NCBI RefSeq assembly: GCF_019634845.1
Contig: NZ_JAHCAQ010000010.1
Span: 1 to 64,000 of the forward strand
DNA length: 64,000 nucleotides
Direction: 5' to 3'
From: Dokdonella sp.
Lineage (GTDB): Bacteria; Pseudomonadota; Gammaproteobacteria; Xanthomonadales; Rhodanobacteraceae
Part shown: positions 1 through 64,000 of the stretch, piece by piece
How the letters are laid out: each line of letters starts with the position of its first letter
Numbering within the stretch: the stretch's first letter is position 1
Notes under the pieces: model-generated
What the model was told of the DNA's origin: nothing
Seen by the model: the letters and a program-made list of their open reading frames with translations, nothing else
Database searches by the model: none
Translations under genes and position numbers: made by a program

Positions 1-1875
1 GCGCTGAGCGAGATTGCCGTGGCCTACACCGGCGAACAGTGGCGGCTCGGCACAGCAGGCCGCAGCGACCGGCTCGACTTCCAGTACAGCCTGAATGCAA
101 CGTCGCTGACCGACAACAACGCGACCTGGATCAATGTCGACGCACTCGACTTCAGTTCGCCCGTGACCAGCGGCACGATCGGCGCGCTCAATGGCAACGC
201 CAGCGCCAACCGCGCGCTCGTGAGTGGCTCGATCACGGGCCTCAATCTCGCGCCGGGGGCATCGTTGTGGGTGCGCTGGTACGACTACAACGCGACCGGG
301 GCCGACGATGGACTCGCGATCGACGATGCCTCGTTCGCGGTGGCCGGCGGGCCGCCGGTCGACAATCCGCCACAGCTGCTGTCGACGACCCCGGCCTCGG
401 GCGCCGTGCAGGTCGCCCTCAACGCGACGCTCGCCGCCGTGTTCAACGAAGCGGTCACGCTCGGCAGCGGCTGGTACAACCTCGCCTGCACCGTCTCGGG
501 CGTGCACACACTCGGCGCCAGCAGCGGTCCGGCCAGCTACAGCTTCAGCGTCACGCCGGCCTTCGCCCAGGCCGAAAGCTGCACCTGGACGCTGTACGCC
601 GCGGCGATCACCGACCTCGACGGCACGCCCGACGCGCTCGCCGGTGGCGACGCCACGATCACGTTCACGACGTTCGATCCGAGCAACCTCCCGCCGCCGA
701 CCGTGCTGTCGACGATCCCGGCCAATGGCGCCAGCAACGTGCCGCGCGGCTCCGACATCCGCATCACGTTCAGCGAAGCAGTGGTCACCGAGGCCGGTGC
801 CTTCGCCCTTGCCTGCGGCGGCAGTTCGCGCTCACTCATCGAAAGCGGCAGTGGTGCCAACCGCACGCTCACGCCCGACCAACTGCTGCCGGCCGGCGCC
901 AGCTGCACGTTCACGCTCGACGGCGCCCACGTGCACAACGGCAGCGGCATCGCGCTGGCCGGCGTGCTCACGCTCGACTTCACGGTGGCCGACAGCAGTT
1001 CGCTCGACACCTACTACCAGCATGTCAACACTTCTTCGCCCGCGCAGCTGCGCTGCTCGCTGCACGAGACGATCAAGGGCCACACCGTGTACCCGTACAG
1101 CGGCGGCAGCCAGAACGTGTGGACGATCCTCGAGATCGCGCAGCAGGTACCCGGCAACCCGAGCAAGATCATTGACGTGTACCGCAACCGCGCCTACAAC
1201 GCGGTCAGCGATCGTGCCGGCACCGGCAGCGGCATCACCTACAACCGCGAGCACACCTGGCCCAACTCGCTCGGCTTCGCCAACAACAGCCTCGCCGCCT
1301 ACACCGACACCCACATGCTGTGGCTGTCGGACACCGCGCAGAACGCCTCGCGCGGCAACAAGCCCTACGGCAACTGCGGCAGCGGTTGCACCGAGCTGCC
1401 GACCGAGGTCAATCAGGGCGTCGGCGGCCCGGGCCAGTCCAACTGGGTCAAGACGCCCGACGGCAACGCCGGCACCTTCGAGGTCTGGAACCACCGCAAG
1501 GGCGAGATGGCGCGCGCGATGTTCTACATGGCGATCCGCTACGAGGGCATCGCCGCCGAGGACGCGCACGACGGCAACATCCCCGATCTCGAGCTGACCG
1601 ACAATCGCAGCCTGATCGTCATCACGAGCAACACCGCGGCCAAGGCCTACATGGGCCTGCTCACCGACTTGCTGGCCTGGCACCTGGCCGATCCGCCCGA
1701 CGCCGAGGAAGTCGCGCGCAACAGCGTCATCCAGACCTTCCAGGGCAACCGCAATCCATTCGTCGACCATCCCGAGTGGGTGTCGCGCGCGTTGTTCGAG
1801 TCGAGCCAGCCCGCCACCTGCGAACTCGCTCAACCCAGTGACGTGATCTTCGAGAACGGCTTCGATATCAACTGA
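1..1875 (+). CDS. Exported endonuclease I-family protein with Ig-like domains (5' end outside window)
   Basis: The frame is open from base 1, so the start and any signal peptide lie upstream; 624 residues are visible. Order: a beta-rich N-terminal segment (YTGEQWR, WVRWYDYN) like those in extracellular Xanthomonadales proteins, two SbsA/Big_5-type Ig-like domains (about residues 120-220 and 230-330, each with a TxPxxGAxxV-like opening), then an endonuclease I domain (about 340-595). The last carries the NREHTWPNS motif (bases about 1243-1275), whose His is the expected catalytic base in the EndA/Vvn nuclease family. The protein ends in SDVIFENGFDIN. Likely a secreted or surface non-specific DNase for nutrient scavenging; the role is inference, the nuclease domain is well supported. 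The GTG at 19 is probably not the real start. Confidence 0.85.
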   Translation, partial: ALSEIAVAYTGEQWRLGTAGRSDRLDFQYSLNATSLTDNNATWINVDALDFSSPVTSGTIGALNGNASANRALVSGSITGLNLAPGASLWVRWYDYNATGADDGLAIDDASFAVAGGPPVDNPPQLLSTTPASGAVQVALNATLAAVFNEAVTLGSGWYNLACTVSGVHTLGASSGPASYSFSVTPAFAQAESCTWTLYAAAITDLDGTPDALAGGDATITFTTFDPSNLPPPTVLSTIPANGASNVPRGSDIRITFSEAVVTEAGAFALACGGSSRSLIESGSGANRTLTPDQLLPAGASCTFTLDGAHVHNGSGIALAGVLTLDFTVADSSSLDTYYQHVNTSSPAQLRCSLHETIKGHTVYPYSGGSQNVWTILEIAQQVPGNPSKIIDVYRNRAYNAVSDRAGTGSGITYNREHTWPNSLGFANNSLAAYTDTHMLWLSDTAQNASRGNKPYGNCGSGCTELPTEVNQGVGGPGQSNWVKTPDGNAGTFEVWNHRKGEMARAMFYMAIRYEGIAAEDAHDGNIPDLELTDNRSLIVITSNTAAKAYMGLLTDLLAWHLADPPDAEEVARNSVIQTFQGNRNPFVDHPEWVSRALFESSQPATCELAQPSDVIFENGFDIN

Positions 1876-2137
1876 GGACTCGTCGCCAGCGCCACCGCCC
1901 GGCCGCGAGCAGGCCGGGCGGCAGCGCTGCCGGCGGGACAGCGCGATTGGGCGCAGCGCCAGGCCCGTTCCGCTGCCTGCCCTTGGTGAAGCACCTGGCG
2001 ACGGCGGGCGCTCCGTCGTCGATCGACGCCGCGCCGCATGCCCTGCGTGCCGGCGGTGCCGTTGGCAGCACGCGCATTGGCCCGACCCCGCGCCGATGTG
2101 CGACCATGCCGGGTTGTTCCGATCGGCTGCCAGTCCC
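1876..2137. other. Intergenic, no gene seen
   Basis: 262 bases between the nuclease stop and cutA. No ORF with coding character, no clear hairpin with a T-run, and no convincing promoter were seen. Confidence 0.4.
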
Positions 2138-2458
2138 ATGTCTGCCCTGCTCGTGCATTGCACCTGTCCCGACGCGGCGAGCGCGCGGCACATCGCCGAA
2201 GTGCTCGTGGCCGAGAAATTGGCCGCCTGCGTGCAGGTGCTGCCCGAGATGCTGTCGATCTACCGCTGGCACGGCGAGGTGCAGCACGATCGTGAACACC
2301 TGCTGCTGATCAAGACCGCTGCCGACCACTGGCCGGCGCTGGCCGCGCGTATCCCGCAACTGCATCCCTACGACACGCCCGAATTGCTGGCATTTGCGGC
2401 AGTGGACGGCAGCGCGGGCTATCTGGCTTGGCTCGCCGACCAGGTTCAGGAACGGTGA
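2138..2458 (+). CDS. cutA: Divalent-cation tolerance protein CutA
   Basis: A 106-residue protein of normal CutA length: an early CTCPD segment, AEKLAACVQVLP, the YRWHGEVQHDREHLLLIKT strand and the family signature HPYDTPEL near the C-terminus. CutA forms a ferredoxin-like trimer linked genetically to copper tolerance; its biochemical role is unclear. The ATG at 2138 begins the conserved region, and the in-frame extension from 2096 has no similarity to the family. It lies 71 bases upstream of dsbD; in many proteobacteria cutA and dsbD are neighbours, which supports both calls. Confidence 0.92.
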   Translation: MSALLVHCTCPDAASARHIAEVLVAEKLAACVQVLPEMLSIYRWHGEVQHDREHLLLIKTAADHWPALAARIPQLHPYDTPELLAFAAVDGSAGYLAWLADQVQER

Positions 2459-2529
2459 ACATCGTGCAAGTTGTGTGGTCAAAGCGCGGTCTTGGGTGGC
2501 CATCACCCCGTTTTCCGGAGCATCGCCGC

Positions 2530-4734
2530 ATGTTGAAGTGGCTGGGAGCCTGCGCGACCGCATTGTTGTTTGCGGGTGTCGCCGGCGCGCAATCGCAGGA
2601 CGACCTGCTGCCGGTCGAGCAGGCATTCCAGGTCAAGGCCAGCCTCGCCGAGCCGGGCCGCATCGCGCTGCGGATCGACATCGCGCCCGACTATTACCTC
2701 TATCGCGGCCGCATCAAGGCCAAAACGGCGCAGGATGGGCTCGAGCTGGGCACGCTCGACCTGCCGCCCGGCATTCCCGAGCACGACGAATTCCAGGGCG
2801 ACGTCGAGATCTACCGCGGCAGCGTCGCGGCCAGCCTGCCCTACACGCTCGCGCAGGCCACCAGCAGCGCCAGCGTCACGCTCACGGTGCAGGGCTGCCA
2901 CGAGGTCGACCCCAAGATCTGCTACCCGCCGCACCCGACCACATTCACGCTCGATCTGCCGGCCAGCGCCACGCCTGCGGCGGCGGCCGCAGGGGCTGCG
3001 CCACCCGCCAGCGGACTGGTCAATCTCGGCGGCGCAGGCGGACTCGTGCAGGGCAGCGCGCCGCTGCCGCCCGAGCAGGCCTTCGTGTTCGAGGCGATCG
3101 CGCTGTCGCCGACGCGCGTGCTCGCGCGCTGGAGCATGCCCAAGGGCTATTACCTGTACCGCGACAAGAGTGACGTCGCGATCGCGCAGGGCGATGGCGT
3201 GGTGCTGGGCGCACCGCAGTGGCCCAAGGGCACCGACCACACCGATGAGCACTTCGGCACCGTGCCGGTGTATTTCGGCGAGGTCGAACTGCCGCTCGAC
3301 CTCGCGCGTGACAACGGAGCGGCGCAGGCGATCACGCTGCATGCCGAGTACCAGGGTTGCCAGGATGACGGCCTGTGCTATCCGGTGCTGCAAAAGGACG
3401 TGGTGGTCAATCTGCCGCCCGCGAACGCGGCCGAGCTGGCCGCGGCGAAGGCCAGTCTCGCCGCGCCAGCGGCGGCGCCGCGTCGCGCCGTGGCCGACGC
3501 CGCGCCAGCGACTGCAGCCACCGCGCCGGCGTCGCCGGCTGGGCTCGCCTTCGCATTGCTGCTCGCGCTGCTCGGCGGCGTGATCCTCAACCTCATGCCC
3601 TGCGTGCTGCCGGTACTGTCGCTCAAGGTGCTGGGCCTGGCGCAGAGCGGCGAGAGTGCCGGCACGGCGCGCCGCCATGCGCTCATCTACAGCGCCGGCG
3701 TGCTGGTGTCGTTCGCGGCGGTCGGGCTGGCGGTGGTCGGCCTGCGCGCTGCCGGTCATGCCCTGGGCTGGGGCTTCCAGCTGCAGCAGCCACTGTTCGT
3801 GGCCGTGCTCGTGTACGTGATGTTCGCGATCGGCCTGAGCCTGTCGGGCGTGTTCAATCTCGGCGCCGGTCTGGCCGGTGTCGGCAGCGGGCTGGCCAGC
3901 CGCAGCGGCGCGGCCGGCGATTTCTTCACCGGCGTGCTCGCGGTGGTGGTGGCCAGTCCGTGCACGGTGCCGTTCATGGGCTCGGCGCTTGCCTACGCAT
4001 TCACGGCCTCGCCGTGGGCGGCACTGCTGATCTTCCTGGCGCTGGGCCTTGGCCTGGCGCTGCCGTTCCTCGTCATCGGCTACGTGCCGGCCCTTGCGCG
4101 GCGCCTGCCGCGGCCGGGTGCATGGATGGAAACGCTCAAGCAGTTCCTCGCGTTTCCGATGTACCTGACCGCCGCATGGCTGGCCTGGGTGCTCGGCAAC
4201 CAGCGCGGCATCGACGCGGTCGGCTACGTGCTGGTCGGCGCGATCGTTCTCGCGCTGGGCCTGTGGTTGCGCGAACACGGGCGCTCGCGCGGACTGGCCG
4301 TGCGCGCACTGGCCGCGCTCGTGCTGCTGGCCGCACTGGTGCCGCTCACGCGCATCGACGCACTCGCGCCGGCGAGCAGCACGACAGCCAGCCGTGCCGA
4401 GCCCTACTCGGCGCAGCGGCTGGCCGAACTGCGCGCGCAGGGACGCGGCGTATTCGTCGACATGGGCGCCGACTGGTGCGTGACCTGCAAGGTCAACGAG
4501 CGCGCGGTGCTGCACACCGATGCGTTCCGCGACCTGCTCGCGCGCAGCAACAGCGTGCTGATGACCGGCGACTGGACCAATGCCGACCCAGCGATCAGCG
4601 CCTTCCTCAAGGAGTACAAGGCTGTCGGCGTGCCGCTGTACGTGGTGTTCCGACCGGCCGAGGATGGGCCGGGGCAGGTGCTGCCGACCCTGCTTACGCA
4701 CCGCATCGTCGCCGATGCGCTGGCGCCGCGCTGA
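2530..4734 (+). CDS. dsbD: Protein-disulfide reductase DsbD (duplicated N-terminal domain)
   Basis: 734 residues. DsbD carries electrons from cytoplasmic thioredoxin across the inner membrane to periplasmic DsbC/DsbG/CcmG-type partners. The ATG at 2530 starts a signal peptide (MLKWLGACATALLFAGVAGA). Two DsbD-alpha-like domains follow, with cysteine pairs C123/C131 and C277/C283 (GCQDDGLCYP is canonical; the first pair has wider spacing). The eight-helix transmembrane domain carries C358 (NLMPCVLPV) and C478 (SPCTVPF). The C-terminal thioredoxin domain has C650-V-T-C653. All three redox modules are intact. The extra alpha domain is atypical compared with E. coli DsbD. The TlpA-like gene begins 9 bases after the stop, so the two are probably one operon. 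Confidence 0.93.
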   Translation: MLKWLGACATALLFAGVAGAQSQDDLLPVEQAFQVKASLAEPGRIALRIDIAPDYYLYRGRIKAKTAQDGLELGTLDLPPGIPEHDEFQGDVEIYRGSVAASLPYTLAQATSSASVTLTVQGCHEVDPKICYPPHPTTFTLDLPASATPAAAAAGAAPPASGLVNLGGAGGLVQGSAPLPPEQAFVFEAIALSPTRVLARWSMPKGYYLYRDKSDVAIAQGDGVVLGAPQWPKGTDHTDEHFGTVPVYFGEVELPLDLARDNGAAQAITLHAEYQGCQDDGLCYPVLQKDVVVNLPPANAAELAAAKASLAAPAAAPRRAVADAAPATAATAPASPAGLAFALLLALLGGVILNLMPCVLPVLSLKVLGLAQSGESAGTARRHALIYSAGVLVSFAAVGLAVVGLRAAGHALGWGFQLQQPLFVAVLVYVMFAIGLSLSGVFNLGAGLAGVGSGLASRSGAAGDFFTGVLAVVVASPCTVPFMGSALAYAFTASPWAALLIFLALGLGLALPFLVIGYVPALARRLPRPGAWMETLKQFLAFPMYLTAAWLAWVLGNQRGIDAVGYVLVGAIVLALGLWLREHGRSRGLAVRALAALVLLAALVPLTRIDALAPASSTTASRAEPYSAQRLAELRAQGRGVFVDMGADWCVTCKVNERAVLHTDAFRDLLARSNSVLMTGDWTNADPAISAFLKEYKAVGVPLYVVFRPAEDGPGQVLPTLLTHRIVADALAPR

Positions 4735-4743
4735 GCTGGTCCG

Positions 4744-5277
4744 ATGCGACGTTCACCCGGTTGGATCGTCGTCCTCGCCCTGCTCGGCGCCACCGCCGGC
4801 ATGCTGGCCGGGCGCTGGTTCAAGCCCTCGGGCGGCGGCGAAGGCTACAGCCAGGTCGGTGCGCCACGCGCGGCCTTCGTGCGCCCCGATCCCGAGGGCA
4901 AGCCGCACGACATCGCCGCCTGGGACGGCAAGCTCATCGTGCTCAACTTCTGGGCGAGCTGGTGCGCGCCCTGCCGCGCCGAAATGCCCGCGCTCGATCG
5001 CATCGCGCAGCGCCATGCCGGACATGGCGTCAGCGTCATCGGCGTGGCCGTCGACGAGGCCGCGGCGACACGCGACTTCCTGCGCGAACATCCTGTCGGC
5101 TATCCGATCCTGGTCGATGACCCACAAACGAGCGGCGAACTGTCGACAAGTTACGGCAACGAGCGCAAAGTGTTGCCCTACACGGTGCTGATCGGGCGTG
5201 ACGGGCGCATCCTTGCCCAACATTTCGGCAGTTTCGACGAAACGGCGCTCGACAACTGGCTACGACTACATTTGTAG
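4744..5277 (+). CDS. TlpA/ResA-family membrane-anchored thioredoxin
   Basis: 177 residues with an N-terminal membrane anchor (IVVLALLGATAGMLAG) and a periplasmic thioredoxin fold. The NFWASWCAPCRAEMPAL segment places the active-site pair at C74 and C77. A cis-Pro region (LPYTVLIGRDG) follows. Such proteins reduce periplasmic disulfides, often for cytochrome c maturation, and take electrons from DsbD-type proteins. Its position 9 bases after dsbD supports that partnership. The exact substrate cannot be read from the sequence. Confidence 0.88.
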   Translation: MRRSPGWIVVLALLGATAGMLAGRWFKPSGGGEGYSQVGAPRAAFVRPDPEGKPHDIAAWDGKLIVLNFWASWCAPCRAEMPALDRIAQRHAGHGVSVIGVAVDEAAATRDFLREHPVGYPILVDDPQTSGELSTSYGNERKVLPYTVLIGRDGRILAQHFGSFDETALDNWLRLHL

Positions 5278-5371
5278 CCAATCTCGGCAAAATCCCCTCG
5301 AACATCGCCGAACTGGACAGGCCGGGCAGGCTGGTCCAGACTAGCCGCCCCGCTTTGGCAGCACCGGCTCC

Positions 5372-5818
5372 GTGGCACATATCCTCGTCCTGCACGGCCC
5401 CAACCTGAACCTGCTCGGCAACCGCGAGCCGCAGACCTATGGCCACGCCACGCTGGCCGAGATCGATGCCGGCCTCGTCGAACGCGCCACCGCCGCCGGC
5501 TGGCAGCTCGACAGTTTTCAGTCCAACGCCGAGCACGAGCTGATCGAGCGCGTGCAGCGCACGCGCGGCGACGGCACCGCCTTCGTCATCATCAATCCGG
5601 CCGCGCTCACCCACACCAGCATCGCGCTGCGCGACGCCTTCGCGGCGGTCGGGACGCCATTCATCGAGGTGCACCTGTCCAACATCCACGCCCGCGAGCC
5701 GTTCCGCCAGCACAGCTACCTCAGCGACCTCGCCAGCGGCGTGATCGTGGGCCTCGGCCCGCTCGGCTACACCCTGGCACTCGACGCCGCGATCGCGCGG
5801 CTCGGCCACCCGACCTGA
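5372..5818 (+). CDS. aroQ: Type II 3-dehydroquinate dehydratase
   Basis: 148 residues, normal length for the dodecameric type II enzyme that converts 3-dehydroquinate to 3-dehydroshikimate in the shikimate pathway. The N-terminal [18 protein letters not shown] holds the catalytic Tyr; [29 protein letters not shown] and [17 protein letters not shown] are the other signatures. The start is GTG at 5372; the protein begins at the conserved region, so no longer start is needed. The aroQ-accB-accC order is common in gammaproteobacteria, and accB begins 43 bases downstream. Confidence 0.95.
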
Positions 5819-5861
5819 CCCCGCGCACCGGCCTGCGCCGGCGCCCACACGAGAGACTTCC

Positions 5862-6338
5862 ATGGATCTGCGCAAGATCAAGAAACTCATCGACCTGCTC
5901 GAGGAATCCAACCTCGCCGAGCTCGAAATCAAGGAAGGCGAGGAAATCGTGCGCCTGTCGCGCCTGCCCAAGGGCATGATCGCCGCAGCGCCCGCGCCCG
6001 TGCAGCAGGTCCGCATGGACGCACCGGCAAGCGCCGCCGCGGTGGCTGCGCCGGTTGCGAGCGCGGCGCCGGCACCCGGCGGCAAGACGTTGCCCGAAGG
6101 CACCGTGGTCAAGTCGCCGATGGTCGGCACCTTCTACGTCTCGGCCAATCCCGATGCACCGCCGTTCGTCAAGGTCGGCCAGAGCGTCAAGCCGGGCGAT
6201 ACGCTCGGCATCATCGAGGCGATGAAGATGTTCAACCAGATCGAAGCCGAAGTGGCCGGTGAAGTGGTTGCGGTGCTGGTCCAGAACGGCCAGCCCGTGG
6301 AGTTCGACGAGCCACTGTTCGTGATCCGTCAGGGCTGA
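5862..6338 (+). CDS. accB: Biotin carboxyl carrier protein of acetyl-CoA carboxylase
   Basis: 158 residues. The N-terminal helix ([16 protein letters not shown]) is followed by an Ala/Pro-rich linker (about 45-75) and a C-terminal biotinyl domain. K122 within EAMKMFNQI is the biotinylated lysine. It carries CO2 from AccC to the carboxyltransferase in malonyl-CoA synthesis. It sits between aroQ and accC in the standard order. Confidence 0.96.
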
Positions 6339-6419
6339 GCGACGCACGCCAGCGCGCCGCCTCGGCTGCCTCACCGCTCCCGCCACCCAATCCTTCGCTC
6401 TCTCCAACGACCGCAGCCC

Positions 6420-7787
6420 ATGCTGGAAAAAATCGTCATCGCCAACCGTGGTGAAATCGCGCTGCGCGTCCTGCGTGCCTGCCACACGCTCGGCATCCGC
6501 ACCGTGGCCGTGCACTCCACCGTCGATCGCAACCTCAAGCACGTCGGCATGGCCGACGAGGCGATCTGCATCGGGCCGGCCGCGTCGGCCGACAGCTATC
6601 TCAACATCCCGCGCATCATCGCGGCGGCCGAAGTGACCGATGCGCAGGCGATCCATCCCGGCTATGGCTTCCTGTCCGAGAACGCCGATTTTGCCGAGCG
6701 CGTGGAAAAATCCGGCTTCATCTTCATTGGCCCGACCGCCGACGTGATCCGCCTCATGGGCGACAAGGTCGAGGCGATCAAGGCGATGAAGGCCGCCGGC
6801 GTGCCCTGCGTGCCCGGCTCGGGCGGGCCGCTCGGCGACGATGTGGTGGCCAACACCAAGATTGCGCGCGAGATCGGTTACCCCGTGATCATCAAGGCGG
6901 CCGGCGGCGGCGGCGGGCGCGGCATGCGCGTGGTGCACACCGAGGGTCACCTGTCGAGCGCGATCCAGATGACCAAGTCCGAAGCCAAGGCCGCCTTCGG
7001 CAATGGCGAGGTCTACATGGAGAAGTACCTGGAAAATCCGCGCCACGTGGAAATCCAGGTGCTCGCCGATGGCCAGGGCAATGCGATCCACCTCGGCGAG
7101 CGCGACTGCTCGATGCAGCGCCGCCACCAGAAGGTGGTCGAAGAAGCACCGGCACCCGGCATCACGCCCGAACAGCGCGCGGCGATCGGCAAGGTGTGCG
7201 TGGAGGCCTGCAAGCGCATCGGCTACCGCGGCGCCGGCACCTTCGAGTTCCTGTACGAAGATGGCCGCTTCTACTTCATCGAGATGAACACGCGCATCCA
7301 GGTCGAGCACCCCGTGACCGAGCTCGTGACCGGCGTCGACCTCGTGCGCGAGCAGCTGCTGATCGCCTCGGGCCAGAAGCTGTCGCTGCGCCAGGAGGAC
7401 ATCGTGCTCGATGGCCACGCGATCGAGTGCCGCATCAACGCGGAGGATCCCGACACGTTCCTGCCCTGCCCCGGCACGATCAAGCGCTTCGAGGCGCCCG
7501 GCGGCCCGGGCGTGCGGGTGGACACCCACATTTACGACGGCTACCGCATCCCGCCCAACTACGATTCGATGATCGGCAAGCTCATCGTGCACGGCCGCGA
7601 CCGCGACACCGCGATCGCGCGCATGCGCATCGCGCTGTCGGAGCTCGTCATCGAAGGCATCAAGACCAACGTGCCGCTGCAGCAGCGCATCATGGCTGAT
7701 GGCGGCTTCCGGCACGGTGGGCAGAACATCCACTATCTCGAGAAGCGCATGGCCGAGATGCGCGAAAAGGCGATCGGGATCGCCTGA
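6420..7787 (+). CDS. accC: Biotin carboxylase subunit of acetyl-CoA carboxylase
   Basis: 455 residues, full length. An ATP-grasp enzyme that carboxylates biotin on AccB using ATP and bicarbonate. Visible signatures: N-terminal [16 protein letters not shown], glycine-rich ATP loop [33 protein letters not shown], and [14 protein letters not shown] with the catalytic/metal residues. It starts 81 bases after accB; the two normally form one transcript with autoregulated stoichiometry. Confidence 0.97.
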
Positions 7788-7929
7788 CCTCGTCGCGCGC
7801 GGCGTCACGCTGCGCGCGGTGGCCGGCATCGACGCGCCCGGCCGCAACCGCGGCGCCATCGGCGCCGATCGCATGCCGCCCGCGCCGCGCACTTGCCAAC
7901 ACCCATTGCCCGCTTCCATCCTCACCGCC

Positions 7930-8832
7930 ATGCCCTTCCTCGAACTGTCGCTCGCGATCGCGCACCATGAGCAGGAACGCATCGAGCTCGCGCTCGAAGA
8001 GGCCGGCGCGCTGGCGGTGACGCTGCTCGATGCCGAGGTCGACACGCCCAACGAACAGGCGATCCTCGAACCGGGCGTGGGCGAGACGCCACTGTGGCAG
8101 CGCATCGTGCTCAGCGCGCTGTTCGCCGCCGACGCCGATCGCGTCGGCCTGCTCGCGCTGCTGGCCGAACTGCTGCCAGATCTCGCCCCCGAGGCGATCA
8201 CCATGCGCGAGGTGGCCGACCAGGACTGGACGCGGGCGTGGATGGACGACTTCAAGCCGATGCGCTTCGGGCGCCGGCTGTGGATCTATCCGTGGAACAT
8301 CGAGCCGCCCGCCGACGCGGGCGATGCGGTGGTGGTACGGCTCGACCCGGGTCTGGCCTTCGGCACCGGCACGCACCCGACCACGGCGCTGTGCCTGGAA
8401 TGGCTCGATGGCCTCGACCTCGCCGGCAAGCACGTCATCGACTACGGCTGCGGCTCGGGCGTGCTCGCGATCGCGGCGCTCAAGCTCGGCGCCGCGCGCG
8501 TGAGTGGCGTCGACAACGACCCGCAGGCGCTGCTCGCGAGCCACGACAACGCGCAGCGCAACGGCGTCGCGCAGGGCCTGCAGCTGTTCACGCCCGAGGC
8601 GTTCACCGCCACGCCGGCCGATGCATTCGTCGCCAACATCCTCGCCGGTCCGCTGGCGCAGCTCGCCGAGCGCTTTGCCGCCTGCACCAGCCCCGGCGCA
8701 CCAATCGCGCTGTCGGGCATCCTCGCTGGCCAGGAGGACGAGTTGCTGGCGATCTATGCGCCGTGGTTCGACGGGCTCGTGGTTAGCCACAGCGGTGACT
8801 GGCTGCGCATCAGCGGGCGACGCCGCAGATGA
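7930..8832 (+). CDS. prmA: Ribosomal protein L11 methyltransferase
   Basis: 300 residues. SAM-dependent enzyme that trimethylates ribosomal protein L11. The N-terminal substrate-recognition domain (about 1-125) leads into a Rossmann methyltransferase domain with DPGLAFGTGTHPTT, motif I DYGCGSGVLAIAALKLGA, and NILAGPLAQLA matching the N-I/L-x-x-x-P/L motif IV. The ATG at 7930 opens the conserved MPFLELSLAIA. The frame is open further upstream, but that part looks like intergenic sequence. It precedes the DUF3426 and fis genes, an order typical of this group. Confidence 0.94.
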   Translation: MPFLELSLAIAHHEQERIELALEEAGALAVTLLDAEVDTPNEQAILEPGVGETPLWQRIVLSALFAADADRVGLLALLAELLPDLAPEAITMREVADQDWTRAWMDDFKPMRFGRRLWIYPWNIEPPADAGDAVVVRLDPGLAFGTGTHPTTALCLEWLDGLDLAGKHVIDYGCGSGVLAIAALKLGAARVSGVDNDPQALLASHDNAQRNGVAQGLQLFTPEAFTATPADAFVANILAGPLAQLAERFAACTSPGAPIALSGILAGQEDELLAIYAPWFDGLVVSHSGDWLRISGRRRR

Positions 8833-8897
8833 CCGGCTGCCGTCAGCGCGATCGGCGCGCGTAGAATGCAGCCCTGCCGCCTGTCGACGAGGTGTTC

Positions 8898-9692
8898 GTG
8901 AATCCGCTCGCGTGGCTCGGCCACCGACTCGCACGCTACCTGTCCAGGCCGCGCGACCGCGACTCGATCCGCACCAGCCGCTCGGGCCTGCTGGCGGCGA
9001 CCCTGCACAAGGGCGACGTGCTGCTGGTCGACGGCACCAGCCGCTTCGCCGGCGCCGTGCGCTACATCACGCAGTCGACCTGGTCGCACGCCGCGCTCTA
9101 CGTCGGTGACGCCCTGTTGGCCCGCCAGGGCAGTGCGCAGATGCTGATCGAGGCCGATGTCAGCGAAGGCGTGCGCGCCGTGCCGGTGGCGCGCTATGCG
9201 CACGTGCACACGCGCATCTGCCGCCCGGTCGGCCTGCAACCGTCCGAGATCGACGCGCTGGTCGACTATGCGATCGGCCGTCTCGGCCAGCGCTACGACC
9301 TGCGCAACATCTTCGACCTGGCGCGCTACCTCATCACCGCACCGCCGGTACCGCTGCGCTATCGGCGCCGCCTGCTGGCGCTCGGCGGCGGCGACCCGAC
9401 ACGCGCGATCTGCTCGTCGCTGATCGCGGCCGCATTCGAGTCGGTGCGCTACCCGATCCTGCCCGACATCGAGGTGATCCAGGTGCAGGGCGAGGCCGGC
9501 GAGGCGTATGCGCGCGAGATGCTGCACATCCGCGATTCGCGCCTGTTCGCGCCGCGCGACTTCGACGTGTCGCCCTACTTCCGCATCGTCAAGCCCACCC
9601 TTGAACACGGCTTCAATCCGCACGCGCTGCTGTGGGCCGATCACGCCGATCTGCCGCACGACAACGGCGCGGCCCGGACGGCGGGCATGTAA
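8898..9692 (+). CDS. YiiX-like permuted NlpC/P60 (papain-like) amidase
   Basis: 264 residues from GTG 8898, chosen because GACGAGG lies about 6 bases upstream; GTG 8892 is an alternative. A -10-like TAGAAT is at 8862-8867. The LHKGDVLLVDG strand, the WSHAALYVGD segment with the candidate catalytic His, and AICSSLIAAAFE with the candidate catalytic Cys fit the permuted papain fold of YiiX/YebB proteins. That superfamily includes cell-wall and lipid-modifying amidases; the substrate here is unknown. No signal peptide is evident. Confidence 0.72.
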   Translation: MNPLAWLGHRLARYLSRPRDRDSIRTSRSGLLAATLHKGDVLLVDGTSRFAGAVRYITQSTWSHAALYVGDALLARQGSAQMLIEADVSEGVRAVPVARYAHVHTRICRPVGLQPSEIDALVDYAIGRLGQRYDLRNIFDLARYLITAPPVPLRYRRRLLALGGGDPTRAICSSLIAAAFESVRYPILPDIEVIQVQGEAGEAYAREMLHIRDSRLFAPRDFDVSPYFRIVKPTLEHGFNPHALLWADHADLPHDNGAARTAGM

Positions 9693-9724
9693 CATCGCCA
9701 CGACATCCGCCACGACCGCCTGCC

Positions 9725-10510
9725 ATGTACACGCAATGCCCGCAATGCCTGACCATCTACCGGGTCGAGGAAAAGGACCTCGCCGCCGCCCATGGTCACG
9801 GCCGCTGCAACCATTGCGACAGCGTGTTCGACATGCTGGCGACCTTGACCTCGCAATTGCCGCTGGAGTCGATCGAGCACCTGCCGGCGCATGTCGCGCA
9901 GGCAGACCCGCCAGTGCTCGGCGCACCGGTGTTGCGGCCACAGTCGGCTCGTGGCGAGCTGCCTGCCGCCGCCGCATCGACACCGCGCGGCGCCCGCCGC
10001 GGCACGCTGCCAACCTTTGCCCGCAGCCACCGCACACCGTCGCGTGGCAGCCGCGGCTGGCTCGTGGCCAGCGCCGTGCTGCTGCTCACGCTCGGCGCGC
10101 AGATCGCCTGGTCGCAACGCGCGAACTGGATCGACGACGGGCGCGTGCGCAACCTGCTCGAACCGCTGTGCGCAAAACTGCACTGCCAGTTGCCGCTGCG
10201 CCACGACATCGCCTCGCTTGAGCTGCTCTCGCGTGACATCCAACCCCACCCCTCGGTCCACGACGCGCTGATCATCTCGGCGACGCTGCGCAACGATGCG
10301 CCGTTCGCACAGGCCTGGCCCACGGTCGAAGTCGCCTTGTCGGACCTCGACGACAAACCGATCGCGATGCGTCGCTTCCTGCCGCGCGACTACCTGGCCG
10401 ATGCGCGCGCGATCAACCAGGGCATCGCCGCCGGCGCCAGCAGTTCGCTCGTATTCGAGGTCGTCGACCCTGGTCACAACGCCGTCGCCTTCGAGTTCCG
10501 CTTCGAATAG
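9725..10510 (+). CDS. Zinc-ribbon (MJ0042-type) and DUF3426 membrane protein
   Basis: 261 residues. The first about 40 form a zinc ribbon (CPQC near the start, then CNHCDSVF). A proline/alanine-rich linker leads to one transmembrane helix (about 110-130, WLVASAVLLLTLGAQIAW) and a C-terminal DUF3426 domain with LRNDAPFAQAWPTVEVALSDLDDKPIAMRRFLPRDYL. The ATG at 9725 begins the zinc ribbon. Function is unknown; it regularly lies between prmA and fis in xanthomonads, as here. Confidence 0.85.
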   Translation: MYTQCPQCLTIYRVEEKDLAAAHGHGRCNHCDSVFDMLATLTSQLPLESIEHLPAHVAQADPPVLGAPVLRPQSARGELPAAAASTPRGARRGTLPTFARSHRTPSRGSRGWLVASAVLLLTLGAQIAWSQRANWIDDGRVRNLLEPLCAKLHCQLPLRHDIASLELLSRDIQPHPSVHDALIISATLRNDAPFAQAWPTVEVALSDLDDKPIAMRRFLPRDYLADARAINQGIAAGASSSLVFEVVDPGHNAVAFEFRFE

Positions 10511-10625
10511 ACCCTGCATTGACAAGTGCTTGCGCGCACTGTCGCCGATGTGCGTGAGCACACGCGCGCAAGTGCCCGCAATGCAAGCATTCGTCACGAT
10601 CGGTTTCGCGCGACGCCGATGCCAC

Positions 10626-10654
10626 TTACCAAGACCGGCAGTGGCCGCTAAGAT
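10626..10654 (+). promoter_or_regulatory. Candidate sigma-70 promoter for fis
   Basis: TTACCA at 10626-10631 and TAAGAT at 10649-10654 are separated by exactly 17 bases, each matching the consensus at four of six positions. It lies 73 bases before the fis GTG. Inference from sequence only. Confidence 0.35.
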
Positions 10655-10727
10655 GACTGTCCAGCGTGCTTGCGTCCTGCGTTGGCCCGCATCAGGGAAG
10701 CACAATCAATTCAGGGGCTCGTCGATC

Positions 10728-11009
10728 GTGAATGCCGCCATCTCCTTGCGCGCCAGTGCGCCGCAGGAACCCTTACTGCAACCGGCACTGAGCGACTGCG
10801 TCACGCGCGCGGTGCGTCGTTACCTGGCCGATGTCGAGGCACGCCCCGGCGAAGGGCTGCACGCGCTCGTGATGCAGGAAGTCGAGCTGCCGCTGCTGCG
10901 CGAAGTGATGGCCTGCTATGGCGGCAACCAGAGCCGCGCGGCCGAGGCACTGGGCATCACGCGCGCGACCTTGCGCCGCAAGCTGCAGCACTACGGGCTC
11001 AACGACTAG
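10728..11009 (+). CDS. fis: DNA-binding protein Fis
   Basis: 93 residues from GTG 10728 with an AGGGG-type ribosome site about 10 bases upstream; the much longer open frame upstream is not needed. The C-terminal helix-turn-helix (MACYGGNQSRAAEALGITRATLRRKLQ) is the canonical Fis DNA-binding helix pair, and LPLLREVM matches the dimer helix. Fis is an abundant nucleoid protein that bends DNA and activates rRNA promoters in fast growth. In many gammaproteobacteria fis follows dusB; here it follows the DUF3426 gene, with purH next. Confidence 0.9.
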   Translation: MNAAISLRASAPQEPLLQPALSDCVTRAVRRYLADVEARPGEGLHALVMQEVELPLLREVMACYGGNQSRAAEALGITRATLRRKLQHYGLND

Positions 11010-11095
11010 TCCCCGGGGCGCGCCATAGCCTGCGCGGAGCGGCCAAAAACGCGCAAATTTGCCCGGTTTGGCGCCCACGGACCGCGCCGCGGCCC

Positions 11096-11101
11096 TATAC
11101 T
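11096..11101 (+). promoter_or_regulatory. Candidate -10 element for purH
   Basis: TATACT stands 28 bases upstream of the purH ATG. No convincing -35 hexamer was found at 16-18 bases. Confidence 0.25.
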
Positions 11102-11129
11102 TCGGCAGTTTCCCGGCTCCGATTCCACC

Positions 11130-12707
11130 ATGTCCGATTCCCGCAAGGTAGCGGTACACCGCGCACTGCTCAGCGTGTCCGACAAGAGCGGCATCGTCGA
11201 CCTCGCGCGCGGCCTCGATGCACTGGGCGTGATGCTCATCTCCACCGGCGGCACCGCGCGCACGCTGCGCGAGGCGGGCCTGCCGGTCAGCGACGTCAGC
11301 CAGATCACCGGCTTCCCCGAGATCATGGATGGCCGCGTCAAGACGCTGCATCCTTCGGTGCATGGCGCGCTGCTGGGCCGGCGCGGTGTCGACGACGCCG
11401 TGATGGCCGAATACGGCATCGCCCCGATCGACCTGCTGGTGGTGAACCTGTATCCGTTCGAGCGCGTCGCCAACGCGCCCGACAGCACGCTCGACGACGC
11501 GATCGAAAACATCGACATCGGCGGCCCGGCAATGCTGCGCGCCGCCGCCAAGAACCATGAGCGTGTCGCGGTGGCGGTCGACCCGGCCGACTACGCCGAG
11601 CTGCTGTTTGCACTCGCCCATGGCGGCACCTCGCTGGCGTTGCGGCGGCGGCTGGCGGCAGCGGCCTACGCGCATACCGCGCGCTACGACGGCCTCATCG
11701 CCAACTGGCTCGGTACCCACGCCGACGCCGACAAGCCCCAGGCCTTCCCGGCCGCGTTGCGATTGGCCTTCGAGCGACGGCAGCCGCTGCGCTATGGCGA
11801 AAACCCGCACCAGGAGGCCGCCCTCTACGTCGAACGCGGCGGGCCGCGCGGCACGGTCGCCAGCGCGCAAGTGCTGGCCGGCAAGGAGCTGTCCTACAAC
11901 AATCTCGTCGATGCCGACGCCGCCATCGAATGCGTCAAGGCCTTCCGCAAGACGCCGGCCTGCGTGATCGTCAAGCACGCCAATCCCTGCGGCGTGGCGC
12001 TCGGCGCCAATCTCGGCGAGGCCTACGAACGTGCCTATGCCTGCGATCCGGTATCGGCCTTCGGCGGCATCATCGCGTTCAACCACGCCGTCGACGCGGG
12101 CGTGGCGCAAGCGATCCTCGCCCGCCAGTTCGTCGAGGTGATCGCCGCGCCGGCGTTCGATGCCGCCGCCATCGACGTGTTGGCGGGCAAGCCCAACGTG
12201 CGCGTGCTCGCCATCGGCGAATGGGACGAACAGGCCGCACCGGCGGTGGACTACAAGCGCATCGCCGGCGGCCTGCTGGTGCAGGACGCCGACCGCGATA
12301 CGCTGCTGCTGAGCGACCTCAAGGTGGTGTCGCAACGCGTACCCGACGCCGCCGAACTGCACGACCTGCTGTTTGCCTGGCATGTGGCGATGTACGTCAA
12401 GTCCAACGCGATCGTCTACGCGCGCGGCAGCCGCACGATCGGCATCGGCGCGGGGCAGATGAGCCGCGTGGTGAGCGCGCGCATCGCGGCGATGAAGGCG
12501 GCCGATGCCAAACTCGAAGTGCCCGGCAGCGTGATGGCGTCCGATGCGTTCTTCCCGTTCCGTGACGGCATCGACGCCGCGGCCGCGGTCGGCATCCGTG
12601 CGGTGATCCAACCCGGCGGCTCGCTGCGCGACAAGGAAGTGATCGCCGCCGCCGATGAACACGGCATGGCGATGGTGTTCACGGGCATCAGGCACTTTCG
12701 GCATTGA
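11130..12707 (+). CDS. purH: Bifunctional AICAR transformylase / IMP cyclohydrolase
   Basis: 525 residues, full length. It catalyses the last two steps of IMP synthesis: formylation of AICAR with 10-formyl-THF and ring closure. The N-terminal cyclohydrolase domain (1 to about 200) has [28 protein letters not shown] and [16 protein letters not shown]. The transformylase domain includes [14 protein letters not shown], the [11 protein letters not shown] loop, and [11 protein letters not shown]. The stop codon overlaps the first base of the hairpin repeat that separates it from purD. Confidence 0.97.
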
Positions 12708-12789
12708 TGCCGCTGCGCGGCATCAATCCCAAAGTTTGCGGAGCAAACTTCGGGCCCCGGCCTGGCCTTTCCACACCCCCATTCGCGCC
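12706..12789. repeat. Tandem-hairpin intergenic repeat, copy 1
   Basis: 84 bases that recur at 12870-12953 with one mismatch (T versus C in the first loop). Within it are two perfect 8-bp stems with 3-base loops: GATGCCGC / GCGGCATC, then AAGTTTGC-GGA-GCAAACTT. A conserved CGGGCCCCGGCCTGGCC tract and CCACACCCCC follow. It begins inside the purH stop codon. No T-run follows any stem, so simple intrinsic termination is unlikely. Confidence 0.9.
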
Positions 12790-12820
12790 TGCGGCGCGAA
12801 TCGCCCCCTGACTCAGGGGG
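12781..12820. repeat. Further hairpins of the purH-purD repeat unit
   Basis: Continuing copy 1 are a perfect 9-bp stem, ATTCGCGCC with loop TGC and GGCGCGAAT (12781-12801), and a stem CCCCCTGA-C-TCAGGGGG (12804-12820). Copy 2 stops in the left arm of the first of these, so the full unit has at least four hairpins and copy 2 is truncated. Confidence 0.8.
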
Positions 12821-12869
12821 CCAAACCGCACCGGACGCCGCACGATGTCGTCACCGTCACCGAAATCCC

Positions 12870-12953
12870 GATGCCGCCGCGCGGCATCAATCCCAAAGTT
12901 TGCGGAGCAAACTTCGGGCCCCGGCCTGGCCTTTCCACACCCCCATTCGCGCC
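12870..12953. repeat. Tandem-hairpin intergenic repeat, copy 2 (truncated)
   Basis: 83 of 84 bases match 12706-12789, offset 164 bases. It carries GATGCCGC-CGC-GCGGCATC and AAGTTTGC-GGA-GCAAACTT and ends after ATTCGCGCC, 35 bases before the purD start. Such palindrome-rich intergenic units resemble REP/BIME-type repeats; family membership is not established here. Confidence 0.9.
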
Positions 12954-12988
12954 GTGAGTGAGCGCCTCATCCGACAGGAACCTGCCTC

Positions 12989-14272
12989 ATGAAGATTCTC
13001 GTCATCGGTTCGGGCGCGCGCGAACACGCGATCGCCTGGAAGATCGCCCAATCGCGGCGCGTGACCGAAGTGATCGTGGCGCCCGGCAATGCCGGTACCG
13101 CGCGCGAGCCGCGCATGCGCAACCTGCGCATCGCTGCGACCGACGTCGAGGGTTTGCTCGCGCTGGCGCGCGTGGAAAAGATCGACCTGGCCGTGGTCGG
13201 TCCCGAAGCCGCACTGGCCGCCGGCGTGAGCGACCAGTTCCGCGCCACCGGCATCCGCTGCTTCGGCGCCAGCCGCATCGCCGCGCAACTGGAGAGTTCC
13301 AAGGCCTTCGCCAAGGATTTTCTCGTCCGCCGCAACATCCCGACCGCAGGTCATGCCACCTTCGACGACCTCAACCGTGCACTCGCCCATGTGCGCCGGC
13401 ACGGCGCGCCGATCGTGATCAAGGCCGACGGCCTGGCCGCGGGCAAGGGCGTCATCGTCGCACTGACCCTGGCCGACGCCGAGCAGGCGCTGCACGACAT
13501 GCTTGGCGCGCACAGCCTCGGCGCGGCCAGTGCGCGCGTGGTGATCGAGGAGTTCCTCGAAGGCGAGGAAGCCAGCTACATCGTGATGAGTGACGGCCAC
13601 AACGTCTTGCCGCTGGCCACCAGCCAGGACCACAAGCGCCGCGACGAGGGTGACCTCGGGCCCAACACCGGCGGCATGGGCGCCTATTCGCCGGCGCCGG
13701 TGGTCACGGCTGCGGTCGAGCAGCGCATCCTGAACGAGATCGTGCGCCCGACCATCGCCGGCATGGCCGCCGAGGGCGCGCCGTTCATTGGCTTCCTCTA
13801 TGTCGGATTGATGATCGATGCGCACGGCAATCCACGTGTCATCGAGTTCAACGCGCGGCTGGGTGATCCGGAAACCCAGCCGATCCTGATGCGCCTGAAG
13901 TCGGATCTCGTCGACCTCATCGAGGACGCCTTCGACGGTCGCCTCGATCGCAGTGTGGCGCAGTGGGATCCGCGTCCGGCGATCGGCGTGGTGATGGCCG
14001 CCAGCGGCTATCCAGGCAAGCCGCGCACGGGCGATGTCATCCATGGCCTCGACGCCCGCCACGAGGCCGACATCGCGGTGTTCCACGCCGCCACCGCGGT
14101 CGACGCGCAAGGGCGCGTGGTCAGTGCCGGTGGCCGCGTGCTGACCGTATGCGCGCGCGGCGAGGACATCGCCGATGCGCGCGAGCGGGTGTACGCCGCG
14201 ATCGGACACATCGGTTTCGACGGCGCGTTCTGGCGCCGCGACATCGGCCACCGCGCGCTCGCGCGGGGCTGA
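12989..14272 (+). CDS. purD: Phosphoribosylamine--glycine ligase (GARS)
   Basis: 427 residues, full length. ATP-grasp enzyme joining phosphoribosylamine and glycine in de novo purine synthesis. Signatures: MKILVIGSGAREHAIAWK, VGPEAALAAGVSDQ, IKADGLAAGKGVIVA, SQDHKRRDEGDLGPNTGGMGAYSPAPVV, and FNARLGDPETQPILMRL with metal ligands. It follows purH in the usual purHD order but is separated from it by the 280-base hairpin repeat region. Confidence 0.97.
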   Translation: MKILVIGSGAREHAIAWKIAQSRRVTEVIVAPGNAGTAREPRMRNLRIAATDVEGLLALARVEKIDLAVVGPEAALAAGVSDQFRATGIRCFGASRIAAQLESSKAFAKDFLVRRNIPTAGHATFDDLNRALAHVRRHGAPIVIKADGLAAGKGVIVALTLADAEQALHDMLGAHSLGAASARVVIEEFLEGEEASYIVMSDGHNVLPLATSQDHKRRDEGDLGPNTGGMGAYSPAPVVTAAVEQRILNEIVRPTIAGMAAEGAPFIGFLYVGLMIDAHGNPRVIEFNARLGDPETQPILMRLKSDLVDLIEDAFDGRLDRSVAQWDPRPAIGVVMAASGYPGKPRTGDVIHGLDARHEADIAVFHAATAVDAQGRVVSAGGRVLTVCARGEDIADARERVYAAIGHIGFDGAFWRRDIGHRALARG

Positions 14273-14468
14273 TGCGCGCAGCGCATCTAGCGGGCGCTCG
14301 AGTCGGCCGCGCCGGCCCCGAGCGTCCGCAGCCACGTCAAGCCAGGCAGCAAGCCGATGCGCGCAAATGCCAGCGTTGGGACGACCGCGTGCGGCCAGTG
14401 CCCTGCGGCGCAAGCCAAGGCGTTCGACACCGGCACCAGGAACGGCCTGGCAGCGGCACTCGGTTCCG

Positions 14469-16139
14469 TTACCGTGCGCCTTGACCGGCGCCCGCCGGCA
14501 CCTTGTCGACCTGCGCGCGCGGCGGGTTGAACAGCTCCGATTGCGCCGGCCATGGCAGCGTCGGCAGCTTGTGCGCACGGAACTGTTCGAGGAAGTCCTT
14601 GTAGGGCGGCAGCGCCTGCTGACCCTCGTTGCGCAGGACCACGAACATCGCGCCCTGCTGCGTGGTGACGGCATCGTCCCACTTGCCGTTGGCGGCCAGC
14701 GCCAATGCATAGGCCTCGGCCACGACCGGCATCTCGGTCGAGCGGTACAGCTTGACGCCATAATCGAATGCCATGCGCTTTTCCTGCGCGCCGGCGGCGG
14801 TGCAGGTACTGGCGCTGCGCACGAACAACTGCAACAGGAAGCCTTCGTTGGGCGTCTTGCGCAGCGCATCGTTGAGCGCCTTGAGCGTGTCGGCGCAGCG
14901 GCCGGCGATGGCCTGTGCCGCCACCAGGCGCGACCACGCCTCGTCGTTGCCCGGCTCGTTGCGCACGACCGCGCGATACTCGTCGGCCGCCGCATCGTAG
15001 CGCTTGGCGCGCAGGTGGACGGCGGCCAGCGCGAAGTGTCCCGCAGCGAGCCCGGGCTGCACCTGGATCGCCTTTTCGTAGGCCGCGCGTGCCGCCACGT
15101 CGTCGCCTTGCATCTCCTTGACCAGTCCCTCACCCACATGCGCCATGCCATTGGCCGGGTCGGCGCGCAGCGCCATCGCCAGCCGGGTTTGCGCCATCGG
15201 CAGGTGCCCCGAGGCCGCTTCTACATGGCCATACAGCGCGAGCAGCATGGAGTCGTTGGGCGAGGCCCGCAGTGCTTCATCGAGCGTGCGGCGTGCCGCG
15301 TCGTAGTCGCGCGACTTGAGTTGTGCGAGCACCTTGACGATGGCCTGCTCGCGTGGCGCCAGCGCCGGCGCCTGCGCTGCGCCGGTCGCGGCGCCATCAC
15401 CGAGCACCTGTTGCGCGATCGGGTCGTACAGCGTGGGCAATACGTCACCAGCCTTGGCGCGCGCCTGCGCCGCGGCGCCCGCATCACCGGCGGCGGTGTA
15501 GGCCGTCGCCAGCTGTGCGTTGAGGCGCGTCGCCTCGGGCGCGATCGCGAGCGCGCGCTTGAACAGCTCGACCGCATCGGCGGCGCGACGCTGCTTGAGT
15601 GCGATGTCGCCGAGCAGCGCAAGCGGCACGGCTTCGCGACCTTGCGCCAGTGGCTCGAGCACCTTGCGCGCTCCGTCGAGGTCACCGGCCTGGATCCGGT
15701 TGTTGGCCACCGCAACGCGGATCGGCAGGTAGTTCGGATCGAGTTTGAGTGCAGCCTCGAAGTCACCGCGCGCCGCGGCATCCTGCTTGTTCAGGCTCCG
15801 CAGCACGCCACGCATGTACAGCCAGCGTCCGTTGCGCGGCGCAAGCGCGATGGCGTTGGCGAGCGCGACTGCTGCCGCGTCGGGGAAGCCGTTGCGCGCA
15901 TAGGCCGCGCCAAGCAGCGCGTAGGTTTCGGCCAGCGGATCGCCGATCAGCACACTCTTGCTGTTTTCGAAGCTGGCGCGCTGGGCGCGCAGTTCGCTCG
16001 CACGCGCGGCCGGCAGTCGCGACAGATCAGGCGAGGGAACCGCTTGCAGCGTCGGTGTGCCATCGGCAGCGGCAACGGGAAACGCGGCGCCTGCGGACAG
16101 GCACAGTGCGGTGGCAAGCAGCAGGATTCGAATCGACAT
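14469..16139 (-). CDS. Exported tetratricopeptide-repeat protein
   Basis: 556 residues beginning with a signal peptide (MSIRILLLATALCLSAGAAFPVAAA). The rest is a series of TPR-like helical hairpins: FPDAAAVALANAIALAPRNGRWLYMRGVL, DAVELFKRALAIAPEATRLN and GLAAGHFALAAVHLRAKRYDAAADEYRAVVRNEPGNDEAW are typical. TPR arrays scaffold protein complexes; the partner is unknown. It is transcribed away from the LplT/PlsC-like gene across a 138-base divergent spacer. The 196 bases between it and purD hold no gene. Confidence 0.8.
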   Translation of the reverse strand: MSIRILLLATALCLSAGAAFPVAAADGTPTLQAVPSPDLSRLPAARASELRAQRASFENSKSVLIGDPLAETYALLGAAYARNGFPDAAAVALANAIALAPRNGRWLYMRGVLRSLNKQDAAARGDFEAALKLDPNYLPIRVAVANNRIQAGDLDGARKVLEPLAQGREAVPLALLGDIALKQRRAADAVELFKRALAIAPEATRLNAQLATAYTAAGDAGAAAQARAKAGDVLPTLYDPIAQQVLGDGAATGAAQAPALAPREQAIVKVLAQLKSRDYDAARRTLDEALRASPNDSMLLALYGHVEAASGHLPMAQTRLAMALRADPANGMAHVGEGLVKEMQGDDVAARAAYEKAIQVQPGLAAGHFALAAVHLRAKRYDAAADEYRAVVRNEPGNDEAWSRLVAAQAIAGRCADTLKALNDALRKTPNEGFLLQLFVRSASTCTAAGAQEKRMAFDYGVKLYRSTEMPVVAEAYALALAANGKWDDAVTTQQGAMFVVLRNEGQQALPPYKDFLEQFRAHKLPTLPWPAQSELFNPPRAQVDKVPAGAGQGAR

Positions 16140-16277
16140 GGGCGCGGCGCGGGCGAGGTTCGGGATCGCCTAGTGTAATGGCCATGGCTGAACCGCCGGC
16201 GGGCCGGCGCAGGCGACAGCCTGGCGCCGCGCCTGCTAGATTCCGTCGGCCACTGCCGCGCGCCCAAGGGACTGTGC

Positions 16278-18152
16278 ATGTCCGATTCGAGCCAATTCCG
16301 CCTGCTCGGCACCCGCCGTTTCGCACCGTTCTTCGCCACCCAGTCGCTCGGCGCGTTCAACGACAACGCATTCCGCAATGCGCTGGTGGTGCTGGTCGGC
16401 TACCACATGGGACTGGATGACGATGCCGTGGGGTTTTACTCCAACATCGCGCCGGCGCTGTTCATCCTGCCGTTCTTCCTGTTCTCGGCCAGTGCCGGAC
16501 AACTGGCCGAGAAGCGCGAGAAGGCGCAGATCATCCGCTGGGTCAAGCTGTTCGAGATCGCGGTGATGCTGCTGGCCGCGGTCGGCTTCTGGCTCAAGTC
16601 GATCCCGTTGCTGCTTGGCGTGCTGTTCCTCATGGGTCTGCACTCGACCGTGTTCGGTCCGATCAAGTACGCGATCCTGCCGCAGGCGCTGCGCACCGAG
16701 GAGCTGGTGGGCGGCAACGCGCTGGTCGAGACCGGCACGTCGCTCGCGGTGCTGCTCGGCATGGTCGCCGGTGGCGCGGCGATGAGTCACAGCCCGCTGC
16801 TCGCCTCGCTGCTCGTGGTCGGGGTGGCGCTGATCGGCTGGTTCAGCAGCCGCGCGATCCCGGCCGCGCCCGCCACCGCGCCCGACCTTGTCTTCAACTG
16901 GAACCCGCTCACCGAGACCTGGCGCGTGCTGGGCTTCGTGGCCAAGGACCGCACGATCTTCAATTCGGTGCTCGGCATCTCGTGGTTCTGGTTCTTCGGC
17001 GGCGTGTTCACGATGCAGCTGCCCAACTACACCAAGCTGTTCCTCGGCGGCAACGAGGGCGTGCAGATCCTCGTGCTGGCGCTGTTTTCGCTCGGCGTGG
17101 GCGCCGGCTCGCTGCTGTGCGAACGGCTGTCGGGGCACAAGGTCGAGATTGGACTCGTGCCGCTGGGCTCGATCGGCATCACGCTGTTCGGCCTCGATCT
17201 GTATTTCGCCCGGCCCGCCGCCGCCAGCCTGCACGACCTCGGTGCGCTGGCCTTCCTGGCCGCACCCGGCAGCTGGCGCATCATCGCCGACTTCGTCCTC
17301 GTCGGCCTGTTCGCCGGCTTCTACATCGTGCCGCTGTTCGCGCTGGTGCAGAGCCGCGCCGAGCGCAGCGAGCTGTCGCGCGTCATCGCCGGCAACAACA
17401 TCATCAACGCGCTGTTCATCGTCGGTGCGGCCGCGTTCGGCATGGGCCTGGCGGCGGCCGGGCTGACGATCCCGCAGATCTTCCTCGCGGTGGCCGTGCT
17501 CAATGCCGTGGTGGCGATCTACATCTACACGCTGGTGCCCGAATTCCTGATGCGGTTCCTGACCTGGATCCTCATCAACACGCTCTACCGCGTCGACGCG
17601 CGCGGCCTCGACAACGTGCCCGAGCATGGGCCGGCACTCATCGTCTGCAACCACGTGAGCTTCGTCGACGCGCTCATCGTCGGCGGCTGCGTGCGGCGAC
17701 CGATCCGCTTCGTGATGTACTACAAGATCTTCCGCATCCCGGTGCTGAGCTTCATCTTCCGCACCGCCAAGGCGATCCCGATCGCCGGCCACAAGGAAGA
17801 CCCGGCCTTGCTCGAGCGGGCGTTCGAAGCGATCGACGCCGCGTTGCAGGAAGGCCACGTGGTCTGCGTGTTCCCCGAAGGCGGCCTCACCAGCGACGGC
17901 AGCATGGCGCCATTCCGCCCCGGCGTGGAGCGCATGCTGGCGCGGCGCCCGGTGCCGGTGGTGCCGTGCGCGCTGCGCGGCCTGTGGGGTTCGGTGTTCA
18001 GCCGTCGCGACAGCCTGCTCGGTCGCGCGCGCCTGCCACGGCGCTTCCGCGCCCATATCGAGCTCGTGGTCGGTGCACCGGTCGCACCGGCCGACGCCAG
18101 TGCGGCGCGGCTGGAAGCGGCCGTGCGCGAGCTGCGCGGCGATCTGGCCTGA
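16278..18152 (+). CDS. MFS transporter fused to PlsC-type acyltransferase (LplT/Aas-like)
   Basis: 624 residues. An N-terminal 12-helix MFS domain (about 1-420) begins RRFAPFFATQSLGAFNDNAFRNAL, as in lysophospholipid transporters (LplT). A C-terminal 1-acylglycerol-phosphate acyltransferase domain (about 430-620) has the catalytic HX4D motif in CNHVSFVDALIVGG and the VFPEGGLTSDG substrate motif. In E. coli, LplT and the acyltransferase-synthetase Aas are separate; in some bacteria they are fused with an AMP-binding domain. Here that acyl-ACP synthetase domain is missing, so an acyl donor made elsewhere is implied. Probable role: import and re-acylation of lysophospholipids. Confidence 0.85.
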   Translation: MSDSSQFRLLGTRRFAPFFATQSLGAFNDNAFRNALVVLVGYHMGLDDDAVGFYSNIAPALFILPFFLFSASAGQLAEKREKAQIIRWVKLFEIAVMLLAAVGFWLKSIPLLLGVLFLMGLHSTVFGPIKYAILPQALRTEELVGGNALVETGTSLAVLLGMVAGGAAMSHSPLLASLLVVGVALIGWFSSRAIPAAPATAPDLVFNWNPLTETWRVLGFVAKDRTIFNSVLGISWFWFFGGVFTMQLPNYTKLFLGGNEGVQILVLALFSLGVGAGSLLCERLSGHKVEIGLVPLGSIGITLFGLDLYFARPAAASLHDLGALAFLAAPGSWRIIADFVLVGLFAGFYIVPLFALVQSRAERSELSRVIAGNNIINALFIVGAAAFGMGLAAAGLTIPQIFLAVAVLNAVVAIYIYTLVPEFLMRFLTWILINTLYRVDARGLDNVPEHGPALIVCNHVSFVDALIVGGCVRRPIRFVMYYKIFRIPVLSFIFRTAKAIPIAGHKEDPALLERAFEAIDAALQEGHVVCVFPEGGLTSDGSMAPFRPGVERMLARRPVPVVPCALRGLWGSVFSRRDSLLGRARLPRRFRAHIELVVGAPVAPADASAARLEAAVRELRGDLA

Positions 18153-18159
18153 GGCGCGG

Positions 18160-18936
18160 CTATTTGTCGACGAAGGCGCGCTCGACCACGTAGTCGCCCG
18201 GCGTGCCGATGCGCGGCGAAATCGCAAAGCCGCGCGCATCGAGCAGGCTGCGCAGGTCCTTGAGCATGGCCGGGCTGCCACACAGCATGAAGCGATCCTG
18301 CGCCGGATCGAGCGGACCCAGGCCGCAGTCGCGCTGCAGGTCGCCGCTTTCGAGCAGCGCGGTCAGCCGGCCACGATGGCGGAACGGCTCACGCGTGACC
18401 GCCGGGTAGTAGATGAGCCGGTCGCGCATGAGTTCACCGAGGAACTCGTGCCGCGGCAGCTCATTGCTGATGAAGTCGCCATACGCCAGATCGGCGATCG
18501 TGCGCACGCCGTGGGCGAGCACGATGCGCTCGAAACGCGTGTAGATCTCCGGGTCCTGGATCAGGCTCAGGAACGGCGCCAGGCCGGTGCCGGTGCCGAG
18601 CAGGTACAGGTGCTTGCCGGGCTTGAGGTCGTGCAGCGTGAGCGTGCCGATCGCCTTGCGGCTGACAAGCACCTCGTCGCCGATCTTGAGATGCTGCAGG
18701 CGCGAGGTCAGCGGCCCGTTGGCGACCTTGATGCTGAAGAACTCCAGATGCTCTTCCCAGTGCGGACTGGTGATGCTGTACGCGCGCACCAGCGGCCGGC
18801 CATCGACCACGAGGCCGAGCATGATGAAGTGGCCGCTCTCGAAGCGCAGGCTGTCGCTGCGCGTGGTGCGGAAGCTGAAGAGGTCGTCGTTCCAGTGGTG
18901 GACGGCCAGGACGCGTTCGGTCGTGTAGGGGGTCAT
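18160..18936 (-). CDS. fpr: Ferredoxin/flavodoxin--NADP+ reductase
   Basis: 258 residues. The FAD domain has the RAYSITSP signature (flavin binding) and the NADP domain has LLGTGTGLAPFLSLIQD, with a C-terminal YVVERAFVDK tail typical of bacterial FprA/FNR enzymes. It transfers electrons between NADPH and ferredoxin or flavodoxin, supporting Fe-S assembly and oxidative-stress responses. It converges on the transporter gene with only 7 bases between stops. Confidence 0.93.
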   Translation of the reverse strand: MTPYTTERVLAVHHWNDDLFSFRTTRSDSLRFESGHFIMLGLVVDGRPLVRAYSITSPHWEEHLEFFSIKVANGPLTSRLQHLKIGDEVLVSRKAIGTLTLHDLKPGKHLYLLGTGTGLAPFLSLIQDPEIYTRFERIVLAHGVRTIADLAYGDFISNELPRHEFLGELMRDRLIYYPAVTREPFRHRGRLTALLESGDLQRDCGLGPLDPAQDRFMLCGSPAMLKDLRSLLDARGFAISPRIGTPGDYVVERAFVDK

Positions 18937-19051
18937 GCGGCGGTATTGTGCGGATATCGATCGGGCGCGATGGGCGGCAATGCGTCGCGGTCATGCGCGC
19001 GGCCGCCGTCGGCATGCAAGGGCTTCACAGATGGGTGCGCGGGCGCGCCAT

Positions 19052-19939
19052 TCAATGCGTCACGATGAGCACCGCGGCCAGCGCCAGCACGGCCAGCCAG
19101 GCCACCAGCACGCGGCGCAGCACGCGCCGCGCGTCGGCCAGCTCCGCCAGCGGATCGGCGACATCCTGCGCGTAGCCATCACCGGCCTCGACATCGGCGT
19201 TGACTCCGGCGCGGGCCAGCACAGCCAGGAATCCGAGGTCGAGCGTGAACACGCCCCGTCCCGGCGCGGCATGGTAGTCGCGCCAGGTGCCGATCACGGC
19301 ATCGAAGTCCGACACCAGCGCCAGGGTAAGCGCGACGAGGTGCGCCGGTGCCCAGTCGAGCAGGCGCGCGGTGCGTTCGAGCACTTCGTTCTGCGCATCG
19401 CCCATCAGCGGCCGCAGCGCCGCGTGGCGCGCCAGCAACTGCACCAGGCGATACCCGAGCGCTCCCGCCGGGCCCAGCACCACGAACCAGAACAACACGC
19501 CAAACCAGCGCGACAGCGCCGAGGCGAACGTCGCTTCGACGAGCGCCGCCGACTCCAGCGGCAGCGTCTGCAATGCCGGATCGGGTCGCAGCGCCTGCGC
19601 CGCCGCCAGGCGGCGTTCGCCATCGGGCGCCTTGAGCACGCCGTCGACGTCGGCGTCGAGATCGCGCGGACCCCAGCAGTAGTACAGCACGAGCACCGCG
19701 AACACGAACCCCGGCAGTCCGAACAGCACGCGCGCCAGCGCCATCTGCAGCAGTGCGCAGGCGACGACGAGCAGCAGCACCAGGGCCGCGAGGCGATAGC
19801 TCGACGAACGCTCGTGCGCAGGGCCCATCCAGCGCTGCGTGGCCGCCTGCAACCAGCCAAAGTCGCGCCAGCGTGCGAGGTCGGGCGCCGCATGCGCGGC
19901 GACCAAGGCGAGAACGATGGCGAGGAAGGTCGGAGCCAT
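19052..19939 (-). CDS. ampE: AmpE-like / CobD-CbiB-family membrane protein
   Basis: 295 residues from ATG 19939. Hydrophobic segments flank the conserved YYCWGPRDLDADVD (AmpE proteins have a YxCLGPRDL-type motif) and FWFVVLGPAGALGYRLVQLL, which matches the CbiB/AmpE core. AmpE is a membrane protein genetically linked to AmpD and beta-lactamase/peptidoglycan-recycling signalling; its biochemical role is uncertain. No ampD is adjacent here. Confidence 0.78.
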   Translation of the reverse strand: MAPTFLAIVLALVAAHAAPDLARWRDFGWLQAATQRWMGPAHERSSSYRLAALVLLLVVACALLQMALARVLFGLPGFVFAVLVLYYCWGPRDLDADVDGVLKAPDGERRLAAAQALRPDPALQTLPLESAALVEATFASALSRWFGVLFWFVVLGPAGALGYRLVQLLARHAALRPLMGDAQNEVLERTARLLDWAPAHLVALTLALVSDFDAVIGTWRDYHAAPGRGVFTLDLGFLAVLARAGVNADVEAGDGYAQDVADPLAELADARRVLRRVLVAWLAVLALAAVLIVTH

Positions 19940-20078
19940 GGGCGCTGGCACTGCCGTGTTCGGGCGATCGCACCATTCTAGCGGACACGGCAGCGCGCCG
20001 CGGTGACCGTGACCGGGCGGGCGCTGCGCTGCGCGCGGCAGGCGCCGGCGGCAAACCGGATCGCCAGGCGCCGCACGT

Positions 20079-21044
20079 TCAACTCGCGGCGCGCAGCGTG
20101 TGCTCCAGCGCGTCGAGGTCGACACCGCGACCGCGCAGCCAGTGCGCGATGAGCGCACGCGACACCGACACGCGCGGCGGCAGGCTCAATGAACCCGCGC
20201 GCAAGCCGTCCACGAGTTCGCCGGCGCTGAACCAGCGCGCGTCGGCCAGCTCGTGGCCGACGCGGATCGAGGGATCGTCGGCCTGCGCCACGAAGCCGAG
20301 CATGAGTGCGGCCGGAAACGGCCATGGCTGCGAGGAATGATAGGCGCAGGCGCCGACCCGCACGCCGGCTTCCTCGTGCACTTCGCGCCGCACCGCATCC
20401 TCGATCGATTCGCCGGGCTCGACGAAACCGGCCAGCGTCGACCAGCGCCCGACCTGCCAGCTTGCCTGGCGGCCAAGCAGGCAGCGATCCTGCCAACCGA
20501 CGATGACGATGATCGCCGGGTCCAGCCGCGGAAAATGGTCGATGCCGCAGCCGGGATTGCTGCAATGGGCGCGATGGCCCAACGCCACCAGCAGCAGCGG
20601 CGCGCCGCAGGCGCCGCAGAAGCGCGCCCGTGAATGCCAGTGCGCGAGTGCGCGCGCATAGGCGAACAGGCCGCTGTCGAAAGCCGGCAGGCGCAGCCCG
20701 GCGCTGCGCAGGTCGAGATCGGTGGCCGCCAGCCGCGCCGCCAGCGCGAGGCCATCGGCTGCACTCACGCACAGCGCAAACAACGGACCGTGTGCATCCT
20801 CGCCAAGATAGGTCGCGGCGACCTGCGGCAGCAGCGCGCGCCGCTCGCGACTGTCGAGCAGGCGCAGCACCGTATCCGGCGCGGCGCCGACGAGGGCGCG
20901 AAAGCCATCGCGCGCATCCTCGCGCAGCAACAGGTAGCGGCCACGCGGATCGGCCGCCTGCGCCAGTGCCCACGCGGCGTCTTCGCGCTCCTCGGCCCGG
21001 CGATCGAGCGCGAGGCCAGCGAAGGCGTGGACGGGGTCGATCAA
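20079..21044 (-). CDS. nudC: NADH/NAD+-cap pyrophosphatase NudC
   Basis: 321 residues. A zinc ribbon (CGACGAPLL then HCSNPGCG), the Nudix box (GFVEPGESIEDAVRREVHEEAGV), and the downstream SQPWPFPAALMLGF match the NudC-specific SQPWPFPxS motif. NudC hydrolyses NADH and removes the NAD cap from RNA 5' ends. The start lies 7 bases after the erpA stop, so it is the last gene of the DUF6776-bactofilin-erpA-nudC operon. Confidence 0.93.
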   Translation of the reverse strand: MIDPVHAFAGLALDRRAEEREDAAWALAQAADPRGRYLLLREDARDGFRALVGAAPDTVLRLLDSRERRALLPQVAATYLGEDAHGPLFALCVSAADGLALAARLAATDLDLRSAGLRLPAFDSGLFAYARALAHWHSRARFCGACGAPLLLVALGHRAHCSNPGCGIDHFPRLDPAIIVIVGWQDRCLLGRQASWQVGRWSTLAGFVEPGESIEDAVRREVHEEAGVRVGACAYHSSQPWPFPAALMLGFVAQADDPSIRVGHELADARWFSAGELVDGLRAGSLSLPPRVSVSRALIAHWLRGRGVDLDALEHTLRAAS

Positions 21045-21051
21045 GGGCCGA

Positions 21052-21420
21052 TCAGACGGTGAACGAGGAACCGCAGCCGCAGGTCGTGCGCGCGTTGGGA
21101 TTGCGGATCACGAACTGCGCGCCGGACAACGACTCGGTGTAATCGACCTCGGCGCCGGCCAGGTACTGCAAGCTCAGCGGGTCGATCAGCAGCGTGACGC
21201 CGTCGCGGTCGAGTGCGAGATCGTCCTCGGCACGCTCCTCGTCGAAGCTGAATCCGTACTGGAAGCCCGAGCAGCCGCCGCCGCTGATGTACACGCGCAG
21301 CTTGAGATCGGGATTGCCTTCCTCGGCGATGAGCTCGCGCACCTTCTGCGCGGCCGCGCCCGTGAACACGAGTGGCGCGGCGCCGCTGTCGAGGTAGGTC
21401 GGGGTGGCAGTGTCGTTCAT
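21052..21420 (-). CDS. erpA: Iron-sulfur cluster insertion protein ErpA
   Basis: 122 residues of the A-type carrier family. The three cluster-binding cysteines are in [11 protein letters not shown] and the C-terminal CGCGSSF. ErpA delivers [4Fe-4S] clusters to targets including isoprenoid-synthesis enzymes. It lies 47 bases after the bactofilin stop and immediately before nudC, all on the minus strand. Confidence 0.95.
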
Positions 21421-21467
21421 GACATCAACTTCATCGGTCGCTCGCGCCAGCGGGCGCTGGGTACATT

Positions 21468-21899
21468 CTAGGCCGATGCGACTTCGGCCGCGCCAAGCGC
21501 AGCCTCGGTGCCGGTCGGGCCGGTCAGGCGGCGCTGGCCGCCATCCTCGTAATTCATGCTGCCGTTGACCTGTGCGCCAGCGGCCATTTCCAGCACCTTG
21601 TAGTAGACATTGCCGTTGATGCGCGCGCTGGTCCCCAGTTCGAGGCGCTCGGCCACATGCAGGTCGCCTTCGATGGTGCCGTTGATGACCGCGCTCGACA
21701 CCCGCACCTCGCCGTGGACGCGGCCCTTTTCGCTGAGCGTGAGCACAGCGCCGGCGCCGTCGGCGGCGACGGTGCCCTTGACCATGCCATCCAGATGCAG
21801 GCCGCCGTCGAAACGGACGTCACCCTCGATCGTGGTGCCATCGGCAATCAGGGTGCTGATCGAGGCGATGACGCGGTCGCGCTTGTCATTGCGGAACAT
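21468..21899 (-). CDS. Bactofilin family protein
   Basis: 143 residues from ATG 21899. The central region (about 12-115) has the repeating hydrophobic/glycine pattern of the bactofilin beta-helix ([69 protein letters not shown]). Bactofilins polymerise into cytoskeletal filaments on the inner membrane and localise cell-wall or morphogenetic enzymes. The start overlaps the end of the upstream DUF6776 gene by 14 bases, suggesting translational coupling. Confidence 0.92.
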
Positions 21900-22605
21900 T
21901 TTCGTACTCCTGGCCCTTGGTCGCGTCGGCCCATGCGAAGGACTGCTCGGCGCGCGCGCCATCGCCTTCGGCGCGCACGACCACGCGATTGGGCGCAAAG
22001 CCGTCGGGGAGCATCATGGTACCGCGCACCTGCGCGAAATACTTGAACGTGTACGCAGTTCCAGCCGCGTTGGGATCCTGCACGAGAGTCTTCCAGTCGA
22101 GCGTTTCGAGGCGGCCGTCGAGCACGCCTTCCACGCTCAGCGCGACGCGCCCGCTGGTTTCATCGCCGCGCTTGAAGTTCTGGGTCAGCGTGGCGATGAA
22201 GTTCCATGCCCGCGAGCCCGCCACCGGCGTCACGCGCAATGCCTGCACCGTCAGTCCTTCGCGCTTGCCACCGAGCAGGCGCCCGTAGAACGCCAGGTCG
22301 GCGCGCAGGCTGTCGAGCTCCTCGTCGCGGTCGCGCAGGGAAGCCTGCAGGTCGCCCAGCGCCGCCTTGGCCACCTGTTCGGAACGCGACAGTTGCGCGA
22401 TGCGGGCATCGAGGGCGAGGTTGCGCTCCTGCGCCGCGCGCAACGCGGCAGCGCTGCCGGCGTCGGAGCGCTGGCGCATCAGCGCCGCAGCGGCCACCGC
22501 CATCAGCAGCAGCGAGGCGAGCCAGATGAGCGCCAGCAACCAGCGTCGGCGTCGCTCCTGGCCCGGATCGGTACTGCGCACGACATAGGTGGGCAAACTG
22601 GGCAT
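21886..22605 (-). CDS. DUF6776-type membrane protein with coiled coil
   Basis: 239 residues. A single transmembrane helix (about 22-43, LLALIWLASLLLMAVAAAAL) is followed by a coiled coil (about 55-110) and a beta-rich C-terminal domain (LTVQALRVTPVAGSRAWNFIATLTQ). It precedes the bactofilin gene in xanthomonads and overlaps it here, so the two may act together at the inner membrane. No enzyme motif was seen. Confidence 0.75.
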   Translation of the reverse strand: MPSLPTYVVRSTDPGQERRRRWLLALIWLASLLLMAVAAAALMRQRSDAGSAAALRAAQERNLALDARIAQLSRSEQVAKAALGDLQASLRDRDEELDSLRADLAFYGRLLGGKREGLTVQALRVTPVAGSRAWNFIATLTQNFKRGDETSGRVALSVEGVLDGRLETLDWKTLVQDPNAAGTAYTFKYFAQVRGTMMLPDGFAPNRVVVRAEGDGARAEQSFAWADATKGQEYENVPQ

Positions 22606-22730
22606 GCGGACACCGCGCCGGCCGATGGGAACCGCGAGTTATAGGTGGCGCGGCCCGCTGCGGTCAACGCGCGCCGCAGCAGCGCCGTCGCGGTACTCCG
22701 GCGCAGGTACAATCGGCGCTTTGTCCGGCG

Positions 22731-23168
22731 ATGCCTGTCATGCTCTGGCTCAAGGCCTTCCACATCATCTTCGTCGTCACCTGGTTCGCCGGCCTGTTCT
22801 ACCTGCCGCGGCTGTTCGTCTACCACGCCGAAGCGCGCGAACCTGCGCTGCACGAGCGCTTCAAGATCATGGAGCGGCGCCTGCTCGGCATCACCCACAT
22901 CGGCGGCGTGCTGGCGGTCGGCCTCGGCCTGGCGACGATGGCGGCGTTTGCCTGGCACAACCTCGCCTACCTGCGGCAGGGCTGGCTGCATGCCAAGATC
23001 GCGCTGGTGCTGCTGCTGATCGGCTACCACCTCATGCTGGCGCGCATGGTCGGCCAGTTCGCGCGTGACGCCAACACGCGCAGCAGCCGCTGGCTGCGCG
23101 TGTTCAACGAGATTCCGGCACTGCTGCTGATCGCGATCGTGCTGCTGGTCGTGCTCAAGCCCTGGTAA
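22731..23168 (+). CDS. hemJ: Protoporphyrinogen oxidase HemJ (CopD/UPF0093 family)
   Basis: 145 residues with four hydrophobic helices. WLKAFHIIFVVTWFAGLFYLPRLFVYHAEA carries the conserved His and the GLFYLPRLFVYH signature; GWLHAKIALVLLLIGYHLML and NEIPALLLIAIVLLVVLKPW complete the fold. HemJ oxidises protoporphyrinogen IX to protoporphyrin IX in heme synthesis. The start may be 22731 or the second ATG at 22740. A TACAAT -10-like element is at 22708-22713. The iron-handling genes bfr and bfd lie next door. Confidence 0.9.
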   Translation: MPVMLWLKAFHIIFVVTWFAGLFYLPRLFVYHAEAREPALHERFKIMERRLLGITHIGGVLAVGLGLATMAAFAWHNLAYLRQGWLHAKIALVLLLIGYHLMLARMVGQFARDANTRSSRWLRVFNEIPALLLIAIVLLVVLKPW

Positions 23169-23204
23169 CACGGCGGCATCCGCCGCGGGCGGTTGACGCG
23201 CCCT

Positions 23205-23675
23205 TCAGTCGCGCAGCTTGTCCTGCAGGTAGAGGTTTTCGCCCAGCCGCTCGATGAGGCCGAGCTGGGTCTCGAGCCAATCGATGTGCTCTTCTTCCGA
23301 TTCGAGGATGCGCCCGAGCAGTTCGCGGCTGACGTAGTCGCCCAGCGCCTCGCAATCGGCGATGCCGGCCTTGAGGTCGGGCACCGCCGCCATCTCCAGC
23401 TGCAGGTCGCAGGCCAGCGCCTCGCGCGGGGTCTCGCCGATGCGCAGCTTACCCAGCGCCTGCAGGTTGGGCAGGCCATCGAGGAACAGGATGCGCTCGA
23501 TCAGCATGTCGGCATGCTTCATCTCGTCGATCGATTCCTTGTATTCGTGCTCGGCCAGCTCCCGGTAACCCCAGTTGCGGAACATGCGCGAGTGGAGGAA
23601 ATACTGGTTGATCGAGGTGAGCTCGTTGAACAGTGCCTTGTTGAGGTGCGCGATGATCTTCGGATCGCCTTTCAT
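23205..23675 (-). CDS. bfr: Bacterioferritin
   Basis: 156 residues from ATG 23675 (MKGDPKIIAHLNKAL); the longer open frame is upstream sequence. Ferroxidase ligands E18, E51 and H54 are present, as is M52, the heme-coordinating methionine (IDEMKHADMLIER). It forms a 24-mer that stores iron and detoxifies Fe(II). The bacterioferritin-associated ferredoxin gene is 133 bases upstream on the same strand. Confidence 0.95.
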   Translation of the reverse strand: MKGDPKIIAHLNKALFNELTSINQYFLHSRMFRNWGYRELAEHEYKESIDEMKHADMLIERILFLDGLPNLQALGKLRIGETPREALACDLQLEMAAVPDLKAGIADCEALGDYVSRELLGRILESEEEHIDWLETQLGLIERLGENLYLQDKLRD

Positions 23676-23808
23676 GATGAGTCCCGATGACAGGCGCGCG
23701 CCGGCCAGTCCAACGCGCCAATGAATCGGCCTGACTATACGAGCGTGCCGCAGGCACGGCAAAGCCGCGCGCATGCGGCGCGGCGATCAGGCATCGAGGG
23801 AACGCGGC

Positions 23809-24018
23809 TCAGGCCGCGTGAGCGAAGCTCGGCAGACCCAGCGGACGGGACCGCGCGGTCACCGCTTCGTCGAACACCGAGCGGGCGACGTCCTCGCAGT
23901 TGCCGCAGCAGTTCGAGCAGCCCGTGGCATCGCGCAGGCTCGCGAACGAGTCGGTGCCATCGGCCACGGCGGCATGGATGTCACGGTCGGTGAGGGCATT
24001 GCAGATGCAGACGTACAT
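23809..24018 (-). CDS. bfd: Bacterioferritin-associated ferredoxin
   Basis: 69 residues from ATG 24018, opening MYVCICNALTDRDIH and followed by GCSNCCGNCEDVAR. The C-x-C plus C-x2-C arrangement binds the [2Fe-2S] cluster used to reduce and release iron from bacterioferritin. The longer open frame upstream is not conserved. A good Fur-box match lies 36-54 bases upstream, consistent with known iron repression of bfd. Confidence 0.93.
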   Translation of the reverse strand: MYVCICNALTDRDIHAAVADGTDSFASLRDATGCSNCCGNCEDVARSVFDEAVTARSRPLGLPSFAHAA

Positions 24019-24053
24019 GGCATGGCCGGAATGCGGGTCCACGCCATTCAAAT

Positions 24054-24072
24054 GCAAACGCGAATGATTGTC
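24054..24072 (-). promoter_or_regulatory. Candidate Fur box upstream of bfd
   Basis: Read on the minus strand the 19-mer is GACAATCATTCGCGTTTGC, 12 of 19 matches to the GATAATGATTATCATTATC consensus and close to the AATCATTCGC-type boxes common before bfd genes. Position (36-54 bases from the start codon) suits repression. Confidence 0.55.
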
Positions 24073-24089
24073 AACACCGATCAGAAAAC

Positions 24090-24620
24090 TCAGCCCGCCT
24101 GCGCCGTCGGCTGCGGCCATTGCTGCTGCCGCAGCGACAGCGCGCAGTTCGCCTCGGCCAGGGTCACCAGATGGCGCAGGGCCTGCTCGTACACGCGGCG
24201 CTTGAACGTGACCACATGCGCGGCCGGGTACCAGAAATCGACCCAGCGCCACAGATCGAACTCGGGTTCGTCATGCGCATCGAGCCGCACCGCCGAGTCG
24301 TCCCCGAGCAGGCGCAGCAGGAACCACACCTGCTTCTGGCCGATGCATACCGGGCGATGATGCCGGCGCACGAAGCGCTGCGGCAGCCGATAGCGCAACC
24401 AGCCGGGCGTCGCGCCCAGCACCTCGACATGGTGCGGCTGCAGGCCGGTCTCCTCCGCCAGTTCGCGATACATCGCCTCCAGCGGCGTCTCGTCGCTGTT
24501 CATGCCGCCCTGCGGGAACTGCCAGCCATCGCGCCCGACGCGGCGCGCCCAGAACACGCTGCCTTGCGCATTCATGAGGATGATGCCGACGTTCGGTCGA
24601 TAGCCATCGGGATCAATCAT
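24090..24620 (-). CDS. rppH: RNA pyrophosphohydrolase
   Basis: 176 residues from ATG 24620 ([17 protein letters not shown]); the 20-residue extension further upstream is not conserved. Nudix box [23 protein letters not shown] and the RppH-specific WQFPQGG and GQKQVWFLL segments are intact. It removes pyrophosphate from 5'-triphosphorylated RNA, starting RNase E-dependent decay. Confidence 0.95.
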
Positions 24621-24701
24621 GTCCAAACAACGTTGCAAGTACTTGATCCGATTCTTCCACACGGCTCCGGCACACGGCAAGCCAAGCCGGCCATCGGCGA
24701 C

Positions 24702-24729
24702 TTGACAGCCTGCGGCAAGCCACTAGAAT
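24702..24729 (+). promoter_or_regulatory. Near-consensus sigma-70 promoter upstream of tRNA-Met
   Basis: TTGACA (24702-24707, perfect) and TAGAAT (24724-24729, five of six) are 16 bases apart. The tRNA begins 127 bases further on, so either the tRNA has a long leader or something short is transcribed first. A second -10-like TACAAT is at 24841-24846, ten bases before the tRNA, without a good -35. Confidence 0.55.
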
Positions 24730-24856
24730 CGCTCGCCCCGCGCCGGACGCATGGTCCGCTGCAGTGCGTACCGACCGCGCCGGGGCGCATCCCACCCAAG
24801 CCGGATCAGGCCGCGCCCCATGCGAGGCGTCCCGGCACGGTACAATGCGACGCGAT

Positions 24857-24933
24857 GGCTATGTAGCTCAGCCGGTTAGAGCACAGCACTCATAATGCTG
24901 GGGTCGGTGGTTCGAGTCCACCCATAGCCACCA
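24857..24933 (+). tRNA. tRNA-Met (CAT), elongator
   Basis: 77 bases including an encoded CCA. Acceptor stem GGCTATG / CATAGCC pairs perfectly, the D-arm is AGCTCAGCCGGTTAGAGC, the anticodon loop is CTCATAA, and the T-arm GGTGG-TTCGAGT-CCACC is intact. The body resembles E. coli elongator tRNA-Met (metT-like) rather than initiator tRNA, whose 5' end would be mismatched, or tRNA-Ile2. Confidence 0.96.
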
Positions 24934-24970
24934 GAATGTCAATATAAAACAATCTGTTGCATAGAAAGAG

Positions 24971-24994
24971 GCCCACCATCGAGTGGGCTTTTTT
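24971..24994 (+). terminator. Intrinsic terminator after tRNA-Met
   Basis: GCCCAC (24971-24976) pairs with GTGGGC (24983-24988) and is followed by six T residues. It lies 37 bases after the tRNA. Confidence 0.85.
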
Positions 24995-25134
24995 GTGCCC
25001 AAAATCCGGATGGGCGAAATCTAGGGGGCATGTCAGACCACCCCGTCGCCGAGCAATCGCTGCCAGTAGAAGACCCGCGTCAAGACATCTCGACGTCGTC
25101 GAACACGACCAGTTGCGAGCGCAGGTAGACGCAT
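24995..25134. other. Start of accessory region, no gene seen
   Basis: No credible coding frame. This is the junction between the core tRNA-Met end and the accessory block. I looked for a repeat of the tRNA 3' end that would mark an attachment site and did not find one by eye. Confidence 0.3.
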
Positions 25135-25368
25135 TCAACGCAGTCGCCCCGAGACAAGCACGGCATATCCGCAACCCCGGATCCAGATGACATCGGGAAT
25201 GTCGTTGTTCTCGTCGTTTTCTTCAAGACGGAACCTGATGACAGCACTCACCGTTAGTGCGTTGTTCGGTCCGCCGGCAGACGCCGGACTGGAACCGGGG
25301 GGAGGCGGTATCAGCGGAGCATTGACTGCCGCGCCGTCGGGCATGCAACGCATTTCCGGCAGCATCAT
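25135..25368 (-). CDS. Small hypothetical protein downstream of Lnt-like gene
   Basis: 77 residues (MMLPEMRCMPDGAAVNAPL...). The ATG is 9 bases after the stop of the Lnt-like gene on the same strand, so coupled translation is possible. The C-terminal half (RFRLEENDENNDIPDVIWI) is less compositionally biased than chance GC-rich frames. No family is recognised; it could be a non-coding open frame. Confidence 0.3.
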   Translation of the reverse strand: MMLPEMRCMPDGAAVNAPLIPPPPGSSPASAGGPNNALTVSAVIRFRLEENDENNDIPDVIWIRGCGYAVLVSGRLR

Positions 25369-25377
25369 CTGTCGCGC

Positions 25378-26856
25378 TCATTCCGCTTCCCGCTTTCTGC
25401 GAAGCAGCGTCATTGCCACCAATCCGGCCAACAACGCCGCACAGGCGATCGCGAACGCATCGCCGATACGCGAATACGCTGTAACGCGCGCCGCCATTTG
25501 CAGGCGCGCGGAAGCAATGCCGCCGGGATGGGCGAAGGAATCCGACTGCGCCAGCACGTTTCCGGTGGCGTCCGCCACCAGCGACAGCCCGTTGCTGGTG
25601 GCGCGCACCACCGCCAACCCGTTCTCGATCGCACGGAAGCGCGCCATCTGGCCGTGCAGCGGGGTGATGGCGCGCCAGTCGTTGGCCGGTATCGCCAGCA
25701 CGTCGACGCCGCTGCGCCTGGCCTTGCGGACCAGCGCGGGGAAGTCGGCATCGAAGCAGATGACCACGCCGAGCCGGCCGAACGGCGTGGTGACCGAATG
25801 CACTTGCCCGTCCCCGGCGACGATGGGCTCGCCCGGCACCGGGATCGCCTTGTGGTAGTCGAAGGCGAGGCGCCCGGCGGGATCGAACACGAGCGCCTTA
25901 TTCGCCATCGGCGCGTTCGGCTCCGGCGCGACTTGGGCGGCGCCGGCCACGAGGTAAACGCCATGCCGGCGGGCGAACGCGCCGGCGCGCGCCATGAACT
26001 CCGGTTCCAGTGCGGCGTCGTATTGCGCACCCGCTTCCGGCCACACGACCAGCGCCGCACCCGACCGAACTGCCGCCTCGGCGCTGGCGAACAGGGCGTC
26101 GAACCGCTTGCGCGCGCCGGCATCGCGGCAGGCGTGGTCGTCGCGTGAAGCGCAGCCTTCGAAGAACCGATCGGGCAGGCCGGCGGGCGTCGCCAGCGCC
26201 GCGACCCGCACCGGCGCGGCGGCCGGCGGCGCATTGCTGGCGCGCACGATGCCGTATCCCAACGTCAGTGCGAAACAGACCGCGAATGCCGCGGATGCCA
26301 TCCACGCACCCGTCTTCTGCGGCTCGAACAACTGCTGCGCCGCGCTGGCGAACCAGAACACGAAAAACGTCACGCCCCAGACGCCCGCCACCGAGGCGAA
26401 CTGCGCGAGCGGCGCGAAGCCGGCCTGCACGTAGCCATCCACGCCCCACGTCCCGAACGGACTGGCCGCCGACAGCGCATGCAGCAGCGCCACGCCCGCG
26501 GCGGGAAAGACCAGCGATGCGGCTAGCGGTCGCAGGCGCGGCGCAAGCAGGCGATGGAGCAGATAAGGCAGCGCGCCGAGCAGGCCCGACACCACGCAGG
26601 TGACGACGAATTCCGCCTGGGGTGCCGGGATGACCCCGCGCATGGTGACGAAAGAGGCGATGCCCAGCGCCAGCGAGAGCAGCAGGGTGCCCGGCAAGGC
26701 GCGCGTGCCGGTGGCGAAGCGCAGCAGCAGCAGCGGCGCGATCCAGGCGACCGCGGCATGCGCGGTCACGCCGTTCGAGAAGCAGGCCGCCAGCGTGCCG
26801 AGCAGCAGGCATCCCCATTGCAAGGGGGCGGAGCGTGCGGAAAGGGAAATCGGCAT
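25378..26856 (-). CDS. Apolipoprotein N-acyltransferase-like membrane protein (nitrilase superfamily)
   Basis: 492 residues from ATG 26856. The first about 200 residues hold several transmembrane helices and the rest is a CN-hydrolase domain, with a final helix (FAIACAALLAGLVAMTLL). The catalytic triad is visible: Glu in VVWPEAG, Lys in YHKAIPVPGE and Cys in VICFDADFP. Housekeeping Lnt has C-Y-E after the nucleophile; this protein has C-F-D, and it lies in an accessory region next to a PadR regulator, so it is more likely a paralogue acting on another amide or thioester substrate. Lipoprotein acylation remains possible. Confidence 0.75.
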   Translation of the reverse strand: MPISLSARSAPLQWGCLLLGTLAACFSNGVTAHAAVAWIAPLLLLRFATGTRALPGTLLLSLALGIASFVTMRGVIPAPQAEFVVTCVVSGLLGALPYLLHRLLAPRLRPLAASLVFPAAGVALLHALSAASPFGTWGVDGYVQAGFAPLAQFASVAGVWGVTFFVFWFASAAQQLFEPQKTGAWMASAAFAVCFALTLGYGIVRASNAPPAAAPVRVAALATPAGLPDRFFEGCASRDDHACRDAGARKRFDALFASAEAAVRSGAALVVWPEAGAQYDAALEPEFMARAGAFARRHGVYLVAGAAQVAPEPNAPMANKALVFDPAGRLAFDYHKAIPVPGEPIVAGDGQVHSVTTPFGRLGVVICFDADFPALVRKARRSGVDVLAIPANDWRAITPLHGQMARFRAIENGLAVVRATSNGLSLVADATGNVLAQSDSFAHPGGIASARLQMAARVTAYSRIGDAFAIACAALLAGLVAMTLLRRKREAE

Positions 26857-26868
26857 CGGGCAATTTGG

Positions 26869-26886
26869 TATGCAACCAGGTGCATA
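26869..26886. promoter_or_regulatory. Candidate PadR operator
   Basis: TATGCA-N6-TGCATA is a perfect inverted repeat in the divergent spacer. A third TGCATA lies at 26924-26929 and a TATAAA -10-like element at 26913-26918. Spacing suits a dimeric winged-helix repressor controlling both genes. Confidence 0.45.
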
Positions 26887-26940
26887 TAAGCCATCACCCG
26901 GACTTTTGCTAGTATAAATAGAGTGCATAAGGGCGTTCCG

Positions 26941-27477
26941 ATGTCATTGAGAATGCTGATTCTGGCGATCGTCGAAGCCAAGCCGAGTACTGGCTACGCG
27001 ATCACCAAGGAGTTCGACGCGGTGGCCGGCTTCTTCTGGCGCGCCAGCCACCAGCAGGTCTATCGCGAGCTGGCCGCGCTGGCCGACGAAGGGCTGGTAC
27101 GCTTCAAGGACGTAGCCCAGGAAGGCCGCCCGGACAAGAAGGTCCATGCGATCACCGTCGCGGGCCGGCGCGCGTTCGCCGAATGGTACGCGCAGCCGCA
27201 GGATATTCCCCGACTCAACGATCCGCTGATGGTGAAGGTGTTCACGGGCGAACTGGGCGGCGTCGACAACCTCATCGAACAGCTGTCCGCGGCGCGCGCG
27301 CAGCATCTCGACAAGCTGGCCATGCTCGAAGCGATTCAGCGCGAGCACTACCCGGAAGCCCCGGCCGACATGCCGCGCTGGAAGCAGCTGGTGTACCTGA
27401 CGCTGTGCTGGGGGCTGGCGCGCGAGCGGGCGTGGCTGCAATGGGCGGAGCAGAGCGAGGCGTTGTTGCGGGGATGA
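26941..27477 (+). CDS. PadR-family transcriptional regulator
   Basis: 178 residues from ATG 26941 (MSLRMLILAIVEAKPSTGYAITKEF); GTG 26923 is an alternative. An N-terminal winged helix (about 1-90, with QVYRELAALADEGLVRF and GRPDKKVHAITVAGRRAF) is followed by the Vir_C_2-type dimerisation helix pair. PadR proteins are usually autorepressors that also control a divergent effector gene, here the Lnt-like membrane protein. The ligand is unknown. Confidence 0.88.
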   Translation: MSLRMLILAIVEAKPSTGYAITKEFDAVAGFFWRASHQQVYRELAALADEGLVRFKDVAQEGRPDKKVHAITVAGRRAFAEWYAQPQDIPRLNDPLMVKVFTGELGGVDNLIEQLSAARAQHLDKLAMLEAIQREHYPEAPADMPRWKQLVYLTLCWGLARERAWLQWAEQSEALLRG

Positions 27478-27606
27478 GCCTGTCCTCCGGCGAGGTTCTT
27501 TCGCACGGCTCGAACCGGCATCGACCTATTCTGAATCTGCCAAAAGTTCTTGAGCTTGCGGCTGTCTGTGAGATTTTCGATTGCTCGCGCTTCGCCATCA
27601 CGACCG

Positions 27607-28800
27607 TTAGGGATGGTCTGATCAATCGCCACCGAGCTGCCTCCGCGTGCGATTGGGCCCTGCGCCGGTGAAGACACCCATTTGGGCGGCGCAATACCGC
27701 CCCATGTGCACCGCAGTGAACCCTTTCGGGCCACTGCGGACGCAGTCACCCCATGCCGGTTGCAACAAGCGCTTGCGCGCCATCCACAGATTGACCAGCG
27801 CAAGCAGCGTCGTCACCTGCGCGCCGTTCTTCGCCAGCCCTTGTAGCGCGCCTTCACGTAGGCGAACTGCCGATTGAGCACGCGGAAGGGATGCTCCACC
27901 GCCGCGCGGATCGAGGCCTTGGCGTGCTCCAGTTGCTCGGTGATCTCACGCAGCATCGGGGCGTCGACACCCTTCACCGCGCTGCGCTTTGCCGCGATCC
28001 AGAACCTTCGGCCACGCTTGGCCGCACGTTTCTCTGATCCGATGTAGCCGGCATCGCCGAAGACGTGCTGCTCCTTGCCGTGCAGCAGATCCGCCGCCAT
28101 GGTCACATCGGCCACGTTCGCCGCCGTGCTCACCACGGTGTGCACTAGGCCCGACCCCTCGCCCACGCCGATATGCGCCTTCATGCCGAAGTACCACGGT
28201 TGGCCCTTCTTCGTCTGGTGCATGTCCGGGCCGCGTGCCTTGGCATTGTTCTTCGTCGACGGCGCCGCCGCAATGATCGTGGCGTCCACGATGGTGCCTT
28301 GCGACAGCTTCATGCCGTGCCGCTTCAGGTGCTCGCTCACCGCGGCCAACAACGATTCGGCCAGGCCGTGCTTCTCCAGCAGGTGGCGGAACTTGGACAC
28401 CATCGACTCGTCCGGCGCGCTTTCCTGGCCCAGGTCGATGCCCACGAAGCGGCGCATCGCGGCCGAGTCGTACAGCGATTCTTCCACGCCCGGATCGGAC
28501 AGCGCGTACCACTGCTGCAGAAAATGGATGCGCAGAATGCGCTCCAGCCCGACCGCGCGCCGGCGACCCACGCCGGGCTCCGGAGCCTTCGGATAGCGCG
28601 GCGCGATGACCGCACACGGCTCCGCCCACGGCACCACCTGATCCATCTCCGCCAGGAACACGTCACGCCGCGTCGGCTTGCGGTGCCACTCGAAACCGGC
28701 GTCGTGCTGCATCGACAGGCTCATCTGCTTGGTCGTCATCGGGCACGATCCGGCTACAGGTCGGGGCTTCGGCCGCGGGGCAAAATCAGAGTTTCCCTAA
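27607..28800 (-). mobile_element. IS5-family insertion sequence, frameshifted
   Basis: About 1.2 kb. The ends form an imperfect inverted repeat: TTAGGGATGGTCTGAT at the left (27607) and TTAGGGAAACTCTGAT read inward from 28800, 13 of 16 matches. The transposase lies on the minus strand. Exact ends and any target duplication could not be fixed; TTA and TAA flank a possible GGGA...TCCC core. Confidence 0.7.
27622..28739 (-). pseudogene. IS5-family transposase with C-terminal frameshift
   Basis: The frame from ATG 28739 gives 308 residues with the IS5 features: N-terminal DUF772-type domain (RILRIHFLQQWYALSDPGVEESLYD), first catalytic Asp in TIVDATIIAA, second in VFGDAGYIG, and Glu region near EHPFRVLNRQFAYVKARYKG. 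It then reads WRRTARR-stop, whereas the other frame continues as LAKNGAQVTTLLALVNLWMARKRL (stop at 27622). One missing base at about 27838-27840 explains this. The element is probably inactive, unless the shift is a sequencing error or programmed. Confidence 0.82.
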
Positions 28801-29185
28801 TGTTCTCTGACCCGTTTTCCCGACCTGTTTTCCCGTGCTCCGCATAGCGACCGGATGACATCAACATTCCGTGCTCTCAACGACGACCTTCGACGTTCAA
28901 ATCACACCGCCAGGACGCATGGTCCGTGATCGGGATGCGATATCCGAATGCTGCGATGCCAGACCTGACCCCTGTGGAGGTGTTGATGGCAGTGGATGCC
29001 ATTTCCAGCGCGAAGGCCACGGAGCCATGTCACTGGCGACATGGCGGCCACCCAAGTAGTGGATGCACACAGCAGGAAGGGCGAGAAAGCAAGCTGATTG
29101 CTTGGCCGTTGCCGAAAGAGCGGGCGCCAACGTCAATTGGTGCCGCTGCAGGTTGCAATCCGCAAGCCCACGACGCCGTGCGCCT
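28801..29185. other. Gap between IS5 element and immunity-type operon, no gene seen
   Basis: 385 bases with no coding-like frame, promoter pair or terminator that I could support. The open frame at 28926-29384 on the plus strand runs into the antisense of the next gene and has no recognisable content. Confidence 0.35.
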
Positions 29186-30580
29186 TCATGCCCTCACCCC
29201 CGGCCAGTTCCGCAATTCTTCCACCGCATCCAGCGCCTCGCGCAGCTCGCCGCCGACCTCCCGTTTCCACAATGCGGCGGCCTGCGCCCTGCCGCCCCGA
29301 CGCAGGGATTCGCACAGTGCATCACGCGTGGCCTGTGGCAATGCCATCCACCGCCGCAGGGTGAGCGAACCCGGCGCGCCATGACGATTCGCGGGATCGC
29401 GCGCGGCGAAGCAGGGATACAACGCGGGCAGACGCGCATGGACGTCGCCGCCCTCCCGTGCGCAGTGCAGTTGAGGCATCACCGATTCGGGCAGGTCCCA
29501 GCCCAGGGCCATGGTCGGCGTGTCGAGCAGTTGCGCGACATTGGCGGCCATCAACACCTGCGCCGAGCGCACCACGGCGGTCAGGTCGTGCGGATCGACG
29601 CCGGCCGCCAGCAAGCGCTCCAGCGCCGGCAGATCGATGAACGGGAACCCGCTCGGCCCCGCTTGCCGCCAGCGTGCAATCCATTGCGGCTCGGGCTGTG
29701 TTTCGTCCACCACGTCGGCCCACAGGCCGCGCAGCAGCAGTTCCTGCAGCAACAGGCGCGCATCGCCGGCGGCCAGCGCACGCAAGGCGTCGTCCGCGCA
29801 CCCGGCATCGACGCCCGCATCGGTTAACCGCATGCGCAGCAAGGCGAGGTCAGCGGTGGTGGGCGGGCCTGCCGCATCGAATCTTGCCGGTCGCCCCGCC
29901 ACCAGCGTTTCGCATTGCCAAACCGGGAGGATGGATTGGGCGGGCGGCGCGGCTTGCGGCAGGCGCGACAATTCGTCGCGCAGGGCCTGCGGCGAAAGCC
30001 AGCGCAGTTCCCCATCCGCGCCCTGCATCGGGTCGTTCGCGACCAGTGCCCGCAGCCTTGCGCCCGCGGCGCAATCCAGTGCGATGGCGGTGCGCTCGAT
30101 ATCCAGGCGTACGATGCGCACGTCGTCCCCGGCGCTCCAGCGCGGCGCGTCGGCGCATTCGCCGCCCAGCGCGCGCAGCAGCATGGCGCAGGCGAAGTCG
30201 GCGAAGCTGGCGTGCGCTTCCGTGCACGGCCCGCCGGCATGCGGCAGCCGCAGCACCTGCGGCTCGGCGTCGGGCCGCGCCAGCAGGCACCAGACATCGC
30301 CGCCGCCGTCCTCGGCGAACGGCAGGAAACGCAGACCTTGCTGGCAGTCCGGGCGCAGCCATTCTTCGATGTGGATGGCGCTGGCATCGGCGCCGATCCA
30401 TTCGAAATCGCGGCAAGCGATCAAGGCGGGCGGATCGCGCAGGTAGCGTTCGCGCGAGTCGGCCGCCCAAGCGGGGCCGTACTCGGTGCGTCCGGCGGCG
30501 AGCAGGCGCCGCAACGCCGCCGGCAGCGTGATTCCGACCCGCCGCGCCAGCGCCTCGTAGCCTGCTGCTACGTCAGTCAT
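29186..30580 (-). CDS. SMI1/KNR4 (SUKH)-family protein
   Basis: 464 residues, last gene of a seven-gene minus-strand operon. The first about 160 residues have a SUKH layout: GYEALARRVGITLPAALRRLLA, a central IEEWLRPDCQQGLRFLPFAEDGGGDVWCLLA strand pair, and HASFADFACAMLL. The rest is alpha-helical with a leucine-rich stretch and no recognised domain. SUKH proteins neutralise toxins of contact-dependent and polymorphic toxin systems. The start overlaps the preceding gene by 4 bases (ATGA). Confidence 0.65.
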   Translation of the reverse strand: MTDVAAGYEALARRVGITLPAALRRLLAAGRTEYGPAWAADSRERYLRDPPALIACRDFEWIGADASAIHIEEWLRPDCQQGLRFLPFAEDGGGDVWCLLARPDAEPQVLRLPHAGGPCTEAHASFADFACAMLLRALGGECADAPRWSAGDDVRIVRLDIERTAIALDCAAGARLRALVANDPMQGADGELRWLSPQALRDELSRLPQAAPPAQSILPVWQCETLVAGRPARFDAAGPPTTADLALLRMRLTDAGVDAGCADDALRALAAGDARLLLQELLLRGLWADVVDETQPEPQWIARWRQAGPSGFPFIDLPALERLLAAGVDPHDLTAVVRSAQVLMAANVAQLLDTPTMALGWDLPESVMPQLHCAREGGDVHARLPALYPCFAARDPANRHGAPGSLTLRRWMALPQATRDALCESLRRGGRAQAAALWKREVGGELREALDAVEELRNWPGVRA

Positions 30581-31068
30581 GCGCCCGCCTCCCCCGCGAT
30601 CTGCGCACGCACGCGCTCCAACTCGGCCTCTTCCGCCTCCGTATCGGCATCGACTTCGGTCACCAGCAGGCGGATCCCGGGATGCGCGGCGAACGCGCCT
30701 TCATGCTCCAGCCGCGCCAGCACGCGGCGCAAGCGGTCGAGGAAAGCGTCGGCGATTCCGGGGTGGGCAGCGCATGCGTCTTCGTAGCGAACGCGCAATG
30801 GTTCGTAGCGCCGGTGCCAAAGTTCGGTCAGCGCCGGCAATTCGTCCTCCACTGCCTCATGCTCCCAGTCGGGCGGCTCCATCGCCGCGCGCTCGGGCAG
30901 GAAGGTCAGGCTGATACTCAGGAAGCCATGGGCGGAGCTGCAGTTGTAGGCGAAGCCGGCAATGCGCGGCTGCGTTGGCCAGGCTTCGCGCGCGGCGTCC
31001 AGTGCGCGCAGGGTCAGTTCGCGCACCAGCGGTTCGAAACCGGCGGCGGACAACATGTCAGTGTCCAT
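30577..31068 (-). CDS. Hypothetical acidic protein in immunity operon
   Basis: 163 residues from ATG 31068, chosen over ATG 31074 because AAGGAG sits 7 bases before it. The protein is acidic with an early AYNCSSAHGFLSISLTFLPE strand region and a helical C-terminal half (DRLRRVLARLEHEGAF, EAEEAELERVRAQIAGEAGA). No family is recognised with confidence. Overlaps of 11 bases with the gene upstream and 4 bases with the one downstream show tight co-translation. Confidence 0.65.
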   Translation of the reverse strand: MDTDMLSAAGFEPLVRELTLRALDAAREAWPTQPRIAGFAYNCSSAHGFLSISLTFLPERAAMEPPDWEHEAVEDELPALTELWHRRYEPLRVRYEDACAAHPGIADAFLDRLRRVLARLEHEGAFAAHPGIRLLVTEVDADTEAEEAELERVRAQIAGEAGA

Positions 31069-31480
31069 CGGCATTCTCCTTGTCGTCGCTGTCCACGATG
31101 CACGCCTGCCCGGCCGCGGCCATCCGCGCAAGTTGCGCCGCGGCCTGCGCGTGCAGCGCCGGCTGCGCATGGAAGTTGAAGCGGATGCGCTCGGACAACG
31201 CCAGCGCCTGCGCACCCGCCGGCGACAGCGCAAGTTCGATGGCCATCGCGCCGATCCGCAGTGCGCGCACTTCGCCGCTGCAGGCCAGGTCCTGGTCGGT
31301 GCGCTCCAGGTACAGCGCGTCGCAAGCGGCATCGCCGGTCGCCTGCTGACCGCAGGCGATGTGCAGCACGTCGAGTGGATCGTGTTCGGATACGAAACCC
31401 AGACTGAGCCACTGCAGGCCATCGCCCTCGCCGCTGTGCACTTCGACCACGTCGATGTCACCCTCCAAGGTCGGGTTCAT
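31058..31480 (-). CDS. Imm10-like immunity protein
   Basis: 140 residues. ALYLERTDQDLACSGEVRALRIGAMAIELALS and the following IRFNF strand resemble the Imm10 immunity family (YLE-x-DQ-x-x-x-x-G pattern), recalled from memory and not searched. The C-terminus adds a helical tail. Its stop overlaps the next gene by 11 bases and it starts 3 bases after the DUF6985-like gene's stop. Confidence 0.55.
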   Translation of the reverse strand: MNPTLEGDIDVVEVHSGEGDGLQWLSLGFVSEHDPLDVLHIACGQQATGDAACDALYLERTDQDLACSGEVRALRIGAMAIELALSPAGAQALALSERIRFNFHAQPALHAQAAAQLARMAAAGQACIVDSDDKENADGH

Positions 31481-31483
31481 AGC

Positions 31484-31921
31484 TCAACCCTCCGCACAGA
31501 TTTCGTCGAGCCGTCCATCGATCAGGCGAAGGCTCGCGCACTGCTCGTCCCACGGGATTTCGTAGTGGATCGAGCAGGCGTTCGCGTCGTCACCACCGTG
31601 CACCTCGATCCAGCACGGGTCGAGATGCGACCACAGGTTGGCGTCGCACAGCGCGATCTCGTCCGGCACGACCTCGCACTCCCGCAGGTAGGCGACCAGC
31701 GCCGGTGTCGCCTGCGCGCGGATGCGCTCGCCATCGGCCAGCACGCGCGCGAAGGCGGCTACCTGTTCTGGCATCGGCCCCTCGCGCCGGCCATGCACGC
31801 GCAGGGCGAAACCCACGCCCAAGTGCGGCAGGTCGATCGTGCCTTCCCAGACGCTGCTCTGGCCCTGCGCGGTGAGCCTGCCGAAAGGCGGGCAGTCGAG
31901 GTGACGGTCAAAGATTCCCAT
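31484..31921 (-). CDS. DUF6985-like protein
   Basis: 145 residues from ATG 31921. VWEGTIDLPHLGVGFALRVHG followed by PEQVAAFARVLADGE and, near the end, YEIPWDEQCASLRLIDGRLDEI fits the beta-rich DUF6985 pattern often found in toxin-immunity neighbourhoods. The family assignment is from memory. It is separated by 62 bases from the small exported protein gene upstream. Confidence 0.5.
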   Translation of the reverse strand: MGIFDRHLDCPPFGRLTAQGQSSVWEGTIDLPHLGVGFALRVHGRREGPMPEQVAAFARVLADGERIRAQATPALVAYLRECEVVPDEIALCDANLWSHLDPCWIEVHGGDDANACSIHYEIPWDEQCASLRLIDGRLDEICAEG

Positions 31922-31983
31922 GCGGGGCTCCACTGGCCTTCAGGATTTCGGGATTGCGAACACCGTTGCCTGGCATCGCGGCG

Positions 31984-32385
31984 TCATGCTGCGTGCTTCC
32001 CCACAAGCGGCCGCGAGTTGCCGCAGGCATCGACGTAATAGCGCCCGGCCCGGTCGCGCTGCAGGTACAGCAGATAGCGACCGCCGACCTCCATCGGAAA
32101 GCGCGCACTGGTGTTTTCGCTGGTCAGGTCGAATGTCGCAGGCGCCCGCCCGCCGAGGAGGCGCAACCGCGCCACCCGGTAGCGGATGGCGCTGATGCCG
32201 TCTGGATCGTCCGCATCTTCATGCAGTGGCGTGGCGGACAGCACGCGCACCAGCAGCACCCCGGTCGCGGTGGCGGCCTCCCGCGCATGCGTTGGCGCAC
32301 GACCATCCAGACACAGGGCATGAACCGGTGCCACCCAGGCAATGGCCAGCGCCATCGCGGTGAAGCGGTGCAGGGTCAGCATCAT
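31984..32385 (-). CDS. Small exported hypothetical protein
   Basis: 133 residues with a signal peptide (MMLTLHRFTAMALAIAWVAPVHA) and a short beta-rich mature part containing VGGRYLLYLQRDRAGRYYVDACGNSRP. Two to three cysteines could form disulfides. This tail resembles segments of periplasmic proteins with a TIMP/NTR-like layout, but I cannot assign it. Part of the minus-strand immunity-type operon. Confidence 0.6.
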   Translation of the reverse strand: MMLTLHRFTAMALAIAWVAPVHALCLDGRAPTHAREAATATGVLLVRVLSATPLHEDADDPDGISAIRYRVARLRLLGGRAPATFDLTSENTSARFPMEVGGRYLLYLQRDRAGRYYVDACGNSRPLVGKHAA

Positions 32386-32410
32386 GCCGCCATCCGGGCT
32401 TCATCGACGC

Positions 32411-33244
32411 TCACGGCTTGGCTTCCGGTTCCAGTTCAATGCGGTAGTCGTCCTGCAAGGCGCGGCCGCTGCGATGGTGCGGCCACTGGAACAGGTAGCG
32501 GGCTTCTTCCAGTTTCCCGCGCAGGCGGTAGCGGGCTTTCAACCGCAGCGTCGGGCGGCCCTTGCCGACCTGTTCAACGCGGCCGATCTGCACGGCATCG
32601 GCGGGACTGTCTGCGGTGAAATCGGTATGCGCCATCACTCGACCGTCGCGCAGCACCAGCAGCAGATGGGTGTGCTGGTAGATGCCGAGGAACGGCGACT
32701 CGGCGTGGATCAGCCGGGCGATGCCGTCCATCTGCGGACGCGCGGTGTTCCGCATCAGGCCGAGCAGGCTATGGCTGACGATGACGGTGTTGCGCAGGCG
32801 TGCGTGCAGCAGCGCACGGTTGTCGGCGATGCAGTCGGCCAGCCGGCGCACCTCCGCCGCATCGGCGAGCGACGGCGGCAGGTAGAGGGTGTCGCCGCGT
32901 TCGTGGTCGCCGAATGTCGACAGGCCCGTTGTATCGAGATCGAGGCCGAAGTTGTAGCTGCGCGCGGGATCGCGCAGGCGGTACCCGTCCAGGTTGCGGT
33001 AATAGCCCTCGAAGTGAACCGCATCCAGCGCTTGCCCGCGGTAGCGGTAGCGCAGTTCCAGCATCGAGCCGCCGGCCTCGTTGCGGTTGTAGGGGCGCGC
33101 ATCGATCGTCAGCGCGCCATCCGGGCAGGCCAGCTGCACCACGGGTTGCCAGCCGGCGGCCATCAGCGGGCTCCACGCCAGCAGCATGGACAGTGCGGCC
33201 AACGGCCAGAGGCGGGACTTGCGTGGAGGGTTACGGCTCGGCAT
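32411..33244 (-). CDS. Exported hypothetical protein
   Basis: 277 residues with an N-terminal export signal (PLAALSMLLAWSPLMAAG). The mature part is beta-rich with charged stretches (GGSMLELRYRYRGQALDAVHFEGYYRNLDGYRL) and a helical middle (LADCIADNRALLHARLRNTVIVSHSLLGLMRN). No family recognised. It begins 7 bases after the stop of the membrane protein gene at 33252-33887. Confidence 0.6.
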   Translation of the reverse strand: MPSRNPPRKSRLWPLAALSMLLAWSPLMAAGWQPVVQLACPDGALTIDARPYNRNEAGGSMLELRYRYRGQALDAVHFEGYYRNLDGYRLRDPARSYNFGLDLDTTGLSTFGDHERGDTLYLPPSLADAAEVRRLADCIADNRALLHARLRNTVIVSHSLLGLMRNTARPQMDGIARLIHAESPFLGIYQHTHLLLVLRDGRVMAHTDFTADSPADAVQIGRVEQVGKGRPTLRLKARYRLRGKLEEARYLFQWPHHRSGRALQDDYRIELEPEAKP

Positions 33245-33251
33245 CGGTGAT

Positions 33252-33887
33252 TCATCGGTGGGTGATGTAGTACCAACGGCCTTTGCCGTCGGATTCGCTC
33301 ATGGCGTCCGTGCGCATGTCGCCGCGCGCCTTGGCGTCGAACGCCCGTGGATCGGCGTCGCCACCGACCCACAGATAACCGGCGTAGTGGTCCAGCAGGC
33401 CGCGATCCGTATAGAAAAACACGTAGTCCTGACCCCGATGGTGCTCGACCACCACCTCGTTGCCGCCCGCGGAGACCTGCGGAGTGCCATGCAATGCGAT
33501 CAGGTCCGGATTGTGCGCGACGTTCGGCACCAATCGCCCGGCCTGCACCGCCGCGATCACCGTCTTGCGTGCTGCCAGTCGGCCATGGAAGTCGGCCCAC
33601 AACCACCAGCGCTCGAAAGGCGCCAGCAGGGAGAAGGCCATCGCGGCGACGCAGGCCAACGCCGGCAACCATGCGCGCCAAGGTCGGCGCCACGCATGCC
33701 GCACGGCCAACATCAGCGCACCCAGCATCAGCAGCCAGACCAGCGCGAACCACGGCCCCAGCAGGAACGGCGTCAGCCAGTCCAGCAGCGACCATTCCAG
33801 CGCATGACTGGCCAGCAAGACCAGACTGGCGACGCCGATGGTCACCCACAGGCGGGCCGCGCGCGGGCGTGGGGACGGATCGGTCAT
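33252..33887 (-). CDS. Membrane hypothetical protein, first gene of minus-strand operon
   Basis: 211 residues from ATG 33887. Three hydrophobic segments (LWVTIGVASLVLLASHAL, GPWFALVWLLMLGALMLAV, LPALACVAAMAFSLLAP) precede a soluble C-terminal domain with VVVEHHRGQDYVFFYTDRGLLDHYAGYLWVG. Function unknown. The divergent spacer to the zinc-ribbon gene is 211 bases and probably holds promoters for both operons. Confidence 0.6.
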   Translation of the reverse strand: MTDPSPRPRAARLWVTIGVASLVLLASHALEWSLLDWLTPFLLGPWFALVWLLMLGALMLAVRHAWRRPWRAWLPALACVAAMAFSLLAPFERWWLWADFHGRLAARKTVIAAVQAGRLVPNVAHNPDLIALHGTPQVSAGGNEVVVEHHRGQDYVFFYTDRGLLDHYAGYLWVGGDADPRAFDAKARGDMRTDAMSESDGKGRWYYITHR

Positions 33888-34098
33888 GAGAGAGGCGAAT
33901 GGGGTGGCGGGGGTCGGAAACAACAACGATTCTCGGCGTCCGATCCGCTCGTATTATCCCCGATGAGCGAAACAGATATCGAACCACGTACAATCCATCG
34001 TCCCAACAACAAGGCCACGCGCGGCGGCGGAGTTCCGTTCATACCGGAATGGGCCGCGGATGCGCGTCGGCAGGCATTCAACAACAATCGGAGCATCC
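33888..34098. other. Divergent spacer between the two immunity-type operons
   Basis: 211 bases. TATTAT at 33952-33957 and TACAAT at 33989-33994 are possible -10 elements on the plus strand, but neither has a clear -35. The open frame from ATG 33963 overlaps the next gene and has no recognisable content. Confidence 0.3.
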
Positions 34099-34590
34099 AT
34101 GGCATCGTGCGGAGCATGCGGCACCACCATCCTGTTCGGCGGACGGGACTATGCGGGGATGCGTTTTTGCAGCGAGAAATGCGCGGCCAACGGCCGTGTC
34201 GCCATCGCCGCGCAGCGTGTACCCGATGCGGAAGCGCTGCTGCTGGCATCGCAAATCCATGCAGAAAAATGCCCGAAATGCGCGGGACCCGGCCCGGTGG
34301 ACATGCGGGCTTCGTACAAGGTGTGGTCGGCCGTGTTCATGACCCGCTGGGCCAGCGCCAGCCAGGTGGCATGCCGCCGTTGCGGGATCCGGAAGCAGTC
34401 GCTGTCGGCGCTCGGCAGCCTGATCTTCGGCTGGTGGGGCTTCCCGTGGGGATTGATCATGACCCCGGTGCAGCTGTTCCGAAACATCGCCGCCATCGTC
34501 AAGCCGCACGACCCGGCCCGGCCATCGCCGCAGCTCATCCAGCACTCCCGGCTGCTGCTGGCGGACCGGATGCTCGAATCGCAGGTCTAA
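34099..34590 (+). CDS. Double zinc-ribbon membrane-associated protein
   Basis: 163 residues from ATG 34099, preceded by GGAGC. Two Cys4-type ribbons are visible: CGAC...FCSEKC at the start and CPKC...CRRC in the middle. A hydrophobic segment follows (LIFGWWGFPWGLIMTPVQLF). Likely a small metal-binding membrane protein; role unknown. First gene of the plus-strand operon; the DUF2007-like gene starts 7 bases after its stop. Confidence 0.65.
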   Translation: MASCGACGTTILFGGRDYAGMRFCSEKCAANGRVAIAAQRVPDAEALLLASQIHAEKCPKCAGPGPVDMRASYKVWSAVFMTRWASASQVACRRCGIRKQSLSALGSLIFGWWGFPWGLIMTPVQLFRNIAAIVKPHDPARPSPQLIQHSRLLLADRMLESQV

Positions 34591-34597
34591 CCTCCGC

Positions 34598-34927
34598 ATG
34601 AAACTGCTCCGCGCATCCAGCAGCCTGGCGTTCGTCCACTCCCTCCGCATTGCCTTGGAGGGTGAAGACATCGAAACCTACTGCTCCGACGCCGAAACCA
34701 CCAGCCTTCCCAGCATCGCCGGCGCGATTGGCAGCTCGAACAGGGTGTGCGTGCTCCACGAGAAAGACTAGGGGCGTGCCCTCGGCACCATGAACAGGTT
34801 GTCCGGCCCCGCAACGGAACGCGCGGTTCCGGCATCCGCGAAACCCCCGTTGCCGCTCTGGCTGGTGGTTGGCGCTTCCGCGCTGTTGGTTGCGGTGTTG
34901 GCGGGCATGCTGGGGGCATCCGCATGA
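34598..34927 (+). pseudogene. DUF2007-like protein with C-terminal membrane helix, interrupted by in-frame amber codon
   Basis: Codons run in one frame from ATG 34598 (MKLLRASSSLAFVHSLRIALEGEDIETYC..., a layout like DUF2007 'signal-transducing' proteins) through CVLHEKD to TAG at 34769-34771. They continue without a shift as GRALGTMNRLSG... to a membrane helix (LWLVVGASALLVAVLAG) and TGA at 34925-34927. The second part lacks a good independent start except ATG 34790. A single base change (for example CAG to TAG) would restore a 109-residue protein. Too short for the usual ORF cut-off when split. Confidence 0.65.
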
Positions 34928-35003
34928 ATCCAGACGAATCCGGAAAACGCCGCAATGCGAAGCGGCACGATCCGATACGGAAATCGGGCAGGTAGTGCGC
35001 GCC

Positions 35004-35402
35004 ATGAAGCCGCCTTTTCTTGCCTTTTCGAAACGACGACCGCCGTTTCATGACGGCGCGAACGAAGCACACGCGCGCATCGCGTTCGATTGCCGCGTGT
35101 GCAATGCGACGATCGAGGAGAACGCACTGGCCTGCCTGTCCGCAGGCGCGGACGGGTACGCCGGCCTGGCGGAAGGCGCGCGCAGCCACATCGCACGCGC
35201 CTGCGGCATGCAGGACGCCCGTTTCCCGAACGGCCGCTGCGCCACGTTCTGCACCACGGCCTGTCCGCAGTGCCGGGCGCGCTACGTCCTTGCCATCGAC
35301 TTCCATGAACAGCAGCCGGCGCGCTACATCGGCGTACTGCAGGCATTGGCCGGTTTCCCGGCCGACGACGTTTGCGCATCCCCCCCCACGATCCGGCGTG
35401 AC
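35004..35402 (+). pseudogene. Cysteine-rich hypothetical protein, probably frameshifted at a C8 tract
   Basis: From ATG 35004 the frame encodes a coherent Cys-rich protein (FDCRVCNATIEENALACL, CATFCTTACPQCRARYVLAIDF, YIGVLQALAGFPADDV). At C8 (35381-35388) it runs on, antisense-like and low quality, over the next gene to 36050. One extra C would give ...ASPPHDPA and TGA at 35400-35402, 29 bases before the next ATG. Either a sequencing or assembly indel, a decayed gene, or a phase-variable tract. No family recognised. Confidence 0.5.
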
Positions 35403-35431
35403 CACCTTTCCCCCAAACCACGGTACCCAAT

Positions 35432-36853
35432 ATGCAGCTTCCCCCAACCGTCCCCTTGCGCACACTGCTGCAACAGGCAGCGCATGCCGATCCCGAAGGC
35501 TGGCTGTACCTGCGCAAGGTGCCGGACGCACTGGACGATGTCGGCTTCATCCATGTGGACATTCCCGACGAGCCGGCCGCCGTGCAGAACGCGCGCGCCC
35601 TCGCCTGGGCCGAGACGGACTGGCTGCCCTACCTGCCAGTGGAGGATTTGCAGGCACTGCTGCGCGAGCGCATCGCGCCGGACGCGGACGACGCGGCCCA
35701 GTTGGAGGCGCTGCGCGCATATCTGCTGGACGAAGCCGCGTTCTACCGCGCGCAGCTCGACCCGCGCATCGACCCTGATGCAGGCGATGACGATGACGAC
35801 GACGAAAGCGACGGCTCGCCCGGCTGGGACGCCATCGACGCCGCCTGCGCGCGCCTGTATCCGGACCAGGAGCCGCGTCATTTCGGCACCCTCGTCAAGA
35901 GCTGGATGGGCGGCCACGACCCACTGGACGGCATCAGCGCCTACAAGCGCCTCGATCCGCAGCCGCATTGGCATTTCGTCACCTACGGTCTGTCCGACCT
36001 GTACCAGAACTCGCACGATGGCGCGCACAGCGGCTGGGGGCTGGAACTGAGTTTCCGACTGGCCTGTGCCGCCGACGCCATCGAGCCGCCAAACTGGGCC
36101 TTGAACTTCCTGCAGAATCTGGCGCGTTACGTCAACGACAGCAGCAACGTGTTCCGCGATGGCGACTGGATGAGCGCCAACGGTCCGATCGCGTTGGAGA
36201 CAGACACCCTGCTGCGTTCGATGGGCTTCGTGCTGGATCCGGAACTGGGCACCATCGATACACCCAATGGCAGTGTGGCGTTCCTGCAGGTGGTGGGCCT
36301 GACCGCTGCGGAAGAAGCAGCGGCCCGTCGCTGGAAAACGCGCAATTTGCTGGACGTGCTGCAACCCGCCATGCCGCTGTGGATCACCGACCTGTCGCGC
36401 CCCTGCCTGCTGCAGCGCGAAGACCTGCGCCGCCAGGTCCAGGCCGGTTGCGAACGCGAGGGTTCTTCCAGCGGCATCCTGCACACCGATGTGCTGGACT
36501 GGCGCCAGCAAAAGCGCCTGCTGCGCACGCCGCTGACCGAGATCGTGCTGGGCGCGCGCCAGGCCGGCGACCTGGCCGAACTGCTGCCGCTGCGCCTGCC
36601 GTTTGGACGCGAGTTCGCGCTGAGCGGAAATAACCGCATGGTGATGCTCCAACCGGCGCAGTCGGACAAGATCACCGTTGCCGGTGACACCCTTGTCCTG
36701 CATCTCACCGATGCGACCGTGCGCGGTCTGGCCACCACCTTGCGCACGCAGGCCGGGCGCTATGTGACACCGGGCCTTCCGCAGCTGTGCTGGCAGGTCG
36801 AACCCACGCAGATCCGCGACCACGAAGGCCGCGTGGTGGAGACCATCGGATGA
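35432..36853 (+). CDS. SUFU (suppressor of fused)-domain protein
   Basis: 473 residues. The N-terminal about 100 residues (ALDDVGFIHVDIPDEP, VEDLQALLRE) resemble a DUF7716-type domain. After an acidic linker (DAGDDDDDDESDG) comes a SUFU domain with HFVTYGLSDLY, GWGLELSFRLAC and PPNWALNFLQNLARYV. Bacterial SUFU proteins belong to the wider set of immunity proteins in polymorphic toxin loci. The stop overlaps the next start (ATGA). Confidence 0.8.
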   Translation: MQLPPTVPLRTLLQQAAHADPEGWLYLRKVPDALDDVGFIHVDIPDEPAAVQNARALAWAETDWLPYLPVEDLQALLRERIAPDADDAAQLEALRAYLLDEAAFYRAQLDPRIDPDAGDDDDDDESDGSPGWDAIDAACARLYPDQEPRHFGTLVKSWMGGHDPLDGISAYKRLDPQPHWHFVTYGLSDLYQNSHDGAHSGWGLELSFRLACAADAIEPPNWALNFLQNLARYVNDSSNVFRDGDWMSANGPIALETDTLLRSMGFVLDPELGTIDTPNGSVAFLQVVGLTAAEEAAARRWKTRNLLDVLQPAMPLWITDLSRPCLLQREDLRRQVQAGCEREGSSSGILHTDVLDWRQQKRLLRTPLTEIVLGARQAGDLAELLPLRLPFGREFALSGNNRMVMLQPAQSDKITVAGDTLVLHLTDATVRGLATTLRTQAGRYVTPGLPQLCWQVEPTQIRDHEGRVVETIG

Positions 36854-37794
36854 GTGCGCATCACGGGTTTTCGCAGTCGCACGTGGACGAACTGCGCGCA
36901 CACGGCATCGAACTGTTCGCCGGGCGGGTGATCTTCGACGCGCAACCGCCGCTGTCCGAGGCGGACATCGCGGCGGTGCAGGCGACGTGCAGAGGGCCGC
37001 TGCCCGCGGGCCTGCTCGCCCTGTGGCGGCAGACCGCCGGCGGGCGGCTGGCCTACGACCTCGATCTCGAAATCGAAACCGCCGAAGGCCGGCGCATCGA
37101 GGCAATCAGCTGGACCGAACTGTTCTACCCAGACAGCGGACGCTATCGCGATCTGTGGGGCTGGATCGAACACGAACAGGAACAGGCGCTGGAAATTGCC
37201 GAGGACGCCGGCCTCGACCACGACGGCAAGCTGGACTATCTGCCGTTCGGCGGCTTCGAATACTGCGACCGCATTTACGCGGTGACCGCAGCCGACGCGC
37301 CCGACTGCGGCGGAGTATTGGCCTGGAAGATGGGCCTGCCGCCGGCGTGGGCACCGGCCCTGACCGAAGATGCGGTGACGAGCTTCGCGCCCGATCTGCA
37401 CGCCGCGTTCGCGCAGCTGGCCTTGCACCAGGACCCGCTGGCACCGCACGAGGATTACCACGCCGGCACGGAACTGCTGGAGTACCTGGACGAGCGTCGC
37501 GCGCAGGGCTTGCCGGCGGAACTGGCCGATGCCCTGCTGGCGTTCTACCGCCGCGCCTTGATCGACTGGCGCGGCCTGCTGGAAACCGGCACGCTGGCCG
37601 CGCACCCGCGCGCCTTGCGGCTGGCGCTGGCGCATGCGGTGGAACAGGACGATGCCGGCCTGCTGCGACGCCTTGCTGCCGCCGGCTGCCCACTGGACGG
37701 CCTGGTGCGGGGCAGCGACGACGCGCTGGCCCATGCGCGCTTCCTGAAGAAGCCGGCGGCGGTCGAAACGCTCACCGTGCTGACCCGCCGCTGA
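36850..37794 (+). CDS. SMI1/KNR4 (SUKH)-family protein with helical C-terminal extension
   Basis: 314 residues from ATG 36850. PPLSEADIAAVQATCRGPLPAGLLALWRQTAGG is the SUKH N-terminal signature, and a central YLPFGGFEYCDRIYAVT matches the core strand pair. The C-terminal part (about 215-314) is helical and ankyrin-like (RALRLALAHAVEQDDAGLLRRLAAAGCPLDG). Overlaps the SUFU gene by 4 bases, so the two are translationally coupled. Confidence 0.8.
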   Translation: MSAHHGFSQSHVDELRAHGIELFAGRVIFDAQPPLSEADIAAVQATCRGPLPAGLLALWRQTAGGRLAYDLDLEIETAEGRRIEAISWTELFYPDSGRYRDLWGWIEHEQEQALEIAEDAGLDHDGKLDYLPFGGFEYCDRIYAVTAADAPDCGGVLAWKMGLPPAWAPALTEDAVTSFAPDLHAAFAQLALHQDPLAPHEDYHAGTELLEYLDERRAQGLPAELADALLAFYRRALIDWRGLLETGTLAAHPRALRLALAHAVEQDDAGLLRRLAAAGCPLDGLVRGSDDALAHARFLKKPAAVETLTVLTRR

Positions 37795-37807
37795 GGTTGC
37801 CCCCCGA

Positions 37808-38557
37808 ATGATCCAGCGCCCCCTCCACACGCCCTCCGTAACCACACCAGATGTGGGCTCCCAGATTGCGCGAGTCATGCGCGGCGTCGCTCTGGCGCCA
37901 TGGTTTGCCGCAGCCGCGTGCGTACTGCTGGCTGTACCAGGCACGGCCGATGCCGGCCAGTCTGCCATCGCCCACGTTGCCGCCTGCGGCCTGGAGTTCG
38001 ATCTGCCCGCGGGCTACAAGATCACCCGGCCAAAACGCATGGTGGATGCGCGCGATGGCGCGTCGTGCAGCTTCGACATCGTCAAGGCCAGACCCGATCC
38101 ACCGCAACAGGGCGAATGCAAGGATGAGGAAGACAGCGGCCAGCCACCGTTCGATGTGTGCGACTGGATGATCGACGGCGGCCCCGCCTCGCCCAGCGTG
38201 CTGGTGGTGCGCGTGCGTCCGGGTGGCCGGCCGCTGCTGGATGATTTCGTGTTGGACGATTCAGGCCGCTGGAACGTGACCAATGCGCAGGCTGGCGGCC
38301 AGCCCGCCCAAGCCATCGACTTCTTCGGCAAACCGGCGTGGACAGGCGAAGCCATCGTGCGGATGTACTGGTATCGCGCGCGCACCAAGAATTTCACCGG
38401 CATCTACGCCGGTTCCGGCGGCAGCGACGTCACGCTGGTGCAGTTCGCATCCGATCTGTTCGTGGAATTGCACGACCCGCCGCAGGATGCAAACGGCGAA
38501 TGCACGACGTTCTGCGCCAGCTTGCATCTGGGCGCACGCACGCAAGACCTGCCATGA
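37808..38557 (+). CDS. Exported hypothetical protein
   Basis: 249 residues. A long N-terminus carries an export signal (VALAPWFAAAACVLLAVPGTADA); a shorter start at GTG or ATG near 37878 is possible. The mature part has at least six cysteines and beta-rich segments (LVVRVRPGGRPLLDDFVLDDSGRWNV, GEAIVRMYWYRARTKNFTGIYAGSGG). Function unknown. Its stop overlaps the SUKH gene start by 4 bases. Confidence 0.6.
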   Translation: MIQRPLHTPSVTTPDVGSQIARVMRGVALAPWFAAAACVLLAVPGTADAGQSAIAHVAACGLEFDLPAGYKITRPKRMVDARDGASCSFDIVKARPDPPQQGECKDEEDSGQPPFDVCDWMIDGGPASPSVLVVRVRPGGRPLLDDFVLDDSGRWNVTNAQAGGQPAQAIDFFGKPAWTGEAIVRMYWYRARTKNFTGIYAGSGGSDVTLVQFASDLFVELHDPPQDANGECTTFCASLHLGARTQDLP

Positions 38558-39048
38558 CTCCCGCCGAGCGCATCGACACCCTGATCGCACGCCTACACGC
38601 ATTGGCGCAGCGCGACGAAGACATCGACATCTCCTGGGCCGGCCCCGGCACCGAGCAGGCCCTCACCGCCGTCGAGCAGGCATTGGGCGTGCGCATTGCG
38701 GGCTCGTTCCGCGATTTCATCCTGCGCACCGGTGGCGGCGGGCTGGACTTGTTCCCGATTTCCGCCATCCCCGCCGACGCGCCCCTGGGCGGCTACCACA
38801 CCGTGTACGGCGACACCCTGTATTGGCGTCACGATACGGGCGGCACGCCGCTGCCGCAGCACTTGGTGGTCATCCAGCGCGATCTGGACGACAACGAACC
38901 GTTCTGCCTCGACACCTCGCGCGTGGTGAACGGCGAAAACCCGGTCGTGCTGTTCTATCCCGGCTCTCGCAGTGGACACGTGGATCGCATCGCGCCCGCC
39001 TTCCTCGACTTCTACGAAGCCTACCTCGCGCCGCATTTCGAACAGTGA
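38554..39048 (+). CDS. SMI1/KNR4 (SUKH-1) family immunity protein
   Basis: 164 residues from ATG 38554. The layout is typical: EQALTAVEQALGVRIAGSFRDFILRTGGGGLD, then YWRHDTGG, HLVVIQRDLDDNEPFCLDTSR and a C-terminal helix FLDFYEAYLAPHF. Clear SUKH-1 protein, last gene of the plus-strand operon. Confidence 0.85.
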   Translation: MTPAERIDTLIARLHALAQRDEDIDISWAGPGTEQALTAVEQALGVRIAGSFRDFILRTGGGGLDLFPISAIPADAPLGGYHTVYGDTLYWRHDTGGTPLPQHLVVIQRDLDDNEPFCLDTSRVVNGENPVVLFYPGSRSGHVDRIAPAFLDFYEAYLAPHFEQ

Positions 39049-39069
39049 GGAAGCCGATCTTGCGATCAT

Positions 39070-39174
39070 TCATCGTTGACAGCCATGCGCGTCGTTCGTC
39101 AGGGCTCGCTGCTTGAACTGCGCGCTGAAGCGGGCGCGCCGCGCCTTCTGTCCTGCCGCCTTCCTCGTTGTCAT
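39070..39174 (-). pseudogene. IS3-type transposase OrfA fragment
   Basis: 34 residues from ATG 39174 (RRARFSAQFKQRAL) look like the first helix of an IS3/IS911 OrfA helix-turn-helix, then a TGA. Nothing of the rest remains. It is too short for normal gene calling. Confidence 0.45.
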
Positions 39175-39221
39175 GATGTCCACCTCGGGTTGCGATAGTG
39201 AATCGCTTAACCATGTGTCCG

Positions 39222-39530
39222 TCGAGCGGGAGCCAGATCAGTCGCCCACGGCACCGCAACCGTCATGACCCCGTGCTCGGCACGGCGCACGCGGGGAACC
39301 TCCGCGTCGAGCACCGTCGTGAACTGTCACGCATCCAGATGCCGCCACTTGCGCCGCCGACGGTCATCGCCGGGCGAAGGGGCTCCGCACGTCGGGCACG
39401 TAAACGTTGCATCCGCCGAGGCGGCGACCTCGACAGTCACCGCGCCGGCAGCTGGATCCAGATCAACTTGAACCACCTTCCATGGGCCGCGCAGGCCAGG
39501 AATCTGGGCATGAAGGTCGCCATCTCTCAT
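39222..39530 (-). pseudogene. ISL3-family transposase, N-terminal remnant with nonsense codon
   Basis: From ATG 39530: MRDGDLHAQIPGLRGPWKVVQVDLD, then FTCPTCGAPSPGDDRRRRKWRHLDA, the zinc-finger start of ISL3 transposases. TGA follows, then the same frame continues QFTTVLDAEVPRVRRAEHGVMTVAVPWA, which is the expected next segment. The stop replaces an expected cysteine codon, and the partner Cys before EHGV is Arg. The rest of the gene is absent. Confidence 0.75.
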
Positions 39531-39671
39531 CCCGCAGGGACCAAGACACCCACCTCAAGCGGTCAAGCTGGAGCCGCCAGGCATGCCGATCGCCCGTTGC
39601 GCTCCGCCGACGTCGCCCGCCCCACTAGAATCGTGACAAGCCGATGTCGTTGCGTCGGCGCAGGGGTGGTC

Positions 39672-40337
39672 ATGGCAGCAACCGCATCAGTTTCGGCAAG
39701 GCTCAAGAAGCAGTTCCGCGCCTGCATCGAGCAGCACGACGAGTCCGCGCGCGTGCGCTTGCATCGGGCCATCAGTTGGCTCGCGCGTGCCGAAGCCGAA
39801 GACGACGACAATGATGCGCGGTTCGTGTTCCTGTGGATCGCGTTCAACGCCGCCTATGCGCGCGAGTTCGCGCTTGAGGGCAGTGCCCGCGAGCAACTCA
39901 ACGGCTTTTTCGAGCACTTGCTGCGGCTTGATGCAGGCAAGCGCATTGCGGCCCTGCTGCTGCAACACTTTTCCGGTCCGATTCGCACCATGGTGGCGAA
40001 CCGATATGTCTTCGAACCGTTCTGGCGCGCCTTGCGCAGCCACGATTCGAGTGGGCGCTGGGAGACAAGCCTGGCGGCCGGCACCAAGGCCGCGACACGG
40101 GCCATGCTCGACAACCGTGTCGACATCGTCCTCTCTGTCGTGTTCGATCGCCTTTACGTCCTGCGCAACCAGCTCGTGCACGGTGGTGCAACCTGGAACA
40201 GCAAGGTCAACCGCGCGCAGGTGCGCGACGGCGCCCACATCCTGATGGCATTGGTTCCGCTCGTGATCGAGCTCATGGTCGAACACCCGGAGGCAGACTT
40301 CGGCGAGATACTTTTCCCCGTGCTGCCGCCCCATTGA
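39672..40337 (+). CDS. HEPN-domain protein (candidate RNase effector)
   Basis: 221 residues from ATG 39672. An all-helical protein with FLWIAFNAAYAREF in the first half and LYVLRNQLVHGGATWNSKVNR in the second. R165-N-x3-H170 is the R-x4-H motif of HEPN RNases, in the arrangement seen in Apea-like HEPN proteins. HEPN domains cut RNA in toxin-antitoxin, abortive-infection and CRISPR systems. It converges on the AAA+ gene, with 313 bases between, and lies just past the IS remnants. Confidence 0.75.
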   Translation: MAATASVSARLKKQFRACIEQHDESARVRLHRAISWLARAEAEDDDNDARFVFLWIAFNAAYAREFALEGSAREQLNGFFEHLLRLDAGKRIAALLLQHFSGPIRTMVANRYVFEPFWRALRSHDSSGRWETSLAAGTKAATRAMLDNRVDIVLSVVFDRLYVLRNQLVHGGATWNSKVNRAQVRDGAHILMALVPLVIELMVEHPEADFGEILFPVLPPH

Positions 40338-40650
40338 GACGGCCGCTCATGCCCTGCGCAACGGGCGCCGGGTCGTTGCGGCAGCCGACGCCATCAACCG
40401 ACTGCACAAGGCCAAGGTCAGCCAGCGGCAGTCCTGGCGCAACCGCAAGGCCGTGGCGATGGCCACGCCCGAGTCGGTGCAGCGGGCCGATCACCGACAA
40501 CCGCCGCGATCGATCGCCAACACCACCCAGCAGCGGGCACCGTGGCGGCCTGCCGTTGGCGACCGGCGGCGTTGGGCAAGGCACGCATGCCTCGAGCAAC
40601 GCCGCCTGCGCAGCGCACGGAATCGTTCACGGCGCTCGCTCAGCGGTCAA
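40338..40650. other. Gap between HEPN and AAA+ genes
   Basis: 313 bases between two convergent genes. One plus frame directly after the HEPN stop reads AAHALRNGRRVVAAADAINR and stays open for a time, but has no start and no family match. No terminator hairpin with a T-run was found. Confidence 0.35.
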
Positions 40651-42810
40651 CTAGGCAAGGAACCCGATGCGGCGACTGCGGGCTGTCGGCTTCATCGCAA
40701 CTTCCTGCGCAAGCAGTTGCACCACACGTCGCGCCGCAGCGGGTTCGCCAGTCACGCGCAGCTGCCGCAGCACATTCGCGAAGTCTCCCGGCACAAGCTG
40801 ATCGAGGCTTTCCAGGACCGGAAAGGCCGCATCGACATCAGCGCCGTTGCCACAAATGCGCGTCAGCATCGCGCGGCGTTGCTCGCGCGTGAGCCAGTCG
40901 AACTTGACCTTGAAGTCGAAGCGTCGCAGCGATGCCGCATCGAGCGTATCGACGAGATTGGTCGACGCCACGAAGATGCCGTCGAACGCCTCCATCTGCG
41001 TCAGCAACTCGTTGACTTGCGTGACCTCCCATGACCTGGCCGCGCCGGCGCGATCGCGCAAAAAGCCGTCGGCCTCGTCGATCACGAGGATCGCGCGCTC
41101 ATCGCTCGCGCGCCGGAAAGCATCGGCGATGTTGCGTTCGGTCCCGCCCACCCATGAACTCATCAGGTCCGAGCCGCGCTTCACCAGCACGCTGCGGTCG
41201 ATGACTTGGCCAAGGTGATGGGCGAATGCGGTCTTGCCGGTGCCGGGCGGTCCGTACAAGCACAGCCGGGCGCCGCCGTTGTTGCGCCGCAACCCATCCA
41301 CCAGCGTGCCGAGATCGCGGTCCGTGTTGAGGAAGGCCGCGTCGTAGTGTTCGGGCAGCGCGAACGCGGCTGCCCTGACGCGGTGCCCAGCCGCCTTGAG
41401 CATCGAGGTCACGTGGCGCTCAACCTCGGCGTCGCGCACGCGCAGATCCCTGCATCGCAGCGATTTCGCCACACGCGCAGCCTTCTCCACGAAGGCTGGC
41501 ACGAGCGCTTCGACCGCAGCCAGCCGCTCGACACACTGCGCCGACAGCTCGCCATCCTTGAAGTAGCGGCGCACGATGCGCCGACGTGCAGAAGCCGGCG
41601 GCGACGCCAACTCCAACACAAGGTCGAAGCGCCGCAGGTAGGCGTGATCGATGGCACCGATCGAATTGCAGACCCAGAAAGCCGGCACCGGGTTCTGCTC
41701 AAGCATCTGGTTGATCCAGCTCTTGCGCAACTCTTCCGAGTCGCGTCCCGAAAACCTGCCGCCAAGCGTTGCTGCCAGGGCGCCGTCGCTGCCGAACACA
41801 TCTTCCACTTCGTCGAACAGCAGCAACTGCTTGGGTCTGCTCGCGAGCAGGTTTTGGCAAAGGCCGTATGCACTGAAACGCCGGCGGCCTGAGATGGAGT
41901 CGCCGGCGGAGTCCTCATTGGGAACTTCGTGCAGATCGGCGCCGAGCTTGCCGGCAATCGCGCGGACCAATTCGGTCTTGCCGGTCCCCGGTTCTCCGTG
42001 GATCAGCACATTCACACCGCGCCGCGTGCGACGCACGCTGTCGGCGATGTACTGCAATATCGTCGGCAGTTCCGCCACATGCGAATAGTCATCGATCGAC
42101 AGCGTGGCCGGCGGCGACGGCTTGACGAGGCTGCGTAGCAGCTGCGTCTCATCGAGATTGGGCGATGACAGTACGTTCATGACCTCCTGCGACAACTCCA
42201 GCGGATTGGACGAATAGCCATCGTTCCGCCAGTCGGCAAGAAGACCACTGCGCAGCAGGAACGAACCCGGTGCACAGGCCGTCGCTACCGCGCGCGGCCG
42301 CAGGCCCGTTGCGGAATGGATGGCGCGCAGCGCATCCTCGGGCGAGCAGATCACGATGCTGATCAAATCACGGAAATGGCGCGATTGGGTCGCGACCGCA
42401 GCCAAGCGGAGGATTTCGCGCTCCGCCGTGTTGAGTTTGAACGCGTTGCCGAGGTGCGCAATGTTGCGGTCGAGCGCGCGCTCCTTCGAGCGAAAGCGGG
42501 CCTCCAGTTGCCTGCGTCGCGCCCCGAGGGCTTCGCGGAACTCGCCCGGGGTGATCCTGCCGTCATGCGCCGGGCTGCTTTCCAGCCCGACCAGAGTCAG
42601 CACATCGTCGTCGCGCACGCGATTTTGCCGCAGCAAGCGAGCATGCCAATCCTGGTCATCGATCATGCGCAGCGCATAGACGGCGGCCTCCAACTCGCCG
42701 CGCGAGCCTAACGGGATCGCCACGAAGGGCGACGATCGCCGTCGTGAGGGCGGCGCGAGCGGCGCTGCGTCGTCGACGAGAAAATCATCAAAGCCGTAGT
42801 CCTGCGTCAT
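40651..42810 (-). CDS. Tandem AAA+ ATPase
   Basis: 719 residues from ATG 42810 (MTQDYGFDDF); a 10-residue longer start is possible. An N-terminal helical domain (about 1-240) of unknown fold precedes two AAA modules. Module 1: Walker A GEPGTGKT (272-279), Walker B LLLFDE (329-334), sensor/arginine region AYLRRFD. Module 2: Walker A GPPGTGKT (520-527), pore-loop SSWVGGTERN, Walker B ILVIDEAD (574-581), ASLRRFDFK. Both modules look catalytically intact, so this is likely a ring ATPase that remodels or unfolds a partner. It is divergent from the WYL regulator with 109 bases between starts. Confidence 0.88.
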   Translation of the reverse strand: MTQDYGFDDFLVDDAAPLAPPSRRRSSPFVAIPLGSRGELEAAVYALRMIDDQDWHARLLRQNRVRDDDVLTLVGLESSPAHDGRITPGEFREALGARRRQLEARFRSKERALDRNIAHLGNAFKLNTAEREILRLAAVATQSRHFRDLISIVICSPEDALRAIHSATGLRPRAVATACAPGSFLLRSGLLADWRNDGYSSNPLELSQEVMNVLSSPNLDETQLLRSLVKPSPPATLSIDDYSHVAELPTILQYIADSVRRTRRGVNVLIHGEPGTGKTELVRAIAGKLGADLHEVPNEDSAGDSISGRRRFSAYGLCQNLLASRPKQLLLFDEVEDVFGSDGALAATLGGRFSGRDSEELRKSWINQMLEQNPVPAFWVCNSIGAIDHAYLRRFDLVLELASPPASARRRIVRRYFKDGELSAQCVERLAAVEALVPAFVEKAARVAKSLRCRDLRVRDAEVERHVTSMLKAAGHRVRAAAFALPEHYDAAFLNTDRDLGTLVDGLRRNNGGARLCLYGPPGTGKTAFAHHLGQVIDRSVLVKRGSDLMSSWVGGTERNIADAFRRASDERAILVIDEADGFLRDRAGAARSWEVTQVNELLTQMEAFDGIFVASTNLVDTLDAASLRRFDFKVKFDWLTREQRRAMLTRICGNGADVDAAFPVLESLDQLVPGDFANVLRQLRVTGEPAAARRVVQLLAQEVAMKPTARSRRIGFLA

Positions 42811-42855
42811 CGTCGTAGTCTCCGTGCCAAGTGCCTCCATGGTTGGGCATACTCA

Positions 42856-42870
42856 CGACATATGGCGTCG
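42856..42870. promoter_or_regulatory. Candidate operator between AAA+ and WYL genes
   Basis: CGAC-N7-GTCG around a CATATG core in the 109-base divergent spacer. A dimeric WYL repressor could bind here and control both genes. Weak evidence. Confidence 0.2.
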
Positions 42871-42919
42871 CATGCGGCAGCGCACTTGACATGGGACGAC
42901 GCACTGGGAGGGTGAGCGA

Positions 42920-43933
42920 ATGAAGAGGAACCAGCAATCCATCGAGACGGCCAAGCGCTACATCGCGATGCTCGGCTACATCCCGCGCCGCCCCCACAAG
43001 ATCACCACCAGCGAGCTGTCAGCGAAGCTGGAGGCCGCCGGGCTGCGAATCGATGTCCGCAGCATCCAGCGCGACCTCAACAAGCTGTCCACGAACTTCC
43101 CGCTGGTCAGCGACGAGGCGCGCCCGGCGGGTTGGTCGTGGCGGGAGGAAGGGCCCCAACTGAGCATTCCGCACATGGATCTCTCCACGGCGCTGACGTT
43201 CGAACTGCTGTCGCGCTACCTTTCGCCCATCCTGCCCCGCAAACTCCATGCGCACCTGCGGCCCAATTTCGCCGAGGCGCGGCATGTACTCGACCAGATG
43301 GGCGCATTGCCGTTGGCGCGATGGTCAAAGAGGATCGCGGTCGTTCCTGCATGGCAACCGCTTCTTCCGCCGGAGGTCAGCGGACCGGTGCTCGATGTGG
43401 TCTACGAGGCACTGTTGTCCGCAGTACGCTTCGAGGCCGACTACCTTGCACTGGGCTCCGACAAGGCCAAACGCTACGTCTTCAACCCACACGGGCTTGT
43501 CTATCGGCAAGGCGTGATCTACCTCGTCGCAAGCCTGTTCGACTGGGACAACCCCATGCTGTTCGCGCTGCACCGGATGTCGGGTGTCGTGCTTCTGGGC
43601 GATGCCGCGCGCAACCTCAAAGACTTCGACCTCGACCGCTACATCAACGAAGAGCATGCGTTCGAGATCCCATCGGGCGCCACGCTCCGCATCGAGCTGC
43701 GGCTCGCTGCGTGGCTGGCGCGCCACCTCGGCGAGTCGCGCCTGTCGAAAGACCAGACCATTGCACCCATTCGTGGCAGCGATCAATTCCGACTCGTTGC
43801 AACCGTGGCGGACACGGCACAGTTGCACTGGTGGCTTCGCGGCCTGGGGCCGGACGTCGAGATCCTGAAGCCGGCCGCGCTGCGCAGGAAGATCAAGGCC
43901 GACGTGGCTGAACTGGCGTCGATGTACCGCTGA
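42920..43933 (+). CDS. WYL-domain transcriptional regulator
   Basis: 337 residues. An N-terminal winged helix (about 1-80, TTSELSAKLEAAGLRIDVRSIQRDLNKLS), a central WYL domain (about 150-230, RYVFNPHGLVYRQGVIYLVASLFD then LFALHRMSGVVLL) and a C-terminal WCX-type domain (ATLRIELRLAAWLARHL, WWLRGLGPDVEILKP). WYL regulators such as BrxR and CapW control phage-defence operons. The neighbouring AAA+ ATPase (divergent) and DUF2779 nuclease (52 bases downstream) are likely targets. Confidence 0.9.
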   Translation: MKRNQQSIETAKRYIAMLGYIPRRPHKITTSELSAKLEAAGLRIDVRSIQRDLNKLSTNFPLVSDEARPAGWSWREEGPQLSIPHMDLSTALTFELLSRYLSPILPRKLHAHLRPNFAEARHVLDQMGALPLARWSKRIAVVPAWQPLLPPEVSGPVLDVVYEALLSAVRFEADYLALGSDKAKRYVFNPHGLVYRQGVIYLVASLFDWDNPMLFALHRMSGVVLLGDAARNLKDFDLDRYINEEHAFEIPSGATLRIELRLAAWLARHLGESRLSKDQTIAPIRGSDQFRLVATVADTAQLHWWLRGLGPDVEILKPAALRRKIKADVAELASMYR

Positions 43934-43985
43934 TCGTCGTTGCTGCGGTTGCCTGCGACGCTACCTGTCGCACTACTGATACACA

Positions 43986-45566
43986 ATGCAGGCCATGAAC
44001 GCTACAGTCCGCCGCACCAAGCCAGCCGCGCCTGGCAACAAGCCGAAACCGGCCACGCCACGGCTGTCCAAATCCCGCATCCAGTCGGGTCGACAGTGCC
44101 ACAAGCGCCTGTGGCTCGAGATACACCAACCCGACGCCATCCAGTGGGATGACTCGGCCCAGGCACGCCTGGACCAAGGCACGGCGTTCGGCGAGCTCGC
44201 CCGTGACCTGCTCGGCGGCGGGTTGCTGATCGAAGCCGACCACCGGCACTTCGACCAAGCGCTCGCACAGACGCGCGACGCGCTGTCCTGCAGCCGTTCG
44301 CGACTGCCGCGCCTGTTCGAGGCAGCCTTCGAGTTCCAGGGCGTGCGCGTGCGCGTCGACGCGCTCGAGCGCGGTCGCAACAGCGATACCCTGATCGAAG
44401 TGAAGTCCTCGACCGGGGTCAAGGACGAATATCTGTGGGACTGCGCAATCCAGGCGTGGGTGCTGCGTGGTGCTGGCCGGCCGCTGCGCCAGATCGCTCT
44501 GGCGCACGTCAACAATCAATTCGTCTACACCCGCGAAGGCGACTACGACGGCCTGCTCGCGATCGAGGACATCACGGCGGAAGTCGAGGCCCTGCTGCCG
44601 AGCATCCCGGCGCTCGTTGCAGAACTGAAGCGTGTCGCCAAGGGCGACCTGCCGCGGATTTCGACTGGCGCGCATTGCCACACGCCCTACGAGTGCCCGC
44701 TGCTCGCATACTGCCAGGCCCGCGAGCCCAAATTGCCGGACTATCCGGTCGATGTCCTGCCGCGAGGTCACGCGCTCATCGCGCAGTTGCGCGCGCAAGG
44801 CCATGTCGACATCCGCACCGTGCCCGACCACTTGCTGACGCGCGACACCCACAAGCGCATCGCGGCCGCAACCCGTGACAACAAGCCATTCGTGTCCGAC
44901 GAGTTCGCCTCGATTCTCGATGCAATCGCGTATCCACGTTTCCATCTCGATTTCGAAACGATCCAGTACGTCGTCCCACGCTGGCTCGGGACACGCCCAT
45001 TCGAACAGTTGCCGTTCCAGTTCTCGTGCCATGTCGAGGATCGCGGCGGCACTCTGCGGCAGGAAGCGTTCCTCGATGTTTCCGGCCACCCACCCCTTGC
45101 CGCGCTCGTCGATCGCCTGATCGAAGTGGTCGGCAAGTCCGGGCCGATTCTGGTCTGGAACCAGGGTTTCGAGGGCCGTTGCATTCGTGAGCTGGCCGCA
45201 CGATTTCCGGAGAAGCGCAAAGCGCTGCTGCGCATCGTCGACCGCCTGGTCGACCTCCTGCCGATCTTCCGCGAGCATTACTACCACCGCGACATGCTCG
45301 GGTCGTGGTCGATCAAGGCCGTGCTGCCGACCATCGCGCCCGACCTCGATTACGGCGATCTCGACATCGGCGACGGCGGCGCCGTGCAACTGGCGTACCT
45401 GGAAGCGATTGCGCCCGATACGACGGCGCGCCGGCGCGAGGAACTGCGCAGCCAGATGCTCGCCTATTGCGAGCGCGATACGCTGGCCATGGTCAGGTTG
45501 TCCCAGTGGCGACCGGCAGCCGCGGTCCGCCGCGCCAATCGCGGGGGCCGCGCGAAAGCCTCATGA
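43986..45566 (+). CDS. DUF2779 protein: Cas4-like Fe-S nuclease plus DEDD exonuclease
   Basis: 526 residues; ATG 43995 is an alternative start. The N-terminal half is RecB/Cas4-like: C38 (SGRQCHKRLW), D125 (RVRVDAL), E138-V-K140 (LIEVKSS), and a C231-x5-C237-x5-C243 cluster, together the PD-(D/E)xK nuclease with a four-Cys Fe-S site. The C-terminal half is DUF2779, a DEDD-type exonuclease: D322-x-E324 (HLDFETI), NQGFEGRCI and YCERD near the end, a YxxxD third motif. Both nuclease sites look intact. Such proteins occur in bacterial defence neighbourhoods; substrate unknown. Likely co-transcribed with the WYL gene. Confidence 0.85.
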   Translation: MQAMNATVRRTKPAAPGNKPKPATPRLSKSRIQSGRQCHKRLWLEIHQPDAIQWDDSAQARLDQGTAFGELARDLLGGGLLIEADHRHFDQALAQTRDALSCSRSRLPRLFEAAFEFQGVRVRVDALERGRNSDTLIEVKSSTGVKDEYLWDCAIQAWVLRGAGRPLRQIALAHVNNQFVYTREGDYDGLLAIEDITAEVEALLPSIPALVAELKRVAKGDLPRISTGAHCHTPYECPLLAYCQAREPKLPDYPVDVLPRGHALIAQLRAQGHVDIRTVPDHLLTRDTHKRIAAATRDNKPFVSDEFASILDAIAYPRFHLDFETIQYVVPRWLGTRPFEQLPFQFSCHVEDRGGTLRQEAFLDVSGHPPLAALVDRLIEVVGKSGPILVWNQGFEGRCIRELAARFPEKRKALLRIVDRLVDLLPIFREHYYHRDMLGSWSIKAVLPTIAPDLDYGDLDIGDGGAVQLAYLEAIAPDTTARRREELRSQMLAYCERDTLAMVRLSQWRPAAAVRRANRGGRAKAS

Positions 45567-45630
45567 CGGTGGTGCGGCCGGCGCCCTGTTCCGCCTGCCG
45601 TAACCGGCGCGCAGCCACGGTGCCCAGCCG

Positions 45631-46524
45631 TCAGGCGCGGTAGCGCAGCGCTTCGAGCACCAGCGCGAAGGCCGGTGAAGGCTGGCGACGGCTCGGGTAG
45701 TACAGGTGATAGCCGGGGAACGGCGGGCACCAGGCCTCGAGCACGCGGACGAGGCGGCCGTCGGCGAGTTCCGCGCCAACCTCGTCCTCGGGCATGAACG
45801 CGATGCCGAGGCCAGCGAGCGCCGCCTGGATGGCCGGCGGCGTCGTGTTGAAGATCAACTGGCCTTCGACATGCACGTTCTGCGGACGGCCGGCACGTTC
45901 GAACTCCCACGCATACAGCCCGCCGTAGGTCGGCAGGCGCAGATTGATGCAGTTGTGCGCGAGCAGGTCTTGCGGCTTCTTCGGCGGCGGATTGGCGGCG
46001 AAGTAGGCCGGCGATGCCACCGTCACCATGCGCAGCCTCGGTCCGATCGGCACCGCGATCATGTCCCTGTCGATGCTGTCGCTCATGCGCACGCCGGCAT
46101 CGAAGCGGTCGGCGACGATGTCGCGAAACCCGTAGCTGACGTCGAACTCGATCTTGATGTCCGGATACTCGCGCAGCAGCGGCGCGAGCTTGGGCAGCAG
46201 GATCGAGCGCAGCACGCGGTCGCCGCAGGTGATCCGCACGGTACCGCCCGGCTTGTCGCGCATCGCGGTCAGCGCGTCCAGCTCGGTTTCGATCTCGTCG
46301 AAGCGATGGCCGATCGCGTGCAGCAGGCGCTCGCCGGCGGGCGTGGGCGACACGCTGCGCGTGGTGCGCGTGAGCAAGCGGATTTGCAGCCGCGCCTCAA
46401 GGCCGCTGATGGCCTGGCTGATCGCCGACTGGCTGATGCCGAGCAAGGCGCCGGCGCGGGTGAAACTGCCCTCGCGCGCGACGGTGACGAAGTACAGCAG
46501 CTCGTTGAGGTTGCGTCTGGCCAT
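45631..46524 (-). CDS. LysR-family transcriptional regulator
   Basis: 297 residues from ATG 46524. The N-terminal helix-turn-helix (LNELLYFVTVAREGSFTRAGALLGISQSAISQAISGLEARL) and the substrate-binding domain (about 90-295, DIKIEFDVSYGFRDIVADRFDAGVR) are typical. It is transcribed away from the quinone-oxidoreductase-like gene and probably controls the redox cluster that continues on the far side of the restriction locus. Confidence 0.92.
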   Translation of the reverse strand: MARRNLNELLYFVTVAREGSFTRAGALLGISQSAISQAISGLEARLQIRLLTRTTRSVSPTPAGERLLHAIGHRFDEIETELDALTAMRDKPGGTVRITCGDRVLRSILLPKLAPLLREYPDIKIEFDVSYGFRDIVADRFDAGVRMSDSIDRDMIAVPIGPRLRMVTVASPAYFAANPPPKKPQDLLAHNCINLRLPTYGGLYAWEFERAGRPQNVHVEGQLIFNTTPPAIQAALAGLGIAFMPEDEVGAELADGRLVRVLEAWCPPFPGYHLYYPSRRQPSPAFALVLEALRYRA

Positions 46525-46833
46525 GCGTCTGGCGCGCCACGACAGGCAGTGGTCGACCTTATAGCTGCTCCGAGGGCGGGTTCGCCAGTCGTCGCCGATC
46601 GCGACTGCAACGGCTCGCGGTGGCCGGTTTCGCTCCACGCCGCAGCGCGCCCCGGCAGCGGCGTCGATGCTCGCGCGTCGCGCGCGGCGCCGAGGTCACG
46701 GTGTCCACGACGACGCCGGGCGCGCGCGGCCACGCAACGCCTGCCGGCGGCAACGACCTTGCTGGCCAGCGCCGCTGCGGCGCGCGATCATCGGCCTCGT
46801 CGGCGCCGGGTCCGCGCACGAGGTTGATCGATC
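46525..46833. other. LysR / oxidoreductase divergent spacer
   Basis: 309 bases. No clear T-N11-A LysR box or sigma-70 pair was found. TGATCGATCA lies just before the oxidoreductase ATG. The spacer should hold both promoters. Confidence 0.3.
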
Positions 46834-47835
46834 ATGCAGGCCTTCATCGTCCATCGCTACGGGGACCCGACCGCGCGGCGCATCGGCGAAGTGCCGCTGC
46901 CGGAGCCCGCCAGCGACGAGGTGCTGGTCAAGGTGCATGCGGCGGGCATCAATCCGCTCGACAGCAAGCTCGCGGCGGGCGCCTACAAGGCCGTGCTGCC
47001 GTACCGGACGCCGTTCATCCTCGGCCACGATCTGGCCGGCGTGGTGGAGCGGATCGGCCGCGGCGTCACGCGCTTCCAGCCCGGCGATGCCGTCTTTGCG
47101 CGCCCGCGCGACGGCCGCATCGGCACGCTCGCCGCGTTCATCGCGGTCAACGAGGCCGACCTTGCGCGCAAGCCGGCCAACCTGACGATGGAGCAAGCCG
47201 CGTCGCTGCCACTGGTCGGCCTCACCGCCTGGCAGATCCTCGTCGAACGCGCCCATGTCGAGGCCGGCCAGAAGGTGCTGATCCATGCCGGCTCCGGCGG
47301 CTTCGGCACGATCGCGATCCAGCTTGCGAAGCATCTCGGCGCCCACGTCGCGACGACCACGGGCCCCGCCAATCTGGCACTGGTGCAACGGCTCGGCGCC
47401 GCCGTGGCCGTGAACTACCGAAGCGAGCGATTCGAGGACCGGCTCGAAGGCTATGACCTCGTGATCAACACCCAGGACAAGGCCACGCTCGAAAGATCGA
47501 TCGGCGTCCTCAAGCCCGGCGGACAACTGATCTCGCTGTCAGGCCCGCCCGATGCCGAGTTCGCCAGGGAAGCCGGACTCAACCCGCTGCTGCGACTCGT
47601 GGTCGGCGCCATGAGCGCCGCCATCCGGCGCAAGGCGCGGCGTCACGCCGTGCGCTACGCCTTCCACCTCATGCGCGCGAGCGGCGCGCAACTGGAGCGG
47701 CTGACGCCGCTGCTGGAAAACGGCACGATCCAACCCGTCGTCGACCGCATCTACCCGTTCGCGCAGATCGCCGAGGCCTTCGCGCATCTCGAATCGGGAC
47801 ACGCGCGCGGCAAGCTGGTGGTTCGCATCGACTGA
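46834..47835 (+). CDS. Zinc-independent alcohol dehydrogenase / quinone oxidoreductase-like protein
   Basis: 333 residues of the medium-chain dehydrogenase family. The GroES-like domain has HAAGINPLDSKLAAGAY and GHDLAGVVERIG; the NADPH-binding domain has VLIHAGSGGFGTIAIQLAKHLGA (GxGxxG-type). The catalytic zinc Cys is absent, placing it with quinone oxidoreductases and enoyl reductases. A divergent LysR gene suggests induction by an electrophile or quinone. Confidence 0.9.
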   Translation: MQAFIVHRYGDPTARRIGEVPLPEPASDEVLVKVHAAGINPLDSKLAAGAYKAVLPYRTPFILGHDLAGVVERIGRGVTRFQPGDAVFARPRDGRIGTLAAFIAVNEADLARKPANLTMEQAASLPLVGLTAWQILVERAHVEAGQKVLIHAGSGGFGTIAIQLAKHLGAHVATTTGPANLALVQRLGAAVAVNYRSERFEDRLEGYDLVINTQDKATLERSIGVLKPGGQLISLSGPPDAEFAREAGLNPLLRLVVGAMSAAIRRKARRHAVRYAFHLMRASGAQLERLTPLLENGTIQPVVDRIYPFAQIAEAFAHLESGHARGKLVVRID

Positions 47836-47909
47836 CCTGCGTCATCGCTGCGCGGGGCTGCGCGATCGCGGCCCGCGTTTCGCACGGGTTCGCCCGGCTC
47901 GGCGCACGC

Positions 47910-48383
47910 GTGGGAGTCGATCTGAACCGGCGTGACACTCTCAAGCTCGCAGCGACAACGCGCACAGGCGGCACCGCGATCCGCGTGTGCCTGGCCACCG
48001 AAGCGGCTCGAAGCATCGTCGTTGAACGCCGCGCCATCGACATGACCTTCAACAACGCCGGCATCCAGGTGCCGCCGAACGATGCAGCCGACGAGCCGAT
48101 CGAGAATTTCCGGCGCATCGTCGCGGTCAAGTCGTTCGGCGTATGGGCCAGAATGGAGCACGAACTGCGCGTGATGCGCGCGCAAGGATCGGGCGCGATC
48201 GTCCACGATTCCTCGCTCGGTGGCCTGATTGGCCTGCCCGGACGCGCGGCTCACCACGGCACCAAGCACGCCGCGCCCGGCATGACCAAGAGCGCCGGCG
48301 TGGAATACGCGCCGCGCGGCATCCGTGTCAACGCGGTGTGCCCCGGTGACCTGCCAGTCTATGTCGGCTTCACCGAGCACTGA
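47910..48383 (+). pseudogene. Broken short-chain dehydrogenase with Tat-signal-like fragment
   Basis: The first residues (LNRRDTLKLAATTRTGGTAI) look like a twin-arginine signal, then the frame joins an SDR body lacking its N-terminal TGxxxGxG cofactor loop (it starts at about IDMTFNNAGIQ). The catalytic YxxxK is changed to H-G-T-K in AAHHGTKHA. VNAVCPGDLP remains, but the C-terminus is short. Likely a composite remnant of two decayed genes; not expected to be an active SDR. Confidence 0.7.
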
Positions 48384-48546
48384 TTCAAGACCAGGATTTC
48401 GCTGTCATGGCGTCGGCGTTTCGGGGAAGGACGCGCCGCATGGCCTTGGCGACGCGCACGCCCGCCACCGGGCAGGCTGATAAAGTGCGGCTTTCCGAAT
48501 CACGCCGACGCCATGCCGCCACAACCCTTGCTGCCGGAACCTTGCC

Positions 48547-48759
48547 GTGGGCACTGAACCCTGGCAATCGGTGGCGCAGCTCGCCGCGCATCTGGGCGTC
48601 ACCCGCGACTCCATCAGCTGCCGCATCGAGCGCAAGCACCTGCCGGCGCATCGCGTCGGACGGCTGTGGAAGTCCAAGGTCTCCGAGGTGGATGACTGGG
48701 TGCGCGGCGGTGGCGCCGACGACAACAACATGAACGACTCGACAGGACAGCAACGATGA
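48547..48759 (+). CDS. Excisionase-type helix-turn-helix protein of the type I R-M locus
   Basis: 70 residues from GTG 48547. [45 protein letters not shown] is an HTH_17/excisionase-like DNA-binding domain. It overlaps hsdM by 4 bases (ATGA), so it is part of the operon and may control its expression. HTH genes in this position are frequent in type I R-M loci. Confidence 0.8.
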
Positions 48760-50327
48760 CCAGCGCCCAGCAACGCGCCGAACTGCAACGCCAGATCTGG
48801 GCCATCGCCAACGACGTGCGCGGCGCGGTGGATGGCTGGGACTTCAAGCAGTACGTGCTGGGCACCTTGTTCTACCGCTTCATCAGCGAAAACTTCGCCA
48901 GCTACATCGAAGCCGGTGACGACAGCGTGCGCTACGCCGACATGCCCGACAGCGTCATCACCACCGCCATCAAGGACGATGCGGTCAAGACCAAGGGCTT
49001 CTTCCTCTATCCCAGCCAGCTGTTCGCCAACGTCGCGGCCAGGGCCCACGGCAACGACAGCCTCAACACCGACCTCGCGGCCATCTTTGCCGCCATCGAA
49101 GCCTCCGCCAACGGCTACCCGTCCGAGCACGACATCAAGGGCCTGTTTGCCGACTTCGACACCACCAGCAACCGCCTGGGCAACACCGTCAAGGACAAGA
49201 ACACGCGCCTGGCCGCGGTGCTCAAGGGCGTGGCCGGGCTGGATTTCGGCCATGATTTTTATGAAAAGGGCGACGCCAGCCACATCGACCTGTTCGGCGA
49301 TGCCTACGAATTTCTCATCTCCAACTACGCCGCCAACGCCGGCAAATCCGGCGGCGAGTTCTTCACCCCGCAGCATGTCTCGCGCCTGATCGCGCAGCTG
49401 GCCATGCACGGCCAGGCCAGCGTCAACAAGATCTACGACCCCGCCTGCGGCTCCGGCTCGCTGCTGCTGCAGGCCAAGAAGCACTTCGACGCCCACCTCA
49501 TCGAAGACGGCTTCTACGGGCAGGAAATCAACCACACCACGTACAACCTGGCGCGGATGAACATGTTCCTGCACAACATCAACTACGACAAATTCGACAT
49601 CCAGCTCGGCAACACCCTGCTCAATCCGCACTTCGGCGATGAAAAGCCGTTTGACGCCATCGTCTCCAACCCGCCGTATTCGGTGAAGTGGCTCGGCAGC
49701 GACGATCCCACCCTGATCAACGACGAACGCTTTGCCCCCGCCGGCGTGCTGGCGCCCAAGTCCAAGGCCGATTTCGCCTTCGTGCTGCACGCGCTGCACT
49801 ACCTCTCCGGCCGTGGCCGCGCGGCCATCGTCTGCTTTCCGGGCATCTTCTACCGCGGCGGCGCCGAGCAGAAGATCCGCCAGTACCTGGTGGACAACAA
49901 CTTTGTGGAAACGGTGATCGCACTGGCGCCCAATCTGTTCTACGGCACCACCATCGCCGTGAACATCCTGGTGCTGTCCAAACACAAGACCGACACCGCC
50001 ACCCAGTTCATCGACGCCAGCGAATTGTTCAAGAAGGAAACCAACAACAACGTGCTGCTGGCCGAGCACATCGAACGCATCATGACCGTGTTCGCCAGCA
50101 AGGAAGACGTGCCGCACTTCGCCCGCTGCGTGCCGCACGCGCAGGTGGCCGCCAACGACTACAACCTGTCGGTGAGCAGCCATGTGGAGGCGAAAGACAC
50201 CCGCGAAGTGGTGGACATCGCGCAGCTCAACGCCGAAATCAAGACCACCGTGACCCGCATCGACCAGCTGCGCCGCGAGATCGACGCCATCGTGGCGGAG
50301 ATCGAGGGCGGGGAGAACGAGGCATGA
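48756..50327 (+). CDS. hsdM: Type I restriction-modification methyltransferase subunit HsdM
   Basis: 523 residues. N-terminal HsdM helical domain ([33 protein letters not shown]), SAM motif [14 protein letters not shown], and catalytic motif IV N305-P-P-Y308. As N-6 adenine methyltransferase it forms M2S, and with HsdR the R2M2S restriction complex. Overlaps hsdS by 4 bases. Confidence 0.96.
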
Positions 50328-51517
50328 GCCGCGTGGCGTTTCTGGAGAAGCTGCTCGATGGGGCGGAGGTGGAGTGGAAGGCGCTGGGGGATGTGGGCGA
50401 CTTCATTCGCGGAAACGGGATGCAGAAGAAGGACTTTGTTGAGGAAGGATTCCCCGCCATCCATTACGGGCAGCTCTATACCCGCTATGGGCTTTCGGCA
50501 GAACGAACCTTCACATATGTGCCCGAGAAACTGGCAAGCCAGTTAAGGCGAGCTCAAAACAATGATCTTCTCCTTGCCACAACGTCAGAAAACGATGAAG
50601 ACGTCGTGAAACCGCTCGCTTGGCTTGGTGGTGAAGTGGCGATATCAGGTGACATGATGCTGTTCAGGCATGCGCAGAACGTGAAATATCTTGCGCATTA
50701 CTTTCAAACCATTGCGTTTCAGGATCAGAAAAAAAAGTACATCACCGGCGCTAAGGTTCGCCGAGTATCAAGCGGCGATCTTGCCAAGCTAGTCGTCCCA
50801 ATCCCCTGCCCCAACAACCCGAACAAATCGCTGGAAATTCAGTCCGAAATCGTCCGCATTCTGGACGCATTTACCGCGGTGACCAGCGAGCTGACCAGCG
50901 AGCTTAGCGCACGCCGGAAGCAATACAACCACTACCGCGACAAGCTGCTGCGTTTTGAAGACGGGGAAGTGGAGTGGAAGACGTTGGGGGGCGTGGCGAC
51001 AATTGGTACCGGTAGTCACGATACTCAGGATTCAATTGCTGATGGCAAGCATATTTTTTTCGCACGCGGTCGTGAGCCTTTACGCCTAAACGAGTTTGAT
51101 TTTGACGAAACTGCAATCATCACGGCGGGAGATGGCGCGGGGGTGGGCAAAGTATTTCACTATGTCCAAGGAAAATATGCGCTACATCAGCGGGCATACC
51201 GCATAGTTCCTTGCGCAACTATCAATCCGCGATTCGTATATCACTGCATAAAATCTCATTTTTACACGTATATACAAAAGGCATCGGTGAGTTCATCTGT
51301 GACCTCACTGCGTAGGCCGATGTTCTTAAACTTCCCGATACCAGTTCCACCCCTCGCCGAACAAGCCCGCATCGTCGCCATCCTCGACAAATTCGACGCC
51401 CTCACGAATTCGCTGAGCGAAGGCCTGCCGCGCGAAATCGAGCTGCGCCGCAAGCAGTACGAACACTACCGCGATCTGCTCTTGAGCTTTTCTCGCACCC
51501 ACGGAGCCAGTGCATGA
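50324..51517 (+). CDS. hsdS: Type I restriction-modification specificity subunit HsdS
   Basis: 397 residues from ATG 50324. Two target-recognition domains (about 20-190 and 215-370) are separated by conserved helical regions. The central [26 protein letters not shown] and terminal [15 protein letters not shown] repeat one motif, and AEVEWKALG near the start echoes the middle one, giving the usual pseudo-twofold symmetry. The two recognition domains are visibly AT-richer than the flanking sequence, consistent with exchange between alleles. Target sequence cannot be read. Overlaps fic by 4 bases. Confidence 0.92.
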
Positions 51518-52119
51518 TTCTGGAAAACAAACTCAACATCGACAATCAGGTCGAGCTCGCCAGGGCCGAAGAGAAACTCAGCAAACAAAAAGCCAAGCGG
51601 CTATTTGACTCGGGCGACATCCACAAGGCAGAGGTCGGCACTTTCAGCGACCTGTCGTTCATCCACGCCTATTTGTTCGGCGATATTTATCACTTCGCAG
51701 GCAAGATCCGTGAGGTCAATATCGCCAAAGGTGATTTCCGGTTCGCGCCCGTGCTTTACCTCGATGCCGCCTTGAAGCGCATCGATGCCATGCCGCAAAA
51801 CACATTCGATGACATCATCGAACAATATGTGGAGATGAACGTCGCCCACCCGTTCCGCGAGGGCAATGGCCGCGCCACCCGTATCTGGCTGGATCTGATG
51901 CTCAAGAAGGCAATCCGGCAGATAGTGGATTGGAATGGGGTGGACAAAGCCGAATACCTCTCGGCGATGCAGCGCAGCGTGGTGAAGGATCTGGAAATCA
52001 AGGCGCTGCTCAAACAAGCCCTCACCGACAAAGTTGATGACCGGGCCTTGTTCATGAAAGGCATCGATGTGAGCTATTACTACGAAGGCTATGACGAATT
52101 CAAAACCGACGAACTGTAA
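51514..52119 (+). CDS. Fic-domain protein (putative AMPylase) inside type I R-M locus
   Basis: 201 residues. The Fic core is intact: catalytic H112-P-F-x-E-G-N-G-R120 (HPFREGNGRATRIW), preceded by IYHFAGKIREVNIAKGDFRFAP, the flap region. Fic proteins transfer AMP or other nucleotides to target proteins and are common as an extra gene in type I R-M operons. It overlaps hsdS by 4 bases and sits 51 bases before hsdR. Whether an inhibitory glutamate is present was not established. Confidence 0.93.
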   Translation: MILENKLNIDNQVELARAEEKLSKQKAKRLFDSGDIHKAEVGTFSDLSFIHAYLFGDIYHFAGKIREVNIAKGDFRFAPVLYLDAALKRIDAMPQNTFDDIIEQYVEMNVAHPFREGNGRATRIWLDLMLKKAIRQIVDWNGVDKAEYLSAMQRSVVKDLEIKALLKQALTDKVDDRALFMKGIDVSYYYEGYDEFKTDEL

Positions 52120-52170
52120 CGCGCAGCCTGCAGGGAAAATGCGGTTCCAATCAAGGCAAGAACAAGCCCC

Positions 52171-55100
52171 ATGATCGACTACAAGCCCATCGCCGAATCC
52201 AACAGCTTCATCGTCCTCGACCGCTATACCAAGACATGGCAGGTCGCCGAGGGCTACCAGAGCGAGGATGCGCTGGAGCGCGAGTTCATCGAGGACTTGC
52301 GTAGCCAGGGCTACGAATACCTGCCCGGCTTGAACACGCCCGAAGCTCTGCTGGCCAATGTGCGCACGCAGTTGCAGGCGCTCAACGACGTGCAGTTCTC
52401 CGACAGCGAATGGGCGCGCTTCGTGGAAACCTTCCTGGACAAGCCCAGCGACGGCATTGTCGAGAAGACCCGCAAGATCCACGACGACTACATCCACGAC
52501 TTCACCTTCGACGATGGCCGCATCCAGAACATCTACCTGCTGGACAAGCAGCACATCGCCCGCAACAAGGTGCAGGTGATCCGCCAGTTCGAGCAGGGCG
52601 GCAGCGCCGCCAACCGCTACGACGTAACCATCCTGGTCAACGGGCTGCCGCTGGTGCAGGTGGAACTGAAAAAGCGCGGCGTGGCCATCCGCGAGGCCTT
52701 CAACCAGGTGCACCGCTACAGCAAGGAGAGCTTCAACAGCGAACACTCGCTGTACAAGTATTTGCAGCTGTTCGTGATCTCCAACGGCACCGATACCCGC
52801 TACTTCGCCAACACCACGGCGCGCAACAAGCACAGCTTCGACTTCACCATGCACTGGGCCAAGGCCGACAACAGCCCGCTGCGCGACCTGAAAGACTTCA
52901 CCGCCACCTTCTTCCAGAAGCTCACCCTGCTCAAGGTGCTGCTGACTTATTCGGTGTTCGACGTCAGCGACACGCTGCTGGTGATGCGTCCCTACCAGAT
53001 CGCCGCCACCGAACGCATTTTGTGGAAGATCGCCAGCAGCCATCAGGCGAAAAACTGGAGCGACGTGGAAAGCGGCGGCTACGTCTGGCACACCACGGGC
53101 AGCGGCAAGACGCTGACCAGCTTCAAGGCGGCGCGGCTGGCCACGGAGCTTGCTTTCATCGACAAGGTGTTCTTCGTGGTGGACCGCAAGGATCTGGATT
53201 ACCAGACCATGAAGGAATACCAGCGCTTCTCGCCCGACAGCGTGAATGGCTCGGACAGCACGGCGGGCCTGAAGCGCAACCTGGAGAAGGACGACAACAA
53301 GATCGTCGTCACCACATTGCAGAAGCTCAACAACCTGATGAAGGCCGAGCGCGACCTGCCCATCTACGGCAAGCCGGTGGTGTTCATCTTCGACGAGTGC
53401 CACCGCAGCCAGTTCGGCGAGGCGCAGAAAAACCTGAAAAAGCGCTTCAAGAAGTTCTGCCAGTTCGGCTTCACCGGCACGCCGATCTTTCCCGAGAACG
53501 CGCTGGGCGCGGACACCACCGCCAGCGTGTTCGGGCGCCAGCTGCATTCGTATGTGATCACCGATGCCATCCGCGACGAGAAGGTGCTCAAGTTCAAGGT
53601 GGACTACAACGATGTCCGCCCGCAGTTCCGCGCCATCGAGCGCGAGCAGGACGACAGGAAACTGAGCGCGGCGGAAAACCGGCAGGCCCTGCTGCACCCA
53701 CAGCGCATCGACGAGATCACGCAGTACATCCTGACCCACTTCCGGCAGAAGACCCATCGCCTGCAGGCCGGCGCGCGCGGCTTCAATGCCATGTTCGCGG
53801 TGGCCAGCGTGGATGCGGCCAAGCTGTACTACGACGCCTTCAAGCGCCTGCAGCAGGGCAGCGACAAGCCCCTGCGCGTGGCGACGATTTTCTCGTTCGC
53901 CGCCAACGAGGAGCAGGACGCGGTGGGCGACATCGCCGACGAGAGCTTCGAGGTGTCGGCCATGAATTCAAGCGCCAAGGAGTTCCTTGGCGCTGCCATC
54001 GGCGACTACAACGCGCAGTTCAAGACCAATTTCGGGGTGGACAGCCACGGCTTCCAGAACTACTACCGCGAGCTGGCCAAGCGCGTGAAGGAACAGGACA
54101 TCGACCTGCTGATCGTGGTCGGCATGTTCCTGACCGGCTTCGACGCGCCGACGCTCAACACCCTGTTCGTGGACAAGAACCTGCGCTACCACGGCCTGAT
54201 CCAGGCCTATTCGCGCACCAACCGCATCTTCGACGCCACCAAGACCTTCGGCAACATCGTCACCTTCCGCGATCTGGAACAGGCGACGGTCGATGCCATC
54301 ACCCTGTTCGGCGACGCCAACACCCGCAACGTGGTGCTGGAGAAAGGCTACAAGGAATACATGGAAGGCTTTACCGACGCGGCCACCGGCGAGGCGCGGC
54401 GCGGCTTCATGGCGGTGGTGGCGGAGCTGGAGCAGCGTTTCCCGGACCCTGCCGCCATCGAGAAGGAAGCCGACAAGAAAGCCTTTGCGAAGCTGTTTGG
54501 CGAGTATCTGCGGGTCGAGAATGTGCTGCAGAACTACGACGAATTCGCCAGCCTGAAAGCCTTGCAGCGCATCGATACCAGCGACCCGCAGGCGGTGGAA
54601 GCGTTCAAGGCGCAGCAGGGTCTTGGCGATGACGATTACGCCGCGCTGCAGGCCATCCGACTGCCTGCCGAGCGCAAGATCCAGGATTACCGCTCCACCT
54701 ACAACGACATCCGCGACTGGCTGCGCCGCGAGCGCGCCGGCGAAGAAAAAGCCAAGTCCAGCATCGATTGGGATGACGTGGTGTTCGAAATCGACCTGCT
54801 CAAGTCGCAGGAGATCAACCTCGATTACATCCTGGAGCTGATCTTCGAGAAGAACCGCAAGGTCAAGGACAAGGCGGCGCTGGTGGAGGATGTGCGCCGG
54901 GTGATCCGCGCCAGCCTTGGCAACCGCGCCAAGGAAAGCCTGGTGGTGGACTTCATCAACCGCACCGACCTGGATGCGCTCGGCGACAAGGCCAGCGTGA
55001 TCGAGGCCTTCTTCACCTTTGCCCAGGCCGAGCAGCAGCGCGAGGCGCAGGAACTGATCGACGCCGAAAGCCTGAATCCGGAGGCGGCCCGGCGTTATCT

Positions 55101-55269
55101 CGCCACGTCACTCAAGCGCGAATACGCCAGCGAGAACGGCACCGAGCTCAACGCGCTGCTGCCGAAGATGAGCCCGCTCAATCCGCAGTACCTGGGCAAG
55201 AAGCAAAGCGTGTTCCGCAAGGTCGCCGCCTTCGTCGAAAAGTTCAAAGGCGTGGGCGGGCAGCTATGA
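52171..55269 (+). CDS. hsdR: Type I restriction endonuclease subunit HsdR
   Basis: 1032 residues, EcoR124-like. N-terminal PD-(D/E)xK nuclease ([23 protein letters not shown]), helicase motor with Walker A TTGSGKT (308-314), DECH (408-411) and FTGTPIF, then motif V/VI segments ([35 protein letters not shown]), and a C-terminal helical domain that binds the methylase. Intact, so the locus is probably functional. Confidence 0.96.
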
Positions 55270-55640
55270 GGAATGCGCGCGGACAAGTGCCGGATCGTCT
55301 GCACTGTATCGGCCTTTGCCAACCGCATCGTCAGGCCCGGCTGGCGACCTATGGGTCGCGCGCCGCTGCTGAATGTCGACGAAGCAGGCGGCTGCGCCAC
55401 GTCGGATCGCGGCACTTCGCGTGGCTTGTCCGCGCATCCCGCACGAGCAATTGAGTAGCTGCGCCAATGCGGCCTTAACCGTTCATCGGCCAATCAAGGC
55501 GTCACCACGGGCCGACCATGCCGGCCATGACAACGCCGGCGCACACCAGCGCAGCCACCGCCTCCGCAAGCCGCCGTCCGACGCCAACCCTGGTCGCCGC
55601 CAGCACGCGCTGACCGGGTGTCGTTCGCGGCCGTCGATGC
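55270..55640. other. Region downstream of hsdR, no gene seen
   Basis: 371 bases to the palindrome at 55641. Several overlapping short open frames exist on both strands; none is convincing. Probably the right-hand junction of the inserted restriction locus. Confidence 0.35.
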
Positions 55641-55655
55641 ATTAGCAACACTAAT
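55641..55655. promoter_or_regulatory. Candidate LysR-type operator before the CMD-family gene
   Basis: ATTAG-CAACA-CTAAT is a perfect inverted repeat (5-bp arms) 51 bases upstream of the lipoprotein gene. The ATTAG/CTAAT form fits the T-N11-A LysR consensus. The LysR gene at 45631-46524 is a possible partner. Confidence 0.4.
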
Positions 55656-55705
55656 GACTACATTCAGCGGCAATCAGCTAGTCGCGCAGGTGACGGACGC
55701 CCACA

Positions 55706-56605
55706 ATGGCTCCCATGGACACCCCGACACCGATCGCCGACAGGCCGGCGCGGCATCGTCCGCACCGACCGCGCCCTGCAGGCGCGCCGCGCCGCTCGCC
55801 ATTCACGCGCAAGCATCCGCTCGCAGCGGCGCTGGCCTGCCTCGCGCTGGCCGCGTGCACCACCACTGACAGGAGCCATACCATGTCGACTGCATCCACC
55901 CACGCGCCGGCGCCCGCGAGCGTCGAGTCGGTTTCGCCCGCCCTCGCCCACTACACGCGGACCGCGCTGTTCGATGGTGTGTGGAAGCGCCCGGGCCTGT
56001 CGCCGCGCGACCGCAGCCTGGTCACGCTGGCGGCGCTCGTTGCGCTCGACCAGACGCGCGAGCTGCCCGACTACGTCAAGCTCGCGCTCGACAACGGCGT
56101 GAAGCCGGCCGAGATCTCCGAGGCGCTGCTCCAGCTCGCGTTCTATTCGGGCTGGCAGAACGCCGTCGATGCGGCGCTCGCGACGCAACCGGTGTTCGCG
56201 GCGCGCGGCATCCAACCCGATCAGCTCGCCGCGGTGTCGCCGAGGCTGCTGCCGCTCGATGCAGCCGGCGAGGCCAAGCGCGCGCGCAATGTCTCGCAGC
56301 AGTTCGATGCGGTATCGCCGGGCGTGGTGCAGAACACCACCGACCTGTTGTTCCGCGAGCTGTGGTTGCGGCCCGATCTCGCCCCGCGCGACCGCAGCCT
56401 GGTCACGGTGACCGCGCTGATCGCGACCGGCCAGGCCCTGGCGGTGCCGTATCACCTCAATCGCGCGCTCGACAACGGCCTCACCCAGGCCGAAGCCGGC
56501 GAGGTGCTGACCCAGCTCGCGTTCTACACCGGCTGGCCGCGCGTGTTCTCGGCGCTGCCGGTGTTCAAGCAGGTGTTCGAGCAGCGCGCGGCCAACGCGC
56601 ACTAA
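55706..56605 (+). CDS. Carboxymuconolactone decarboxylase-family lipoprotein (double domain)
   Basis: 299 residues from ATG 55706; ATG 55715 is possible, and a cytosolic form could start at 55883 (MSTASTHAPAP). The N-terminus has a hydrophobic stretch ending LALAAC, a lipobox-like cleavage site. Two CMD/AhpD-like domains follow, each with a RDRSLVT-x-x-ALxA motif and an LDNG helix. They lack the AhpD Cys-x-x-Cys pair. CMD proteins are often in aromatic catabolism or peroxide defence; the role here is unknown. Leads an operon of cupin, alcohol dehydrogenase, DUF2255 and AKR genes. Confidence 0.8.
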   Translation: MAPMDTPTPIADRPARHRPHRPRPAGAPRRSPFTRKHPLAAALACLALAACTTTDRSHTMSTASTHAPAPASVESVSPALAHYTRTALFDGVWKRPGLSPRDRSLVTLAALVALDQTRELPDYVKLALDNGVKPAEISEALLQLAFYSGWQNAVDAALATQPVFAARGIQPDQLAAVSPRLLPLDAAGEAKRARNVSQQFDAVSPGVVQNTTDLLFRELWLRPDLAPRDRSLVTVTALIATGQALAVPYHLNRALDNGLTQAEAGEVLTQLAFYTGWPRVFSALPVFKQVFEQRAANAH

Positions 56606-56635
56606 TTCGCGCATTCATTGCCAGAGGAACATCCG

Positions 56636-57055
56636 ATGAGCACTTTGCAACGCAACGGGTCACAGGCCTTCATCGACGGCGGCACCATGAACTTCACCGG
56701 CCGCGCGCGTTTCGCGCCGCTGTTCACGTCGGCGGGTCCGGCGCCGGTTTCCGGCGCGGTGGTCACCTTCGAACCCGGCGCGCGCTCGAACTGGCATACG
56801 CATCCCTGCGGCCAGATCCTGATCGTCACCGACGGCCTCGGCTGGACGCAGTGCGAGGGTGAACCGAAGCTGGAAATCCGCCCCGGCGACGTCATCACCT
56901 GCCCGCCCGGCAAGCGCCACTGGCACGGCGCATCGCCCCATTCACCGATGACCCACATCGCCATCGCCGAGGCCGATGGGCGCGGCATGGTCGTCGACTG
57001 GATGGAGCCGGTCACCGATGCGCAGTACCACAGCCCACTGGACACCTCGAGGTAA
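56636..57055 (+). CDS. Cupin-domain protein
   Basis: 139 residues from ATG 56636 with AGAGGA upstream. Cupin motif 1 is WHTHPCGQILIVTDGLGWTQ and motif 2 is PGDVITCPPGKRHWHGA, with metal ligands His, His, (Glu replaced by Gln) and His. It lies 30 bases after the CMD gene and 6 before the dehydrogenase gene, an arrangement often seen with CMD-cupin pairs. Confidence 0.88.
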   Translation: MSTLQRNGSQAFIDGGTMNFTGRARFAPLFTSAGPAPVSGAVVTFEPGARSNWHTHPCGQILIVTDGLGWTQCEGEPKLEIRPGDVITCPPGKRHWHGASPHSPMTHIAIAEADGRGMVVDWMEPVTDAQYHSPLDTSR

Positions 57056-57061
57056 GCCGCC

Positions 57062-58096
57062 ATGCGCGCAACGATCATGTACCAGGCCGGCGACGTGCGG
57101 ATCGAGAACATTCCCGACGCTGCCATCAGGCAACCCACCGATGCGCTGATCCGCGTCGCCCGCGCCTGCATCTGCGGCAGCGACCTGTGGCCATATCGCT
57201 TGAAGCCAGCCGATGGCCAAGGCCAGAACATGGGCCACGAGGCCATCGGCGTGGTCGAGGCCGTCGGCCACGACGTGCGCACGATCGGGGTCGGCGACGT
57301 GGTCATCATGCCGTTCGCCTGGTCCGACGGCCGTTGCGAGTTCTGCCACGAAGGCTTGCAGACTGCGTGCGTGCACGGCGGCTTCTTCGGCAATGCCGAG
57401 GTCGGTGGCGCGCAGGCCGAGGCGCTGCGCATTCCGCAGGCCGACGGCACGCTGTATCGGCTGTCGACCGGCGAGGATCACGCCCTGATGGCCTCGCTGC
57501 TCACGCTGTCGGACGTGATGGGCACCGGCCACCATGCGGCGGTCGTGGCGCGCGTCGGCAAGGGCCGCAAGGCGGCCGTGATCGGCGACGGTGCGGTCGG
57601 GCTGTGCGGCGTGATCGCGGCCAAGCGCATGGGCGCCGAGCAGATCATCATCATGGGCCGGCATCCCGCCCGCCTCGCGCTGGCCCGACAGTTCGGCGCC
57701 ACCGACGTGGTCAGCGAACGCGGCGCTGCGGCCATCGAGCGCGTGCGTGAATTGACCGGCGGTTTCGGCGTGCACTCGGTACTCGAGTGTGTCGGCACCG
57801 AGCAGGCGATGGCCACGTCGATGGGCATCGTGCGCGCCGGTGGCGCCGTCGGTCGCGTCGGCGTGCCGCACTACGACGTCGTGCCGCAGGCGCAGCCGAT
57901 GTTCTACCGCAACGTCCTCGTCGGCGGCGGCCCGGCGCCGGTGCGCGCCTATATCGACGAACTGCTGCCCGACGTGCTCGAAGGCCGCATCCAGCCGGGC
58001 CTGGTGTTCGACCGCACGGTGGACCTGGACGGCGTACCCGACGGCTACCGCGCGATGGATGCGCGCGAGGCGATCAAGGTGATGGTGCGGCCCTGA
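57062..58096 (+). CDS. Zinc-dependent alcohol dehydrogenase family protein
   Basis: 344 residues. Catalytic-zinc ligands appear in ACICGSDLWPYR and GHEAIGVVEAVG, and a structural-zinc-like cluster in CEFCHEGLQTAC. The NAD(P)-binding GDGAVGLCGVIAAKRMGAE is intact. It oxidises or reduces an unidentified alcohol or aldehyde. It begins 6 bases after the cupin stop. Confidence 0.9.
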   Translation: MRATIMYQAGDVRIENIPDAAIRQPTDALIRVARACICGSDLWPYRLKPADGQGQNMGHEAIGVVEAVGHDVRTIGVGDVVIMPFAWSDGRCEFCHEGLQTACVHGGFFGNAEVGGAQAEALRIPQADGTLYRLSTGEDHALMASLLTLSDVMGTGHHAAVVARVGKGRKAAVIGDGAVGLCGVIAAKRMGAEQIIIMGRHPARLALARQFGATDVVSERGAAAIERVRELTGGFGVHSVLECVGTEQAMATSMGIVRAGGAVGRVGVPHYDVVPQAQPMFYRNVLVGGGPAPVRAYIDELLPDVLEGRIQPGLVFDRTVDLDGVPDGYRAMDAREAIKVMVRP

Positions 58097-58186
58097 GCCG
58101 CATCGAGCCCGGCTTCACGCGGGACGAATCCCGAAAGAAGTGGCAATGGCAATCCCTGTGCCCCATACCAAACTCGAGGCGGCCTC

Positions 58187-58579
58187 ATGATCGGATGGCC
58201 CAAGAACACATTGGACAGGATCGCCGCAAGCGACGACCTGCATATCGCGCCGTTCCGCGATGACGGCGTCACCCATGGCACGCCGACCTGGATCTGGTCG
58301 GTGGTGGTGGACGATGCGCTCTACGTGCGCGCCTACAACGGCACCCGTTCGCGCTGGTACCAGGCCGCGCTGCGGCAGAAGGCCGGTCGCATCAGCGCCG
58401 CCGGCACCACGCAGGAAGTCGCCTTCGCGCCGGTCGACGGCGCGACCAACGACCGCATCGACGAGGCCTATCGCACCAAGTATCGCGGCAGCCCCTACCT
58501 CGCGCCGATGATCGGCCAGCGCGCACGGGCGGCGACCATTCGGATTTCCCCAGCTCCATCGACACTGCAAGGTCCATGA
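58187..58579 (+). CDS. DUF2255 family protein
   Basis: 130 residues. HIAPFRDDGVTHGTPTWIWSVVVDDALYVRAYNGTRSRWYQAAL matches DUF2255 and resembles F420/FMN-binding split-barrel proteins in layout. It lies between the alcohol dehydrogenase and AKR genes, 90 and 3 bases away, so it is likely part of the same operon. Function unknown. Confidence 0.82.
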   Translation: MIGWPKNTLDRIAASDDLHIAPFRDDGVTHGTPTWIWSVVVDDALYVRAYNGTRSRWYQAALRQKAGRISAAGTTQEVAFAPVDGATNDRIDEAYRTKYRGSPYLAPMIGQRARAATIRISPAPSTLQGP

Positions 58580-59590
<1,011 letters not shown>

Positions 59591-59672
59591 CGCAAGTGAG
59601 GTCGGCGTGGGGCCGCATCGACGCGCGGCGGCCGGCCGGCCCGCGCGCAACGCGTTCCGCGTGCCGCCAGGC
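59591..59672. other. Short gap, no feature
   Basis: 82 bases with no terminator or promoter I can support. Confidence 0.2.
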
Positions 59673-59816
59673 TCAACCCCAGGCCCGCGCGGCGCTGGCG
59701 GCGATGGCCAGCACCATGACGGCGCCCGCACGCAGCAGGTCGATGGCATGGCGCCAGGCCAGTTCGTCCTGTTCACGGCCGATAGTGATGCGACGGGCGT
59801 GGATCTGCTGGGACAT
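59673..59816 (-). CDS. Possible small hypothetical membrane protein
   Basis: 47 residues from ATG 59816 (MSQQIHARRITIGREQDELAWRHAIDLL then RAGAVMVLAIAASAARAW), a charged N-terminus with one hydrophobic segment. No Shine-Dalgarno or family match; may be chance. It is followed, reading leftwards, by the AKR gene's convergent end. Confidence 0.25.
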   Translation of the reverse strand: MSQQIHARRITIGREQDELAWRHAIDLLRAGAVMVLAIAASAARAWG

Positions 59817-59997
59817 GACGCGGCTCGCTGCTGGATTCCCCACAGTCGTCACTGCATCATTCGTGCCAGTTGCCGGAGCCGCGACCGTGGCGGCCACGGC
59901 GCGCGGCGGCGCAGCGGGTGGCGCATGGCGTGGCTGGCCGTGACAGCCCGCGGCAGGAACTGCCACGCCGCGCACCGGCAGGCGCGCGCCGGCGCGC
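59817..59997. other. Gap before ThDP enzyme gene
   Basis: 181 bases downstream of the minus-strand operon. No gene or terminator recognised. Confidence 0.25.
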
Positions 59998-61656
59998 TCA
60001 GGGCGCGATCTTGCGCTTGAGCGCCTGCGCGAGTGGCGCCGGCAGTTTCGGCAGCGAGCGCAACAGCCATGGCAGCAGCTTGCGGCGCGTGCCGGCCAGC
60101 GCTTCGGGAATGATGGCATCGATCAGGTGTGGACCGCGCTGCGCGAACGCATAGTCGAGCGCCTTGCACAGGTCCTCGGCGCTGTCGACGCGTACCGCAT
60201 GCACGCCCATGCCCTGCGCCAGCCGCGCGAAGTCGAGCGGCGCGCCGCCCAGCTCCAGTTGCGCGCGCGCCTTGGGCCCGCCGGCCTGCGTGCCGACGCG
60301 GTCGAGCTCGACGTTGAGCACCGAATAGGCCGCGTTGTTGCAGATGATCGCGGTGACGTCGAGCTGCTCGCGCGCCAGCGTCCACAACGCCTGGATCGTG
60401 TACATCGCCGCCCCGTCGCCGACGAGCGCGACCACCGGCCGCCGCGGACAGGCCAACGCCGCGCCGATCGCATTGGGCAGGGCCTGGCCGATCGCGCCGC
60501 CGGTCAGCGTGAGCAGGTCGTGGCGGGGCGCACCCTGCGTCATCGCGCCGAGCATGAGGCCCGAGGTGATCGCTTCATCGATGAGGATCGCGCCCTCCGG
60601 CAGCAGATGGCCGACCGCCTTGCACAACTTGGGCGCGCTGAGACGGCCGCGTGGCCGCACCGGGCGCTGCGCAACCTGCCGCTGCGCCTCGCTGTGCTGC
60701 GCGTCGAGCAGCGTCACCAGCGCGTCGAGGCTCGCCTCGGCATCCTGCGCGCTGCCCGCCAGCGTGTGCACGGTGCAGCCGTCGGGCACCAGGTCGCTGG
60801 GCTTGCCGGGGTAGGCGAAGAACGACACCGGCGACTTGGCGCCAACGAGCACGAGGTGCCGATACGGCGCGAGCTGCACCCCGGCCATCTCGGCCAGATA
60901 GGCGATGCGCTCGACCGGCGGCAGGCCCGCACCGCGCTGCATGCGGGTGGGAAACACTTCGGCGAACAGCTTGACGCCATGGCGCGCGGCGATGCGTGCG
61001 GCGGCGACCAGACCCGGCTCGCGCAGTGCGCGGCCGCCGAGCAGGAACGCGGTCGGCGCGCCGCTGCGCACCACGTCGGCGATCGCCGCGAGCGTGGCGG
61101 CGTCGGCGCAGGGTGCGGGCGCGAGCACGGGCGGCGCACTCGGCTCGCCGCCCTCGCCCCACGACACGTCGGCCGGCAGGATCAGCGTCGCCACCTGCGG
61201 CGGATGTGCCTGCGCGGCGGCGATCGCCTCGACCGCGTCGACGCACAGCGTCGCCGTGGTGCGCGCGCTGCGCACGAATCCGGGCGAGACATTGCGGGCG
61301 ACGGTCTCGATGTCGGACTGCAACTGCGCGTCGTACTTGACGTGCCAGGTCGCGTGGTCGCCGACGATGTTGACGATCGGCACCTGCGCCTTGCGCGCGT
61401 TGTGCAGGTTGGCCAGGCCATTGCCGAGTCCGCAGCCCAGGTGCAGCAAGGTCGCCGCCGGCTTGTCGGCCATGCGCGCGTAACCGTCGGCGGCGCCGGT
61501 GGCCACGCCTTCGAACAGCGTCAGCACCGCGCGCAGGCGCGGCTCGCCGTCGAGCGCCGCGACGAAATGCATTTCGCTCGTGCCCGGATTGGTGAAGCAC
61601 AGCTCGATGCCGGCATCCGCCAGCGTCTTGACCAGTGCCTGTGCGCCATTGCTCAT
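59998..61656 (-). CDS. Thiamine-diphosphate-dependent acetolactate synthase-like enzyme
   Basis: 552 residues. The N-terminal PYR domain has CFTNPGTSEMHFVAALD and the cofactor Glu in TLFEGVATGAADGYARM; the central domain follows; the C-terminal PP domain has the ThDP motif GDGAAMYTIQALWTLAREQLDVTAIICNN (GDG...NN). It is related to acetolactate synthase large subunit and benzoylformate decarboxylase, but with no regulatory subunit nearby a catabolic decarboxylase or carboligase role is more likely. It follows a GMC oxidoreductase gene by 51 bases. Confidence 0.85.
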   Translation of the reverse strand: MSNGAQALVKTLADAGIELCFTNPGTSEMHFVAALDGEPRLRAVLTLFEGVATGAADGYARMADKPAATLLHLGCGLGNGLANLHNARKAQVPIVNIVGDHATWHVKYDAQLQSDIETVARNVSPGFVRSARTTATLCVDAVEAIAAAQAHPPQVATLILPADVSWGEGGEPSAPPVLAPAPCADAATLAAIADVVRSGAPTAFLLGGRALREPGLVAAARIAARHGVKLFAEVFPTRMQRGAGLPPVERIAYLAEMAGVQLAPYRHLVLVGAKSPVSFFAYPGKPSDLVPDGCTVHTLAGSAQDAEASLDALVTLLDAQHSEAQRQVAQRPVRPRGRLSAPKLCKAVGHLLPEGAILIDEAITSGLMLGAMTQGAPRHDLLTLTGGAIGQALPNAIGAALACPRRPVVALVGDGAAMYTIQALWTLAREQLDVTAIICNNAAYSVLNVELDRVGTQAGGPKARAQLELGGAPLDFARLAQGMGVHAVRVDSAEDLCKALDYAFAQRGPHLIDAIIPEALAGTRRKLLPWLLRSLPKLPAPLAQALKRKIAP

Positions 61657-61707
61657 CGAACCGCTCTCCCGTGTCCTGGCCAGTGTGTCCGCCGCGGCGC
61701 GCCGCCT

Positions 61708-63315
61708 TCAACGCGGCGCCGCGCGCACGAGGTCGGCGCATTTCTCGCCGATCATGATGGTCGGCGCATTGGTGTTGCCACCGATCAGGGTCGGCATGAT
61801 CGAGGCATCGGCGACGCGCAGGCCGGCGATGCCATGCACGCGCAGCTCGTGATCGACCACGCTCATGGCGTCGCCGGCCGGCCCCATGCGGCAGGTGCCG
61901 ACCGGGTGGTATTCGGTATCGGCGCTGCGGCGCAGCTCGCGCGCGATGCCGTCGGGATCGTCGCTGGCCAGCGGCGCCAGCATCGCGCCGCGCCACGGCG
62001 CGAGCGGCGGCTGCGCCATGATCGCGAGCGCACGCTGCACGCCCTTGACGAGCTGCGGCAGGTCGGCCGGATCACTGAAATAGCGCGGGTCGATCAGCGG
62101 CGCGGTGCGCGTGTCGGCGCTGGCCAGCCGCACCTCGCCGCGGCTGCGCGGCCGCAACAGCGTCACGTGCAGGCCCATGCCGTGGCCCAGGTGCAGCTTG
62201 CGGTTGTGGTCGTCGACGATCGCCACCACGAACTCGATCTCGATGTCGGGCACGGCCAGTGCCGAATCGGTGCGCAGGAACGCGCCGGCCTCGGCCACGT
62301 TGCTGGTGATGCAGCCGCGGCGCTCGCGCCGCCACTGGCCGATGCCGCGCCAGATCATCGCCGCGCCGGCCAGCGAGATGCCGAAGCCGCCGTCACTGCG
62401 CGGCGAGCGCCAGTTGAGGCTGGCGCTGATGTGGTCCTGCAGGTTCTGGCCCACCCCCGCGAGCTCGTGCACGACCTCGATGCCGAGCGCGCGCAGCGGC
62501 GCGGCCGGGCCGATGCCCGAACACATGAGCAACTGCGGCGAGCCGTAAGCGCCGGCGCAGACGATGACTTCGCGGCGCGCCTGCAGCACCTGCGGGCGAC
62601 CGTCGAGCATGACCTCGACCCCGCTGACGCGGCGCCCGTCCCAGCACAGGCGCCGTGCGGTCGCGCGCGTGAACACGGCGAGATTGGCGCGCGTGCGGGC
62701 CGGCGCGAGATAGGCCCGCGCCGCGCTGCAACGCTCGCCGTCACGCATCGTCACCTGCGCAGGCCAGCAGCCCTCCTGCTGCGCGCCATTGCAGTCGTCG
62801 GTGCGCGCGATGCCGCTCGCGACACAGGCTTCGAGGAAGGCCTGCGAGCTCGGGAACGGACTGCGCAGCCAGCTCACCGCAAGCGGACCGCCGCTGCCGT
62901 GATAGTCGTTGGCGCCGAAACAGGCGCTGTCCTCGCCGCGCTTGAAGTAGGGCAATACGCTGGCGTAGTCCCAGCCGGGATTGCCGGCCGCGGCCCAGTC
63001 GTCGTAGTCGCGCCGATGGCCGCGGCAGTACACCATGGCGTTGATCGCACTGCTGCCGCCGAGCACGCGCCCGCGCGGCTGGAAGCCGCGGCGGCCGTCG
63101 AGCCCCGGTTGCGGCACGGTCTGGTAGCGCGCCACGTGGCGACTGATCGCGCCCGACACCGCAAAGCCGAGCGGCGCGCGGATCAGCACGCTGGCGTCGC
63201 TGCCGCCGGCTTCGAGCAGCGCGACGCGGCACTGCGGGTCCTCGCTGAGCCGCGCCGCGACCGCGCAGCCGGCCGAGCCCGCGCCAACCACGATGCAATC
63301 GAATTCGTGAGCCAT
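61708..63315 (-). CDS. GMC-family FAD-dependent oxidoreductase (choline dehydrogenase-like)
   Basis: 535 residues. The FAD dinucleotide loop CIVVGAGSAGCAVAARLSED, the GMC signature RGRVLGGSSAINAMVYCRG, and the C-terminal catalytic region EYHPVGTCRMG are intact. It oxidises an alcohol, probably non-choline, to an aldehyde. The gene begins 4 bases after the stop of the flavoprotein gene to its right, so they are one operon. Confidence 0.92.
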   Translation of the reverse strand: MAHEFDCIVVGAGSAGCAVAARLSEDPQCRVALLEAGGSDASVLIRAPLGFAVSGAISRHVARYQTVPQPGLDGRRGFQPRGRVLGGSSAINAMVYCRGHRRDYDDWAAAGNPGWDYASVLPYFKRGEDSACFGANDYHGSGGPLAVSWLRSPFPSSQAFLEACVASGIARTDDCNGAQQEGCWPAQVTMRDGERCSAARAYLAPARTRANLAVFTRATARRLCWDGRRVSGVEVMLDGRPQVLQARREVIVCAGAYGSPQLLMCSGIGPAAPLRALGIEVVHELAGVGQNLQDHISASLNWRSPRSDGGFGISLAGAAMIWRGIGQWRRERRGCITSNVAEAGAFLRTDSALAVPDIEIEFVVAIVDDHNRKLHLGHGMGLHVTLLRPRSRGEVRLASADTRTAPLIDPRYFSDPADLPQLVKGVQRALAIMAQPPLAPWRGAMLAPLASDDPDGIARELRRSADTEYHPVGTCRMGPAGDAMSVVDHELRVHGIAGLRVADASIMPTLIGGNTNAPTIMIGEKCADLVRAAPR

Positions 63316-63319
63316 GCGC

Positions 63320-64000
63320 TCAACCTCCAGCCAGGATGGAGCGCGCCGCCGCGCGCGCGGTCAGGATGCAGCCCGGCAGGAAGGTGCCTTCGAGCGAGCG
63401 CTTGCCGCAGGCGCCGCCACCGCCAAAGCCCGCCGCCTCGCCGACGCAGTACAGCCCGGCGATCGGCGTGTCGCTCGCGTCGAGCACGCGACTGCCGAGG
63501 TCGGTGCACAGCCCGCCGAGGCTCTTGCGCGTGATGAGCTGCACCTGCACCGCGATGTAGGGCCCGGCTCCGCGCCGCTGCAGCGGCGCCGGCTTGCAGG
63601 TGCGCAGACGATCCGACCCCCACTGCCGCGCATGGCGGATCAGGCGCAGTTGCGCGTCGTTCTCGAGGCGTGCGCCGCGCGCGAAATTGGCGTCGAACGC
63701 ATCGACCGTGGCCTGCAACTGCTGCGCGTCGACATCGAGCGAGGCGGTGAGCTCGTTCATGCGCGCGGCCAGTTCGGCCAGCGTGTCGGCGACGAGGAAC
63801 TGCCGGCTCTCGCGCTGCATCTGGCGCAGCAGGCGCGCGTTGCCAAACAGCGTCTCGGCGAGGAAGTGCAGCCACTGGCGGTCGCGGATGCGCGCATTGT
63901 GCTCGGCGCCCGAGATCGCGAACTCGCGCAGCGCGATGCGCCGGTTCATGAGCTGCCAGGTCCACGGCTGCGCCTGTTGCGCCACGCGCTGGCACAGCCA
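63320..64000 (-). CDS. FAD-binding dehydrogenase, C-terminal part (start outside window)
   Basis: 227 residues are visible; the frame stays open to the window edge (the GTG at 63985 is not the real start). The tail has LGGLCTDLGSRVLDASDTPIAGLYCVGEAAGFGGGGACGKRSLEGTFLPGCILTARAA, the end of fumarate-reductase/KsdD-type flavoproteins (predicted oxidoreductases). It appears to be upstream in an operon with the GMC and ThDP genes. Substrate unknown. Confidence 0.85.
   Translation of the reverse strand, partial: WLCQRVAQQAQPWTWQLMNRRIALREFAISGAEHNARIRDRQWLHFLAETLFGNARLLRQMQRESRQFLVADTLAELAARMNELTASLDVDAQQLQATVDAFDANFARGARLENDAQLRLIRHARQWGSDRLRTCKPAPLQRRGAGPYIAVQVQLITRKSLGGLCTDLGSRVLDASDTPIAGLYCVGEAAGFGGGGACGKRSLEGTFLPGCILTARAAARSILAGG

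Follow-up and report, generated by a model that had tools for sequence, protein, structure and literature searches.

The window, a stretch of 64,000 nucleotides of a Dokdonella sp. contig, harbors four neighboring genes and two candidate operators, O1 and O2 (Table 1). All of the four genes and the catalytic residues proposed in the first-pass annotation were found at their positions, and the residues are kept across homologues. The AAA+ ORF has an alternative start upstream, at position 42840, which would yield a protein of 729 aa. The HEPN gene is convergent with the AAA+ gene, as annotated before, and the WYL and DUF2779 genes are separated by 52 bases. The center of O1 lies 53 bp upstream of the AAA+ gene and 57 bp upstream of the WYL gene, and that of O2 is located 23 bp upstream of the DUF2779 gene, inside the 52-bp gap. 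A search of positions 39000–45700 returned one sigma-70 promoter (0.6 in shuffles) and no terminators (4.1 in shuffles).

Table 1. Genes and candidate operators at the locus (positions in the window).
Feature	Position	Strand or location	Description
HEPN-like protein	39672-40337	+	221 aa, R165-x4-H170 motif
Tandem AAA+ ATPase	40651-42810	-	719 aa from inner ATG, Cdc48/Rix7-like D1 + D2
Candidate operator O1, ACGACATATGGCGTCGC	42855-42871	AAA+/WYL gap	2 mismatches to GCGACA-N5-TGTCGC
WYL-WCX regulator	42920-43933	+	337 aa, divergent from AAA+
Candidate operator O2, GCGACGCTACCTGTCGC	43955-43971	WYL/DUF2779 gap	1 mismatch to GCGACA-N5-TGTCGC
DUF2779 protein	43986-45566	+	526 aa, N-terminal Cas4-like PD-(D/E)XK residues with four Cys, C-terminal DEDD RNase H-like exonuclease

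Pfam analysis revealed that AAA domains occupy two stretches of the ATPase (E-value, 1.9e-40). As expected of a Cdc48-type protein, both domains have intact Walker A/B sites, and arginine fingers are present. The Walker A lysines K278 and K526, as well as both Walker B acidic pairs, are invariant in 19 of 19 aligned homologues, 17 of which also have an aromatic residue in the D2 pore loop. The closest solved relatives, by sequence and by fold matches, are Cdc48/VCP-like proteins and Rix7. The N-terminal region is mostly helical in the predicted single-chain model. In PADLOC, TRIP13 gives a domain-level match (9e-17).

The regulator contains WYL (E-value, 1.6e-12) and WCX (1.2e-13) domains. Its name-giving motif is divergent, reading IYL here, and the W column is variable. 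No helix-turn-helix family was identified by Pfam at an E-value of 1, and one PADLOC WYL model covers residues 11–320. The PDB sequence matches to an E-value of 0.1 were just two other WYL proteins (7u02 and 7tzv, about 0.08), the BrxR entries 7QFZ and 7T8K not being among them.

The protein encoded downstream scores 135.6 bits against DUF2779 (PF11074; cut-off, 23.3 bits; E-value, 1.4e-39) and is thus a member of this family. Membership in the Cas4 family was rejected on the basis of a score of 11.5 bits (Pfam cut-off, 22.7 bits). Residues D125, E138, K140, C231, C237, C243, D322, E324, D423 and D498 are identical in 18 of 18 aligned homologues, and C38 is identical in at least 90% of them. 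No solved relatives were found by PDB sequence search to an E-value of 0.1. The assignment of a two-nuclease architecture, Cas4-like and RNase H-like, is based on the conserved residues and on PMC3985635.

For the HEPN-like protein of the window, Pfam gave nothing at an E-value of 1 or better, the PDB sequence search gave no solved relatives, and its model matched no PDB fold at an E-value of 0.001 or better. The label is based on the R-x4-6-H motif, whose R165 and H170 are shared by all 18 aligned homologues, on an all-helical predicted structure (pLDDT, 85.5), on weak Pfam RiboL-PSP-HEPN matches in four of 18 relatives (best E-value, 0.0059), and on plasmid records, in which most homologues among the matches listed are named "HEPN domain-containing protein".

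For comparison of gene neighborhoods, AAA+ loci were taken from one order (21, including the window), from 80 further loci (39, the 41 weak matches with E-values of 2e-25 or worse being left out) and from 18 plasmid records (12). Of these 72, seven had no called AAA+ gene above 250 bits, which left 65. Among 63 non-redundant AAA+ loci, the three commonest neighbor families were WYL (40 loci), DUF2779 (14) and HEPN (11), and the next families reached 5 loci; a tblastn recount gave 39, 16 and 12, respectively. Twenty control regions of AAA+-bearing genomes, which were chosen places and not random draws, contained none of the four families among 309 called genes, and tblastn of the three partners gave no hits in them. 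The conserved linkage that had been set as a test beforehand was therefore observed, and chance proximity of the four genes was rejected on the basis of the neighbor counts, the empty controls and the sharing of plasmids, AAA+ being found with DUF2779 in five plasmid records and with HEPN in four (distances in this plasmid comparison were calculated from coordinates typed by hand from match tables). In the Diaphorobacter and Rhodoferax plasmids, the order AAA-DUF2779-WYL is found on one strand, with DUF2779 directly behind AAA+.

All four families were present in 4 of 65 AAA+ loci by profile and in 5 by tblastn. In L118, the four are compactly arranged, with a WYL-HEPN-DUF2779 run on one strand, divergent from AAA+. 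AAA+ and WYL alone of the four were found in 25 (profile) or 20 (tblastn) loci, and none of the three partners in 18 or 20. Some of the absences are cut-offs, as 13 of the 65 loci are shorter than 12 kb. The home-made gene caller missed AAA+ in L029, WYL in L025, HEPN in L091 and L205, and DUF2779 in L036 and L111, and tblastn misses divergent WYL genes seen by profile. The counts of loci without partners or with WYL alone indicate that DUF2779 and HEPN are not obligatory. Thus, of the earlier idea of a single system, the recurring neighborhood stands, and an obligatory four-gene set proved too strong a claim. The HEPN family occurs in 12 of 65 loci by profile and in 13 by tblastn, or in 10 and 11 of 63 after omission of L208 and L209, which were fetched via HEPN matches and favor this family.

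Within 299 genomes of one order, the AAA+ gene was detected in 20 and in none of the three same-genus genomes (E-value, 1e-60). At the thresholds used, it accompanies DUF2779 in 12 of 26 genomes (Fisher, 1e-9 versus 20/299 overall) and HEPN in 12 of 21 (3e-11), leaving 14 and 9 genomes, respectively, with no detected AAA+. A by-eye reading placed HEPN within 10 kb of AAA+ in 9 of 12 genomes, and DUF2779 likewise in 9 of 12. Divergence was correlated for AAA-WYL (rho, 0.59), AAA-DUF2779 (0.80), AAA-HEPN (0.66) and WYL-DUF2779 (0.62), and weakly for WYL-HEPN (rho, 0.51; p, 0.051; 9 loci), the species tree being ignored in these correlations. At some loci, HEPN lies directly behind WYL, and of 23 HEPN plasmid records, 17 harbor an alphaproteobacterial WYL gene, 14 a nuclease of the TM0106 family, which we take to be COG2251, and just 4 the AAA+ gene.

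A palindrome, GCGACA-N5-TGTCGC, was found with up to two mismatches upstream of 33 of 67 AAA+ genes (a few gene pieces included), mostly 45–62 bp from the start, with the other 34 having no site, and upstream of 6 of 28 DUF2779 genes, one of them (L113) in a genome with no detected AAA+. It also precedes PDDEXK_4, Sir2 and PLD genes at other loci. The scan yielded 73 sites, 47 of them in the first 60 loci, five sites in these counts being counted twice (L029 and L111 overlap). Exact copies occur in 15 of 20 AAA+ genomes of one order and in 87 of 279 others (p, 1.4e-4); the AAA+ loci are themselves part of this comparison. The genome of the window has 28 matches to the palindrome at one mismatch, only slightly more than the 21 for the reversed control, and the sole exact copy there is inside a called ORF. 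The 13-bp repeat in the AAA-WYL gap did not exceed shuffles (8.0 versus 8.5); among seven gaps tested for repeats, just L026 and L036 were above the 95% limit, the latter by another repeat, and L037 equaled it. The WYL genes of L208, L210, L211 and L213 have 3–5 mismatches to the palindrome at best, and no strong palindrome was found in four WYL-TM0106 gaps. The 5-bp spacer is the same as in two published BrxR sites, described as having 11-bp and 10-bp half-sites (PMC9122601, PMC9122589).

The palindrome looks like a candidate shared switch (operator) before some of the cassette genes. We infer that the WYL protein may bind it, and likewise the direction of control; for the WYL control suggested in the first-pass annotation, there is now a specific candidate operator upstream of both the AAA+ and the DUF2779 gene. 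None of 26 HEPN genes has a site at up to one mismatch, and one has a site at two; the sites of L028 and L118 were rejected as HEPN operators, as they follow the 3' ends of the HEPN genes and precede AAA+ and DUF2779. HEPN therefore looks like an optional, accessory fourth member, in agreement with its having been singled out as the least certain one.

Defense-type matches are numerous in the sampled surroundings: 95 sampled neighbors match 81 PADLOC models at an E-value of 1e-20, and 95 control proteins match 10 (models, not genes, are counted, 25 of the 81 being listed, and a script picked the two sets from 133 and 233 eligible genes). Other partners at AAA+ loci include PDDEXK_1 with UvrD, ADP-ribosylglycohydrolase, Sir2, MoxR-VWA, SNF2, PLD proteins and GmrSD.

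As the four genes tend to co-occur in many bacteria, and a switch-like sequence precedes some of them, they probably constitute an anti-virus cassette, apparently an undescribed one; the literature searches made found no description of it. Linkage, conserved active-site residues, the recurring positioned palindrome and the defense-type matches of sampled neighbors form the basis of this reading. In our estimate, the chances are slightly better than even that the cassette is antiviral, modular and horizontally mobile, being built of an ATPase core, a WYL switch and exchangeable nucleases. We infer its substrate, order of events and antiphage activity as follows. The core would consist of the tandem AAA+ ATPase, which probably threads or dismantles proteins like Cdc48/Rix7, and the WYL repressor or switch, with the DUF2779 protein, a putative Cas4-like PD-(D/E)XK nuclease and DEDD exonuclease, as a frequent partner and a HEPN RNase as an optional fourth member. 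A WYL dimer might hold the divergent AAA+/WYL promoter at O1 and the DUF2779 promoter at O2 until relieved by a nucleic-acid signal from infection or DNA damage. The ATPase could then strip or remodel a protein-DNA or protein-RNA complex of the invader, which the nuclease would degrade, and HEPN might add RNA cleavage, causing the cell to stall.

A less probable, but still plausible, explanation is that separate defense genes share one island and a common regulator, AAA+/WYL being one unit and DUF2779 and HEPN others, which would be co-regulated or simply located side by side, with no joint pathway. The exchangeable partners listed above, the palindrome before PDDEXK_4, Sir2 and PLD genes, and the scarcity of AAA+ relative to WYL and TM0106 in the HEPN plasmid records are consistent with it. 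However, DUF2779 recurs well beyond other nucleases (14 loci versus 5 for the next families), is in two plasmids the gene immediately after AAA+, in the same orientation, and shows a divergence that tracks that of AAA+, all of which argues against this explanation. A DNA-damage or repair regulon, in which the WYL protein senses single-stranded DNA and the ATPase and exonuclease process ends, would suit the role of Cas4-like and DEDD domains in the processing of DNA ends. WYL regulators of DNA-damage responses have been reported, as has a WYL response to single-stranded DNA for PafBC. Nevertheless, such a regulon is improbable given the patchy distribution in the order and the same genus, and plasmid carriage and defense-type neighbors are unlike a repair pathway. 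It is very improbable that the ATPase restrains or unfolds a HEPN or DUF2779 effector in a toxin-antitoxin-like manner, as a Cdc48-like unfoldase beside potentially toxic nucleases and the existing WYL-HEPN pairs might suggest, because both effectors occur without detected AAA+, which is thus not needed for tolerating them.

WYL regulators adjoin many defense genes, but the sequence rarely shows which genes they control; with a short palindrome conserved in position, WYL targets become directly testable. The DUF2779 family is still listed by Pfam as of unknown function. If the ATPase is a Cdc48-like unfoldase, bacterial immunity would use a protein extraction step, coupled to a two-domain nuclease. 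It is conceivable, though doubtful, that the cassette represents an undescribed immunity class, in which such an unfoldase pulls invader proteins off nucleic acid before cleavage and one WYL protein runs a kit of interchangeable nucleases via repeated GCGACA-N5-TGTCGC operators. The kit would comprise DUF2779, PD-(D/E)XK, PLD and, where behind WYL, HEPN.

Membership of the four window proteins in BREX was rejected, as no BREX model (BrxC, PglX, PglZ) is among their matches, and so was that in CBASS with TRIP13/Cap6, as no cyclase or HORMA model is among them. IetA is the best PADLOC match of the AAA+ protein, on D2 (1.5e-35), but the latter has two AAA domains, its score of 109.4 bits is below the IetA equivalog cut-off of 510, and none of the four proteins matches the IetS subtilase; IetAS membership was therefore rejected. 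The ATPase resembles Cdc48/p97 and Rix7/NVL in its two AAA domains, intact ATP sites and aromatic D2 pore loop, and differs in its N-terminal region, predicted to be mostly helical, and the TM scores of the 50 fold matches listed are only 0.34–0.57. The DUF2779 protein shares D/E-x-K residues and four conserved cysteines with Cas4 and AddB-type PD-(D/E)XK Fe-S nucleases, but its cysteines are spaced x5, x5, whereas those of Cas4 are spaced x2, x5, and it is fused to a DEDD exonuclease. In common with BrxR and CapW, the regulator has WYL and WCX domains, adjoins defense genes, and has a palindrome with a 5-bp spacer near a promoter, here as a candidate site only; the recurring half-site, GCGACA, is different, and the partners are a tandem AAA+ ATPase and DUF2779 instead of BREX or CBASS. 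On alphaproteobacterial plasmids, TM0106 (about 1100 aa) takes the place of DUF2779, and AAA+ is found in just 4 of 60 records. As at the Dokdonella locus, WYL adjoins a Cas4-like and RNase H-like nuclease on these plasmids (PMC3985635), and HEPN of the window's family is often present.

The window represents contig C2 of a 3.26 Mb genome in 27 contigs, and carries the four genes and two candidate operators listed below. Family scans supported the labels AAA+, WYL and DUF2779 assigned in the first-pass annotation, while the protein it had called HEPN had no match in Pfam at an E-value of 1, nor in NCBIfam at 0.01. The catalytic residues named there proved to be conserved: R165 and H170 of the HEPN-like protein are kept in 18/18 aligned relatives, as are the PD-(D/E)XK, DEDD and three of the Cys residues of the DUF2779 protein (18/18; the fourth Cys in at least 90%), and both ATP sites of the ATPase are intact in 19/19. 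Both arginine-finger pairs of the ATPase are likewise conserved (19/19), and its D2 pore loop carries an aromatic residue in 17 of 19 relatives. None of the best 25 of its 47 NCBIfam matches reached the cut-off, and its best PADLOC matches cover one AAA domain.

Candidate cassette genes and operators in the window
Feature	Position	Strand	Remark
HEPN-like gene	39672-40337	+	first of the four genes
Tandem AAA+ ATPase gene	40651-42810	-	second of the four genes
O1, candidate operator	42855-42871		2 mismatches to GCGACA-N5-TGTCGC
WYL regulator gene	42920-43933	+	third of the four genes
O2, candidate operator	43955-43971		1 mismatch to GCGACA-N5-TGTCGC
DUF2779 gene	43986-45566	+	fourth of the four genes

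Just upstream of the HEPN gene (36787-39048), SUKH (SMI1/KNR4) immunity-type genes are found, one above the Pfam cut-off (3e-13) and a second match below it (E 0.0013). Positions 48571-55269 harbor putative type I restriction-modification genes, whose 523-aa and 1032-aa products were identified by eye. The G+C content drops to about 0.55 around this stretch, which suggests its recent acquisition.

A search of 299 genomes from the window's order found AAA+ in 20 (E ≤ 1e-60), HEPN in 21 (1e-8) and DUF2779 in 26 (1e-20). Twelve genomes were common to HEPN and AAA+ (Fisher 3e-11) and 12 to DUF2779 and AAA+ (Fisher 1e-9); as read from the tables, each pair lies within 10 kb in 9 of its 12 genomes, and is on separate contigs in the other three. 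HEPN and DUF2779 share six genomes (p 0.005), all of which possess AAA+. The wider set comprised 72 AAA+ loci (21 of the window's order, including the window, 39 of the 80 loci from a bacterial and archaeal scan, and 12 of the 18 plasmid records), of which 65 kept a scorable AAA+ gene, and 63 remained after the removal of near-duplicates. With families not chosen beforehand, the commonest neighbors in these 63 loci were WYL (40), DUF2779 (14) and HEPN (11), while every other family occurred in at most five; thus, the linkage across genomes raised in the first-pass annotation is borne out. By profile, WYL, DUF2779 and HEPN were present in 44, 15 and 12 of the 65 loci, and by tblastn in 40, 17 and 13, respectively. 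None of the four families was found in 20 control regions (309 called genes in 375 kb) chosen arbitrarily from genomes with AAA+, where tblastn for the three partners also gave zero matches. Divergence, with kinship ignored, was correlated for AAA-WYL (0.59; 41 loci), AAA-DUF2779 (0.80; 14 loci), AAA-HEPN (0.66; 12 loci) and WYL-DUF2779 (0.62; 12 loci), each at p ≤ 0.002, and for WYL-HEPN reached 0.51 (9 loci, p 0.051).

In a Rhodanobacteraceae MAG (L118), AAA+ faces a WYL-HEPN-DUF2779 run whose called genes are 64 and 103 bp apart. Plasmids of Diaphorobacter and Rhodoferax have AAA, DUF2779 and WYL in this order on one strand. A Fuscovulum plasmid has AAA and WYL and, after them, genes for an ADP-ribosylglycohydrolase, a HEPN protein, a PD-(D/E)XK nuclease and a UvrD helicase; on a Sphaerotilus plasmid, BREX-2 genes and a MoxR/VWA pair adjoin WYL and AAA. 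Four alphaproteobacterial loci (L142, L144, L205, L207) combine AAA+ with WYL, a PD-(D/E)XK nuclease and a UvrD helicase, some also with ADP-ribosylglycohydrolase proteins. In L041, L042 and L198, a MoxR-type AAA, a DUF2201/VWA protein and an uncharacterised protein of ~600 aa are found near the tandem AAA+.

Out of 72,556 plasmid records, 18 carry AAA+ (E 1e-30) and 23 carry HEPN (15 typed as conjugative). Of the latter, 17 have an alphaproteobacterial WYL, 14 a nuclease of the TM0106 family, which we take to be COG2251, and only four AAA+. WYL and the TM0106-family nuclease lie at most 12 kb apart in 29 of 30 shared plasmid records, 22 of these at 80-180 bp. Loci L208, L210, L211 and L213 are among the examples, and several records also have HEPN of the window's family and SbcCD-like genes; this pair is a candidate second cassette. 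In PMC3985635, COG2251 and DUF2779 are both assigned an RNase H-like domain accompanied by a DUF83 domain resembling PD-(D/E)XK nucleases. WYL thus recurs with nucleases of two related architectures.

Comparison of seven AAA-WYL gaps yielded the palindrome GCGACA-N5-TGTCGC. At ≤1 mismatch, it has 73 sites in 2.11 Mb of locus sequence (five counted twice); the first 60 loci contain 47 sites versus one in shuffled sequence, and the 20 control regions three. Within 150 bp upstream of genes, again at ≤1 mismatch, it precedes 21/67 AAA+ (33/67 at ≤2 mismatches), 11/50 WYL, 6/28 DUF2779 and 0/26 HEPN genes, compared with 20/1192 remaining genes of the same loci and 0/295 control-region genes. The AAA+ site is 45-62 bp from the start in 25/32 loci with ≤2 mismatches versus 7/32 with poorer matches, and is present in 27/43 AAA+ loci with WYL versus 5/21 without (p 0.0035). 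Across the window's whole genome, the excess is small (28 sites versus 21 for the reversed control).

Five of the DUF2779 genes with the palindrome are in AAA+ loci (the window, L031, L033, L038, L118). The sixth, L113, comes from a genome in which AAA+ was not detected, so the palindrome is not considered confined to AAA+-linked DUF2779 genes; it is absent from ten family f8 DUF2779 loci without AAA+. By eye, two sites were seen within ~100 bp upstream of the L111 DUF2779 gene, which is absent from the gene calls. In L034, a 746-aa protein without a Pfam match at E 0.001 (11253-13493) starts 83 bp past an exact site, divergent from AAA+. An AAA+/WYL pair with two sites at one mismatch is found on MT835507.1 (L278), an unverified 'Bacteriophage sp.' contig that may be bacterial DNA.

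At E 1e-20, 95 sampled AAA+ neighbors touched 81 PADLOC models (models, not genes, being counted), and among the 25 of these listed are AbiE, BREX/DISARM-type helicases and several candidate systems. For 95 control-region genes the count was 10, mostly helicase models. By profile and by fold (structure model with pLDDT 83, pTM 0.59), the nearest relatives of the ATPase are Cdc48/VCP and Rix7/NVL; therefore, protein threading is its likeliest activity. The two-domain DUF2779 nuclease is apparently under the same switch. In the simplest scheme, the ATPase would strip proteins off invader nucleic acid, which the nuclease would then degrade, and HEPN would be an optional arm cutting RNA.

Neither the cassette nor the palindrome was found described in the open-licence literature searched (supplements excluded), including the accessible text of the BREX-diversity paper (PMC12839542) and the RptR paper (PMC12255303), so their novelty is provisional. 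The latter paper deals with RptR, a defence-island repressor whose 6-bp palindrome reads TAGCTA. As PDDEXK_4, Sir2 and PLD genes are among those downstream of exact GCGACA-N5-TGTCGC sites, several genes of an island may be under the control of a single WYL. PMC9122601 and PMC9122589 describe the binding of BrxR proteins to half-sites with a 5-bp spacing, as in GCGACA-N5-TGTCGC, which makes the WYL regulator, by analogy, the natural candidate for binding the palindrome.
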